From assembly GCA_030765065.1 (NCBI GenBank), contig CM060983.1, positions 50,776,067 to 50,840,066 on the forward strand: DNA of 64,000 nt. Reading direction: 5' to 3'. Source of the DNA: Deroplatys truncata (lineage: Eukaryota; Arthropoda; Insecta; Mantodea; Mantidae). Below the pieces are notes generated by a model, which saw nothing but the letters and a program-made list of their open reading frames with translations, was not told the DNA's origin and did no database searches. The translations under genes were made by a program, and so were the position numbers. Position 1 is the stretch's first letter, and every line of letters starts with the position of its first letter. This document shows positions 1 to 64,000 of this stretch, piece after piece.

Positions 1-1104
1 AGTCTTCTTGAGACACCTCCAAAACATGATTTTTGAAGGCATCAACGGATTCTTCTGTCAACGAAAATCGTTCTCCACTCAAATTATTCTTGACGTTCGT
101 GAACAAAAAGAAGTCAGTAGGTGCCAAACCAGGACTGTATGGCGGATGACCGATCAATTCGATTTTTTGAGTCTTCAAATACTCTGTTGTTAGACGAGAT
201 GTGCGCGCGCTTGCATTGTCTTGATGAAGAACGAGCCTACGGTTCTTGCTGGTTTTCCTTACCTCATCGAAGACTTCCGGCAAACAAATGGTTGTGTCCA
301 TTCGGCATTGACCGTTTTACGTTCCTCTAAAGGCACTGTTGTCACATGGCCAATTTCGGTGAAAAAGCAGGCGACCATTTGTTAGATTTGCTTCATCATG
401 AAACACCCATACAGTCGACTGCTGTTTACGTTCCGGCTCATACGCATAGATCCATGATTCGTCACCTGTTACAATCTTGTATACGTCTTTTGAGGCACTG
501 CCATTGTATTTCTTGAGCATTTTTGTACACCAATCGACACGAGCATCTGTTTGAGATTGCGTCAAATTATGTGGGATCCAACGAGAGCAAACCTTTTTCA
601 CGGTTAAATAACCATGCAATATTTTATATATGCTGGTGGAACTGATGCCTAGGGTTGCCTCAATATCACAATATGTTGCATGACGATCTTTAATTATTAG
701 TTTTTGCACAGCATCAATGTTTTCTGGCACAACAACTGATTTTGGACGACCTTCACGAACTTGAGCGAACGGCGGCCACGATTAAATTCTTATACCAGCG
801 TTTCACAGTGGCAAAGGATGGAGCTTCGTCGCCAAATGTGGAAGTTAGTTGATCGATGCACTCTTGTCTTGATAATCCACGTCGAAAGTCGTAATAAATC
901 ATTGCAGGAACATTTTCACGAGAATTCCATGTTTTGTTGACACACAATTTTCAAGTTAGTGTAAACAAAACAAATGACGTTCTACTGACAAAAAGTTTGA
1001 AGTGGATTATGGTCAAAAATGTCAAACTTTCGATTGGAAATGTCAGATGGCACCTACAACATTCAGGGTTGCCAAGGCTCAAAATATAAATATTGCCCCT
1101 CGTA
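1..1104 (-). mobile_element. mariner transposon, degraded, cut by window edge
   Basis: This is a mariner-family cut-and-paste DNA transposon read on the minus strand; its 3' end lies outside the window. Translation starts near 931 with an N-terminal helix-turn-helix stretch containing YYDFRRGLSRQECID. The next block, 730 to 317, has a second helix-turn-helix and the first catalytic aspartate in TGDESWIY. The last block, 330 to 1, has HQDNASA and then HPPYSPGLAPTD. I count 34 residues between those two aspartates, the D34D spacing of mariner. The blocks lie in different frames, with a frame change near 750 and another near 320, so no active transposase is made. The right terminus is probably near 1104, where CCCTCGTA precedes a TA and resembles the termini of the next mariner at 1788. 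Superfamily is firm; the exact subfamily is not. Confidence 0.88.
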
Positions 1105-1787
1105 TATGGTGGTCAAATGGGCCCTTATTTAATCTTCTTTTGGGACGAATCGTGGTTCCACCTAATGGGTACATTAATAGACAAAAAATCGTTATTGGAA
1201 TGCTAAAAAGCATAACCACCTTCACCAGGAACCCCTGCATGATCAAAAACTAAGATTGTGGAGCCCTATTAGCGTCGAAAAAGTATTAGGCCCATTTGTT
1301 TTTTGGCGAAAACAATTAATAATGAGAGATGCGAGTATATGCAAAACATTTTTTGCCATTTTGATGAATTAACTGAAAAGGAAACAACTTACGCGACTTC
1401 CCAGCAGGGCCATGCGACGGTAACTTCTCCTTATAGGAAATGCATAAAGTTTTGAAGATAAGAGTTTCCACTAGCGTATGGTCCCAGCGTTCACCGAACC
1501 GCGTTAACCCTGCGACTTTTACCTCGGGATGGAGGATTGTTTAAAGAGAAAAGAAAACAAATCCAAGAGTTTACAGAAACTTGAAAATAACATTCGACAA
1601 GAATTGCTGCCATTTCTCAGAGGGAACTGCAGCGTGTAATGGCCAATTTCCTAAGCGGGTGTAAGAAATACTTAAACGACGAAGGGAGACACTTTCAACA
1701 TCTTCTGGCTTGATATATGTGAGCACTTTTATTTTTAGGTGCTTACTTTTTGTTTCATTGTTAGAAATAACTTACGCGACGCCGTAA
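1105..1787. other. no recognisable gene
   Basis: I see no coding potential, terminal repeats or RNA gene here. Two short stretches containing CTTACGCGAC lie about 380 bases apart (near 1389 and 1771), which could mark an old small duplication. Otherwise this is unassigned spacer between two mariners. Confidence 0.4.
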
Positions 1788-3054
1788 TACGAGGGTTGAT
1801 CAGAAACTATGATTACAAGGCCGATATTCCTGGAGTTTCGTCCGTTATACAGAAATTAGTAGTGCGTGTTAATTCCAATACATGCGGTTAGCAACTGGGC
1901 TTCAGCTACCCGCCACCTACAGCGTTAGTTGCAGGTAAACGGAAATGGCGACTCGTTTGGAAAGCTGGTCTCGCGAAGAACTCCGATTCGTTATTCGCGA
2001 AACATGTAACCGTGGATGAAATTCACCAGCAGCTGGTAGAGGTTTTTGGAGAGACGTAATGTCTCGTCAGCATGTCGCAGAATGTGTCAAAAGATTGCGG
2101 CCGGTAGAGAAAACGTCACCGGCGAGGATCGCAGTGGCCGACCCGGCACGGCTCACTTGGAGGAGCTGATTCAGGACAACAGGAAGATCACGTTACAGCT
2201 TATGACGGTAAAATTGGGAATGTCGTTCGGAAGCGTTCGTCACATTGTTCACCATATACTGCAGTACCGAAAAGTATGTCCCCGATTGGTTCCATGAAAT
2301 ATGTCCAATCAACATAAGGAGAACTAGCGCATGGGGGCAAATCTGAAACTTTTGCAGCGGTTTTCTTCACCACACTGTAACGAGTGACAAAATATGGATC
2401 CACCACTACACTCCCAGCAGTATGCGCTCGTCAAAGGATTGGAAATAACCCTCCTCTTAAAAGACAAAGAAGCTTAAGGTGACGCTATCTGCTGGGAAAG
2501 CGATGACTGCAATGTTGTGGGACAGCGCGGGTGTCATAATCGTGGAGTTTTTGGATAAGAGGACATATAGTGACTGCTGACCGATAATGCTAGATCTTAA
2601 TACGATTGCGCGAAACAATCAGGAGGAAACGGCCAGGACTTCTCACCGAGGACGTCATTTTCCTTCATGACAACGCGCGACCTTGTACAGCCCAGAAGAC
2701 CACCACGCTGTTGAAGTAGTTTCGCTGGGACATCATCAACCACCCTCCCTACAGCCCGGACCTCGCTCCAGGCGAATTTTACCTTTTCTTCACCTAGTAG
2801 GCCGAAAATTCGCTTAAGACGAGAAGATGAAACACTTCGCGACAACGTGGCTGAACACGCAAGGACAAGATTGTTACTAGGAGGGAATATTAAAACTCAT
2901 CCCACGAAGCGACAAGTACCTAAACAGATATAGAGACTACGTTGAAAAAATAACCTAATATATGTACTATCAGTTGGCTGTATTGGGTGAATGAAATAAA
3001 ATGTATGCGTTTGACTGCAGGCTTTGTAACCGTAGTTTCTGATCACCCCTCGTA
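1788..3054 (+). mobile_element. mariner transposon with both ends, inactive
   Basis: A complete-length (1,267 bp) mariner. The left end begins TACGAGGGTTGATCAGAAAC and the right end is its imperfect reverse complement, ending CCCTCGTA, with TA at both outer edges as expected. The transposase opens near 1945 (MATRLESWSREELRF). Its DNA-binding region at 2046-2297 includes EDRSGRPGTAHLEELI. The catalytic core near 2660-2800 has HDNARPCT followed by HPPYSPDLAPGE. The residue at the third catalytic position reads as glutamate where mariner normally has aspartate, and there are several frame changes and internal stops. It is therefore a fossil copy. Its termini resemble those of the mariner at 10062 and the probable terminus at 1104, so these may be related subfamilies. 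Confidence 0.88.
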
Positions 3055-3463
3055 TATTTACTGCGGACGTGCTTCACCCGCTCAGTGCGCACAGTAAGCA
3101 GCACCACCGGTTGACTTAGAGCCGCGAAACCTGTTCTTTTCTATGCTGGTGATCCAGTACTATCTGATGCACTGAGCATACGACCCGCAATATCTGCTCA
3201 AAGGGGCTGGCTTTAACTTTGTGACTCAGGTAAAGTATTGGTGCGGGTACCTCCACAGAGACTTGTACAAAAAGCGCCAAAGAAAATCTTCGGTTGATTT
3301 TTATCGTTTTCTGGGGTCTTTTGAGGCGTGTCCTTCACCTTACCTATCACAGAGCATGGTGACTTGAAAACACAGCAATAAAAGGGAAAAGAGGGGAGGT
3401 TGATGCCTTTGCGTTTTCTTGTGATATTGGTAGCAAAACATGTTTATTGTCTCAGAACCAGTC
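3055..3463. other. unassigned spacer
   Basis: Moderately GC-rich DNA between a mariner and a Tc1-like remnant. No coding, repeat or RNA signal was recognised. Confidence 0.35.
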
Positions 3464-3712
3464 ATGCCGTATACTAGCGAAATTACTCGTAGACATATCG
3501 TGGGTATGTGGGAGGCTGGTCGCACTGTTACAGTAATTGAAACGGCAGTGCATAAAAGTGTTTTTATAGTAAATTACTGGATAAAAATATTCCAGGAAAG
3601 TGGGAAAGACGGTCTACATACTCGACAGAAAGTGGGCACTCCCCGTAAAACATCCGCAGATGATGATATTCGTTTATTAAATGCAAATTACTCTTTTGTT
3701 AAAACTGGCTGA
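3464..3712 (+). pseudogene. Tc1-like transposase N-terminal fragment
   Basis: An 82-residue open stretch beginning MPYTSEITRRHIVGMWEAG. It continues through a second segment, KDGLHTRQKVGTPRKTSADD. This resembles the paired-type double helix-turn-helix at the N-terminus of Tc1-like transposases: the RRHIVGMWEAGRT stretch matches the first helix-turn-helix, and the GLHTRQKVGTPRKT stretch matches the basic linker before the second. The catalytic DDE domain is missing, because downstream sequence after 3715 shows no aspartate motif. No terminal inverted repeats were found. A domesticated DNA-binding protein is possible but unsupported, since the frame ends soon after the linker. Confidence 0.5.
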
Positions 3713-3954
3713 TCGTGGTTAGAAACTAGAGATAAGTGTGTATATGTATATGGTTTACCGAACATGACATACATATTACGGCAATAAAATTGGGTTATAT
3801 GTTTGTCTATAATCCTGTTGTATTCCTAGGTATATTAACCAATTATAGTTTGAATTAGAGCGAGACCAAGCTGCTTTATATATTTATTATTTAGTTATGC
3901 TTGCTTCTATGCAGCAACAAGCATTGGTACCACTGTGAGAATACAGTTTGTTTA

Positions 3955-4400
3955 TTTTTTGTTATAAAGTGCTGGCTTGCTATGTACTTCATGAATACCA
4001 TTCAAAATTTAATTTGCATTCCCTGAAAATCTTCTCACACTACACATTCTACATTTCTCTATCCTGGACACTGAAGTTTTCCCCTTAGCTTTTAACCCTT
4101 TCAAAGGCTTGTCCTGCACTAGCCGATAAGGCATGGGCTACCAATCACGATAAGAGATCTGTATGACAAACTGAATGCACTCACTCTCCCTCTTTCACTT
4201 TTAGCCAATACGATCGAGAGGGTAAACATATATTTAGTTTTCACGCTATTTTGTAACCTTTGTGTGCTTATTGGTGTAACTATTTAGCAAAAGGAGTGGC
4301 GCACCCTTGCACCGTGGCCTAAAGCAACCAATGAAATGACCATGGCTTCCCAATGTGACATAGACGTGAGGTGCAGTGAGATTTTCTTTGACGCTCTTTG
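3955..4400 (-). repeat. interspersed repeat R2, copy 1, promoter-like core
   Basis: The reverse complement matches 37798-38232 over about 430 bases with moderate divergence. Shared landmarks in order are ACAAAGAGCGTCA, CACCTC-CTCTATGTCACATT, a stretch with ATTGGCTAAAAG, one with CGTGATTGGTAGCCCA, and CTTTTAAAAGGG-like text followed by GCTAAGGGGAAAAC. The two ATTGG boxes plus the TTAAAA core look like a pol II promoter, so this could be a solo long terminal repeat. No flanking target duplication was established, so the class is open. Confidence 0.55.
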
Positions 4401-5129
4401 TATATTCGGACAAAAATGCAATTAACAACCTGAATAGAACGGATACACTTTATAAAACTGCAAGAGGTGTAGATAAAGAGCTTAACTTTATTCCGAACGC
4501 TTCCATAACACAGGTTATTCATTCTCCTCTTTTTGTTGGTAAACCTAAAAATAATTCGAATCATTAGTCACAGTGCAGGAGTTTGAATGCTGCGTGCACA
4601 AGAATATATTTGTGTCAGCTCTTTGATCTGGTGCAGCTTTGTGTAAACAAATGCTGGGCGGGCAGCGTGATTAAAGGATTTCGCACCAATCCATCCCCAG
4701 CTATGATATCGGAAAACTGTTCGCTATACGTACTATGCAAACAAACTTTGAGCAGATAATTCATATAACGAGTACACGCATTCTCTGACAAAGTCGCTTT
4801 TTCCTCCCTCCAAATAACGGCATTCAAAGAGTAGATACTAGGAATTTTCAGAAAAATTATTGAAACAAGGAATTATTCCACCTATATGATCACAAACCTC
4901 TTTTCATATCCTACACAAAAGTAACACTCTCTCTGAAACTACTATATTGAAACATTACTAGACAAAATGTATCCTAAAGGAAAAACTAACTTAACGAATG
5001 GATCTGTAACCGCACATTACGTAGATTTTAACAAAACAAAACTCCCTATATTGAAGGGGTTCTTTATAATTGCAGTGAAAGCTGAAGGAAACGCCTAGAA
5101 ATACATTTTTAGCTATTGTTAACAAAGCT
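4401..5129. other. unassigned spacer
   Basis: AT-rich DNA without a convincing reading frame, tandem repeat or terminal repeat. It lies between repeat R2 and the first H-family copy. Confidence 0.35.
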
Positions 5130-5850
5130 TATCTATTTACTTCTTTTTAATCAAGATAAATCTTTGCAGAAATAGCTACATCACATTTCGTTACAGATAC
5201 AGCGACAGTCAAATGTTCAAGAACTGGACGATATGCTGGTCTTAAAATTCCATACTGTTTCCATGCAATCGCGAGAAACAACTGAGTGTTGAAAGGACTT
5301 TAAGAGAATGACCAAGTATGGACAATTCGAACCATTAATAACAGATATCTTAGAAATGGCTTATGTCACAAAAAAGCTTATTTTAAATAAATTGTGTGCT
5401 TTAAAGAGTTCTACATTTTTTATGCAGTACGTTATCGTCTATCGCTTAACGTTTACCAGTTATACAAGTTTATACAAAATTCCTTCATAATGAAGAAGAC
5501 TTCATACATCATTCCCAGAAAATTCAAAACATACATTTCATTTATCACGTAAATATCTTTAATATAAGGTATTTTAATAAAAATCGTTAGAGCCATTATT
5601 TTAGAAAATAAAACATTTCGAAAAACGTTGCATGTAAAGGGTAGTTTGTAGTGGAGGGATTTTGATGAAAATCTTCGTGTCCATCTTTGGAAGATTTTAA
5701 ACCTAAATACCATTTCTGACTTTATCAGATATTTCGTTTTTGAGTTATGATGTTTATGATCAAACAGAGATACACACGGACATGTTTCCAAAAATGATTT
5801 ATTTCGATCCAAGGGGCCCTACATGCTATAAGTGGTAGAGAAAGCAAAAA
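5130..5850 (-). mobile_element. repeat H, subfamily B copy
   Basis: Minus-oriented copy of the H family. Landmarks in order are TTTACCAGTTATACAAG near 5453, AATGAAGAAGACTT, CATGTAAAGGGTAGT near 5629, the TTTTTGAGTTATG block near 5739, ACACGGACATGTTTCC near 5773, and GGTAGAGAAAGC at the end near 5834. It shares its first half with subfamily A. Its distal half instead carries an AAATAGCTACATCACATTTC block, seen again at 18141, 26696, 37645 and 62262. It is old and diverged. Confidence 0.7.
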
Positions 5851-5978
5851 ACGGAGAGTTACTATTTGAAAAAAACATTTGAAAATTTAAAAAAATAAAA
5901 AGAACATCTCAGAAATAATTAACGCTACAAGAAGTTTTTGTTTTACATAAATTTCGTGCTTTTTATATGCTAATTTTT

Positions 5979-6818
5979 ACTTTCTCTACTACGTATAGTA
6001 AGTAGGGGAAGTATTGTATTCCACCGAAAAATTGGATACCGAGATTTCACCGGAAATACATATTTTGAGACCCCCTGAAACCAAAAAAAGCATTTTTGGA
6101 AACATGTCCATGTGTGTGTCTGTGAACAGCATAACTCAGAAACGAACTGTCGGATAAACACCAAACTTGGTATTTAGGTTCAGTATCTTCCAGAGATGCG
6201 ACACGAAGGTTTTCAAGAAAATACCCCCACCCCAGACTACCCTTTACATGGAACATTTTTCGAAAACTTTAATTTTCTCAAAAATGGCTCTAACGATTTT
6301 GATTAAAATATCATATGTTTAAGATAATGTCATGAGAAATGAAATTTGTATCTCGAATTTTCGGGAATGTCTCCAAAAGTATTCTCCATTGTGTATGACT
6401 TTTGCATAACTAGTAAACAATAAGAGATAGACAAAATTTTACTACACAAAACAACGTAGATCGCGTTAAAATACACAATTTATGTCATATACATTTCTTT
6501 TGTTGAGTGAACCGTTTTCGAGATATTGCTTGTTATTCCCTTAAATTTTCCAATACTTATACTTTTTCTCAAATTCGTTATTCATTTTTTTATGTCCTGG
6601 ACATGCAAAGAGAATGGAATGCGCCACATAGCAACCAGCTCTTGAAATATTTGACCATTCGCTTAAAACCTACCATATTCCCCTTGCATCTACAAGAAAA
6701 TTAGTAATAAGATTGACATCTCGATATCTCGATTAACATGAAGCATATGGAGAATAAGCATTTGTAAAAATAGTTTGTACAAGAGTAGAGAAAATCATGT
6801 GAGTGTAACACATCAGAT
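5979..6818 (+). mobile_element. repeat H, full-length subfamily A copy
   Basis: Starts ACTTTCTCTACT after a run of T and ends CACATCAGAT, about 840 bp. The inverted copy of the first 12 bases lies about 25 bases inside the right end, followed by a hairpin with stem ATGTG and CACAT. The internal microsatellite near 6111-6121 is short (ATGTGTGTGTC). There is no coding capacity; short open frames here are shared by chance with other copies. Best explanation: a non-autonomous Helentron-type element (HINE). Confidence 0.78.
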
Positions 6819-6829
6819 TTGTTTCTATC

Positions 6830-7133
6830 TCTTCCGAATGAAGAGGACTTCAGCCTCTTCACAATTCAAATTGTACATTTCATTTGTCATAAAAATACGT
6901 TAAACATAAAGAAATATAATGTGTTACATTCAGATGACTTTTTCTATCGTCTATCACTTATTAGTGGGCATACAATTATTCTTACGAAATCTTATTTGTC
7001 TATTCATTCTAATTGACCTGTTCACACATTTAAAAGTGCTTTTTGTATTAGGGGCCCTAAAAACATGTATATTAGCATCGAATTTTTGGGTGGGATGCAA
7101 TACCTCTTTTATCTACTATGTAGATGCTAGAGA

Positions 7134-7135
<2 letters not shown>
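6830..7135 (-). mobile_element. repeat H fragment, internally deleted
   Basis: Pieces of a minus-oriented subfamily B copy: GAATGAAGAGGACTTCAGCC near 6837, a CATTTCATTTGTCAT stretch, then a jump to TTATTAGTGGGCATAC (near 6957) and to AACATGTATATTAGCATCG with GAATTTTTGGGTGGGATGCA near 7080. The order shows internal loss or rearrangement. It ends at the AAT microsatellite. Confidence 0.55.

Positions 7136-7177
<42 letters not shown>
7134..7177 (+). repeat. (AAT)n microsatellite
   Basis: About 14 uninterrupted AAT units directly after the GAGA-rich terminus of a repeat H fragment. It may have expanded from the AGAAAGTAATAA-type sequence found at other H ends. Confidence 0.95.
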
Positions 7178-7178
<1 letters not shown>

Positions 7179-8066
7179 CCCTAACTATAATATATACTAA
7201 GTTATTAATGTTTTAACAACATGAACTAACGTGAAGGGCCTGAAAAAGTGCTATGCAGACTTATTTTCAATAAAGTTTTAAAATACTTAAAAAATGAAGT
7301 TAGCACACTGCTAGAAAAGTTACAGGTAAACTGAGTGGAAGGTTTGAAATATTTACATGCAATCAAAAACTCAACATGGAAAAATATCACGAATATGATA
7401 ATTTAGATTCCGCATAGTGATGTCTAAAGCAGCGACATATCAAAGCAGGAGGGAAATGTGAAGGAAGGAAGGAAGAAAAAAAACAGTCTTAACAATTACG
7501 GAATAACTCGAGTGACCTCTTTAACAAAATAATAACTTAAGAATGGAATTGAGTAGCATGTGAAACAGTTCGTGCAGTGCCGGTAGCGTGATGTCTAAGT
7601 ATACATGGAAATCAACTGTTTTCAATAAAAGAACAAGAGAGGCGCAAGGACATGCATTCAATGAACGCAATAAATCATGAAATCGAATCTGTGATGTAAA
7701 ATAACACCCATAATTACTCAAGAGTGAAGAAGTCTTTGTTTTTACTTCCTCTCCCGCATACCTATGTCAGGTGGAGTGTTATATTCCACTAAGAATACTT
7801 ATGGCTGAAATTTTACGAATTTGAGTCAAAGGTTAAATTTTTAGCTTTTCATTTTAAAACAGTTCAGTTCGTGCTTTATCAGTAAATATTATTATATATC
7901 ATGCTTCCCGATTCCTAAAGCTCACACAAGTTTTTAAGGTAATCTTTGCTACCCTAAGACACTGCATGTCAGTTGGCAGTAACCCTCTACGTGACACATG
8001 CCCAAATGGTTAAACATCTTGGTGTTTCTTCCAGCTGAAGGAAACCTATAGATACGTACACAAAAA
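7178..8066. other. unassigned spacer
   Basis: AT-rich DNA with a small AAGG-rich tract near 7463-7485. A faint H-like piece near 7740-7800 has GGTGGAGTGTTATATTCCAC. No gene is supported. Confidence 0.35.
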
Positions 8067-8872
8067 CTTGGATGTGTTACACTCACGTGACTTTCGTTAC
8101 TCTTGTATAAACGGTCATTCTCCATCTACTTCATGTAAATCGAGATAAACATTAATCCTATTGCTAATTTTCTTGTGGGTGTTGAGGGGAATATGCGATA
8201 GTCAAATGTTTTAAGTACTGGTTGCTATGTGGAGTATTCCATTCTCTTTGTATGTCCAGGACATAAAAAAACGAATAACAAATTCCCATTTGAGAAAAAG
8301 TACAACTATTACAAAATTCAAACAAATAACAAGGAATATATCGGAAATGATTCAGTCAAAAAACAGAAACAAACAAATAAAAGAAGAATTATATGACAAA
8401 TTGTGTGTTTTAATGAGCTCTACATCTTTTGTGTAGTAAAATGTTGCCTATCTCTTACAGTTTACCAGTTATGCAAAAACCATTCAGAAGAAGAGGATTT
8501 TTGGGAACATTTCCAGTAGATTCAAGATTTACTTTTATTTTCATGAAAGAATCTTAAAAATATATTTTAATCAAAAGCGTTAAAGCGATTTTTGAGAAAA
8601 TGATAATTTTCGAAAAATGTTACATGTAAACGGTAGTCTGGGTTGGAGGATTTTCTTAAAATCTTCGTGTCGAATCCTTGAAAGGTACTGTTTGGTGTTT
8701 ATTTGACTTTTCGTTGTTGAGTTATGCTCTTCACAGACACAGAAACGGACGTGTTTCCAAAAATGCTTTATTTGGATTCAGAGGCCTCAAAACATGCATT
8801 TCCGGTGAAATCTCGGTACGAATTATGGGGTGCAATGCAATACTTCTACTTACTATATGTAGTAGAGAAGGT
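8067..8872 (-). mobile_element. repeat H, near full-length subfamily A copy
   Basis: Minus-oriented. It begins GATGTGTTACACTCACGTGA, carries the TTTACCAGTTATGCAAAAAC block near 8462 and TTACATGTAAACGGTAGTCT near 8619, and ends with GTAGTAGAGAAGGT. The microsatellite site near 8733 is almost unexpanded (ACAGACACAGAAACGGAC). It is more diverged than the copies at 27.7-29.5 kb or 60.4-61.9 kb, so probably older. Confidence 0.75.
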
Positions 8873-10061
8873 AATTAGCTTTCGTAAGCATGTTTTGTAG
8901 TAGCTGAATAAAAATAAACGATAGTGGGTAGAGAAATTCGCGTGATTGTAGCATCTGCAGTTTTACTGCTACTTTTTGAGGACTGTGTAAAATGTCATGA
9001 CTGATTAAGAAATTGTATTTTAGTATTTTCATCACTGCTTTTTAAATAGGCATTTACGTGTTCTAAACAGAGTTTACCTTTAGCTTTCAGTTCTACTGAG
9101 TGTTCATTTCAAAGTGTCATGACTTACTGTTTTGAGCTCAGGAGGACGTGACGTAGTGCACGTATGGCGGAGAAGTTGCCTAGCAAGCACGGCATTCAGT
9201 TCAAAGAGATTAATCACAAAACCTAGACCAAATAATGTGGCTCGTAATGTCAGACGCAAAAGCGCAAAGTAAAATAATAAAAAAAAATGTTAGTCTTTTG
9301 CATTATGCTACCTACGTCCATTCACTCCGTAAAGATAATATTTTTATTTATAGTCGCAGAAAGGAGTTGCAACACACTGTGAAGAAATTCATGTTGGTTT
9401 GCGCTAATGAAAGTAACCGCTTACAGCGTTCACGGATCTTCGATATCGACCAAACAAAACAGTACGAAAGAGGTTTTGGTAGAGCACATTCCGTACAACC
9501 GTCTGTTGCTACAACATGGGAGGTTTTCACGTTCAGATTATACTTGGTTCAGACAAGAACGATCCTGGAGGTTGCTGATTCAGTTCGCCACGTGTTGGAT
9601 GCCACATGTCTGCCCACAAGTTTTGCAATACTAGTAGCAGTAGCGCTAACTTCTTGGCAAAAAACCGACTTTATTAACACATTAACTTATTAAATCTATA
9701 AGTTACAGCAGTAATGGTATCGTGTAGTAGCAAAATGGTTACCTCTACTCGGATTTATGCAGAACTACTCTTGATAGAGAGGTTTTGTCTCTGCAGAAGA
9801 CCAGCCTGCTCCATGATAAAAAGCTGACTGCTTTTAAACTGCATACAAGTGTTCTGGGCCTGTGAGGTATAAGTGTAGGAAAGATAGTGTTAAGTATCAG
9901 AAGTGACTCTGCACTATGAACAATAACATCTCAAACAACATTCACTTAAGACCGACTTCGTTCCGAGAGAGCTATTTGGTATAGGAGTTAACTCATTATA
10001 CCACTGTTTAGTAGTGATATATGAAGGCTGTATATTATTTAACAATAATAAGTTAATAGTG
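8873..10061. other. unassigned spacer with a short dispersed duplication
   Basis: No gene is supported. The 150-codon open stretch at 9235-9693 has no recognisable domain and biased, random-looking composition. Bases about 9178-9245 (GCAAGCACGGCATTCAG and AAAACCTAGACCAAATAATG) reappear with changes at about 11695-11775, in the same orientation on the other side of the mariner at 10062. Confidence 0.4.
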
Positions 10062-11280
10062 TACGAGATATGATCAAAAAGTACGGGAACTGCTGTTTTT
10101 CTTAAAGAATTTTTATTTAATCAACATTAACTTTGTCTCCTACAGATATAATACTCTTGTACCAGCGCTTTTTTCAATCTTGGAAACACTTCTGGAACTT
10201 GCTTTTCGTTATGGTGTTTAGCTCCTTCAGCAATTCTGTTTTTAACTCATCAATGGTGACAAAACGTCGTCTTTTCATAGTTGTCTTCAGCCTCAGCAAT
10301 AGAAATAAGTCGTAGGGGACCACGTCTGGCGAATACCGTGGCTGAGGCAGCATAACGATTACGTCTTTTGCCAAAAAGTCACGAACAAGCATTGGGGTGT
10401 GCGCGGGTGCATTATCGTGATGCAATTTTCAAGAGTGGTTTGCAGAATTCTGGTCGTTTTGTACGACCATAAGGCAGAAACTCCTGATGCACTATCCCAT
10501 TGCAATCGAAGAAAACAATGAGAAGAACTTTCACATGTGATCGCACTTGGCGATTTTTATTCGGTCTTGGCTCTTCAGGCAGTTTCCATTGGGACGATTA
10601 GGCCTTAGTTTCTGTCATATCCATATACCCATGTTTCGTCACCTGTTATGACCTTCTTTAGACGTTCTGGATCATTTACGACTTCATTCAGCAATTCCTG
10701 CGCGATGTCTACGCGACGTAGTTTTTGGTCGAAGTTCAACAATTTCGGAGCAAACTTTGCTGCTACACGTTTCATGACCAAAACATCCGAAACAATTGCT
10801 TGGCATGTACCAAACTATATGCCAACATCATCAACAATCTCTCTGGTGGTGATTCGGCGATTCCAGAACCATTTTCTATCAGTAATTGATGTGCTAGGAC
10901 ATCCAGGGCGGTCGTCGTCTTCAACGTCTTCTCGACGCTCTTTGAAACGTTTATACCACTCGTAAACTCTTGTCTTACACATAGTAGATTTGCCAAAAGC
11001 CACAGTCAACATTTTGAATGCGGTGCTGTACTTTATTCCGTTTTTTCAAGCAAAATTTAATGCAAATTCTTTGATCCATCTTTTTCGAAAGTAAAAATTC
11101 GCCAAACACTTAAAGACACACTTTTTCGACTGTCAACAATAAAAAAATATTCCAAACAGCTGAAAATGCAAACATGCATCAGGAACATGTGTACTAACAA
11201 AATAAAACAATAGTTTTGAACATCGGATGTATAAAGCTCGCGAAATTTAAAAATTCGTTATCTTTTCATCACACCTCGTA
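10062..11280 (-). mobile_element. mariner transposon with both ends, inactive
   Basis: 1,219 bp, bounded by imperfect inverted repeats: left TACGAGATATGATCAAAAAG, right ending CATCACACCTCGTA, each with a TA edge. The minus-strand transposase is broken across several frames. From N to C one can read a helix-turn-helix segment near 11090-10815 with TRVYEWYKRFKERREDVEDD, then the second helix-turn-helix, a region with ITGDE-like coding near 10650, and the C-terminal domain at 10425-10174 with HHDNAPAHT and PRYSPDVVPYD. I count 34 residues between the catalytic aspartates, the mariner spacing. The family is the very widespread insect type whose C-terminus reads like KSKFQKCFQD. Both termini are present, so this is decay after insertion, not truncation. 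Confidence 0.88.
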
Positions 11281-12575
11281 TAATTATAACTGCGCCCGTC
11301 TTCTGTTTAATCTACATCTATATGCTATGTATACGTGTAACATTATATGTTTTACCGCGGTTGCAACTGTCGCGCTATTGCCAGCGCATGTGCAAGGTTT
11401 ATTTCCCCCACCATCGTCTCGGAGCAAGTTAGCTTAGAGTAAACAGACATAACAAACTTTACATTCTTCTATAACCAGCTTCATTGGCCACATCGGAGTC
11501 AACTCTCCACCTGATGTTGGCACGCACGACAGCTAATGTATATGTGGCATGTGAATGGTGCAAGTCACCGTTGATTGCGGAAGCTTTGCTTTAATTCATC
11601 ATGTCTAGTTTCAATTCAAGTAATATTTTCTGACTCAAGTAATTTTGGCACACTCAAGCATATTACGATGTATTTTATTATGGATATGTTCCCTAGCAAG
11701 AACGGCATTCAGCTCAAAGAGTACCAGCGCGGAAACGAGATTAATCATAAAACCTAGACTAAATAATGTCGCTCAATGGTAAGTAATGTGTTTCTTTTTT
11801 AAATATTTTATGCTGCATACTTGCATTATACAGCTATACAGCAGGCCTATATTGAAGAATAGTTGAACAACATTTGACCTAACTTATTGTTATATTTAAA
11901 TCTTAGCTGAACATTCACAGCATTATAATTATTGTGTATTTATTGAGATTTGTTAATATATTACTTTCATATTACTTAACTATTGTTATGCAACCTTCGA
12001 TTTATTATCGATCACTTAGGGCATATCTTCCAACAACGTTTCCATTCCACCATATTTAACTGAAGACTGCGATTTCACAGATGTTTGGGAAGGGCTTTAC
12101 AAAGGTGAAAGGAATGCAATGACGTGTAGGGGCTACATGCGTCTTCTGTAAACATTACTTTCAAAATTCACGAGCCCTGTGTTATATGTGCAGAGTACAG
12201 AGAAAATACGAGAAGGTTATTACCTTTACAAGAAGCGAAGCATTTGTTTAATTTTTTTCTTCCCGAAAGTAATTCGTGTTGAACGGTGATTATAAAACTA
12301 TTTATAATGCTGTACTTCTTAGAGGCAGTTAATGTACGAAAAAAAATAAAAGAGATCACCCATGAACTTCTCTCCACCAATCAGCAGCCTAAGAGTGTAC
12401 CGTCTGTCTCTCTATCCCTCTTCCCTCCCATATGTTGAATGGTTACAAAAATGTAACTAATACGGCTGGTAACAATTGACCTTAAGCTATCAAATATATA
12501 AGTGCGAGTTTAAACTTGAATATTCATAGTCTTACAGTATGTCGAGTTCAGTCTTGTATCAATAGTTGGTGAAAA
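11281..12575. other. unassigned spacer
   Basis: No gene, RNA or clear element. It contains the second copy (about 11695-11775) of the small duplicated segment also seen at 9178-9245. Short open stretches here lack domains. Confidence 0.35.
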
Positions 12576-13290
12576 ATCATGGATATTTCTAAAGATAACA
12601 ATAGATTCTACAGTTTCACATGCTACAAGCTAGGTGAAAGAGCAAAAATTAAAAAAAAATGGAAAAAAAAATTCCACGAGGACTTGTTTGCTGTTTATAG
12701 TGATCAAGTGTGTTCTTTGATACCACTGCAAGTGATTTCCATCATTTGAAGAAGGGCGAGAGACTTTGAAAGACAACCCTCTTTCTGGCCGGCCTTGGGA
12801 AGCTGCGAACGAAAGAACCATTCAAAAAGTGAGGAACTTGGTGGAGGAACATCGACATAATATTACTGTTGAAATGCTAAGTATGGAAGTCGGTATCAAT
12901 GTTAGCAGCATTGACTGCATACTCCATGAACATTTAAAGCTGCAAAAAATCGGTGCAAAATGGTTTCCGCATTCTCTAACCAACGAAAAGAGAAGAGGAG
13001 AAAGGAATGCGGAAGGAAAATGCTGAGCCCTAAACGTTTGACAGATGTATTTACTAGTGCTGAAAGTTGGTTTTATTATTGTACCACACCAAATAAAGCA
13101 TAGAATTGTGTGTGGGTAAATGAGAATGATCCAAGACCAGTCGTTCTTCGACAGGATTTTCCTTCTCGGAAGCGAATGTTCATCGTGTTCTTCAACTATA
13201 AAGGACGATTAGGGTTAACTGCATGCCAGAAGGAATGACAATGAATGGTGAATACTGTGGCTCTTAAACAGACGTTAGAAATTTAAAAGG
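12576..13290 (+). pseudogene. mariner transposase remnant
   Basis: A decayed transposase begins MDISKDNNRFYSFTCYKLGE near 12578. It continues at 12766-13026 with NPLSGRPWEAANERTIQKVR and later ILHEHLKLQKIGAKWFPHSL, the second helix-turn-helix and linker of a mariner-type protein. Beyond that, other frames show a DQSSFFDRIFLLGS-like block and CMPEGMTMNGEYCGS near 13220-13265, typical of the middle of the catalytic domain. The last catalytic motif is absent and the 3' end is lost. No terminal inverted repeats were recognised. At least three frame changes are needed to follow the similarity, so it is inactive. Confidence 0.72.
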
Positions 13291-13475
13291 CATAAAGTAT
13301 GACGACGATATAGGAAAATGTGCGATATGTGGTGAAGTAAACACGGATTTTCACTGTATATTATACTGTAATTAAACAAAAACATGGACAGAACAATTTT
13401 GACAACAGAAATGGAAAACCTTGAAGTGGCAAATATTAATAAGGAAGATTCTGACTGTAAAAGAGGATAAATTAT
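13291..13475 (+). pseudogene. possible LINE C-terminal zinc-knuckle remnant
   Basis: A short reading near 13297-13375 gives KYDDDIGKCAICGEVNTDFH followed by CILYCN. The pattern Cys-x2-Cys, then His-x4-Cys, resembles the zinc knuckle near the C-terminus of many LINE ORF2 proteins. No reverse transcriptase is attached, so this is only a suggestion. Confidence 0.3.
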
Positions 13476-13951
13476 AAGAGCTACGGATAACTATTTGGGT
13501 AAAGTTTGTGCTGTTATGTGTTCCTTTTATGTTTTCTATCTGTGTTATACATCCAGCCAGTCACTTTACGTTGCTTGTCCCCTTGCTTAACGCACTCTCT
13601 GGTGCTCTCTTTTTTTTTCTCCTCTCTGGTTTGCTTACGTGGCATGTGCTTTGGCCGTACGCGAGGAGTGGCGGATTTCTGTCGCATTGCAGGGATAGCT
13701 CTCTGCCCGGCAACAACTCATCCGGATTGTGGAAGTTTTTTGTAATGGATTTAAGGAACGTCTTTTGTGATTATTTGTGGATCGGCCTTATGTAAAGGTA
13801 GGCTTTGTTATCAGTTTTATATCTTGGTAATGGTGAGTGAATTTTGGGGCGGAAAACGTAATGTGTGTTTTAAAATACCAATTCGTAAAGTGACTGGCTC
13901 TTGGAATTGTTCATATGTTTAGTGTGTTTTGGTTCTTTTCTAGCTGAGTGA
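13476..13951. other. unassigned sequence
   Basis: Two overlapping open stretches near 13506-13795 are rich in Leu, Cys and Phe and lack any known domain. They look like chance frames in pyrimidine-rich DNA. No element boundary was recognised. Confidence 0.3.
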
Positions 13952-14303
13952 TATTTTCAGTACGTGATTTTCAGTGCATAGTTAGTTTAAAATTACAGAA
14001 ATTCTGTTGTGTTAATTATGAGAGCAGTAATTGCAGTTGAGTTATATTTTCAGTACGTGATTTTCAGTGCATAGTTAGTTTAAAATTACAGAAATTCGGA
14101 GAGCAGTAATTGCAGTTGAATTATATTTTCAGTACGTGATTTTCAGTGCATAGTTAGTTTAAAATTACAGAAATTCTGTTGTGTTAATTATGAGAGCAGT
14201 AATTGCAGTTGAGTTATATTTTCAGTACGTGATTTTCAGTGCATAGTTAGTTTAAAATTACAGAAATTCTGTTGTGTTAATTATGAGAGCAGTAATTGCA
14301 GTT
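13952..14303 (+). repeat. tandem repeat, four units of about 79-93 bp
   Basis: Units start at about 13952, 14045, 14124 and 14217, each opening TATTTTCAGTACGTGATTTT and continuing to AGAGCAGTAATTGCAGTT. The second unit lacks a short segment (TCTGTTGTGTTAATTAT) present in the others. The units are nearly identical, so the array is young. A diffuse TCAGTACGTG / TCAGTGCATAG motif occurs within each unit. Confidence 0.92.
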
Positions 14304-15861
14304 AAAACCCAATCAAGCTGAACCCAATCATGCTGAACTTTCGTAACTGAAAACGGTTGGGTTGTAAAGTACATCTAGCTCAGCTGGACTTTGAAGCTCA
14401 CTGTTACTAGAATTTCATAAAAGTCTGTTTCGGTTTTGATCAACATTCTTAGCAAGTCTTTGACTAGATAAACATAATTAAATATATTGGTCTGATGTTT
14501 ATAGTGGCCTTGTTTTATAAACTTTCTAAATTGATTTTGTTTGTTGAATTTTTGGTTTTACTTAATTTTTGCTGTATTTAAAACTTGCCTTACTGCTCTG
14601 CTCAATTGGTTTTGGTTGGTTTACTATTTAAGCCATCTTTGTTTTACAGTTATTCTTTTAAGGTTGCTTTACGGTTCTGGTTATTAATGTTTGTTTATTA
14701 TTATTAAAGTACCCTAAAAAAACTTATCAATAGTAGTATATTTTTGAGAGTTCTGGTTTCCATTTTGTTTTCCCCTACGGCACTCGTTAGGGCTTCCCTT
14801 TTCGCTTGGCCGGGGTTCCCTAACTCAGTCAAACCTTTCTTAAGCGTCTGCATGGTTTCGCTGCCTTGCTCCAGTGTTGTGTTTTGGGAGAAACAGCGGA
14901 ACCATTGCAAGTTAAAGAGAAATGTTAAGAATGACTACAAAGAAAATAGACAGTGGGACATCAATACACAGAAAACCAGGAGTTGTGTGTGTGTGTGTGT
15001 GTGTGTGTGTTGAGACCATAGATTAGCATCGGCAAACAATCAAGGAGTAAATTTATAGCGTAAATAGCCTAATATATTTCAAATGTTACTATTATAATCT
15101 AAAATGTATTTGATTTTGTAATGATTAGTGGTAACCCACCACAGATAAATAATAAGTTCACCACGCGGCAACAAATAGCTTTTCACGCACGCTATAAGGC
15201 AGCAAGTAATTGTAATATACATTAACAGGTAAATAATTCATTAGTAACGTAAGTTCAACAGCGCGCCACAGCGGGACTAATGTACAAATAATTTAAGCTC
15301 AATAAACTAGACTGATGATGACCGTTATGCAACGAACACAGGTTTAAATAGGCCGATCCAGGCGACAGTGAGACAGTCAGACTGTCTCCTTGCTTCGTAG
15401 GGTCACTAGCACAAGCCGCCGGGGCGCGAAGACACATGAAACGGTAAAGAGACCAAACCTTACAAAACTCTCTGTTCTATTCATGCTCCCATGTACCCGT
15501 CGTGACCTAGCTTCGCCGAATGGACGATCCCAGAAGTGTTCGAGCCCAGTGGGCTTGCCTACTAGCGTGTCTTGCATCGTCAAGTGGAACTTGGCCCAGC
15601 CTAGTAGATCACCGACGTCCTTTCGGATCGGTGTGACGAATCCTACTCGATCCCTCGGAGCCCCCTCACTCAGGGAAGAGTAAGCGGTGCCATAGCCTGG
15701 CGATGGGGCCTTCTCCTTGTATCGGACCTCTGTAGTAACGACACGCAATCTTGGACGACGCAAGGTCCACAACAGATTTAATTATGCAATCTTGAGTATT
15801 AAGAAATAAATATTTATTCATCCATACTATGTCTCTTATGTTTTGAATCCTTCATTTGAAG
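14304..15861. other. unassigned region with GT microsatellite and GC-rich block
   Basis: 14984-15010 is a (TG)n run. 15380-15770 is distinctly GC-richer than its surroundings. On the minus strand this block ends in a TATTTAAA-type box (near 15340), followed about 30 bases on by a TCATCAGTC initiator-like sequence, so it could be an LTR or promoter remnant. No convincing protein was found. Confidence 0.35.
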
Positions 15862-16199
15862 AGCTGAGGCGGGGCGTCCAAAGACAGAAACTTCAAGGCT
15901 TTTGCATGACAATGTGTCTCCTCACAGAACAGCGGCAAATTTGAGGAAACTGGAAACCCCTCAAGTCCAGTTGCTTGACCATCCACCCTAAAGTCCTGAC
16001 CTTGCACTTTAGCTGTTTCGTCCAGTGAAATCTTGTATTGCTGGAAAACCTTTTACACGAGTGCAGGACCTTTCTCAGGCTATAAATTCAACTCTGTTGG
16101 CAATACCTCAGTCTGAGTATCATAGTGCTTTTGACAAGTGGTTGCACCGTCTACAACTGTGTATGGAGAGGGATGGAGACTACTTTGAAGGACTGTGAG
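15862..16199 (+). pseudogene. mariner transposase C-terminal remnant
   Basis: Only the C-terminal third survives. One frame near 15905 reads LLHDNVSPHRTAANLRKLET and then QLLDHPP, the second catalytic aspartate region. The end near 16120-16195 reads FDKWLHRLQLCVERDGDYFE when frames are followed, a hallmark of a mariner C-terminus. Stops and frame changes interrupt it, and no termini were found. Confidence 0.65.
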
Positions 16200-17009
16200 G
16201 ATAAGTTTTTGAATGCCATCCTTAGTTTGGACTTTACGATGATCTTGCAAAACTTTTTGAGTGTCCCTCACACAAGTGGATCATTCTTGGCTGAGACAGA
16301 CTATACACGTTCTGCTGGTAAGGCGACTTCCCCGACACACGAGTCATACGCCTCTGCGGAAGCACTAGGCGGGTTGAATTCTAGGCTCAGCGGCTAGACA
16401 AGTGACGTCATACAACATGTAGCACACCTTGAAATGAACACCCACTACACTTGTTAGTTCATGAAGGTTTCACTAGCCTTGCACCTGTGAACCTGAGCTG
16501 AACAAAATCACTGCTGGTCAAACTTGGCGTGTCCCATGAAAATTTAGAAAAAAGTAGGGGGAACTCTCTAATCACCCGCTTCCTTCCTTCCTTCCACATC
16601 GGAGGGATCAAGCCTTTTCTTGCGGCTGCACGCGAAGTATCGACTTATGAAATTAGAGCCAGATAACATGACAACAAAGGTATAGTGAAACACGTAACAT
16701 TTTTATGCTGTCAATCAAACACGAGGCCCAACTTACGTGAACCTTGGCTATTCTGGTTTGAGTACAACAATTCATTATAGATGGAAGATAAAATTCTATT
16801 CTTGTCTGCTGTTACATAAAAATAAAGATACAAGTATTTACTGTTATTACCCGTAAGCACTTTACATACTACCAGCTGGTTTGCCCGGCGTGACTTTTAA
16901 ATCTCGAATGGTCATTTAATTTCATTTACGTTTACCGTATTCTTTATGTCATTACCAAGACCTACAAAACTTTTCTGATGAATTCTTGCTTTTAACTTTT
17001 TACTTTCAC
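16200..17009. other. unassigned spacer
   Basis: No gene is supported. A small (TTCC)n tract lies near 16580-16596. The rest is AT-rich and featureless. Confidence 0.35.
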
Positions 17010-17540
17010 TGGCATCTATCTACAGTAGGAAAGAGGAAGTATTGTATTCCACACAAAAATCCAGGAAAACATGCTTTGAAGTCCCCCGAATAAAAAGGAA
17101 AGCGTATTTTTAGAAAAAGGCGTGTTTGTGAACAGCGTGACTTAAGAAGTGGGTTAAATACCAAACTGGGTATAAACTACCCTTTACATGGAAGTAAACG
17201 TTCCTAATTTCTGATTTACTCAAAAAATGGATAACGACTTTGTTAAATTGCCACATGTTTAAAACATTTGCATTACAAAATGTATATCTTGAATTTTCTA
17301 CGAATAGCCTGTAAAGTCCTCTTCATTCTGAACGATTTTTGATGTAACTGGCAACCCATACAAGATAGACAAATCATTATTATACGAAAATGTAGATCTT
17401 GTTAGGTATTTATTAATAACTTAAATTTTCCAGTACGTTATCATATACTTTTTAACTCGCTGAGTCACCATTATTTGTTTCTGGCATTGTGATGCAAGAT
17501 CTTTAGTTTATTTCAAAGCCAGTATAGCGAACAAATTTTT
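17010..17540 (+). mobile_element. repeat H, diverged partial copy
   Basis: Plus-oriented and old. GAAGTATTGTATTCCACAC lies near 17037, and CCCTTTACATGGAA near 17183. ATTCTGAACGATTTTTGATG near 17326 is followed by CTGGCAACCCATACAAG. It is interrupted and shortened at its 3' side, where the next copy begins. Confidence 0.6.
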
Positions 17541-18140
17541 ACTTTCTCTATTGCGTATAGTAAGTAGGGGAAGTATTGCATTCCACCCAAAAATTCGATA
17601 CCGCGATGTCACCGGATATACATGTTTTGAGGTGCACTGAATGCATATAAAGCATTTTTGGAAACAGGTCCGTGTGTGTGTCTGTCTGTGAACAGCATAA
17701 CTCAGAAACGAACAGTCGGATAAACACCAAACTTGGTATTTAGGTGACACGAAGGTTTTCAAAAAAATCCCCCATCCAAGATTACCCTTTACATGGAATA
17801 TTTTTCGAAAATTTTAATTTTTTCTAAAATGCCTCTAACGATTTTGATTAAAATATCGTATATTTAAGATACTTTCATGAGAAATAAAATTTATATCTTG
17901 AATTTTCTGGGAATGTCTCCAAAAGTATTCTTCATTGTGAACGACTTTTGCATAACTGGTAAACCATAAGAGATGGACAAACTTTTACTACACAAAAAAT
18001 GTAGATCGTGTTAAAATACACAATTTATGTCATATACATTTTTTTGTTGAGTGAACGATTTTCGAGATATTGCTTGTTATTCCCTTAAAATTTCCAATAA
18101 TTATACTTATTTTCTCAAATGGGAATTCGTTATTCATTTT
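17541..18140 (+). mobile_element. repeat H copy ending at a newer H insertion
   Basis: Begins ACTTTCTCTATTGCGTATAG and follows the subfamily A consensus up to GGGAATTCGTTATTCATTTT at 18121-18140. There the next copy starts in the same direction. Its distal 230 bases are not seen on the far side. Confidence 0.75.
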
Positions 18141-18960
18141 ACTTTCACTACTACGTATAGTAAGTAGGGGAAGTATTGTATTCCACCCAAATATTCTATA
18201 TGGAGTTTTTAGTGGAAATATATCCTTTGAAGCTCTAGTAGAAAAGGAAAAAAAATCATTTTTAGAAAAAGGTCCGCGCGCGCGTGTCTGTGAACAGTAT
18301 TAACTCAAAAACGAAAACAAGTTTGGTATGTAGGCTCAGTACCTTCAAAACATACGACACGAAGATTTTCAAGAAAATCCTCTACCCCAAACTACCCTTT
18401 AGATGGAATATTTTTCGGATTTTTTTATTTTCTATAAAATGTCTCTATTTTGATTAACATATCATATATTAGAGATATGTACATGGCAAATAAAATGTGT
18501 ATCGTGAGTTTGCTGGGATTAGCCTGTGAAGTTTACTTCAGTTGGAAGGAATTTTATATAATCTTGTGCAAGTGCTTAATGTTAAGCGATAGATGAAAAC
18601 GTACAACACAAAAATGTTGATCTGTTTAGAGTGCAAATTTACTGAAATAAGTTTTTCTGTGGCATAAGCCATTTCTGATCTCATCTGTTAAATGTTCAGA
18701 TTGTTCATTACTTGGTCATTCTTTAAGTCCTTTCAGCATTCATTTGTTCCTCGCGATTGCATTGAAACAGTATGGAATTTTAAGGACAGCATATAGCGTC
18801 CAGTTCTTAAACATTTGACTATCACTGTTCTCTTTGTATCTATAACGAAATGTGTAATGCAGCTATTTCTGCAAAGGTTTATTTGGATTAAAATGTAATA
18901 GATAAAAAATAAGCTTTAGTAACAATAGTTTGTATACCCACTAATAAGCGATAGTCATGT
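18141..18960 (+). mobile_element. repeat H, subfamily B copy
   Basis: Begins ACTTTCACTACTACGTATAG. Its microsatellite site near 18271 is a run of CG and TG units, unlike the GT runs elsewhere. The distal half is the subfamily B type, with GGCATAAGCCATTTCTGATC near 18662, GATTGCATTGAAACAG near 18756 and AGCTATTTCTGCAAAGG near 18862. It ends near CCCACTAATAAGCGATAGTC. Confidence 0.7.
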
Positions 18961-19680
18961 TTTTTCTACAGATGTTTGTTATTTTGACAAAGCCTTCAAC
19001 TTTATAGCCCTAAACTTAAAACCTTTTTTTCGCGTTACTTTTTCCCATTCTTTCCAAAGAATGTCAAAGAAATCTTGGCGCTTATGAATTACATTCATTC
19101 CTGCTGAGAAAGGAGGTAGGGAGGTAGGCAGTGGTTAAGTTGTTGAAGAAGATGGAATAACGGATCCTTTTTAGATAACTTTAAAGGCTAGGTGGAAGAT
19201 ACTTTAGCTGTAGTGATGGCGGCTGGATATGGCTGCGGTAATATCCTATCGGTTATGAATCGAGCAATTTATGCGGTAGAATTGTATGTTAATAAAAGTA
19301 TCGCCCACGGCGGTCTTGCTGAAGGCCTCACGTTGCTGAACATAAAATATAGCCCGAGGTAAACCGTCAATCATACTGCCATGTCAACATGCGAAGTCCG
19401 GCAGCTATAACAGAGGTAACGAGCTTCAGCTTGCGTGTTGTGGGATACTTATTGCTTTTTCTTCTTCTTTTATAAATCTTATACAGGATAAATGCTATCA
19501 TGTTTTTATGCTTGTAGTAGCATAATCACTTCAGTATTCCCCCCTAATGCATTTCGGACCGGCTTCTGAAACGTCAGATATCATTGCCGATGCATCTAAG
19601 ATACCTTGAGATACCACACGAGACATGTTTTCATTTTTGAAATTAATTTTAGAAATTACGCCATAAATAATTAAGGATTA
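18961..19680. other. unassigned spacer
   Basis: No reading frame or repeat recognised. The stretch 19200-19450 is GC-richer than its neighbours but has no identifiable product. Confidence 0.3.
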
Positions 19681-19755
19681 CCTCTGTGGTTGACTAATCA
19701 GGATTCTAACTTCTCAACACAGGGATGCAGGGCTCGATTCCCGGCTGATATGAAT
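19681..19755 (+). repeat. tRNA-derived SINE fragment
   Basis: The stretch from CCTCTGTGGTTGACTAATCA to GGGCTCGATTCCCGGC has an A-box-like start and a B box (GGCTCGATTCC). The spacing is about 45 bases, typical of tRNA-related SINE heads in arthropods. It cannot fold as a normal tRNA and has no tail beyond 19760. Confidence 0.5.
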
Positions 19756-19849
19756 ATGGGAGTAAATGTGAATATATTTAATAGTAAAAATTGGATGCGT
19801 TACATTCACATAACTTCTCTACCCATTCTTCAAAACTATTCTTACAAAA

Positions 19850-20390
19850 GTTACTAGACGGTAACCAGTAGGCTTCTCTTACGGATACCCCTACTTCAGG
19901 GAATAGCGACCCTGTCGACGTGATGCTCCTGGTCCTCCTGACCCGGGAGGTAATGCCTAGTAAGGGCCCCTTGCCAGGGTTACGGCGAAGACTGCAACGG
20001 TCGACGAAGCGATTTGAGACCAGGTGAACATCACAGCGACTTGGAGAGCGGAAGCAGCAACCCTCACTGTTGGGGTCACGCCGGTCCCGCAGTTGATTTA
20101 ACCATTTTTTCTCTACACTTAGCTGGAATATCAAGAATGTCAAAACAGTTGCTTGGTTGGAAACAATGAGGTACCAGCCCTACCACCAACCTTACCCTGC
20201 GCAGCGCCAGGGGAAATTGTTATTACTACTGATACTCTCAAAGAAGATAGACGACCTTCTATTTTTTATGCGACCAATGCTAAAGTACAAGCCGAGAGGG
20301 GAAAGAGGAGTTGGAAGACCCTAGATAAGATGTTTGGACCAATGAGACGCAACAGATCGTAAAGTCTAATGCCTGAAGAAGAAGAAGAAG
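19850..20390 (+). pseudogene. possible LINE, ends fused by internal deletion
   Basis: A GC-rich 5' region leads to a frame near 20123 reading WNIKNVKTVAW, similar to the conserved start of the LINE apurinic endonuclease. Soon after, at 20265-20360, comes AKVQAERGKRSWKTLDKMFG, which resembles the basic tail of LINE proteins. A GAA-rich run at 20377-20391 follows. If correct, nearly the whole ORF2 is missing between the two. The identification rests on short motifs. Confidence 0.33.
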
Positions 20391-21189
20391 ACAAAAGTTA
20401 CTATTCTTACAGTTTTTGCGCTATGATCAGATAAATGGCAGACATTTAAAACAATGATATTTTTACAGAGTTCAGAGTTTATTTTAGTTATAACAATGTT
20501 TTGTGTGTAACATTTTTTATATTACATCTTAATCATTTTGGTAGATCTACTATATATCCTTTGGCACAGTACATACAAAATTTCACATCCTTGTGACAGA
20601 AAAAAAAACATAGATTTTAGACGCCTCTTAAAAAGAAACAATATCTAAGCTAGGACCGATTAACAACACTGTTTCTCGTTTTTTCCTTTTGTATCGGATC
20701 GGATGGTCTGTCAGAAAATTCTCCAGACCCCATACACTTGGAGTGGGATCCTGCAGCATGTAATGGAGATACCACATGACAAGCCATATTTGGGCAAATA
20801 CATAACGTTTAATCTGTATATCGAGATAGCCCTGTGAATGGTATTCAGGTTTCCATGAATTTTATGTTAGATCCAGTGCAAGTTTCGGGAATGCAGGTTG
20901 TGAACCTTCAATGAAGGGTATCAATGTTTTGGCAACGGATTCAATAAGGTGAATTGCAAACGCTGTGTCCATATTGCTTTTCTGCTGTGGGTATTATGGC
21001 ATTTGTAGGCGAAGGCCTTTCAGTCTATCGATATTTCGGCGTATCGAAAAAAATACTCTCCAGATATTCTTTCAAGGTAGGTTAGGATACTTGTCCTCTA
21101 TAGTCGAAGTAGAAGAACGTCTCAACAGAATATGACGGTACAGCTATTTATTAGTTGGAAGTGGACCCCCAGAGAAAAATCTCTCTGCG
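20391..21189. other. unassigned, possibly distal part of the next LINE
   Basis: On the minus strand a frame near 21080-21030 gives YLREYFFRYAEISID, which could continue the C-terminal domain of the LINE ending at 21190. Sequence as far as 20690 might belong to it. Nothing else was recognised. Confidence 0.3.
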
Positions 21190-21565
21190 GCGAAAAATGG
21201 CATGGCGCATTAGTTTCCCATTACTAGACTGAAATTATCCATTTTCCTTGAGGTATCCCAGATCGAACATGTTTTAATAAACAATACTAAACTCATTTCA
21301 GATACTGTTATTAGTCCGAGACCACGATGGGCTACCAGAGTTGAGATTCTGCCACTTTGTACACATGGCCACTCCGCAGATAATACAACAATACTAACTC
21401 GATGCGTTGGGATATTTCTGTCGGAAGTGGTATAACTTGCGCCATATGCCATAACTTGGATAAGGCAAAGAGATTAATAAACCAAACTATCTGAAGAATA
21501 TTTAGGTTTCTACTTAAGTGGCGTTGTAAAGTGTAGTGGATTTTATTGAGCAAAGATACAGTGAC

Positions 21566-21689
21566 CTATATTGGGCGTGAAAGACCGGTAATTTGCTCAG
21601 AGGCCTCTTTATCAGACTTCACGTAAAAGAACCTCAAGCCTGATAAGAGGTCTCTGAGCAAAATTGCCGGTCTTTCAGGCCCAATATAG
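21566..21689. repeat. 124 bp hairpin, two 50 bp arms
   Basis: Arms 21566-21615 and 21640-21689 are near-perfect reverse complements (outer ends CTATATTGGGC and GCCCAATATAG) around a 24-base loop. It lies inside the LINE between its palm and C-terminal domain. It could be a fold-back miniature element or a simple inverted duplication. No separate target duplication is obvious because the arm ends are themselves TA-rich. Confidence 0.92.
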
Positions 21690-22260
21690 AATGGTACGCT
21701 AAGAATCACAGCAGTTAAAGAGCGCCCATAAATAAAACAAATTAGTGGTCCTTGATGAATGTCCGCTAAAATTAATATCCGAGTTCAGCTCCCAAAACGG
21801 ATTAATGAGGATTTCTGATGGTTAATCTTCGCAGGAGATGCCTGCTCATGAATCTGTATTATTTCGAAGAGCAAAAGTAATTCTTGGGTATGACCAAGGA
21901 ACAAGGCTATTTCTTGGACATAAATCTTTATAGTGAGTAATTCTGTCGACATAGCAGTTGAAAATAAATGTTTAATCATCAAACGAACCAACGATTCAGT
22001 ACAAAAGGTAAACAACAACATAGACAAGGGACATCCTTGGCGTACACCACTCAAAATGTGAATAGGCCTAGTAAAAGGCACATTTTTGTGTAAGCTGAGG
22101 TAGGCAGAGGTGTATGATAATTTAATATCCCTGAGGAGGCGAACAGGAATACTCATGCATTGTAAGGCACCAAATAAGTAGTATGATCAACAATATCAAA
22201 TTTCTTCAAGGTTCAGAGACAGAAGAGCAGCCTCTTCCTCGGGATGTTCCTCCATATATA

Positions 22261-23276
22261 TAGGGTCTTTCAACAAGAGTGTCCTAACTTTGAACTTAAA
22301 TAAAACACGTTCTACAAAGATAGATGTTTATTTCTTTTTTAGTTTGGATTATAATGTCATTACGTGTGGAAGAGAACATCAGTTAAGCGACCGCCGCAAC
22401 TTCGTTGGGTTGCGCGTAAACGGTTGACCCAATTTTCAATAACAGAAGAACGTAAATTAGGTCCAACTTCACGAACAACATGCGTGATGTTATTCACAAG
22501 ATCATTTACTGTTTCTGGTTTTTTGACATAAACTCTAGATTTAACATAACACCACAAGAAGTAATCCAACGGCGTTAAATCACATGACCTCGGGGGCCAG
22601 TTAACATCACCACCACGGAGAAATGATGAAACCTCTGGACTTCTCCTTCAAAAGATCGATTGTTTCCAGAGCAGTATGACATGTGGCACCATCCTGCTGG
22701 AACCAGATGTTTCTGAGTTCCATACTATCCAATGAGGCCAAAAATAGTCCCTTATAAGAGCCCGGTATCTTTCTCCATTGATAGAGCTTCTCCATCTTCA
22801 TCTTGGAAAAATTAAGGATCAATGATTCCGCCATAACAAAATCCACACCACACAGTAACCTTTTGGGGATGAATCTACATTGGATTGCAATTGCTCCAAT
22901 AGTGGCCATTTTGTATGTTAACACAACCATCCATCCAAAAGTGGGCTTCGTCGCTGAAGATGATTTTTTGACAAAAATCCGGGTCAGCTTCCAATTGCTT
23001 CATAGCCCAGTCAGCGAATACACGGCGCAACCGTTGGGCTTTCGCAGGGACGATTATGCACATAGTAAACTTCAAGCAATACCCGGAAGGTTTGGCGAAC
23101 AGATGATCCATTTTGACAATAAATTTTCACAACTTCTACGCGTTGCTGAGTGCTGTAACGTTCCATGGCTATTTGTCAATAACAACTGTAATCACATGAT
23201 AAAAATGACTGCTGTAACTCAATAACAACGGCAGCTATCACATGTTAAATATAGGACACGCTTGTTGAAAGACCCT
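22261..23276 (-). mobile_element. D41D mariner, internally deleted, nested in a LINE
   Basis: About 1,016 bp with inverted termini of about 27 bases: left GGGTCTTTCAACAAGAGTGT, right its reverse complement with one change, each flanked by TA. The minus-strand transposase starts near 23168 (MERYSTQQRVEVVKIYCQNG). It then jumps, with roughly 100 codons of helix-turn-helix missing, to AQRLRRVFADWAMKQ near 23043. IIFSDEAHFWMDG and WFQQDGATCHTALET follow. With one frame change comes WPPRSCDLTPLDYFLW. I count 41 residues between the last two catalytic aspartates, the D41D spacing of the rosa/Visitor mariner group. It ends VLFHT near 22363. A deletion and frame change make it inactive. Confidence 0.88.
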
Positions 23277-23739
23277 ATATAACTGCATCGCGTAGTTATA
23301 TCAATTTATGGGTTAATTTTTTGCCCGGAAATCCACAGGTTTGTTCAGGACCAATCAATACTGACAGTCCTTGGCGCAGCCTGCTAGCTAAATTTTTGTA
23401 AAAATCTTAAAATCAATATTCAGCAGCATTATAGACTACAGCTGGTAAAGTATCCGGATCTAATACGTTTTGGAATTAGGATTACAATGCATTCGTTGAA
23501 TCCCGACAAGTTTTCGCGCATTCATCAACCTTAACATACGGTCTATAATAATAGGCCATAATACTTTGTAGAGGGTATAGTTAATGTCATCTGGTCCTTG
23601 TGCAGAATTGTTACTCGCATTAGAGCTGACTCTCGAAGTTCATCCATAGTAATGGGCGCTTCCATTGCATCTTGGTTATTTTCTTCTAAAGTTCTGCCAA
23701 TAGCCTTATAGAGGACTAGAACTTAAATAGCATTTAAGA

Positions 23740-23920
23740 TTTAGAGATTTTGATTTGCATTTTAAGTTATGCTGTTCATAGACACATCTTTGTTCTAAAA
23801 AATTTTATTGGTAGGGTTCAGAGGGGCTCAAAAGCTTTATTTCTTGTGAAATCTCGGTATGAATTGTTAAGTGGGTTACAATACTTCCTCTACTTACTGT
23901 AGGTACGTAGTAGTGAAAGT
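23740..23920 (-). mobile_element. repeat H fragment (proximal end only)
   Basis: Minus-oriented piece carrying TTAAGTTATGCTGTTCATAG, GTGAAATCTCGGTATGAATT and the terminus CTACTTACTGTAGGTACGTA then GTAGTGAAAGT. The rest is absent. It abuts the next copy tail-to-head. Confidence 0.7.
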
Positions 23921-23927
23921 AAAAAAA

Positions 23928-24766
23928 ATCTTATGTGCTACACTCATATGACTTTCTCTACTCTTGTACAAACTACTTTTACAAACGCTTATTCTCCATA
24001 TGCTTCATGTTAATCGAGATGTTAATCTTATTGCTAATTTTCTTGTAGGTGCAAGAGGAATTGCTAGGTTTTAAGCGATAGTCAAATATTTTAAGAGCTG
24101 GTTGCTATGTGCAATATTTCATTCTCTTTGCGTGCCCAGGACATAAAAAAATGAATAAGGAATTCCCATTTGAGAAAAAGAATAAGTATTGGAAAATTTA
24201 AGGAAATAACAAGCAATATCTCGAAAATGGTTCACTCAACAAAAAAAATGTATATGACATAAATTGTGTATTTTAACGCGATCTACATTTTTTGTGTAGT
24301 AAAACTTTGTCTATCTCTTATGGTTTACCAGTTCTGCAAAAGTCGTTCACAATGAAGAATACTTTTGGAGACATTCCCAGAAAATTCGAGATATACATTA
24401 TATTTGTTATGAAAATATCTTAAACATATAATATTTTAATCAAAATCGTTAGTCATTTTTGAGAAAATTAAAATTTTCGAAAAATGTTCCATGTAAAGGG
24501 TAATCTGGGGTGGAGGGATTTTCTTGAAAGCCTTCGTGTCGCATCTCTGGAAGATACTGAACCTAAATACCAAGTTAGGTGTTTATCTGACTGTTCCTTT
24601 CTGACTTATGCTATTCACAGACACACACACACACACGGACATGTTTCCAAAAATACTTTTCTTTGATTCAGGGGTCTCAAAACATATATTTCCGGTGAAA
24701 TCTCGGTATCAAATTTTTGGGTGGAATACAATACTTCCCCTACTTACTATACGTAGTAGAGAAAGT
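23928..24766 (-). mobile_element. repeat H, full-length subfamily A copy
   Basis: 839 bp, minus-oriented. It starts ATCTTATGTGCTACACTCAT and ends ACGTAGTAGAGAAAGT. The microsatellite near 24616 is an uninterrupted AC run. All internal landmarks are in order. It lies directly after the older fragment at 23740-23920. Confidence 0.82.
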
Positions 24767-25388
24767 AATAAATAAAACCAATGTTAAACATCAGTTGTTT
24801 CCGAAGTCAAAATCTCCGAGTGTCCATAGTCCCATACGAATTAAATAGTTTGAAAAAAAATTAAAATAATGTTTGCGTCACTGACTATGAAATAAATCTG
24901 TGTTAACCATTCAGATAAACTGGTAGAAACCTGTAAAAACTTAAATTACCCTTACGTTCTTGGGCACAAGGATACGTAGAGCTTCTAGCATTGTAATTCT
25001 CCTATCCTACAGAGAGGTATCGTAAACAATCCCATATCAGAATAGCCAACCCTTTTGGAATCAGAACGTTACAACTTTTATCTCACGTTTGCTGGGTCGA
25101 TACACTTCCTTAATACCCCTGCAAAGCATGCAACCGTCACATCACCACAACTTAGCAGTAATTATATTACATGAACTCCCTGGTGGTGTACCTCCGCGGG
25201 TGATTGGAAAGGTACATTAACCAGATGAAACGTTACAGGCAATCCGAAAGTAACGATCCTGGTAAAGGAAGACTGGAAAGTAACCATCAGACAATATCAT
25301 TTTAAGTCACATATGAAAGTAGAGTTTATTCCATACTGTGTCCAAGTTATCCACATATTAAATTTTATCTCTTCTAAAAATTATTATT
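24767..25388. other. unassigned spacer
   Basis: No reading frame, terminal repeat or tandem repeat was recognised. Confidence 0.35.
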
Positions 25389-27015
25389 ACTTTCTCTACT
25401 ACGTATAGTAAATAGGGGAAGTATTGTATTTCACCAAAAATTCGATTCCGAGATTTCACCGAAAATGCATCCAAATAAAGCATTTTTAGGAAAAGGTCTA
25501 TGTGTGTGTCTGTGTGAAAAGCAAAAGTATAAACGAAATTTGGAATAAATACCAAATTTGGTAATTGAGTTTAGTATCTTCCAAGGATGCGACAGGATGA
25601 TTTTCAAGAACATCCCCTCAGCCCAACTACCCTTTACATGTAGCATTATTAAAATACCATATATTAAAGATATTTACAAGGCAAATAAAATGCACATCCA
25701 GAATATTTTGGGAATAGCCTAGAAAGTCCTCTTCATTACGGAGAAATTTTGTATAATGTGTGGCAGTATTTTATATCACAACAATGTAAATGCCAGAGTG
25801 ATTATAGTGTAAATAAGCATTATTGTATGACATTGATTTGAGATGTTTGTTAATTATAAGCATTGTTAGGAAATAAATTTACACATAAACTGACAATAAG
25901 AGCGGGCAACAATGAACGAGGGGGTGAGTTGTTTATCAATTATTAGAGACAAGCAAATGACGTCAGAGTAGCGCGCGTTTCTTTAGAAATGGAGGGAATT
26001 TCTTCCCTAGAGCATATGCGTTCGTAATTTTGATTGGATATAAAAATAGACGCTAATGTTGGCGCGTTTTATTAACCAATAGCAGCTCGGTTATAATCTT
26101 TAGGCATATTGGGGTGAGGGAGTATAAATTCCGTGCCAGAGACAGGTTTCGTCCAGTCCAACAGAAGGATTCGCGGGTAATACGTCGTTCAGTCCAACAG
26201 AATCATACAAAGGTTATACGTCGCACAGTTTAAGAGAATCGTTCACGCGTTATACTTTGCGCAATTCTACAGAATCTCTCGCGTTGTAAAGTTAGTTATA
26301 AATGTGAAATACGCGAATTAATCATATGCAGCAAGTAAGTGATTATAATAACATTAGAAAATATAACAGTTTCAGTCGGGCGTGTATCAAGAGTCAATAT
26401 GTGAAATTAATTAATTGTGACGGTAATAAAAGTGTAAAAACAAATTCTTTTATAAGTGTTATCTTTCAGTAACAATTCCTTTCCGTTTACACACCCTGTT
26501 CAAGAAATATGCTCGACTGAGTAGTAATAATAGCTAGCCGGAGGACAATGAACCCAACATTCAAAGTAGTAAAACAATAACAGGCGCTCAGCAATAAGAT
26601 AACACGAAGATACCGCGACAAATTGGCTCCCATACGTGGGGCAGATAAACATGAAGCATCTTCCAACTACCAACAAATATTCTACTTCAAATGTAGTATA
26701 GCTTGTAAACCTTAAGCACTAGACGAAAATGTACAGACAAAAAATGCAGATCTCTCTAAAACACACAATTCACTTAAAATGAGTTTTTTTGTGGCATAAG
26801 CCGTTTCTAAGATATCCGTTGTTAAAACCTTCGAATAGTTCCATACTTGTCATTCTTTCAATGTCCCATCGATTTTCATTTGTTTCTTGCGATGTCATGG
26901 AAAAAGTAAGGAATTAGCGTCCAGTTCTTAAACATTTGACTATCGCTGTTCTCTTTGTATCTATAACGAAAGTGTAATGTAGCTATTTTTGCAAAGGTTT
27001 ATTTGGATTAAGGCA
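25389..27015 (+). mobile_element. repeat H subfamily B copy, split by an LTR-type insertion
   Basis: The proximal half runs from ACTTTCTCTACTACGTATAG at 25389 to GGAGAAATTTTGTATA at 25755. The distal half resumes at GTATAGCTTGTAAACC (26696) and runs to AGCTATTTTTGCAAAGGTTT near 27000. The two halves join cleanly once the 940 bp insertion between them is removed, with GTATA present on both sides. Confidence 0.78.
25756..26695 (+). mobile_element. LTR-type retroelement fragment inserted in repeat H
   Basis: A 940 bp fossil insertion flanked by the 5 bp direct repeat GTATA (25751-25755 and 26696-26700). Parts seen: a TATA-like AGTATAAATT near 26120, a polyadenylation signal AATAAA near 26426, and a primer-binding-site-like TTGGCTCCCATACGTGGGGC near 26621, all on the plus strand. 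That order suggests one LTR plus a little leader. No gag or pol was found. A related motif, TTGGCTCCCA, occurs in the fragment at 36640. It is broken and non-coding; it is younger than the H copy it interrupts. Confidence 0.6.
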
Positions 27016-27204
27016 TTTGTGAATGTTTGTCAGATTTTTTCTATTCTTCTTTATGTTAACCAAGATACAAGTTTGCACGTACAAAAAGTATATAGGAGGC
27101 TGAAGTGATAATTAATCTATAAAAAGTGGGACTCTATATGTCAGCATTTAAATTCTACTTTTTGCATAATATCTACGCACTTCAAAAATGTACGATAACA
27201 TTTT

Positions 27205-27415
27205 GGAAAATTCAAACCACTGTAACGATATATTGGAAATGGTTATCACAAACAATTCATTAAACATAAACAATGTGTTTAAACAAAATCTACATTTTTC
27301 GTAGAAGATTCACATAAAAAGCCAGGAAATATTGTACATGTAAAGCGTAGTGTAGAATGGAGCGATTTCCTTAAAAATCCTTGTGTTGCATCTTTCGTTT
27401 TTGATTATAAAGGTA
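27205..27415 (-). mobile_element. repeat H fragment
   Basis: A diverged minus-oriented central piece. It carries ATCTACATTTTTCGTAGAAG near 27290, TGTACATGTAAAGCGTAGTG near 27334 and CCTTGTGTTGCATCTTTCG near 27382. Both ends are missing. Confidence 0.5.
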
Positions 27416-27439
27416 GAATCATAAGACTGAAAAACTCAA

Positions 27440-27530
27440 CGCCATCGCCGGGATTTCACCGTGGATCTGCTGGTTTCTGTTCGGCTGTTCTAACCACTGA
27501 GGTACCATGCCAACATGCCGGTACGACATT
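27440..27530 (-). repeat. tRNA-derived SINE-like fragment
   Basis: On the minus strand GGTACCTCAGTGGTTAGAAC resembles an A-box region. About 40 bases on, ACGGTGAAATCCCGG is B-box-like. It is diverged, short and without a tail. Confidence 0.4.
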
Positions 27531-27692
27531 AAATTCCCCAAATGATTCGCATTTTTTCCGGTAAACCACAACGAGATCTCAAATTTTATTTAGAGGACAT
27601 ACTCCAATGGCGACTTACAATGCTGCAAGTAATGTTAAGTCTCGGGCTTCAAGTTTCGACCACTTAGGTCAATTAATTCCATTTCGTTTTTT

Positions 27693-28588
27693 ACTTTCTC
27701 TACTACGAATAGTATAGGGGAAGTATTGTATTCCACCCAGAAATTCGATACCGAGATTTCACTGGAAATACATGTTTTGAGATCCCCTGAATCCAAAAAA
27801 AGCATTTTTGGAAACATGTCCTTGTGTGTGTCTGTGTGTCTGTCTATGAACAGCATAACTCAGAAATGAACAGTTGGATAAACACCAAACTTGATATTTA
27901 GCTTCAGTATCTTCCAGAGATGCGACACGAAGGTTTACGAGAAAATCCCCCCACCCCAGGTTACCCGTTACATGGAAGATTTTTCGAAAATTTTAATTTT
28001 CTCAAAAATGGCTGTAACGATTTTGATTAAAATATTTTATGTTTAAGATATTTTTATGACAAACAAAACGTATATCTTGAATTTTCCGGGAATGTCTCCA
28101 AAAGTATACTTCATTGTGAACGACTTTTGCATAACTGGTAAACCATAAGAGATAGACAAAATTTTACTACACAAAAAGTGTAGATCGCGTTAAAATACAC
28201 AATTTATGTCATATACTTTTTTTTCTTGAGTGAACCATTTTCGATATATTGCTTGTTATTCCCTTAAAATTTTCAGTACTTATTTTCTCAAATGGGAATT
28301 CGTTATTCATTTTTTTGTCTGGATATGCAAAGAGTATTAATCTGTGGGAAAGGGTATGGTGCTGCACCTAGCAACCAGCTATTAAGAGATATGTATCTGC
28401 TTAAAGGCTACTGAATTTCCAAATTGCCCTTGTAAATATATTATCCCCTTACATCTACAAGGAAATTAGCAATAAGATAGACTCTGCAAATGTTTATCTC
28501 GAATTACATGAAGTAGATGGAGAATAAGCGTTTGTAAAAATAGTTTGTACAAGAGTAGAGAAAGTCATGTGAGTGTAACACATCAGAT
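27693..28588 (+). mobile_element. repeat H, full-length subfamily A copy
   Basis: 896 bp, starting ACTTTCTCTACTACGAATAG and ending CACATCAGAT. The microsatellite near 27825-27845 mixes GTGT and CTGT units. It contains an extra stretch near 28400-28450 (CAAATTGCCCTTGTAAATAT) also seen in the copy at 60384, so these two form a sub-variant. Confidence 0.82.
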
Positions 28589-29685
28589 TCTTTTTAGTTA
28601 CGCTGTTCACAGACAAACACACAAATGTTTTTTACTTTCTCTACTACGTATAGTAAGTAGGGGAAGCATTGTATTCCACCCAAAAATTCAATACCGAGAT
28701 TTCACCGGAAATATATGTTTTGAGACACCCTGAATCCAAAAAAAGAATTTTTGGAAACATGTCCATGTGTGTGTCTGTGAGTCTGTCTGTGTGTCTGTGT
28801 GTGTGTCTGTCTGTCTGTGTGTGTGTCTCTCTGTGTGTCTGTCTGTGAACAGCATAACTCAGAAACGAACAGTCGGATAAACACCAAACTTGGTATTTAG
28901 GTTCAGTTTCTTCCAAGGATGCGACATGAAGGTTTTCAAGAAAATCCCCCCACCCCAGAGTACCCTTTACATGGAAGATTTTTCGAAAATTTTAATTTTC
29001 TCAAAAATGGCTCTAAAGATTTTGTTTAAAATATCATATGTTTAAGATATTTTTATGACAAATAAAACGTACATCTTGAATTTCCTGGGAATGTCTTCAA
29101 AAGTATTCTTCATTGTGAACGACTTTTGCATAACTGGTAAACCATAAGAGATAGACAAAATTTTACTACACAAAAAATGTAGATCGGTTCAAATACACAA
29201 TTTATGTTGTATACATTTTTTGTTGTTGAGTGAACCGTTTTCGAGATATTGCTTGTTATTCCCTTAAATTTTCCAATACTTATACTTTTTCTCAAATTCG
29301 TTATTCATTTTTTTTTATGTCCTGGACATGCAAAGAGAATGGAATGCGCCACATAGCAACCGGTGCTTAAAAATTTGACTGTCGCTTAAAACCTCCCATA
29401 TTCCCCTTGCATCTACAAGAAAACTAGCTATAAGATAGACATCTCAATATCTCGATTAACATGAAGCATATGGAGAATAAACGTTTATAAAAATAGTTTG
29501 TACAGGAGTAGAGATAGTCATGTGAGTGTAACACATCAGATTTTTTTAGTTACGCTGTTCACAGACAAACACACAGATGTTTTTTTTTTTTGCTTGCTTT
29601 TTTATTGAGATAATTCAAAGCATTTATTTCCGGTGAAACGTCGATATTCAATTTTTTGGGTTGGATACAATACTTTCTCTAAAAC
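28589..29685 (-). mobile_element. older repeat H fragment around a newer copy
   Basis: 28589-28633 and 29542-29685 are minus-oriented H sequence. Both begin TAGTTACGCTGTTCACAGAC and run into a T stretch. The distal piece continues to GGTGAAACGTCGATATTCAA and GGATACAATACTTTCTC. The plus-oriented copy 28634-29541 sits between them in the T run. The 45-base linker is present on both sides, which suggests a tandem duplication of linker plus copy. Confidence 0.6.
28634..29541 (+). mobile_element. repeat H, full-length, expanded microsatellite
   Basis: 908 bp, ACTTTCTCTACTACG to CACATCAGAT. The microsatellite at about 28766-28848 is the longest mixed type in the family: GTGTGTCT and CTGT units over some 80 bases. 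All other landmarks are conserved, and it looks young. Confidence 0.83.
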
Positions 29686-31430
29686 TATGGATGTGTGTTA
29701 GTAGGAGTAAAATACAGGAAAAAAAATGATAGTTCACAAAAGTTAAGAATTATCTTAAAGAAATAATACAATTAGTTAAAGAAGATTAAACCCTGAGAAG
29801 AGAGTGCTATATCTTATAGGCAAGTGATACCAGTGCGGGACAAATACGTACCCTGAAAGATTTGATGAGCTTATTTCTTACAATTGCAGAAAGCGTTGCC
29901 AGTCACTAAAGCAATACTGGATGAATACAACAACTACTTAGTAAGTGAACAAAAATGAAAATGAAAAAGTTGGATAAATACAAAACTGATATTTAAGATC
30001 AACACCTTCTAAGAATGAAGATAAAATTTTACTCAAAGTTTCTTCACAAAAAACTACACTTTAAAAACATTTCCCAGTTACAGCTCTAATGATTTCATTC
30101 AAATGTTTCATTTAAATTAACAATAAAGCTATTATAGATGGATAAAAACATTGTATCTAACGCCCTCCGTATGGCTAATGAACTTGGAAACATTCCACCA
30201 AGCTTGAATTGGATCCATTTATTAGCTGAAGAACTCAACTGGCCGTGTTCCTTGTCTCCGATGATAAAATTACAATAATGATGGCGATGGAACGAGGGAA
30301 CCTACAGGTTTTCCCATGGACTCCGAAAAACGATGAACCTTGTAGATACTTCACAAGGTCTAGTTAGGGGTAACTTAAAATCGCCACCCCACAGCCAGAA
30401 ACTAAACCACAGTTGCTAGATACGAGAGCCGCGATCGAAAACACTGAACTCTTTAAAATATAAAGTTTGTGTCAAAAACAAATTTTGTGTCAGTTATTAT
30501 TTGAACATTTCGCAATACTTTGTGACATTTCTTTATCTGATGTTACGATTCGTTTCCTTCTCAAGATTTCATGCAAAGAATATGCAATATGAAGGCTGCT
30601 TTTTCAACATTTGACTGTCACCCTTGTCTATTGTATGCTCCTGTGTTACAAAATGTATGTTGAAATCATCTCAAACAACATTAGTTTATCGTGTTTAACA
30701 GGAAGTAGGTAGAAAAATAGTTTTTTATGAAAAGTTTGCAGATTTCTTAGAAAAATAAATTATAATGGGCAGGAAAGGATATGTGATTCCAGTACATCAG
30801 ACATTTTTAGCTTACTCACAATTAACCATTTTTAACGTCAAGTTTAATAAAATCCAGAAATCTGAAGCGACAGAAAAATATTAACGGATGAATGTAAAGT
30901 GACGTGCTTTTTAACCGAATACTGGCAATGAATCGCATTACCTTATTTAATATTTGTGATGCATGTGACCTAGCCCTCATTTCAAGCATCCGATTCAATT
31001 TAATGGCGTTGAATGATGCCAGCAAATGTAAAGATAATAAAATTAGTGAGTCAAGCGTCCGTGTCCTACTGTTTTATATTATTGTAATGAGATCAATAGC
31101 TTACACCGGCCAGTAACGCTCCATAGCTTCATACCGTGAAACTTCCGAAATCTCTAAAACCTGAGGTGGGTCAGCTTAGAGGAAATGTAATAGCACTACA
31201 AGTAGCGAGAAATTTAAGTATTTGTGGGTTAGAATATACATGGTCGACACTGTAATTACTGAAATTTGAAAACAGTTTACTAATGGAACAATCGCGCTAA
31301 ATTCCGTCCAAAAAATGTGCTAACTTCAAAACCTGTTAGTGTTCTGTATTTAACAGTAGCAGATATAACAGAGCTAACCACAGGCATCTAGAAACGATCA
31401 AAACAGAGGTATAGTGACCGAGCGCGTGAA
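29686..31430. other. unassigned, one weak repeat H trace
   Basis: A faint plus-oriented H trace lies at about 29960-30130 (ATACAAAACTGATATTTAAG then TTACAGCTCTAATGATTTCA). The rest has no reading frame with a domain and no repeat structure. Confidence 0.35.
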
Positions 31431-31589
31431 GTTACCTACGTACAGTGAAGTGATAAGATCCGCGAGTACTCCGCGAGTACAATAATAACCATAGCCGGGA
31501 GAAAAGTTAAGATTAATGCGCGAATCAAACAAAATAAGAAGGAGATAAAAGAGAATATTAAAGATTAAGTAAAGGGGGGAATAAACATT

Positions 31590-31665
31590 ATTATGGATGA
31601 AATAAAATAAAGTAGAGATGAAATAAAATATTATTACGGATGAAATAAAATAAAATAGAGACACG
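31590..31665 (+). repeat. short AT-rich tandem repeat
   Basis: Units built on GGATGAAATAAAATAAA recur about every 40 bases (near 31593 and 31637) with a partial unit between. The surrounding DNA (31500-31720) is strongly purine-biased. Confidence 0.6.
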
Positions 31666-32074
31666 TATAAATAGATCAGAAAGTAAAAGAACGTGAAAGG
31701 AAACAGACACAAGAAAATATGCCAGAGGGCAAAACACTTAATAAATACAGGAAAGACTAGCTGGAGAAACAGTTAGGTTCTATTGAAATCGCCAAGAGCT
31801 CTCCGGCGTGCGAAACAAAGAAACGGATGTGCTAGTCACTCAAGCGAACAGAAAATTAAATCAGCCGTGAATAACGAGAAACAGTAGAAACGCTAACTGA
31901 GCCTAAGGGTATTGAAATTGAACCAATGGGTGAGAAAGCGCAAGGAGCCAGATAACCAATAAGGAAGATAAAATGTCACGTGAATAGTAAAACCAGGGAA
32001 CAAAACTAGAAAAGAGGCGTGAAATAGATTTTGGTCTAGGAGCAGGAGCGCGCTTTAGACACGCGAAAGATGGA

Positions 32075-32285
32075 ACACTTTGTGTCGGGAAACGTTAGGA
32101 GGAGGACGTAGAAACCTTCGTGTCGGGAAACGTTAGGAGGAGGACGTAAAAACTTCGTGCGGGGAAGAGCTATGAGTAGGATGTAAAACTCTGTGTTGAG
32201 AAGCACGAGGAAGAAGACGTGATAGTTTGTGTTGGGAGGAGATAGAAAGAGGATGTTAGAATTCTGTATCGGGAAAAGAGATAGG
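32075..32285 (+). repeat. minisatellite, about six units of 35-40 bp
   Basis: Units follow the pattern TTCGTGTCGGGAAACGTTAG, then GAGGACGTA, then AAAC. The first two or three are nearly identical and later ones drift to GTGTTGGGAGGAGATAGAAA. There is no coding function. Confidence 0.8.
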
Positions 32286-32738
32286 GTAGCTAGGGATAAC
32301 AAAAGTCATATTATGAGTAAATGAGAAATAGAATAAATTCACGGGTAAAAGCACGGAGACTGTAACGGGGGAAAACTGATAGGAACGCGTCTTGTGTGAA
32401 GGGCCTGCAGTACGAAAACAGTGTGGATCTTCATAATAAATGGGCCATTGAGAGGAGTTGTGAGTATCATTCACCTCCCATCCACACAATCCCTGAGGTA
32501 AGATTCTCGTAACCCTTCATCCTCTACCTGAGCAGCCGGCAATCACCTGAAACCCTGCACCAAGACCTTACCAACCAGAAAACGTTACCCTTTATTTTCC
32601 AAACCCCGCTACAACAGGCAGTGGAAGCGCATCTCGACTCGCCTACCTCAATGGCTGGGTGCGGCTAATTAGTGATCCTTTTAGAATAATAGTCGCGTAA
32701 CGAATCCATTATGTGTCGTTTCCCCGCAGTTTTTGCTC

Positions 32739-32817
32739 TTCCAGAACATTCCTTTCGGCACGTTCTAGTAGCCTCCCTTTCTAGAACATTCCTCTTTGTA
32801 TGTCGATATTATATAAG
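32739..32817 (+). promoter_or_regulatory. heat-shock-like promoter: two HSEs and a TATA box
   Basis: TTCCAGAACATTC (32739-32751) and TTCTAGAACATTC (32779-32791) each match the heat-shock factor site TTCnnGAAnnTTC perfectly. The start-to-start spacing is 40 bases. TATATAAG follows at 32810-32817, about 19 bases after the second site, which is the compact layout of insect hsp70-type promoters. A transcript would start near 32840 and run through GC-moderate sequence to about 33005, where repeat H sequence begins. No chaperone coding sequence is present downstream in the window. It could be the remains of an hsp gene copy or of a heat-inducible mobile element. Confidence 0.55.
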
Positions 32818-33007
32818 GGGCTGCTATCGTCCGGGTGTTAATTAAGAAGTTACGAGGTCAAACGTGGATAGCGCCAGTGCAGTTCAATTGTGAGTTATAA
32901 CTTAGCAGTTCAGTTGTGGTTCGAAGGACCAGTCAAATCGTTGTGGGATAGAATTCACAGCCAGCTGCAAACGAGTGCGAAAACAAATTACAGTTATACC
33001 GAACTTA

Positions 33008-33525
33008 AACTTTTTACTTTTTCTACCACGTACCTAGTAGGTAGAGAATATATTGCATTCCACCCAAAAACACGATAGTGAGATTTCACCGGAAATAACA
33101 CGTTTTAAGACCCCCTGTGTCCTTCCGAATAATGAGGAGTTCACATCCTATTCCTACAAAATTCAAAATATACATTTTGTTTGTTATATAAATATCTTTA
33201 ATATATGGTATTTTAAACAAAATGGATAGAGCCATTTTTGAGAATTTCAAAAAACGTTCCATGTATACATTAGTTGCGGCGAGGGAATTTTCATGAAAAT
33301 CTGCGTGTGGGATTTTTGGAAGATACTGAACTTAAATACCAACTTTTCGTTTTTGAGTTATGCAGTTCACACACACAAACATATGGACTTTTTTTTATAA
33401 AAAATCATATTTTGGATTAAAGGGACCTCAAAAGATGTATTTCCACTGAAATCTCGTTATCGAATTTTTGGGTAGAATGCACACCTTCTCTATCCACTAT
33501 GTACTTGGTAGCGAAGGTAATGGTG
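33008..33525. mobile_element. two opposed repeat H fragments
   Basis: 33008-33120 is plus-oriented (TTTTACTTTTTCTACCACGT to TTTTAAGACCCCCTG). From 33121 to 33525 the sequence is minus-oriented (ATTCAAAATATACATTTTGT, CGTTCCATGTATACATTAG, then GAATTTTTGGGTAGAATGCA and TTGGTAGCGAAGGT). Together they form a head-to-head remnant of subfamily B type. Confidence 0.6.
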
Positions 33526-33692
33526 TAAGGTCGGCGTTTAGAGAAAACCATAAAATTCTATCTTAAGAAACATAATCAGCACAGATTCATGTATGCTACT
33601 TGGAATCTGTTTGAAGCCAGTCATACGAAAGAAAAAAAATCTGATGTGATACACTTCTCTAGCCACTCAAACTATTCTTACTAAAACTTATT

Positions 33693-33821
33693 ACTTTCTC
33701 TATTACGTATAGTAAGTAGGGGAAGTATTGTATTCCACCCAAAAATTCGATACCGAGATTTCACCGTAAGCACATGTTTTGACGTGCACTGAATGCATAT
33801 AAAGCATTTTTGGAAAATGTC

Positions 33822-33862
<41 letters not shown>

Positions 33863-34535
33863 TAACTCAGAAACGAACAGTCGGATAAACACCAAACTGG
33901 GTATTTAGGTTCAGTATCTTCCAGAAATACGACACGAAGGTTTTCAAGAAAATCCCAAACCCAGATTACCCTTTACATGGAACATTTTTCAAAAATTTTA
34001 ATTTTCTCAAAAATGGCTAAAGATTTTGAATAAAATACCATAAGTTTAAGACATTTTTATGGCAAATGAATTGTATATCTTGAATTTTCTGGGAATGTCT
34101 CCAAAAGTATTCTTCATTGTGAACGACTTTTGCGTAACTGGTAAACCATAAGAGATAGACAAAATGTTACTACACAAAAAATGTAGATCGCGTTAAAATA
34201 CACAATTTATGTCATATACATTTTTTATTGCTGAGTGATCCATTTTCGAGGTATTGCTTGTTATTCCCTTAAATTTTCCAATACTTATACTTTTTCTCAA
34301 ATTCGTTATTCATTTGTTTTGTGCTGGTAATGCAAAGAGAATGGAATACGCCACATAGCAATCAGCTCTTAAAATATTTGACTATCGCTTTAAGCCTACC
34401 AATTCCCCTTGCATCTACAAGAAAATTAGCAATAAGATTAACATCTCGATTAACATGAAGCATATGGAGAATAAGCGTTTATAAAAATAGTTTGTACAAG
34501 AGTAGAGAAAGTCATGTGAGCGTAACACATCAGAT
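33693..34535 (+). mobile_element. repeat H, full-length, long (TG) tract
   Basis: 843 bp from ACTTTCTCTATTACGTATAG to CACATCAGAT. The microsatellite at 33821-33861 is a pure TG run of about 20 units; it replaces the TCTGTGAACAGCA block. The flanks at 33640-33692 and about 34540-34620 are pieces of an older minus-oriented H copy, so this one inserted into another H. Confidence 0.82.
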
Positions 34536-34620
34536 TTTTGTTTCTAAAACTACTTCTTTTGGATTCAGAGGCCTCAAAACATGTATTTGCAGTGAAATCT
34601 CGGTATGCATTTGTGCGATC

Positions 34621-35137
34621 AACACAATAGCCCTTTGCTTTTTGCAGTCACGGAGATAGTAAGCGGTATTTCAGAACCTCCTATATCCGTAGCATTAATG
34701 GCTGTAATTTAAAATGCAAAGACATAAAGAAATGCAATTAAATAATTTCCGTAAATGCTTACGTTTCCATTTATACCAGCATTAAATACTGATGGAAGGA
34801 TACGAAGTTATTTTGCAGTTAGAGCGCAATGATAACTGCCGTAGCGGAAAAGAGTTAGCTCGTGCTTCAGGTATCACGATGACATTTTAATAATTTATAT
34901 CGTTTTCATTAAGGACCTTCAGTCGGCGGTCCTCGGACAGAGCACGGTGTGCAAACACACGCTGACTGACCCCGCTACAGTCCATTCAACAAAAACGCCA
35001 TCTACTTGTTCACGGGTCGTCGTACCTCGAACACTAATGCTATGTTACCTTTTCAAAAAGTGCTGAGTTCTCTTAAGTTTCCTTCGGGAAAAAATGAGGA
35101 AATCAAATATCTTAAAGGGTTACCCATTATGAAAAAA
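34621..35137. other. unassigned spacer
   Basis: No gene or repeat was recognised. A GC-richer patch lies near 34918-35030. Confidence 0.3.
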
Positions 35138-36003
35138 TTTGATGTGTTACACTCACATGACATTCACTACTCTTGTACAATCTTATTTTTACAAACGCCT
35201 ATTCTCCATATGCTTCATGTTAATCGAGATATTGAGATGTCAACCTTATTGGTAATTTTCTTGTAGATGCAAGGGGAATATGGTAGCTTTTAAGCGATAG
35301 TCAAATATTTTAACGATGGTTGCTATGTGGCGCATTTCATTCTCTTTGCATGTCCAGGACATAAAAAAAATGAATAACGAATTTGAGAAAAAGTATAAGT
35401 ATTGGAAAATTTAAGGAAATAACAAGCAATATCTCGAAAACGGTTAACTCAACAAAAGAAATGTATATGACACAAGTTGTGTATTTTAACGCGATCTACA
35501 TTTTTTGTGTTGTAAAATTCTGTCTATCTCTTACGGTTTACCAGTTATACAAAAGTCGTTCACAATGAAGAATACTTTTGGAGACATTCCCAGAAAATTC
35601 GAGATATACATTTCATTTCTCATGACATTATCTTAAACATATGATATTTTCATCAAATTCGTTAGAGCCATTTTTGAGAAAATTAAAATTTTCGAAAAAT
35701 GTTCCATGTAAAGGGTAGCCTGGGGTGGGGGATTTTCTTGAAAACCTTCGTTTCGCATCTCTGGAAGATACTAAACCTAAATACCAAGTTTGGTGTTTAT
35801 CCGACTGTTCGTTTTTGAGTTATGCTGTTCACACACACGCACACACACACACACACACACAGACACACACACGGACATGTTTCCAAAAATGCTTTTTTTG
35901 GATTCAGGAGGTCTCAAAACATGTATTTCCGGTGAAATCTCGGTATCGAATTTTTGGGTGGAATGTAATACTTCCCCTACTTACTATACGTAGTAGAGAA
36001 AGT
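35138..36003 (-). mobile_element. repeat H, full-length subfamily A copy
   Basis: Begins TTTGATGTGTTACACTCACA and ends ACGTAGTAGAGAAAGT at 36003. The AC tract at 35832-35872 is expanded. It is joined directly to the next copy at an AAAAATGAATAACGAATTCC junction identical to that at 61278. Confidence 0.82.
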
Positions 36004-36631
36004 AAAAATGAATAACGAATTCCCATTTGAGAAAATAAGTATTGAAAAATTTAAGGGAATAACAAGCAATATCTCGAAAACGGTTCACTCAACAAAAGAA
36101 ATGTGTATGACATAAATTATGTATTTTAACGCGATCTACATTTTTGTGTAGTAAAATTTTGTCTATCTCTTATGGTTTACCAGTTATGCAAAAGTCGTTC
36201 ACAATGAAGAATACTTTTTGAGACATTCCCAGAAAATTCGAGATATACATTTCATTTCTCATGACAATATCTAAAACATATGATATTTTAATCAAAATCG
36301 TTAGAGCCATTTTTGAGAAAATTAAAATTTCGAAAAATTTTCCATGTAAAGGGTAGTCTGGGGTGGGGGAATTTTCTTGAAAACCGTCATGTCGCATCTC
36401 TGAAAGATACTGAACCAAAATGCCAAGTTTGGTGTTTATACGACTGTTCGTTTCTGAGTTATGCTGTTCACAGACACACAGACAGACACACACACACACG
36501 GACATGTTTCCAAAAATGCTTTTTTTTGGATTCAGTGAGTCTCAAAACATGTATTTCCGGTGAAATCTCGGTATCGAATTTTTGGGTGGAATACAATACT
36601 TCCCCTACTTACTATACGTAGTAGAGAAAGT
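36004..36631 (-). mobile_element. repeat H copy lacking its distal quarter
   Basis: Starts within the family at GAATAACGAATTCCCATTTG and continues to ACGTAGTAGAGAAAGT. The distal 230 bases are missing and are not found beyond the upstream copy. The internal break is at the same T run as in the pairs at 17541/18141 and 60384/61279. Confidence 0.78.
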
Positions 36632-36639
36632 AAAAATAT

Positions 36640-37545
36640 AATAACAGAACGTTTAAAGGAATATGTGTATGTAACAATATATAAAAAGTGTATATTATAG
36701 TCATTGTATATGTTGATATTATTGTATACATATGTAATAATGTTATGTGAATATATTACGTAATTTAATAATGTAGGAGCTGTGATAATAATAGGTTAAT
36801 AGTTGCTAAGAATGAGGTAGCCTTGAGGAAATAATGAATTAGAAAGTTTAACAATACTACTTGTGATGCTTGGAAGCAATAATGTAATTTATTGACAGTT
36901 TATAAAATAGCCAATCAACAACCAGAAAAAGGTTTAGTTAAATGAAGGTATTATATTGGTAGTAGGATTACCCAATCAGGGACTTGAAATACAGAAATTT
37001 ACAAATTTAGGCGGTAGAAATCAAGTCAGGTGCGCAGACAGTGTTACTAATCAGACGCGAAATGGTCCTCGAGAAATTTAATACACATTCAGTGTGAGAC
37101 AAAAACAGTTTACGTGTTTAAAAAGTGCAAGTATTTAATAAAAGATTCTTACAGCTCTCTATATCAGTAAAGTGTTATTTAAATCGTGTCAAGAATTAAC
37201 AAAAAGTAGTGAATTAAAAATTATAATCTGTGTAAGCCTACATTTTTCAGCCGCACCACGCCTTGCAAACAAATCCATGTCTCTAACAATAATACTGACG
37301 CAGCCGAGGCATATATAAATATATAATATTTAAAGAAACTGTTAAAATTCCAAAGTTAATATTTTTAAATTTTTGGACGAGGGCTACCGGGTACCATACG
37401 TGCGGTTGCCAAGTTCGGCTCTCCAACAGTTGAACTACAATACAACTCCTACTTCAAATCGGCTTTCCATACGTGAAACAACAAACTCCTTTTCCAAATT
37501 GGCTCCCAAAGCGTGGGGCAAATAACAACGTAAAAATAACAATAC
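36640..37545 (+). mobile_element. LTR-type retroelement fragment
   Basis: Shares its whole length with 58836-59600 (plus) and with 55200-55912 (reverse). The common outer edge is ATAACAG followed by CCGCCTTAAAGCAATATGTG-like sequence. Parts include an AATAAA signal near 37137, the GACGCAGCCGAGGC segment near 37300, and a primer-binding-site-like TTGGCTCCCAAAGCGTGGGG near 37492. There is no gag or pol. It is a fossil, probably an LTR with some leader. Divergence among the three copies is moderate. Confidence 0.5.
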
Positions 37546-37644
37546 AGCAAAATAACAACTTTAAATTATCCTACCGCCTTCTCTGCCTATTATCGTCTAT
37601 GATTGTAGCCACTCTATAAATTATTCATAAATAAAAAACAATCT

Positions 37645-37797
37645 CAAATGTTAAATTCACATGACTTTCACTACCCTCTGCCGCTTATTAGTGGATATAC
37701 AAATTATTCTTACGAAAGTTTATCCAGAAAGTTAATCCAAATAAACGTTTGCAGAAATAGCTACTAGACACATTTCGTTAGAAGTACAAAGAGCGTC
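37645..37797 (-). mobile_element. repeat H subfamily B, distal fragment
   Basis: ATGTTAAATTCACATGACTT, then CGCTTATTAGTGGATATACA, then AGAAATAGCTACTAGACACA. It stops at ACAAAGAGCG, where repeat R2 begins; the two may overlap by a few shared bases. Confidence 0.6.
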
Positions 37798-38232
37798 ACA
37801 AGAAAACCTCACGGCACCTCGCATCTATGTCACATTATTTATCGTTGCATGTGGCCTTGCGAAACACGACCCATTTCATTGCTGACTTTAGGCCGCGGTG
37901 AAGGATGCGCCAGTCCTCCTGCTAAATAGTTGCACAAATAACCACTACAAAGGTTACAAAATGGCGAAGGAAATGTATGTTAACACTCTCGATCCTATTG
38001 GCTAAAAGGGAAAGATCAGAGCGAGTGCCTTCAGTTTGTCATACAGACCGCTTATCGTGATTGGTAGCCCACACCTTATCGGGTAGTACAGGACACGCCT
38101 TTAAAAGGGTTAAAAGCTAAGGGGAAAACTTGACGAGTGCACAGGTTAGCGAAATGTAGAATGTGCAGTGTGAGAAAATTTTCAAATTAAAGCTTGATTG
38201 ATATTCATTTAACATATAGCAATACTTTATAA
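37798..38232 (+). repeat. interspersed repeat R2, copy 2, promoter-like core
   Basis: Reverse-oriented partner of 3955-4400. Contains CACCTCGCATCTATGTCACA, CCTATTGGCTAAAAG (38001), TCGTGATTGGTAGCCCACAC (38057) and CGCCTTTAAAAGGGTTAAAA (38096). The paired ATTGG boxes about 60 bases apart and the TTTAAAAGG box are arranged like a small pol II promoter. No protein is encoded. Confidence 0.58.
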
Positions 38233-38238
38233 TAAAAA

Positions 38239-38940
38239 ATCTGATGTGTTACACTCACATGACTTTCTCTACTCTTGTACAAACTATTTTTACAAACGCG
38301 TATTCTTCATATGCTTCATGTTAAACGAGATATCGAGATGTTAATCTTATTGCTAATTTTCTTGTAGATACAAGGGGAATTGGTAGGCTTTAAGCGATAG
38401 TCAAATATTTTAAGAGCTGGTTGCTATGTGGAGTATTCCATTCTCTTTGCATTACCAGGACAAAAAAAATGAATAACGAATTCCCATTTGAGAAAATAAG
38501 TATTGAAACATTTAAGGAAATAATAAGCAATATCTCGAAAATGGTTCACTCAACAAAAAAAATGTATATGACATAAATTGTGTATTTTAACGCGATCTAC
38601 ATTTTTGTGTAGTAAAATTTTGTCTATCTGTTATGGTTTACCAGTTATGCAAAATTCGTTCATAATGAAGAATACTCTTGGATACATTCCCAGAAAATTC
38701 GAGATATACATTTCATTTCTGATGAGAATATCTTAAACATATGATATTTCATTCAAAATCGTAAGAGCCATTTTTGAGAAAATTAAAATTTTCGAAAAAT
38801 GTTCCATGTAAAGGGTATGGGGAGGGGGATTCTCTTGAAAACCTTCGTGTCGCATCTCTGAAGATAATGAACCTAAATACCAAGTTTGGTATTTATCCGA
38901 CTGTTCGTTTCTGAGTTATGCTTTTCACAGACACACAGAT

Positions 38941-38975
<35 letters not shown>
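38239..38975 (-). mobile_element. repeat H copy truncated at its microsatellite
   Basis: Minus-oriented and full from ATCTGATGTGTTACACTCAC to the ACACAC tract. The tract then turns into an AT dinucleotide run ending at 38975. The proximal 120 bases that should follow are replaced by the left arm of the giant inverted repeat. Confidence 0.8.
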
Positions 38976-39300
38976 GTCGTATATGAGAGAGGTGGGGGGA
39001 ATATGAGGAGAAGTGTTAGGCTAGACAGGAAGGTCTGAATGACAGAGTATGCGTTTATATGGGAAAGATAGGGAAAACGAAGGTAGTGCTAGGTTGAGAG
39101 AGTCTTCAAGGAGGAAAATGCATTTATATGAGAGCGGTAGGGGGCATATGAGGAGAGGTGCTAGTCTAGACATGGGTTGAGGAGCAGAGTATACGTTTAT
39201 ATGGGTGAAATATGGAAAACGGGAGAGATACAAGGATAGACAGGGTTTGAAGGAGAAGGAATGTAGGTTTATACGGTAATATAGAGAGTAATTCGATTAT
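38976..39300 (-). repeat. minisatellite, left-arm portion
   Basis: About five units of roughly 60-66 bases on the minus strand. The recurring pieces are CCCATATAAACGCAT, CTCCTTGAA-like text, CTAGCCTAGCA and CCTCGTTTTCCCTATC. This is the shortened counterpart of the array at 51180-52495, cut at 38976. Confidence 0.85.
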
Positions 39301-39489
39301 AAAACTTTTATCATCCAGCGTTACAACACTTTTATATACTTTTTTCTAAACCTTGCAAACTTTTTATATGTTAAAGAGTAGCGTGCGAGACGGAGAGGGA
39401 CAAACTGTATATCGTTTCACAGTGAAGTATACGTCCTAACCTATTGCCACCTTGTTTGCTCTGGATCTTCTCATTGTCTATTCATTCCT

Positions 39490-39710
39490 AAAATAATCAC
39501 GTAACAAGACGTAACCAACAAACGTAACCACGTAACAAGACGTAACACAGCGTAACATAACGGCATGACAAGACGTCACACTAAGTAACATAAGCACGTA
39601 ACCACGTGTCAAGACGTAACACCACGTAACAATCTCATCACGCTATGTAACAACACTTACCAACCATGTAACCACGTAACAAAACGTAAGAACAACACGT
39701 AACCAATCCA
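39490..39710 (-). repeat. GTAAC short-repeat cluster, left arm
   Basis: Dense variants of CACGTAACAAGACGTAACA over about 220 bases, containing several palindromic CACGTG-like or ACGT cores. The mirror copy lies at about 50775-50995. Confidence 0.8.
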
Positions 39711-40160
39711 TTGCTAAATCAATCTAAACTAATTCATCCTTCATAACTTAGACAATAAGTACGAGAGCCTAGCCTAGATTAACCCGACCAATCCTAAACG
39801 TTCCTCTCATCATCTATTCTACTCGGTCATCGACTAACCTAATCTGGCAAACCAAAGATAACCTCAACTTTCTTTTAGTGAAATTGCAATGTTTTATTCA
39901 GGTTTTATTATTCGAGAGTTTTAATTGAAAAGCTTACGTCAACATACCTTTATTTTAGTTTGTTGTAGGCGTCTCTCCCCTTTTTATCTAGGCTTGAGAC
40001 TAGCACTAGGATTGCTCCTAATGGCAGGGTTACCACCTTCCCTTCCATCTTCTTCTTTCTTCATCGGTCGTCAGCTAGCTGCATATACAGCACACGGATA
40101 ACCTTCATTTTTTAAGATTGTAGACTCACGAGAAAATCTTCATATTCAACTTAAATTCTC

Positions 40161-43100
40161 TTATACACTACTTGTAATGCTATAATGTCCATAGGCGTAT
40201 GTCGTTATTCCGTCCTCAGCAATAATTCTTTTATCGTCGTATGGTGTCAATGTAATTTTATTCACTTGTACTGTGGCAAGAGCATGCTGTCGCGACAGGA
40301 TCAGATTCATGGGCGTTCTGGTAATTTCTCTGGTTTTAAGGCAGTCAGTATAGCTCTCGAACGTGACGTACTGCTTAATAGCACTACGTTTTATACCTTT
40401 AATCTTTTTTATCATTGAACCGTCGATATCTAGGGCATACATTTTAGGTCGTAGCCCTACAAAGCGTTGAATGATTTTACCATTAGCCTCATCTTTAAAT
40501 TTCCCAAGTACCTTCTTGTTTAGAGGCGAATAGCATATATGGCTTGTAGGATAATCAGCAGTATCTAGGTGCTCAAGAAAACGTAGCTTATCCTGGTACA
40601 CATCTTCAGTTGTAACACGATGAATGAACGAATCAGTGTCCATATACATAAGCTTCAGGTTTTCAGCTCCATAATACGGTAACAACACATCATAGTGATA
40701 CCGGTACATTAATGTCTTGGAGATATCCAACACACTCATACCGATGTATACAGGCTTATTGAACACGATCTGTCGGGAGGCCATATGTACAGCAGCTAGA
40801 TTAGAAGCATATATAGTCCTGTCGATAAACGTTGGCTTTGCAATTAACTTTTCCAGAGTCTTCTCATTTGTCACCAGTCGTATATCCATACGATTACGCA
40901 GGTTCTCCATAGTTTTTCCGAACATAGCATTGTTGAACAATTTGTAGAGATCCTTCTCAAAATCATTTGCAGCTTGTTGTCGTAGTCTGTTGTTAAATTC
41001 CACATACGGTTTTAACCATCGAGACTGTTGGAATTGTAGCACACGATGGATTTTTGTTAACCGTAGTCCATGATCAAGAGCTTGCTTCAACGCCATGTAA
41101 TGTAGTACATACTTATTTCGAGGTCCTAGATGAGGTATCAGTTTCTTTGTAGGAGAGTCCTTAGGTGTCATACACTCAGGCAGGAAAGGTAGATCGTTGT
41201 GTAGATCGTGAAGTTCTGCAGGATACTCGACGTCGACTTCTAATATGTAGCCGTAAGGATCATCTTCTTGTAGTCTTTCTAAGTCAATTTTTTCAGGTGA
41301 TACCCACTCAAATCTACCATAAGGGAGAGCGTGACTCATTGCCCACCCATATTGGTTGTTGGCGTCTTCATAGGTAATAAATTGGGTTGGTCTCGACGGA
41401 TCATACTTCTCCATGTAGGTGTTATTAGCCTCTGCATAGCGGTGGGAAACTTGACATAAACCTCCTCTTATGCCAGATTCCACCATGAGTAATTGATCAT
41501 AATCCTGTAACAATTCCAGCTGAATTCCAGTGTACAGTAACATGGCATCCCATGTAAGTCCTGGAGAGGTAAAATAATGTGCAGGGTCGACTTTGTGTGT
41601 TTTAAGTGTTTGCTCCCTAAATGTCTCAAAGACATCAGCTAGGAGAAGCACATCAGAGATTAAGTAGAGGTCGCTGTACTCGCCCAGGTTTCTGACATTA
41701 AACAGCTCCCATACATTTTTAGCATGATCGTAGTCAGCATCACTAATTTCCTCTTCATTTAATTTATTGTAGAAGGAGTCCTTAGGAGGTAAGCAGGTTT
41801 CGTTCAAGACGTCCCATGAAGTGATGTAATCATAGGGAAATACACCCTTACGAGTCATCAACTTCAACTTGTCTTCTCCGAAGTACTTCAATGTTTCAGG
41901 ATACGATGTTAGATTTTTTACCAGCTTATCCAAGCTTGTACTCAGGAACCGAAAACTATCCACAAACCGGAGCTCTATATCTCCAACATACTTGGAGAAT
42001 GATATATAGCTTTCTTCAGAGCTAGGAATTACTTCCACCCGCTCACTTGTACATCCCAGCTCCTTAACAATGAAATGAGAGTCATATCCACTGAGGTTGT
42101 GCATGAAGACAGGGATATATTTAGGTGTTTTGCAGGCTAAATTACATTCATTATGCAGACTCCCCCGATATTCACCACTGATGTGATCATGGTCGCGTAC
42201 TTTATAGTTCTCTTCAGTAAAGGTTTTTCCACACAAGTAGCATACTGTAGAGGCGTTAAAATCCATCTGCTGTTGATCTGTAAGTTTCAGGGGCATGACA
42301 GATTTGTATATATTGTTAATCTCCTTTGCAAGGAATGACAGGTATTCCATAAACTTCTGAGCAGCATCAACACCACGATATACATAGGGATGCTTAGGAA
42401 GACCAGTTTCCAGATGTTCAACGTTGGTTGATGGTTTAACGTAAACACAGAAGCTCATTGCTGTATGCTCTTGATAAGGGGTTGTATAGGAAGTTTCAGG
42501 ACTGGGAATACACGTATGACATGGAGTGAGAATACTCTCAAAATCCGCATAGATGGCATAAGGTACTTTCAGCATCCTCTCCACATTTTTAAACTGTACA
42601 ATTGATATCTCCTTTGTAGGCATAACTACCCTTGCAACACCATGCTGATTACAGATAGCTGCATGTTCTTCCAGTTTTTCCAGCCCACTTTGTCCATATC
42701 GATTGTCAAAGTGTGTAAAGCATCGCTTACAGGTATATATCACTCTACCATGCTTAGTTTTTTGACGTCGAACGAGCTTCTCAAAATTCTTGATATATAC
42801 ATAGTGATGTTTTCCACTACTGTCACTCAATAGCAGGAGGTCACAGTGGTCAGGTAGTTCAGTGTCGGCAACCTTTATCGGATACACTTCATGCTTCTCA
42901 TCCAGACCGAAGACGTTGATAGACATCCTATTAAGCTTCTCAAATTTAGGTATTTGAGAAAGTGGAGTAGGATAGCTGAAGTCGTACTTATCTTGGAATT
43001 GTGCGTATTTGCTCACCCGTTGTGCATCCTTCTCGACGAATTTGGCCAATACAGAGTACATGAAACATAGCTCATCAGTTAAATTCTGGATGTTAATGCA

Positions 43101-43562
43101 GGCTTTTCTTGCTTCAACAGAGGGAGGTAGGGGTATGTAGCTACTTCCTCGTAGCGGATTGTACTTGTTGATACGAAGGCGCACCCCTTCCACAGCAAGC
43201 AGAGCCCAATTGCTTCTCTTTAGTTGTGATTCCTCCATTTCAGTAACCAATTTCTTCATTTTGGTTTCCAGCATAGAGTCCAGGTCCGTTTCTAGGAAAA
43301 CAGCTTGATTTCTGGTTTTAAATGTCTTGTCACAGGTTTCTCCGATACTGTTAACAAATCTACACTCAGCTAACAGATTAATTTTCAAACTCTTGTGAAT
43401 ACCAAGCTCTTTATGCACAGCCTGGATTATCCGCTGTTTTGCTTCATGCAGGTATATATTCAGGTCCTTAATCGATTCACATCGTATAAAATACGATTTC
43501 AAACGTCCATGGAATGAAGTTTCATATTCTTTCATGTCACACTCCTCCATCGTAGATAACAA
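40161..43562 (-). CDS. Polinton-type family-B DNA polymerase (left copy)
   Basis: Fossil-class virus-like element gene whose 1,133-codon frame looks whole. It encodes a family-B, protein-primed-type replicative DNA polymerase. Motifs by residue: C2H2-like CKRC...H...C (278-304); Exo I YADFES (338-343) with D340 and E342; an inserted endonuclease-VII-like zinc domain with CYLC (441-444), VRDHDH (455-460) and HNECN (470-474); Exo II HNLSGYDSHF (488-497); Exo III YSDLYLISD (629-637); Pol A DANNQYGWAM (733-742); Pol B NNAMFGK (877-883); Pol C YMDTDSF (973-979). The first ATG is four codons in, and the open frame continues upstream with another C2H2 motif (about 43610-43690), so the start is uncertain. 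Polinton/Maverick or a related adintovirus-like element fits best. No integrase, ATPase or capsid gene lies nearby. Confidence 0.9.
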   Translation of the reverse strand: MLSTMEECDMKEYETSFHGRLKSYFIRCESIKDLNIYLHEAKQRIIQAVHKELGIHKSLKINLLAECRFVNSIGETCDKTFKTRNQAVFLETDLDSMLETKMKKLVTEMEESQLKRSNWALLAVEGVRLRINKYNPLRGSSYIPLPPSVEARKACINIQNLTDELCFMYSVLAKFVEKDAQRVSKYAQFQDKYDFSYPTPLSQIPKFEKLNRMSINVFGLDEKHEVYPIKVADTELPDHCDLLLLSDSSGKHHYVYIKNFEKLVRRQKTKHGRVIYTCKRCFTHFDNRYGQSGLEKLEEHAAICNQHGVARVVMPTKEISIVQFKNVERMLKVPYAIYADFESILTPCHTCIPSPETSYTTPYQEHTAMSFCVYVKPSTNVEHLETGLPKHPYVYRGVDAAQKFMEYLSFLAKEINNIYKSVMPLKLTDQQQMDFNASTVCYLCGKTFTEENYKVRDHDHISGEYRGSLHNECNLACKTPKYIPVFMHNLSGYDSHFIVKELGCTSERVEVIPSSEESYISFSKYVGDIELRFVDSFRFLSTSLDKLVKNLTSYPETLKYFGEDKLKLMTRKGVFPYDYITSWDVLNETCLPPKDSFYNKLNEEEISDADYDHAKNVWELFNVRNLGEYSDLYLISDVLLLADVFETFREQTLKTHKVDPAHYFTSPGLTWDAMLLYTGIQLELLQDYDQLLMVESGIRGGLCQVSHRYAEANNTYMEKYDPSRPTQFITYEDANNQYGWAMSHALPYGRFEWVSPEKIDLERLQEDDPYGYILEVDVEYPAELHDLHNDLPFLPECMTPKDSPTKKLIPHLGPRNKYVLHYMALKQALDHGLRLTKIHRVLQFQQSRWLKPYVEFNNRLRQQAANDFEKDLYKLFNNAMFGKTMENLRNRMDIRLVTNEKTLEKLIAKPTFIDRTIYASNLAAVHMASRQIVFNKPVYIGMSVLDISKTLMYRYHYDVLLPYYGAENLKLMYMDTDSFIHRVTTEDVYQDKLRFLEHLDTADYPTSHICYSPLNKKVLGKFKDEANGKIIQRFVGLRPKMYALDIDGSMIKKIKGIKRSAIKQYVTFESYTDCLKTREITRTPMNLILSRQHALATVQVNKITLTPYDDKRIIAEDGITTYAYGHYSITSSV

Positions 43563-43657
43563 CTCTTGCTTTGACGGTTCTAATCTACGTTTCTTCTCAG
43601 GTCTGTTTATTTCACATGCATCTTCGTGTCGACGACACTTATAACTGTCTTTGAAGG

Positions 43658-43939
43658 CTACATTACAATATTTACACTTGAAGTGTTTTTACAACGTAGC
43701 TCATGTCGTCTTTTATCATATCCACTGAGGAACTTCTTACAGCATTTACCACAAGAATATCCTGAGACACTAGGAATGATATCCTTATACGAGGACTTAT
43801 TCATTTTTCTTCTTGATATAATAAGGTATTTACCTTTCTTCAAGGAAATGTACGCCTTGATATCACTTAGAAAGCTGATTATTTTCTGAGAGAACAGCGA
43901 TGTTAACACCTCAGAGATGATCAACAGAATGAATTTCAA
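43658..43939 (-). CDS. small zinc-finger frame upstream of the polymerase
   Basis: A 93-codon frame just 5' of the polymerase on the same strand, part of the same fossil element. A hydrophobic start is followed by SISRR-like basic text. The finger itself reads YSCGKCCKKFLSGYDKRRHE and ends in a Cys-containing tail, a C2HC-type zinc finger. The first Met lies only about 15-25 bases after the TATA box at 43954, so translation more likely starts at an internal Met near MNKSSYKD. Function unknown; such fingers often precede Polinton-type polymerases. Confidence 0.5.
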   Translation of the reverse strand: MKFILLIISEVLTSLFSQKIISFLSDIKAYISLKKGKYLIISRRKMNKSSYKDIIPSVSGYSCGKCCKKFLSGYDKRRHELRCKNTSSVNIVM

Positions 43940-44170
43940 TGCTAGAGGATGCTCTATTTATAGAGGAAGCACGAACCTTTATGCATCAATTATATAACGT
44001 ATTAACCCTTCTTCAAGGAAATGTACTCTTCTTCACATTGATAACACTTTAGATTATTTTCTGAGAGAACAGCGATGTTAACACCTCAGAGATGATCAAC
44101 AGAATGAATTTCAATACTCAAGTTCGCTCTATTTATACAGAAAGCACGAACCTTTTTTAATCAATTATAT
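43838..44170 (-). promoter_or_regulatory. tandemly duplicated promoter segment with two TATA boxes
   Basis: Two copies of a segment with a 173-base period (about 43838-44010 and 44011-44170). Each contains AACAGCGATGTTAACACCTC and, on the minus strand, TATAAATAG (43954-43962 and 44129-44137). They point toward the zinc-finger frame and the polymerase. The downstream copy is the one adjacent to the coding sequence. This is strong TATA evidence by insect standards; use in vivo is inferred. Confidence 0.6.
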
Positions 44171-44428
44171 CCTGATTATTAATACTAAAATCGGTGATGA
44201 AGCGTGTAAGCTCTTATAAATTTCAATTCGTGTTACACTGATGTTCGAGCGTCTCCGTATAGCTTCGTATGTTTAGAGAGAAAGTGTAAAGTATTGTGAA
44301 GATGTTATGTATTGTTCGGCTATAATCGTACAGATTCGGAGAACTTGACTGGTGAAGGTGATGAACGATCCGTCGACCGAGCAGGAGGCAAGCAGTCCCT
44401 TCGCGCAACGAAACCTAGATACAAAAGA

Positions 44429-45470
44429 AAGAAAATCGTGTTAGATGTGAAACCACCCAGAAATTCGCCTGCAGACGATGGAAAACCATGAAAAAATATG
44501 TCAGAGTGAGCGTCCAACGGAACTCGAACCAGGGACTCTAAAAGCACACGTGAAAGATACAAATTATATAGAATGAAAGGAAATCGGTGACGATGAGAAA
44601 CCACTCCAGCATTCGCCTGCAGACCAGGGAAAACCCTAAAAAATATGATGTCAGAGTGATCAACCAGCAGGAATCAAACAAAACACCTTAGAAGCATATA
44701 GGTTAAGTTGTAAATTAAATAAAAATGCAATAAAATCGTGCTAGATGAGAAACCACCCAGACATTCGCCTACAGACCAGGCAAAACCATGAAAAATATGT
44801 CAGAGTAAACAACCATCGACAATCGAACGAGGGAAACCATCAGATTACTCTAGAAGCATAAAGTTGCAAATGAAAGAAAATCGTGATAGATGAGAACCCA
44901 CTCAAGCATTCGCCTGCAGACCAGGGGAAACCATGAAAAAAAATCAAAGGGCTGAGCGACTGGCGGATAGAGTGGGCGACCGACAGGGAAATCAAACAAA
45001 AGGTCTCTAGAAGCATAAAGTTGTAAATGAAAGAAAATCGTGATAGATGAGAACCCACTCAGGCATTCGCCTGCAGGCCAGGGGAAACCATGAAAAAAAT
45101 CAAAGGACTGAGCGACTGACGGATAGAGTGTGTGACCGACAGGGAAATCAAGCAAAAGGTCTCTAGAGACAAAAAAGATGCAATTGAAATGGAATCATGA
45201 TAGCAAATGCCACTACAGCATTAGGCAGCAGACCAGCGAAAATCGTGAGAAACGTAAGGTCAGAGTAAACAATCGATGGAAATCTAACCCCTGAACCCTA
45301 GAAATTCAAGTGAAAAAATACAAATAAAATGGTTTGAAAGGGATTTGTGATAGCAAATACCGCTACTGCATTAGGCGGCAGACCGGCGAAAATCGCGAGA
45401 AACGTAAGGTCAGAGTGCTCGTCCCTACGGGAATCGAATCCGAGACATCTCGAATGCAAAGTGCTGGCGT
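44429..45470 (-). repeat. tandem array of SINE-like monomers, about seven
   Basis: Units of about 147-158 bases start near 44429, 44580, 44729, 44876, 45034, 45189 and 45340. Each runs through GAGAAACCACTC, CATTCGCCTGCAGACCAGG, AAACCATGAAAAAAT, CAGAGTG and a GGAATCGAAC-type B-box-like box. The same order (ACCATTCTAGCATTAGCCTG, GGGGAAACCCCCGAAAAAAC, CAGAGTGGACGG, GGATTGAACC) occurs in the single SINE at 55975-56228, so the monomers are related to that family. The units are diverged, so the array is older than the inverted repeat. Open frames here are by-products of the periodicity. Confidence 0.75.
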
Positions 45471-45662
45471 TATTGACTGTACAAAACAGTAAAAACAGAC
45501 CTCATTAACAGTCGTCATGCTTAAGCACGTTAACTTTCACCATATGACGTCACAGTCGGGGACAGTTTGACTGTCGCAGCCATGTCGGGACATGCATATT
45601 TTAGACATCTCATATTTTAGAGTCATATACAGAAGTTTCATACCAACGTACTCACTACGCTC
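45471..45662. other. unassigned link
   Basis: Sequence between the SINE-like array and the 436-base duplication. No features recognised. Confidence 0.35.
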
Positions 45663-46538
45663 GCAAAGATAATCTAAAATTTCATCGTTGAAATACTTTG
45701 GAAATAGTGTAGAAGTTTTACCGGCCTTATTTAATTAAATTCATGTATATACCCTATTATTTAGTGATTTTTTCAATAATTTCTTCCTCTGATTCGTCAA
45801 AAATCAGTGTACAATACGCATTTTTATACGTTTTAATGTTCCTTTATTTTTAAAACCGCTGCATTTGTCCGTAATTACGAGCAATAATTTTTTTTCAGAT
45901 TTACTCAGATGTGTAGCTTGTAGAATCGAATTAGGAAATGTTTTAATAAATGTATTGTATTTTTTAGGTTAAAGTAGCTACATTTTTAAAGCTGCCAGGA
46001 CCGTTATTTGTATTTAGTATAAAGATTGTTATATTTTCATTTTTAAGACTTCCTTTGTTAAAAGATAATGTCTTGCAACCTATTTTTAAATTTGTTTTGC
46101 AAAGATAATCTAAAATTTCATCGTTGAAATACTTTGGAAATAGTGTAGAAGTTTTTCCACCCTTATTTAATTAAATTCATGTATATACCCTATTATTTAG
46201 TGATTTTTTCAATAATTTCTCCCTCTCATGTCCATCATTCGTCAAAAAATCAGTGTACAATACGCATTTTTATACGTTTTAATGTTCGTTTATTTTTAAA
46301 ACCGCTGCATTTGCCCGTAATTACGAGCAATAATTTTTTTTCAGATTTAATCCAATTTTAGCTTATAGAATCGAATTAGGAAATGTTTTAATAAATGTAT
46401 TGTATTTTTTAGGTTAAAGTACCTACATTTTTTAAAGTTAGCATGCCGTTATTTGTATTTAGTATAAAGATTGTTATATTTTCATTTTTAAGACTTCCTT
46501 TGTTAAAAGATAATGTCTTGCAATCTATTTTTAAATTT
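45663..46538 (+). repeat. tandem duplication, two units of 436 bp
   Basis: Unit 1 (45663-46098) and unit 2 (46099-46538) both start GCAAAGATAATCTAAAATTT and end near AAGATAATGTCTTGCAA, then CTATTTTTAAATTT. By eye they are about 95 percent identical with small indels. AT-rich, no coding function. Confidence 0.9.
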
Positions 46539-47143
46539 CTTTTAAAACCAAAGCGAACGTTAACAACTATAATGGCTGTCTTCATGTGTCGGGAAGCTAA
46601 CATGGCCGCTTCAGTCATCTTTTAGAAGCGTACCTTACATGTAGGTAAGGAAGGTAGCATCAGCTGGCGGAGAGGAGAAGGCTTGCGAAAGGCGGCTGAG
46701 GGGCGGCATCTGGAGGGAGTAAGGTAGGGATGAAAGGCCGGCATCATGAGGCGCTGAGAGCTAGCCGAGCCCGCCAGTACGGCACAGCTTGCCGTAAGGG
46801 TCGGACCTAATAGAGTGTCGAGCTTATACAGCTGCAGCGCGCGCCAGCGTCTTACGTAATCTAGTTTTTTACGCTCACTATACCATTTAAATATACATTC
46901 ATCTAAGAGATATAATATTCGTGAGGATGACAGATGTCTAAATATACATAACAAAGAAATTAGTTACTGATATAAATGTAATATCGTACGTTCACCATTT
47001 TATTTTTAATTACTTTTTTTATTTTATTCGAGGATGACTTTGTATTCACGTCACAGGATTCAATCCTAGTCCTCCAGCCCGACTTGGAACAACAATCAAT
47101 AACGAGCTACAATCCAAGGATATAATCGGAAATAATAATAAAA
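46539..47143. other. unassigned, spacer end of the palindrome
   Basis: A GC-rich patch at 46640-46850 is followed by AT-rich DNA up to the inner edge of the right arm. A 110-codon minus-strand frame here has no recognisable domain and I do not call it a gene. Confidence 0.35.
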
Positions 47144-47208
47144 AAACCTGTGACAAGACATTTAAAACCAGAAATCAAGCTGTTTTCCTAGAAACGGACC
47201 TGGACTCT

Positions 47209-50200
47209 ATGCTGGAAACCAAAATGAAGAAATTGGTTACTGAAATGGAGGAATCACAACTAAAGAGAAGCAATTGGGCTCTGCTTGCTGTGGAAGGGGT
47301 GCGCCTTCGTATCAACAAGTACAATCCGCTACGAGGAAGTAGCTACATACCCCTACCTCCCTCTGTTGAAGCAAGAAAAGCCTGCATTAACATCCAGAAT
47401 TTAACTGATGAGCTATGTTTCATGTACTCTGTATTGGCCAAATTCGTCGAGAAGGATGCACAACGGGTGAGCAAATACGCACAATTCCAAGATAAGTACG
47501 ACTTCAGCTATCCTACTCCACTTTCTCAAATACCTAAATTTGAGAAGCTTAATAGGATGTCTATCAACGTCTTCGGTCTGGATGAGAAGCATGAAGTGTA
47601 TCCGATAAAGGTTGCCGACACTGAACTACCTGACCACTGTGACCTCCTGCTATTGAGTGACAGTAGTGGAAAACATCACTATGTATATATCAAGAATTTT
47701 GAGAAGCTCGTTCGACGTCAAAAAACTAAGCATGGTAGAGTGATATATACCTGTAAGCGATGCTTTACACACTTTGACAATCGATATGGACAAAGTGGGC
47801 TGGAAAAACTGGAAGAACATGCAGCTATCTGTAATCAGCATGGTGTTGCAAGGGTAGTTATGCCTACAAAGGAGATATCAATTGTACAGTTTAAAAATGT
47901 GGAGAGGATGCTGAAAGTACCTTATGCCATCTATGCGGATTTTGAGAGTATTCTCACTCCATGTCATACGTGTATTCCCAGTCCTGAAACTTCCTATACA
48001 ACCCCTTATCAAGAGCATACAGCAATGAGCTTCTGTGTTTACGTTAAACCATCAACCAACGTTGAACATCTGGAAACTGGTCTTCCTAAGCATCCCTATG
48101 TATATCGTGGTGTTGATGCTGCTCAGAAGTTTATGGAATACCTGTCATTCCTTGCAAAGGAGATTAACAATATATACAAATCTGTCATGCCCCTGAAACT
48201 TACAGATCAACAGCAGATGGATTTTAACGCCTCTACAGTATGCTACTTGTGTGGAAAAACCTTTACTGAAGAGAACTATAAAGTACGCGACCATGATCAC
48301 ATCAGTGGTGAATATCGGGGGAGTCTGCATAATGAATGTAATTTAGCCTGCAAAACACCTAAATATATCCCTGTCTTCATGCACAACCTCAGTGGATATG
48401 ACTCTCATTTCATTGTTAAGGAGCTGGGATGTACAAGTGAGCGGGTGGAAGTAATTCCTAGCTCTGAAGAAAGCTATATATCATTCTCCAAGTATGTTGG
48501 AGATATAGAGCTCCGGTTTGTGGATAGTTTTCGGTTCCTGAGTACAAGCTTGGATAAGCTGGTAAAAAATCTAACATCGTATCCTGAAACATTGAAGTAC
48601 TTCGGAGAAGACAAGTTGAAGTTGATGACTCGTAAGGGTGTATTTCCCTATGATTACATCACTTCATGGGACGTCTTGAACGAAACCTGCTTACCTCCTA
48701 AGGACTCCTTCTACAATAAATTAAATGAAGAGAAAATTAGTGATGCTGACTACGATCATGCTAAAAATGTATGGGAGCTGTTTAATGTCAGAAACCTGGG
48801 CGAGTACAGCGACCTCTACTTAATCTCTGATGTGCTTCTCCTAGCTGATGTCTTTGAGACATTTAGGGAGCAAACACTTAAAACACACAAAGTCGACCCT
48901 GCACATTATTTTACCTCTCCAGGACTTACATGGGATGCCATGTTACTGTACACTGGAATTCAGCTGGAATTGTTACAGGATTATGATCAATTACTCATGG
49001 TGGAATCTGGCATAAGAGGAGGTTTATGTCAAGTTTCCCACCGCTATGCAGAGGCTAATAACACCTACATGGAGAAGTATGATCCGTCGAGACCAACCCA
49101 ATTTATTACCTATGAAGACGCCAACAACCAATATGGGTGGGCAATGAGTCACGCTCTCCCTTATGGTAGATTTGAGTGGGTATCACCTGAAAAAATTGAC
49201 TTAGAAAGACTACAAGAAGATGATCCTTACGGCTACATATTAGAAGTCGACGTCGAGTATCCTGCAGAACTTCACGATCTACACAACGATCTACCTTTCC
49301 TGCCTGAGTGTATGACGCCTAAGGACTCTCCTACAAAGAAACTGATACCTCATCTAGGACCTCGAAATAAGTATGTACTACATTACATGGCGTTGAAGCA
49401 AGCTCTTGATCATGGACTACGGTTAACAAAAATCCATCGTGTGCTACAATTCCAACAGTCTCGATGGTTAAAACCGTATGTGGAATTTAACAACAGACTA
49501 CGACAACAAGCTGCAAATGATTTTGAGAAGGATCTCTACAAATTGTTCAACAATGCTATGTTCGGAAAAACTATGGAGAACCTGCGTAATCGTATGGATA
49601 TACGACTGGTGACAAATGAGAAGACTCTGGAAAAGTTAATTGCAAAGCCAACGTTTATCGACAGGACTATATATGCTTCTAATCTAGCTGCTGTACATAT
49701 GGCCTCCCGACAGATCGTGTTCAATAAGCCTATATACATCGGTATGAGTGTGTTGGATATCTCCAAGACATTAATGTACCGGTATCACTATGATGTGTTG
49801 TTACCGTATTATGGAGCTGAAAACCTGAAGCTTATGTATATGGACACTGATTCGTTCATTCATCGTGTTACAACTGAAGATGTGTACCAGGATAAGCTAC
49901 GTTTTCTTGAGCACCTAGATACTGCTGATTATCCTACAAGCCATATATGCTATTCGCCTCTAAACAAGAAGGTACTTGGGAAATTTAAAGATGAGGCTAA
50001 TGGTAAAATCATTCAACGCTTTGTAGGGCTACGACCTAAAATGTATGCCCTAGATATCGACGGTTCAATGATAAAAAAGATTAAAGGTATAAAACGTAGT
50101 GCTATTAAGCAGTACGTCACGTTCGAGAGCTATACTGACTGCCTTAAAACCAGAGAAATTACCAGAACGCCCATGAATCTGATCCTGTCGCGACAGCATG

Positions 50201-50322
50201 CTCTTGACACAGTACAAGTGAATAAAATTACATTGACACCATACGACGATAAAAGAATTATTGCTGAGGACGGAATAACGACATACGCCTATGGACATTA
50301 TAGCATTACAAGTAGTGTATAA
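47209..50322 (+). CDS. Polinton-type family-B DNA polymerase (right copy, partial)
   Basis: Fossil copy corresponding to residues 97-1133 of the left copy, almost identical in sequence; the N-terminal part lies outside the repeat arm. The frame is open for 1,037 codons and keeps every recognisable exonuclease and polymerase motif: YADFES, the VRDHDH zinc insert, HNLSGYDSHF, YSDLYLISD, DANNQYGWAM, NNAMFGK and YMDTDSF. The start shown is the first ATG inside the arm. The promoter and zinc-finger region of the left copy is not present here, so expression is doubtful. Confidence 0.88.
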   Translation: MLETKMKKLVTEMEESQLKRSNWALLAVEGVRLRINKYNPLRGSSYIPLPPSVEARKACINIQNLTDELCFMYSVLAKFVEKDAQRVSKYAQFQDKYDFSYPTPLSQIPKFEKLNRMSINVFGLDEKHEVYPIKVADTELPDHCDLLLLSDSSGKHHYVYIKNFEKLVRRQKTKHGRVIYTCKRCFTHFDNRYGQSGLEKLEEHAAICNQHGVARVVMPTKEISIVQFKNVERMLKVPYAIYADFESILTPCHTCIPSPETSYTTPYQEHTAMSFCVYVKPSTNVEHLETGLPKHPYVYRGVDAAQKFMEYLSFLAKEINNIYKSVMPLKLTDQQQMDFNASTVCYLCGKTFTEENYKVRDHDHISGEYRGSLHNECNLACKTPKYIPVFMHNLSGYDSHFIVKELGCTSERVEVIPSSEESYISFSKYVGDIELRFVDSFRFLSTSLDKLVKNLTSYPETLKYFGEDKLKLMTRKGVFPYDYITSWDVLNETCLPPKDSFYNKLNEEKISDADYDHAKNVWELFNVRNLGEYSDLYLISDVLLLADVFETFREQTLKTHKVDPAHYFTSPGLTWDAMLLYTGIQLELLQDYDQLLMVESGIRGGLCQVSHRYAEANNTYMEKYDPSRPTQFITYEDANNQYGWAMSHALPYGRFEWVSPEKIDLERLQEDDPYGYILEVDVEYPAELHDLHNDLPFLPECMTPKDSPTKKLIPHLGPRNKYVLHYMALKQALDHGLRLTKIHRVLQFQQSRWLKPYVEFNNRLRQQAANDFEKDLYKLFNNAMFGKTMENLRNRMDIRLVTNEKTLEKLIAKPTFIDRTIYASNLAAVHMASRQIVFNKPIYIGMSVLDISKTLMYRYHYDVLLPYYGAENLKLMYMDTDSFIHRVTTEDVYQDKLRFLEHLDTADYPTSHICYSPLNKKVLGKFKDEANGKIIQRFVGLRPKMYALDIDGSMIKKIKGIKRSAIKQYVTFESYTDCLKTREITRTPMNLILSRQHALDTVQVNKITLTPYDDKRIIAEDGITTYAYGHYSITSSV

Positions 50323-50774
50323 GAGAATTTAAGTTGAATATGAAGATTTTCTCGTGAGTCTACAATCTTAAAAAATGAAGGTTATCCGTGTGCTGTATAT
50401 GCAGCTAGCTGACGACCGATGAAGAAAGAAGAAGATGGAAGGGAAGGTGGTAACCCTGCCATTAGGAGCAATCCTAGTGCTAGTCTCAAGCCTAGATAAA
50501 AAGGGGAGAGACGCCTACAACAAACTAAAATAAAGGTATGTTGACGTAAACTTTTCAATTAAAACTCTGGAATAATAAAACCTGAATAAAACATTGCAAT
50601 TTCACTAAAAGAAAGTTGAGGTTATCTTTGGTTTGCCAGATTAGGTTAGTCGATGACCGAGTAGAATAGATGATGAGAGGAACGTTTAGGATTGGTCGGG
50701 TTAATCTAGGCTAGGCTCTCGTACTTATTGTCTAAGTTATGAAGGATGAATTAGTTTAGATTGATTTAGCAATG

Positions 50775-50995
50775 GATTGGTTACGTGTTGTTCTTACGTT
50801 TTGTTACGTGGTTACATGGTTGGTAAGTGTTGTTACATAGCGTGATGAGATTGTTACGTGGTGTTACGTCTTGACACGTGGTTACGTGCTTATGCTACTT
50901 AGTGTGACGTCTTGTCATGCCGTTATGTTACGTTGTGTTACGTCTTGTTACGTGGTTACGTTTGTTGGTTACGTCTTGTTACGTGATTATTTTAG
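50775..50995 (+). repeat. GTAAC short-repeat cluster, right arm
   Basis: Mirror of 39490-39710: variants of GTTACGTCTTGTTACGTGGT, 3' of the polymerase gene. Present in both arms with about one visible difference. Confidence 0.8.
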
Positions 50996-51179
50996 GAATG
51001 AATAGACAATGAGAAGATCCAGAGCAAACAAGGTGGCAATAGGTTAGGACGTATACTTCACTGTGAAACGATATACAGTTTGTCCCTCTCCGTCTCGCAC
51101 GCTACTCTTTAACATATAAAAAGTTTGCAAGGTTTAGAAAAAAGTATATAAAAGTGTTGTAACGCTGGATGATAAAAGT

Positions 51180-52495
51180 TTTATAATCGAATTACTCTCT
51201 ATATTACCGTATAAACCTACATTCCTTCTCCTTCAAACCCTGTCTATCCTTGTATCTCTCCCGTTTTCCATATTTCACCCATATAAACGTATACTCTGCT
51301 CCTCAACCCATGTCTAGACTAGCACCTCTCCTCATATGCCCCCTACCGCTCTCATATAAATGCATTTTCCTCCTTGAAGACTCTCTCAACCTAGCACTAC
51401 CTTCGTTTTCCCTATCTTTCCCATATAAACGCATACTCTGTCATTCAGACCTTCCTGTCTAGCCTAACACTTCTCCTCATATTCCCCCCACCTCTCTCAT
51501 ATACGACACATTCCCTACTTCAACCCTGTCTAGCCTAGCATCGACCCTCGTATTCCCTATCTCTCGCATATAAACGTCTACTCTATCATTCAAAACTCCT
51601 AGCCTAATACCTCTCCTCGGTTCACTATCTCGCTCATATAAAACGCCATATTCTACCCTTCAAGTCCTGTTTAGTATAACATCTTTCCTTATATTCCCTA
51701 TCTCTCTCGTATAAAGCGTATCCCTCCCTCCTTTAGCATCTGACTAGCCTAGCATCAGCCCTGGTATTCCCTATCTCTCCCCTATAAACGCATTTTCCTC
51801 CTTGAACTGTCGCATCTACCCTCGTTTTCCCTATCCTTTCCCATATAAACGCAAAAAGTATCCTAGCTTCTGTCTATCATACCATCTGTCCCCGTTTTCC
51901 ATATATTCCTCATATAAACGTATACCGTACTCCTTAACCTCTGTCTACACTAGCACCTCCCCTCGTATACCCTATCTCTGTCGTATAAAGCATATCTCTC
52001 CCTCCTTCTGTCCCTGCTCTACCTCAGAACTCTCCTCGTTTTCCCTATCTCTCCCATATAAACGCATGTTTTCCTCCTTGAAGGTTCTCTCGACCTAGCA
52101 TATACCCTCGTTTTCCTCGTGTCTTCATATAAAAAGCCATACTCTACCCTTCAAACCCCGAATAGTCTAGTACCTCTCCACGTATCCCCTATCTCTCCTG
52201 TAAATATGTTCATATTCCCCTGCTTCAGCATCTGTCTATCCTAGCCTCTGTTCACGTTTTCCCTATCTTTCCTATATAAATGCATATTCCAACTCTCAAC
52301 CCTATCTAGTCCAACACTTCTCCTCGTATTCCACGTATCTCTCATATAAAGCACATCCTCATTCCTTCAACCTCTATCTAGCCTAGCATCGATCCTCGTA
52401 GTCCCTATCTTCCCCATATAAACGCATTTTCCTCCGTGAACCACCGCATATACCCCCGTTTTCCCTATCCTTTCCCATATAAACGCAAAAACTGC
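51180..52495 (+). repeat. minisatellite array, about 20 units of 60-66 bp
   Basis: Units contain CCTCGTTTTCCCTATCTCTC, CCATATAAACGCAT, TCCTTGAA or CTTCAACC and CTGTCTAGCCTAGCA, with strong drift between units. The first third (to 51507) lies within the right palindrome arm and the rest is outside it. Many units include TATAAA by virtue of CATATAAACG. No protein; the open frames in it are periodic artefacts. Tandem repeats are common in Polinton termini, which is a possible origin. Confidence 0.85.
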
Positions 52496-52721
52496 GCCAG
52501 AATGGACCTATATACTCTACTCACAGATACTGAGAGCAGATAGACTGGGCGGATTCCTAATGCCATCTGCACTGCACGCGCAGAATCTACCATTTGTTCG
52601 TCACAGGAGCAGAGGTACAGTTGCCATGCACATGCTTCTCTGGACATATGACCAAGCAAGCTCGTAAATACAGGGATGAGACCTAGAAGGCCAACTGTTC
52701 GTAATGAATATTGTCAATAGT
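52496..52721. other. unassigned junction
   Basis: Moderately GC-rich DNA between the minisatellite and the LINE 3' end. No terminal repeat of a Polinton was recognised. Confidence 0.3.
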
Positions 52722-54765
52722 ATGAATGAATGAACAAACTTTAAATAAATTTTATTTGTACATCTTTTATACACAATCCTTTTTTATAATATCTCATTGG
52801 TAAACTAACTTAACCTATGTAAAGATTTTCTGGCCAGCTATATTCTACCTGTATTACTCATTTTGCCTGGCACTTTGGCCTTATGGCTCAGCTGAGCTGC
52901 CCTTGCTACGCTTAATCACCTATGATCCATCCTCTCCCTCTTCAGTTTGCCCTTCTACCTTTATCTCTGTTACTTTTCTAATGAATTTCTCCTTTACTTT
53001 CTTTAAGACCTCCCCCATATTCTTATTTCTCTTGTTAACATTCTAATTGCTACTATTTTTCCATTCATTTTTACTTTCTCTACTACATATAGTAAGTAGG
53101 GGAAGTATTGTATTCCACCCAAAAATTCGATACCGAGATTTCACCGGAAATACATGTTTTAAGACTCACTGAATCCAAAAAAATCTGTGAACAGTCAGAA
53201 TCAAACAGTCGGATATACACCAAACTTGGTATTTAGGTTCAGTATCTTCCAGAGATGCGACACGAAGGTTTTCAAGAAAATCCCCCACCCCAGACAACCC
53301 TTTTAAATGGAACATTTTTCGAAAATTTTAATTTTCTCAAAAATGGCTCTAACGATTTTGATTAAAATATCATATGTTTAAGATATTTGCATGAAAAATG
53401 AAATGTATATCTCGAATTTTCTGGGAATGTCTCCAAAAGTACTCTTCATTGTGAACGACTTTTGCATAACTGGTAAACCATAAGAGATAGACAAAATTTT
53501 ACTACACAAAAAATGTATATCGCGTTAAAATACACAAATTATGTCATACACATTTCTTTTGTTGAGTGAACCGTTTTCGAGATATTGCTTGTTATTCCCT
53601 TAAACTTTCCTATACTTATACTTTTTCTCAAATTCGTTATTAATTTTTTTTATGTCCTGGACTTGCAAAGAGAATGGAATGCGCCACATAGCAACCAGCG
53701 TTAAAATATTTGACTATCGCTTAAAACCTAGCATATTCCCCTTGCATCTACAAGAAAATTACCAACAAGATTGACATCTCAATATCTCGATTAACATGAA
53801 GCATATGGAGAATAAGCGTTTGTAAAAATAGTTTGTACAAGAGTAGAGAAAGTCATGTGAGTGTAACACATCAGATATTTTCTCTGTGTTTCCTCCCATA
53901 CTTTTTGTCTCCATTCTGGCAATTCTTTGCATTCTGTCATATAATGCTCTGTACTTTCACTACCTCCGCATAGTTCACAAATTTCGTTTTTTCTGCCTCA
54001 TAGCCCTCTCAGGTACATTGACCCTGTTCTCATCCAAGCAAACGCTTCTTTTTCGGTTCTATTACAATAATCCACATATCCTTCTCTTCCCCATTTCCTT
54101 TTTACTAATCTATAGAACCTTAGAGATTTTTTATTCTCTAAGCTTCCCCAAATCTCTTGTCTTTCTATGTCCTCCACCCTGTTTCTTACTGTCATCCAGA
54201 AGCCGTTGCCACTTCCTTCTTCTGCTCTCCAAATATCTTCCATTCCTATCTTCTCCATAATTTTTTCTAGCCCTGTCCACCAGCTATTTTTATTTTTTGT
54301 ACTCTTTTGTTATTTCATACTAATCCTTGAAGTTTCCCCTTCATCTTTTTCAGGTATCTAATTTAATCCCCTTTACAGTATCACTCCCTTCTTGTTCTTC
54401 CTAATTCCACTAATGCTACTTCCCCCGGTGCTGATCTTGGCAACCCCAATAGCTCTTTACAAAACCTTCTATAGCTCTGGTCTATTTTTCTGCTTAATTC
54501 AGATCCTCTCCAAATTTCAACTGCATATAGCATTCTAGCTTCTTCTAATAACTCATATATTCTTTCTATCCATTTATTCGGCTTTTCTAATTTGTATTTG
54601 CACATCCTTACTCCTGTCATTGCCGCTTTTCCTTTAGCAATAACCTTCCTGCTATGCACCACCCATTCACCATTACTGCTCATCTTCACCCCCAAATAAC
54701 CAAACTCCTTAGCAACTTCTAACTTTAAACCCCTATGTTATCAACAGTATTTAAACTGTCCTTAT
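52722..54765 (-). pseudogene. LINE ORF2 C-terminal part, split by repeat H
   Basis: Minus-strand non-LTR retrotransposon remnant truncated at its 5' side. At 54695-54381 it reads LGVKMSSNGEW-type text (MGVKMSSNGEWVVHSRKVI) and later EARMLYAVEIWRGSELSRKI, ending KELLGLPRSAPGEVALVELG. At 54258-53998 it reads MEKIGMEDIWRAEEGSGNGF, IERQEIWGSLENKKSLRFY and CNRTEKEAFAWMRTG. These are typical post-RT domains of insect LINEs; the reverse-transcriptase catalytic part is gone. Beyond the inserted H copy (53073-53876) the C-terminal NMGEVLKKVKEKFIRKVTEI continues. The 3' end carries a short TTCA-type tail (near 52722-52735). Several stops are present. Confidence 0.72.
53073..53876 (+). mobile_element. 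repeat H, full-length, inserted in a LINE
   Basis: 804 bp: ACTTTCTCTACTACATATAG to CACATCAGAT. Removing it rejoins the flanking LINE at a run of T, which defines the element ends. Five T precede it and ATTTT follows, so insertion occurred within a T run without a longer target duplication. The microsatellite is nearly lost here (near 53185), which accounts for the shorter length. Confidence 0.85.
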
Positions 54766-54769
54766 CTTA

Positions 54770-55912
54770 TGGTTATGGAGGGGACTCATCGCCGATCCAG
54801 AGGAGATACTGTAACTATGCCTTACGAGGGGACGTCCCCGGGAGGAAGGATAAGGCGAGAGGAGACAGCGGGCGGCCGGATCCAGAAGCGGCGGTGCAGC
54901 AGTGTTACGGTCCCTAAGTTTCCAGAAATAGACAACCCGGCAGACAGACAGGCGGATCGGGGACCCCGCTCCACACTGAAGTTGAATTGCTCTTGGAGTT
55001 TATCTTTAGCCACACGCTTGGGAAGCCAATTTGAAGTAGACATTGTCTTTACGTTGGAGTTGTTTATTTAGCTCCACGTATGGACGTCAATTTTAAGAAG
55101 ATTGTTTGTTACGTAATATGCTACTACGTATGTAAAGCCGACTTGAAGATGTATTTTTGTTGTTACGCTCCAACTTTAATAATATTATATTAACTTTGTT
55201 ATTAAACTGGTTCTATTGATATTAATTTGTTTGCTTTTTTGCCTCGGCTGCTTCAGTATTACTTTAGAGACACGTTTCTCTTAATCAGGGCGTGGTGCGA
55301 CAAGAATGTAGACTTACACAGATTTTAAGTTCAAATTCACTTCTTTTTATTAATCGTTGACACAAAGTAAATAGCACTACACTGATATCAAGAGCTGTGA
55401 GATTCTTTAATTTAATACTTGCACTTTGTTAACGCGTATACTAAATTTTCCTTTCACACGAATACTTAATATCTCTAGAGAGCACGTCTTCCATCCGGTC
55501 ACTACCAAGGTCTGCCATCAACTGAACATATTTCAACTGTCCAAACCCGTAAACTTCTATATTTCAAGTCTCTGATTGGCTAATCCTAGTCCAATAGAAT
55601 ACCTGCATTTTACTAAAGCTTTTTCTAGCTGTTGATTGGCTAATTTTAAACTGTCACAAAATTTATATTATCCTTGCTCTAATCATGACTAGTAGTATTT
55701 AAACTCTCAAACTCATTATTTCCTCAAGGTTACCTCATTGTTAGCAACTTTAAACTTATTATTCTCATAGCTCTTACATTATTAAATTACATAATGCATT
55801 CACATAACATTAATAAACTTGTGTACAATAATATAAGCATATGCAATGATTGTCATTTTTTTTTACAAATTACTACATACATATTGCTTCAAGGCGGGCT
55901 GTTATTGAATTT
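54770..55912 (-). mobile_element. LTR-type retroelement fragment
   Basis: Reverse-oriented relative of 36640-37545 and 58836-59600. The outer edge at 55912 is the reverse complement of ATAACAGCCCGCC. The GCCTCGGCTGC segment lies near 55240, and a primer-binding-site-like stretch near 55020-55035 reads TTGGCTTCCCAAGCG on the minus strand. Beyond it, 54770-55000 may be leader or the start of an internal region. No gag or pol motif is recognisable. A broken fossil. Confidence 0.5.
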
Positions 55913-55974
55913 ACATATTATATAATTTAATTGAAATTATTCAAGTGTTAAAACTACTGCCTCAACATAGAGGG

Positions 55975-56228
55975 GATCCAACGCCCCTCTAAGGGGTTCG
56001 GATAACCCGGCAGCTAGCCGAAAGCAGAGGGACGAAGAAAGTTCACAGAGAGGATCCTTTTCCACTGCCACGGGATGAAGGCTGAAAGAAACCATTCTAG
56101 CATTAGCCTGACGACTTGGGGAAACCCCCGAAAAAACCTTGGTTCAGAGTGGACGGTCCCCGGGGATTGAACCTGGACCTCCCGAATGCGGTCCACAGAC
56201 GTTGCCGCCCGAACCATCTCGCTCACTT
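55975..56228 (-). repeat. tRNA-derived SINE
   Basis: Minus strand. An A-box-like GAGATGGTTCGGGCGGCAAC lies near 56210-56224, and the B box GGTTCAATCC is at 56164-56173. The tRNA-like head is followed by a body with GGGGGTTTCCCC and CTAATGCTAGAATGG, then CCGGGTTATCCGAACCCCTT near the end. This body is what recurs in the tandem array at 44429-45470. Confidence 0.7.
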
Positions 56229-56955
56229 AAACCGCCCTTAAACAGATTCTTGTACAGCTTCTGCTGTAGACGTGTATTTCTGCTACTAACCCCAGCCTCA
56301 ATTTGTAATACACTGCCTTCTCTGAGGTCACCGCTGTAATGTAAAGTTAAATAAAGAAGGCGTTTAGCGCCCCTATGTAAGTACGTGGCTTTACTGGGTC
56401 AACTCTGTAAAGGTGGTGAGGTGCTAAAGGAGATAAGAGTGGAAAGTAATTTTTCATTTCGTGCAAGGAAAGACGGATAAATCTTTTGAAGTTGACGGAA
56501 AAATAATTACCAGATTGTCGCATTTAGGATAAGGCAGGAATGACGCTACATAAAGGCACACAGAGCGTGTAAATTAAAAATAACAAGAAACAAGATAAAG
56601 AAGGGAAAAAAACTTAATGCATACACGAAAATAGAGGCGAGGAGAATAGGAGTCTTTGTGTCAGGCATGGGTAAGAAACTGCTGTGAAATTAACATTAAC
56701 TTGAAATATTTCTTCGTGTATTATGGTTCTATATACACATAAACCTATGATAAGAACTACAAACTCACACGCGCGAGGCGCACAGTTCCCAAATAAAGTA
56801 TTTTATTGAACTAAAATCTACACTTATGTATTAATAACTGATTTAATTAAATACTTAACGAATTATCAGTCTTTCACTTATAGTCTCATAAGAATGAAAC
56901 CATAGTCAATAGATGCAGTGCGTTCGTTTTATGGCGAGGCCGCGGATCGGTGTAT
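56229..56955. other. unassigned spacer
   Basis: No gene or recognised element. The short frame at 56139-56339 overlaps the SINE and is not a gene. Confidence 0.35.
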
Positions 56956-56959
56956 GCAT

Positions 56960-57275
56960 GTAATGATTCAGCAGCCGTATGTGCTATTGTAGAATCACAC
57001 AATAAGAGAGGTGTTTGATGACAGCATAATTAGTGTTGATTTGTGGCCCCCCTCGTTCTCCTGACCTAACGAGTTGTGATTTTTACTTACGGGGTTCTTT
57101 AAAAGACATGGTGTAGCGTTCCAACCCTCGTTCACTACATGAACTTAGAGCAAACATTGTGCAAAAAATCATAAGAATTCCTGCTGCTGAGCTTCGGAGA
57201 GTGAGTGAGAATATTTACACGAGATATGCTGCCTGTTTGAGACCAGAAGGTCAACATTTCCAGCATCTATTATAA
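56960..57275 (+). pseudogene. Tc1/mariner transposase C-terminal fragment
   Basis: Reads EVFDDSIISVDLWPPRSPDL, then TSCDFYLRGSLKDMV, and later ELRRVSENIYTRYAACLRPE, ending GQHFQHLL and a stop near 57274. DLWPPRSPDLTSCDF holds the last catalytic aspartate of a mariner-type DDD enzyme. The first two thirds of the gene are missing, and one frame change occurs after KDMV. No termini were found. Confidence 0.72.
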
Positions 57276-57934
57276 CGTAAGGATTTTAGTCCGTCTCTGC
57301 TGCCGTAATTTCCCCGGCGACTGCCGGTTGTCTCGTGCAGTAGAGAGAGGCCGTGAGTGGGTTCGAATATAATTTAACTACCCTATATAACACTTGTGAC
57401 CTTATAAAAGAAAAGAAATCGAAAATAATATCGTGGACCGAATATGATCCACGAACCTCTAGTTGCTTCACTCAAGGACATTTCAATACAGTAAACTTCT
57501 ACTCTACCAATCATTATTCCTTGAATATCATACACTGAGCTTATCGTATTTGTTTGTACCTTTTAGCGGATATCACTGCGGGAGTCAACATCACGAATAA
57601 AGAATCAAAGTTAACAAGAGAAGGCGAGGATAATGAAGAGCGATGGGACGAAATGCGACCTTTCCTTATAAGGAGTATAGTGTCTGAACTTTGCGAAGTT
57701 AACATTGGCTTGCATGGAGAGTCATGCAGGCAGTATCTTCCATCTTTACGTGCAAGTTAGGTTAACAACTAAATCATTAATTATAACTGCCTCCCCAAAG
57801 CGTGCAATATGTCAAACGTTCCCACCCTTAACGTGTAGGGTAGAAATCTCATTTATGGATCAGACGCAGTTCACAGTGCACCCACTATAACATTCCTGCC
57901 AACTTTTATTTCATCTGATACATAGTAAAAAAAA
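57276..57934. other. unassigned spacer
   Basis: Several 60-70 codon open stretches lacking recognisable domains. No repeat structure was seen. Confidence 0.35.
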
Positions 57935-58607
57935 TGGTGTTGCATTCACATGAACTTCCTACTCATTCTTCAACAAACTATTGTTACAAGAACATATTCT
58001 TCCATCTACTTCATGTTAATCAAGGTAAACATTTGTAGAAATGCTTTTATGACACACTTCTTTGTAGGTACAAGGGAATTAGGGAAATACAGTAAGGTTA
58101 AGCGATAGTCAAAATCTTTAAGAGCGGTCACTATGTGATGGCTTCAATTTTCCGTTCTCTTTGCATGAACAAGAGAGAGGAGAAAAAAAAAACAAAGAAA
58201 ACATCAATAGCGATTTTCCGCTTGAGAAGAATATTTAAAATTCAAACCAAGAATAAAGAATATCTAGGAAATGCTTAAGGCCACAAAAGTTTTATTTAAA
58301 ATAAACTGTGTGATCTACATTTTATGTGTAGTAAGATTTTGTCCATTTCTTACGTTTTACCAATTGTACCAAACACATTTAGAATGAAGGCTATTTTCAG
58401 GCTATTGCCAGATAATTCATGATTACATATTGTTTGTTATGTCAATATTTACACATAATGTATTTAATCAAAATCTTTAGAACCAATTTTGAGAAAATAC
58501 AAAAAAAGAAAAAACAACGAAAACTTCTCCATGTAAAGGGTAGTTTGGGATGAAGGAATTTTCTTGAAAATCTATGTGTTGCAGCCTTTAAAGGTCATGA
58601 ACTACTA

Positions 58608-58835
58608 TTTCTTCTTCTTTAATGGATTATCCTCTTTGTAGGACTGACACACACAAGGCCTTACAAACCATTGCCGTGAGTCAACAGCAAGCAAACTCTA
58701 GATCATAGCATATCCAGGATGGGTGATCAGCCCAATGTTCAAAATTCGGGATCAAATTATGCAACTCAGCATTCGATTTGAGGCAGTATTTTTAACACTT
58801 AAATGATTTCAATCTAATTATATAATATAAAAATT
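58608..58835. other. unidentified insertion inside repeat H
   Basis: About 220 bases not belonging to repeat H or to the LTR-type fragment that follows. It includes CACACACAAGGCCTTACAAA. It could be the outer part of the same insertion event. Confidence 0.3.
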
Positions 58836-59353
58836 ATATAACAGCCCGCCTTAAAGCAATATGTGTTTGTAACAAGATATACAAAATGTATATTACAGTC
58901 ATTGTAAATGTTTATATTATTGTATACATGTTTAATAATGTTATGTGAATGTATTACGTAATTTAAGAATGTAGGAGCACTGAAAGTATAGGCTAAAAGT
59001 TGCTAACAATGAGGTAACAATGAGATAACCTTGAGGTAATGATGAATTGGAAAGTTTAAATGACACTGGTAATTCTTGGAGCAACAGTAGTGTAATTTTG
59101 TGACCGTTTATAAAATAGCCAATCAACAACCAGAAAAAGCTTTAGTTAAACAAAGGTATTCTATTGGACTCGGATTAGCCAATCACAAACTAAAATGAAG
59201 CAAAATTTACAAATTCAGAAGTCAGTTACTTGTAGACAGTGTTCCTAACCGGACACGAGATGCATCCTTGAGAAATTTAATACGTATTTTGTGCGAGACA
59301 AAAATAGTTTACGTGTTAAAAAGTGCAAGTAATCAAAAAAAATCTCAACGCTC

Positions 59354-59425
<72 letters not shown>

Positions 59426-59600
59426 TGAAGTGTTATTTAATCGTGTCAAACATTAATAAAAGGAGTGAAGTAAAATTATAATCGGTGTAAGCCTACACTC
59501 TGCAGTGACACCACTCCCTGCTAAGACATACAAGTCTCTAAAAAAATATAAATACTGACGCAGCCGAGGCAAACATAAATATATAATATTTAAAGTTAAT
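58836..59600 (+). mobile_element. LTR-type retroelement fragment
   Basis: Opens ATAACAGCCCGCCTTAAAGC and follows 36640-37300 closely. AATAAA is near 59455 and GACGCAGCCGAGGC near 59557. A compound (CT)n(AT)n microsatellite at 59352-59422 lies at the spot where the other copy has only CTCTCTATAT. Non-coding fossil. Confidence 0.5.
59352..59422 (+). repeat. compound (CT)n(TA)n microsatellite
   Basis: About 23 CT units with one GT interruption, then about 12 TA units, inside the LTR-type fragment. Confidence 0.95.
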
Positions 59601-59699
59601 CTTCTTTAAACATTTTCTGGGCAAAGGCCACCGGAAAGTACATTTTTTGGGGCGAAGGCCACCAGAAACTTTTTACCATACATAGCAGCAACAAACCTT

Positions 59700-59822
59700 C
59701 TTCAGCCTAGCCCAAGAGAAACCGCGCAAAAGCCTTCTGTAAGATTGGTTGGCCCCGGGAATTTAAACCCGGCACCTCCTGAATGTGGTCCATAAATATT
59801 ATCGCCCGAGCCATCCTGCTCG
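59700..59822 (-). repeat. tRNA-derived SINE head
   Basis: Minus strand. GCAGGATGGCTCGGGCGATA is A-box-like near 59803-59822, and GGGTTTAAATTCCCGGG is the B-box region near 59755-59771. It is closely related to the head of the SINE at 55975-56228 but lacks its body. Confidence 0.55.
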
Positions 59823-59885
59823 GAAGATCTAAAACCTAAATACCAAATTTCGTCTTTAACGGAGTTTTCCCTTTTGAGTTATGCT

Positions 59886-60057
59886 GTTTTTTTCCCTTGT
59901 ATATCCAGTTTTTTATTACCATGTTTACTGTATGCCTTACCGCACACAGACACACACAAACACCCATGCCCACGGCAACACTCGAACCCGCGACCGTTAG
60001 ATTGTCGGGAACCTCGAAGCTATACACTACAGCAACCACGGCTACGAGGGACGGCAA
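59886..60057 (-). repeat. tRNA-derived SINE, second type
   Basis: Minus strand. An A-box-like TAGCCGTGGTTGCTGTAGTG lies near 60030-60045, and a B box in GCGGGTTCGAGTGTTGCC near 59979-59996. A GTGTTTGTGTGTGTCTGTGT stretch and an AT-rich end follow. It sits inside repeat H at the TGCTGTT site next to the H microsatellite. Confidence 0.55.
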
Positions 60058-60213
60058 CTGTTCACAGACACACACACACACCTTTTTTATAAAACAATAT
60101 TTAGTTCAGTGGGCCTCTAAACAAGTATTTCCAGTGTAACCTCAACATCAAATTTTTGCGTGGAATACAATACTTCCTCTACTTACTGTAAGAAGGTAGT
60201 AGAGAAAGTAAAA

Positions 60214-61893
60214 CTAAATACAACACTCACGAATGCTTTATGTTAATCGAGGTGTTAATCTTATTTCTAATTTTCTTGTATATGCAAGGGGAATATGGTA
60301 GGCTCTAAACGATAGTCAAATATTTTAAGAGCTGGTTGCTATGTAGCGCATTCCATTCTCTTTGCATTACCAGCACACAAAAAATCTGATGTGTTACACT
60401 CACATGACTTTCTCTGCTCTTGTGTAAACTATTTATACAAACGTTATTCTCCATCTATTTCATGTTAATCGAGATAAGCATTTCCAGACTCTATTTTATT
60501 GCTAATTTTCTTGTAGATGTAAGGGGAATATATATTTACAAGGGCAATTTGGAAATACACTAGCCTTTAAGCACACACATATCTCTTAATAGCTGGTTGC
60601 TAGGTGCAGTACCATTCCCTTTCCCACAGATTAATACTCTTTGCATATCCAAGACAAAAAAATGAATAACGAATTCCCATTTGAGAAAATATTGAAAAAT
60701 TTAAGGGAATAACAAATAATATCTCGAAAATGGTTCACTCAACAAAAAATGTATATGACATAAATAGTGTATTTTAAGGCGATCTACATTTTTTGTGTAG
60801 TAAAATTTTGTCTATCTCTTATGGTTTACCAGTTATGCAAAAGTCGTACACAATGAAGAATACTTTTGGAGACATTCCCAGGAAATTCAAGAATGTTTAT
60901 TTCTCATAAAAGTACCTTAAACATGTGCTATTTTAATCAAAATCGTTAGAGCCATTTTTGATAAAATGAAAATTTTCGAAAAATGTTCCATGTAAAGCGT
61001 AATCTGGAGTGGGGGAATTTTCTTAAAAACCTTCGCGTCGCATCCTTGGAAGATACTGAACCTAAATACCAAGTTTGGTGTTTATCCGACTGTTCGTTTC
61101 TGAGTTATGCTGTTCATAGATAGACAGACAGACACACACACACACACGGACATGTTTCCAAAAATGCTTTTTTTGGATTCAGGGGATCTCAAAACATGTA
61201 TTTCCGGTGAAGTCTCGGTAGCGAATTTTTGGGTGGAATACAGTACTTCCCCTACTTACTCTACGTAGTAGAGAAAGTAAAAATGAATAACGAATTCCCA
61301 TATAAGAAAAAGTATTGGAAAATTTAAGGGAATAACAAGCAATATCTCGAAAATGGTTCACCTAACAAAAAAATGTATATGACATAAATTATGTGTTTTA
61401 ACGCGATCTACATTTTTTGTGTAGTAAAATTTTGTCTATCTCTTATGGTTTACCAGCTATGCAAAAGTCATTCACAATGAAGAATACTTTTGGAGACATT
61501 CCCAGAAAGTTCGAGATATACATTTCATTTGTCATGCTAATATCTTAAACATATGATATTTTAATCAAAATCGTTAGAGCTATTTTGAGAAAATTAAAAT
61601 TTTCGCAAAATGTTCCATGTTAAGGGTAATCTGGGGTGGGAGGAATTTCTTTAAGACCTTCGTGTCCCATCTATGGAAGATACTGAACCTAAATACTTAG
61701 TTTGGTGTTTATCCGACTGTTCGTTTCTGAGTTATGCTGTTCACAGACATACACACAGACACGGACATGTTTCCTAAAATGCTTTTTTGGGATTCAGGGG
61801 GTCTCAAAAAATGTATTTCCGGTGAAATCCCGGTATAGAATTTTTGGGTGGAATGCAATACTTCCCCTGCTTATTATGCGTAATAGAGAAAGT
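60214..61893 (-). mobile_element. repeat H copy split by a newer H insertion
   Basis: The proximal part is 61279-61893 (ending ATGCGTAATAGAGAAAGT) and the distal part 60214-60383 (GTTAATCGAGGTGTTAATCT to CATTACCAGCACACAAAA). The newer copy 60384-61278 lies between them, at the T run following GTTATTCAT on the element strand. The two parts join without overlap or loss, so this is direct evidence of one H element inserted into another. Confidence 0.82.
60384..61278 (-). mobile_element. repeat H, full-length, nested in another H
   Basis: 895 bp: ATCTGATGTGTTACACTCAC to CTACGTAGTAGAGAAAGT. AC tract at 61132-61147. Carries the sub-variant stretch with AGGGCAATTTGGAAATACAC near 60541, also present in the copy at 27693. 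Confidence 0.84.
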
Positions 61894-62261
61894 AAAATTT
61901 ATATTAGACAAGTTAGCCGAGTGAAAGAACAAGCAATATTTCCTTATATGTGGTCTAGGATTTTTCAAGACCTTTTAATTTATTAATTTTATAATTGTAG
62001 CTATATTTCTTAACTTTTTCGCGTGCGCTGTTTACAAAAATGTTGTAGCATTTAGTGGAGCACCTTTTGGTATAACACCTGCATTTCCGGTGCAAATTAC
62101 TTTTGATTTAATGGAGGAAAATATGTTAAAATCAGGAATTTGATCTGAATTTACTGTTTAACACTCAGCTTTTTTACGACTTCAAAGTTTATTTCTCCGC
62201 GAATTTAAATTATTATTTATCGGAGGACAGAGAGTATTATAATAAGAATTGATATTACTAT
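61894..62261. other. unassigned spacer
   Basis: AT-rich, no recognised feature. Confidence 0.35.
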
Positions 62262-63071
62262 AACATGCCTTTCTCTACCTTCTATTGCATATTAGTGGGT
62301 ATATAAGTTATTTTTATGAAAGTTTATTTTCCTATCCACTTCATCCAGATAAACGTTTTTCATAAACAGCTACATTACACATTTTGTTACAGATACAAGG
62401 ACAACAGCAATAGTCAAATGTTTAAGAACTGGACGATATATGGTGCCCTTTAACTTCCATACTCTTTTCATAACATCGCGAGAAACAACTGAAAATCGAC
62501 AGGACTTGAAAAGGATGCCTAAGTAAACAATTCGAACCATTAATAACGTATATTTGAGAAATGGCTTATGCAAAAAAGGGTTATTTAAAATAAGTTGTAT
62601 TTTTAAAAAGATGTACATCTTTTGTGTAGTACGTTTTGTCTCTCTCTTAACATTTACCGGTTAAACAAGATTATACAAAATTCTTTCCGAATGGAAAGGA
62701 CTTTAAAGGTTGTTCCCAGAAAATTCAAGATACATATTTTATTTCTCATGCAAATGTCTTTAATATATGTTATTTTAATAAAAATCGTTAAATTCATTTT
62801 CAGAAAATCTATAATTTCAATAAATATCCCATGTAAAGGATACTTTGGGGTGGAGGGAGTTTCTTGAAAATTTTCGTATCGTACTTTGGAAGGCGCAAGT
62901 TTGGTATTTATCCGACTTTTAGGTTTTTGAACTACACAGTACATAGAGAGATGCACATGGATCTTTTTTATAAGATGCCTTTTTGGATGAATTTCCGATG
63001 AAATCTCGGTTTGGAATTTTTGGGTGGAATGCAATATCTTCTAAACCTACTCTATGTGTGGTAGAGAAAGT
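62262..63071 (-). mobile_element. repeat H, subfamily B, near full-length
   Basis: About 810 bp. It starts near TTCTCTACCTTCTATTGCAT, with TATTAGTGGGTATATAAG, AAACAGCTACATTACACATT and ATGGTGCCCTTTAACTTCC in the distal half. The shared proximal half includes CCATGTAAAGGATACTTTGG and GGAATTTTTGGGTGGAATGC. It ends GTGTGGTAGAGAAAGT. The microsatellite site is unexpanded. This is the best template for subfamily B in the window. Confidence 0.75.
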
Positions 63072-63815
63072 AAAAATGCTGCAATAGTAGCTATTTGCGC
63101 AACAGGTGGATAATCATGATGATTATGGCTCGAGTGACAATGTTATGATCAGGCATAGGAATTCTTAAGCAAGTGGCTCCAAGTTATGTAATAAAAACAT
63201 TTCACTACTTAGAAAGTGATGCTCAATCTTAAACGAAACAGTGAATTACCCCTACGTGTTTTTGGGGAGCTATGAGTATTCATGTGACCATGGGTTGTCC
63301 AAATGTTTCGTTACCAATGTAACATGCCATTGCAACCTGCCATCAGTGAGTGAAGGGGAAATGCTTCGTAACACAAAATGAAAGAGATTGGGTAAAGCGA
63401 CAATGTGACGTGATTAGCTCATAAGAGACAAGGTTGGGGTTCTGTAAGTAAGTACACAAGGGTCACTGACGTTAGGTAAAAAATGATCTCATAAGTGGTC
63501 GGCACACGCCAAAAGAATGTAAGGGATGTGGCAGGGATTTGTTTTGTACGAAGTCACTGCGTTAAGTCCGGTAACAGTTCAACCTAATTTCCTTTCGTCC
63601 AGGGTTTAATGCTTGAAATTCCCATACCTGTTCACGAGTGTCAGAGGGTGGTATTGAAAATTTTTAGAATTCCACGTTTCTAAAAACAAATTAAACTTGC
63701 TTATATTTAACAGATACTTTATAATGTTTCGCGAGTTGATTTTCGTGTAGTTTGTTCCATTTGCTCGAATAGTTCGTTAATTATCATCATTTAAAAATTT
63801 TGTGTTCATCAAAAA
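63072..63815. other. unassigned spacer
   Basis: No reading frame with a domain and no repeat; this may include the 5' end of the mariner fragment that follows. Confidence 0.35.
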
Positions 63816-63979
63816 ATGCATATGACTAGACAACATTACCGCGCTATGCTTTTTTATGATTTTAAATCGTTATTAACGCCTAAACAAAGTGAAGATCATC
63901 TTAGGAATCATTTGGCTATGAAACCCCATCTAAGGCAACAATTTATAATCGGTCCAGCGAATGTGAAAGAGATACTTCT
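63816..63979 (+). pseudogene. mariner transposase N-terminus, cut by window edge
   Basis: MHMTRQHYRAMLFYDFKSLL, then TPKQSEDHLRNHL, matches the first helix-turn-helix of the insect mariner type (RAM-FYDFK-GL pattern). A stop follows within about 55 codons, and similarity after NHLAMKPHLR is poor, so it appears already broken. The rest lies outside the window. Confidence 0.62.
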
Positions 63980-64000
63980 TTCTTAGTGATGAATTTCGTC

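Follow-up and report, generated by a model that had tools for sequence, protein, structure and literature searches.

The replication of Polintons, or Mavericks, as protein-primed linear DNA is a view that rests largely on their gene content. Inverted dimers are made by other protein-primed linear replicons: adenovirus and the yeast plasmid pGKL1 both have deletion forms of the fold-back type. Polinton ends are expected to read (AGT)2 or (AG)3. For vertebrate Mavericks, one study gives terminal inverted repeats (TIRs) of 46-1,447 bp in intact elements and an (AGT)2 end motif (PMC8097293). At the title and abstract level of the literature searched, a scope outside which most subscription papers lay, no palindromic Polinton was described.

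The window analyzed here, a 64-kb stretch of the Deroplatys truncata genome, contains an inverted repeat with two polymerase-bearing arms of 4,364 bp each. Measured against the vertebrate range (PMC8097293), this length agrees with the preliminary description of the locus, in which ordinary Polinton terminal repeats were said to be much shorter. The repeat is probably a degraded copy of a giant palindromic family derived from Polintons/Mavericks that is copied via fold-back DNA. Its structure is well supported; the copying mechanism is one that we infer.

Results

Direct alignment of the left arm (38976-43339, plus strand) with the right arm (47144-51507, minus strand) showed 8 substitutions in 4,364 bp and no indels, which corresponds to an identity of 99.82 %. 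The preliminary description had reported two near-identical arms of equal length around a spacer of 3,804 bp, and the alignment returned the same coordinates with sharp arm borders. The runner-up among the inverted repeats listed for the window measures 532 bp at 94 %. Three of the eight differences are private to the left arm, four to the right arm and one is undecided, as would be expected if the arms had been identical at insertion and had drifted since.

The element lies amid a single diverged family of interspersed repeats present in both orientations, at 24181-24800, 35394-36660, 38332-38970 and 60063-61980 and, as inverted copies, at 5974-6823, 17536-18287, 27686-29546, 33688-34540 and 53068-53880. 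Fragments resembling a mariner-type transposase were seen by eye at 2-781 (minus), 12736-13023 (plus) and 22363-22999 (minus).

Matches to the related loci L009/L010, L013/L014 and L025/L026, together with the reading of the right terminus, place the remaining body of the palindromic element at 38976-52521, with its left terminus lost. The outer right arm (51508-52521, minus strand), which is unpaired in the window, aligns with both the L009 and the L025 terminus and ends at 52521 with the terminus 5'-AGTAGAGTATATAGG in minus-strand reading. The corresponding outer kilobase of the left arm is absent, and the arm adjoins a (TA)n stretch at 38951-38975 instead. The so-called spacer (43340-47143, plus strand) is the inner left arm with tandem repeats. 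It matches L009 at 5.7-9.0 kb and at 9,189-9,590 and stops about 76 bp short of the central terminus of L009. At the 47143/47144 junction the sequence jumps into the right polymerase gene, the centre and the inner right arm are missing there, and the loop had no match anywhere in the window. These comparisons indicate that the arm borders noted earlier are damage borders rather than element ends, and that the window copy, from which the left end, the centre and inner sequence of one arm are gone, is a degraded member of its family. Outside both of its ends CACAGATAC was found, which is perhaps the remnant of a target duplication, and since the left side is a CA-rich repeat, a chance occurrence is possible.

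The left PolB frame (40164-43688, minus strand) has 1,175 codons between stops, its C-terminus points towards the outer end, and it combines homology to Polinton PolB with an Endonuclease_7-like stretch. Comparison with the L025 frame places N-terminal PolB residues in a second frame (43661-43957, minus strand), out of frame with the rest. In the right PolB frame (47038-50319, plus strand), unrelated codons up to the 47144 junction stand in place of the N-terminal part. Both polymerase frames had been described as staying open across the shared region. This holds, but it does not extend to whole genes, as the N-terminus lies in another frame on the left and is truncated by the junction on the right, and neither polymerase gene of the window looks complete.

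In support of the Polinton-type nature ascribed to the polymerase, it is 37 % identical over 320 columns (E 1e-70) to a PolB fragment from an element of the same genome that has genes for capsid, ATPase and integrase. Exonuclease and polymerase motifs are retained in the PolB alignment as judged by eye. From its similarity to the Polinton PolB, the palindrome PolB would be classed as a family B DNA polymerase of the protein-primed type. It had no match to Pfam DNA_pol_B_2 at E-values up to 1, which its Polinton relative L088 matches at 7.8e-17. The window protein matched three endonuclease VII families and, weakly, two families of unknown function in PHROGs, and it had no match among solved structures at E 0.001. 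Relatives in viral contigs were not confirmed, either by one protein or by alignment.

Selection on the polymerase was assessed with ten frames of at least 1,000 codons, which were kept from 28 sources (the window and L002-L028). The dN/dS ratio ranged from 0.13 to 0.38 with a median of 0.29 in the 40 of 45 pairs with dS above 0.03, and its median was 0.57 in the remaining five. Constraint on PolB is only indicated by these values because the set excludes broken frames, draws in L002-L008 on the closest copies of the window, and includes unrelated N-terminal codons in the right frame of the window.

To describe the gene content, ten proteins of a local capsid Polinton were used as queries: capsid, penton-like, protease-like, ATPase, integrase, the PolB fragment and four other frames. 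PolB was the only one that matched the window, 20 element pieces from ten other elements, or ten element midpoints. Capsid, ATPase and protease had no match in the window, the 20 pieces (11 elements including the window) or the ten midpoints. The same applies to tblastn searches with the integrase of the local Polinton in the window, pieces and midpoints, a search that a very divergent integrase would escape.

The assembly comprises 4.29 Gb in 818 contigs. With the polymerase DNA as query, 16 of the best 40 scored places among 7,631 candidates form eight pairs, including that of the window, in which a minus match is followed, within a few kb, by a plus match. As query, the outermost kilobase of the arm was found at no fewer than 40 main places and 8 short secondary ones, and 26 of the 40 form 13 plus/minus pairs, again including the window. 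Both results are lower bounds, as only the best candidates were scored. They indicate that the window element is no one-off, and that it is one of many copies in the genome. The 22-base end of the family occurs 592 times (294 and 298 copies on the two strands) with at most one mismatch, and the reversed control pattern had no occurrence on either strand of the genome. The first 100 of these places, all of them exact and located on contigs C1-C7, comprise 40 plus/minus pairs and 20 unpaired ends. Within these 100, neighbouring ends within 40 kb occur in plus/minus orientation only, and end-to-end spans range from 283 bp to 32 kb with a median of 16.5 kb.

Two samples of elements were read. The first consisted of 10 of the 13 outer-arm pairs, the window not counted, each fetched as two abutting pieces. 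The second, less biased one was drawn from the 13 pairs on C1 and C2 and consisted of all ten that span 14 kb or more, for which 900 bp were read about 4 kb inside each end. At the outer border of the match, AGTAGGATATATAGGACAGACC or a closely similar end was read left and right in eight of the ten fetched elements; seven of these eight are flanked by a perfect 6-bp target duplication, and the remaining one by a duplication matching at 5 of 6 positions. In the second sample, all ten end pairs have perfect 6-bp target duplications. The ends of the family read AGTAGG or AGTAGA, deviating from (AGT)2 by a single base. In L009 a variant end, which the window shares, lies 219 bp further out, and no element end was found on the L010 side. 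In L021/L022, which has an end on both sides, the mirror symmetry runs about 540 bp past both termini and the usual target duplication is missing. An insertion into palindromic host sequence or a chromosomal fold-back is a possible reason for this exception.

Two further kinds of locus are bounded by the same ends. L095 (283 bp) and L096 (361 bp) are tiny and MITE-like; both fold back, share these termini and have a perfect 6-bp duplication. L093 (C6:53017500-53018299) lies in the middle of a 32-kb stretch bounded by family ends and contains a different, distantly related PolB frame that matches DNA_pol_B_2 at E 1.3e-11. This frame had no DNA match to the other fetched loci and perhaps belongs to a nested Polinton of another kind.

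An inverted match between the left and right sides was found in all ten fetched elements, with best stretches of 2.3-9.0 kb at 97.7-99.7 % identity. The best-preserved copy read, L009/L010, is an 18.5-kb palindrome with arms of 9.0 kb and a gap of 439 bp. L025/L026 has arms of 7.4 kb and a gap of 225 bp that lies within inner repeats, so its original centre is gone. Where other copies have longer 'spacers', these consist, like that of the window, of inner sequence from one arm that is unpaired. The ten sampled end pairs all have mirror-image arms, which are 98.3-100 % identical over 489-900 bp, four of them at 100 %. Relative to the ends, the arms are in register within 5 bp in five of these pairs and shifted by 13-411 bp in the other five.

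In each of the ten sampled pairs, the arms match one another better than they match any other fetched copy that aligns over 450 bp or more; four of the pairs have stretches of 100 % identity, against a divergence of 1.9-3.7 % from other copies. A tree of 22 arms from 11 elements, based on about 2 kb, placed the two arms of each element as sisters in all 11 cases, with a support of 100/98 or better in ten and of 91/86 in one. Inverted flanks were found in seven of the ten midpoint stretches and the L009/L010 loop in five. This loop is common to L009/L010, L007, L020 and the five sampled midpoints. As several elements have it in common, the palindrome seems to be older than their split, and yet the arms coalesce within each element. 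Within the polymerase gene, arm mismatches are clumped, with a variance/mean ratio above 2 in seven of ten elements, and along the whole arm they are non-uniform in five of ten. One half of the L023 arm has no mismatches. This clumping points to conversion tracts or uneven repeats.

Matches to the double jelly-roll capsid family PF21738 numbered at least 126 among 7,122 candidates, one of those listed containing a stop. Very many near-identical open capsid genes of this type are present (L029-L032, L053/L054 and the PF21738 places). Polinton-type elements with capsid, ATPase and integrase thus look recently active in this genome. One of them, on C10 (L053/L054/L065/L066), has a capsid, an ATPase (Pox_A32) and an integrase (rve) by Pfam, penton-like and protease-like frames that were recognized by eye and have no Pfam matches, and a truncated PolB. 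Its terminus reads AGTAGAA(C/T)AAG and its duplication CATGCT. One of its ends is doubled in mirror image, identical at 3,250 of 3,250 bp and then at 99.6 % over 2,149 bp further out. Three inverted capsid-gene pairs within 25 kb were seen by eye among the listed PF21738 matches. All three pairs tested are inverted duplications; those on C4 and C16 are mirror images at 99.6 % and 100 % (500 bp each), and the spacings differ.

The terminal repeat of the capsid Polinton has strong matches in 9 of 18 palindrome loci, not all of which hold a centre (best match 82 % over 229 bp, E 5e-49). The usual outer terminus of the family shares only AGTAG with the capsid Polinton read, whereas the central mini-element shares its terminal repeat. 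Some palindrome centres hold a mini-Polinton with a match to the end of a capsid Polinton from the same genome. Beyond the two central termini, the first 25 bases on either side mirror each other exactly in L056 and L064; the centre flanks of L009/L010 form a similar mirror image with differences, and in L062 the border was determined by eye. Had the mini-Polinton inserted in the ordinary way, its flanks would be direct rather than inverted. The alternative of a centre that represents a Polinton's native right end was rejected, as the central AGTAG ends are oriented like both ends of a complete mini-element.

Discussion

A well-preserved member of the family consists of two mirror arms of about 9 kb around a small central gap, with 5'-AGTAG... 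termini on the outside and a 6-bp target duplication, as is seen in the copies read. Each arm has a PolB gene. Since no integrase was found in the elements, integration would be supplied from elsewhere, probably by co-resident Polintons. For the origin of the palindrome, a linear DNA of Polinton type may have folded back at the inverted repeats of a nested mini-Polinton, now the centre, so that a 3' end at the mini-Polinton terminus could prime the synthesis of the second arm. Such priming is suggested by the arms, which mirror each other outward from the mini-Polinton ends. In later rounds of copying, the self-complementary strand would pass through a hairpin and the arms would be re-equalized, which would explain the paired arms. 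After insertion, they would drift apart; the likeness of the two arms within each copy is observed. Of the causes listed in the preliminary description, fold-back of a protein-primed linear replicon would fit best. The unique recent inverted duplication proposed there lacks support, as all sampled copies have the palindrome as their usual form.

Several observations speak against this fold-back reading. The mismatches are clumped, the centre was recognized in only five of ten midpoints and nine of 18 loci, and the symmetry of L021/L022 continues past the termini. In addition, half of the sampled pairs are shifted in register, PolB falls below detection with DNA_pol_B_2, the usual outer terminus has no more than AGTAG in common with the capsid Polinton read, and no intermediate was encountered. 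A more far-reaching version, in which the family is a naturally self-complementary DNA transposon, is put forward tentatively, as an idea that falls somewhat short of probable. It would be a Polinton satellite that retains nothing but a polymerase of its own, copies itself as a giant hairpin with its arms re-equalized in each cycle, and borrows its integrase and perhaps its capsids from resident Polintons.

Gene conversion and repeated formation from a monomer remain live rivals. If the palindrome were inherited as such and its arms kept alike by chromosomal gene conversion after insertion, no hairpin stage would be needed, and both the clumped mismatches in seven of ten elements and the mismatch-free half of the L023 arm would be what conversion tracts leave behind. 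The distribution of the window differences over both arms instead fits independent drift from an identical start, and the fully identical stretches in four of ten pairs, against 1.9-3.7 % to other copies, fit a recent birth equally well. Conversion tracts probably also occur, but as the explanation of the arm pairing this process is unlikely. Alternatively, the master copy could be a monomer, with each palindrome newly made by fold-back just before insertion and then a dead end. Sister arms in 11 of 11 elements agree with this, as do the capsid Polintons, which form inverted duplications with differing spacings. No monomer was found among the ten sampled pairs or the ten fetched elements, all of which were chosen for having two ends, the 20 unpaired ends of the 100 listed lying outside this check; we consider a monomeric master quite doubtful.

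Two other explanations carry far less weight. Inverted repeats are difficult to assemble, and an assembly error had been named among the possible causes. Yet the same form is seen at many loci, each with its own flanks and a matching 6-bp duplication, both arms have private mutations, and several elements have a centre in common, which makes an artefact of assembly or of fold-back chimeric reads very unlikely. A pair of Polintons that had inserted next to each other in opposite orientation, or one within the other, would yield two mirror-image polymerase genes as well. The target duplications, however, bracket the entire palindrome, the arms are sisters and no other Polinton gene was matched, so that this exceedingly improbable origin is largely refuted for the sampled copies.

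Fold-back palindromes are a footprint expected of protein-primed linear replication. As this genome appears to hold both a large palindrome family and inverted duplications of capsid Polintons, the question of how such elements replicate becomes addressable in DNA. The divergence between arms would give the age of an insertion, in the way LTRs are used for retroelements, and a mirror-image gene pair could give rise to hairpin RNA, which makes silencing of the family testable.

Compared to Polintons/Mavericks, the family shares PolB homology and 6-bp target duplications, and its terminus begins with AGTAG, close to the (AGT)2 of vertebrate Mavericks (PMC8097293), but it has polymerase-bearing mirror arms of 2.3-9.0 kb rather than TIRs of ordinary length. 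It also differs in having no integrase, capsid, ATPase or protease match and in a polymerase whose C-terminus points outward. The C10 capsid Polinton resembles it in the mirror-image doubling of an end, the 6-bp duplication and the AGTAG terminus; it differs in retaining major capsid protein (MCP), ATPase and integrase, in doubling the capsid end only, and in termini that are different in other respects. Inverted dimers with terminal-repeat sequence at the axis are likewise known from self-complementary AAV and AAV duplex dimers (PMC1131931), but AAV is a parvovirus with a Rep protein and no PolB, and is not a chromosomal transposon. Teratorn is also large, and its long inverted repeats have internal TIRs where they border (PMC6431247); unlike the palindromes, it is a herpesvirus-piggyBac fusion of 41-182 kb that carries its own transposase. 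The fold-back forms of adenovirus and pGKL1 do not constitute integrated families with target duplications, and it is in this respect that the palindrome family differs from them.
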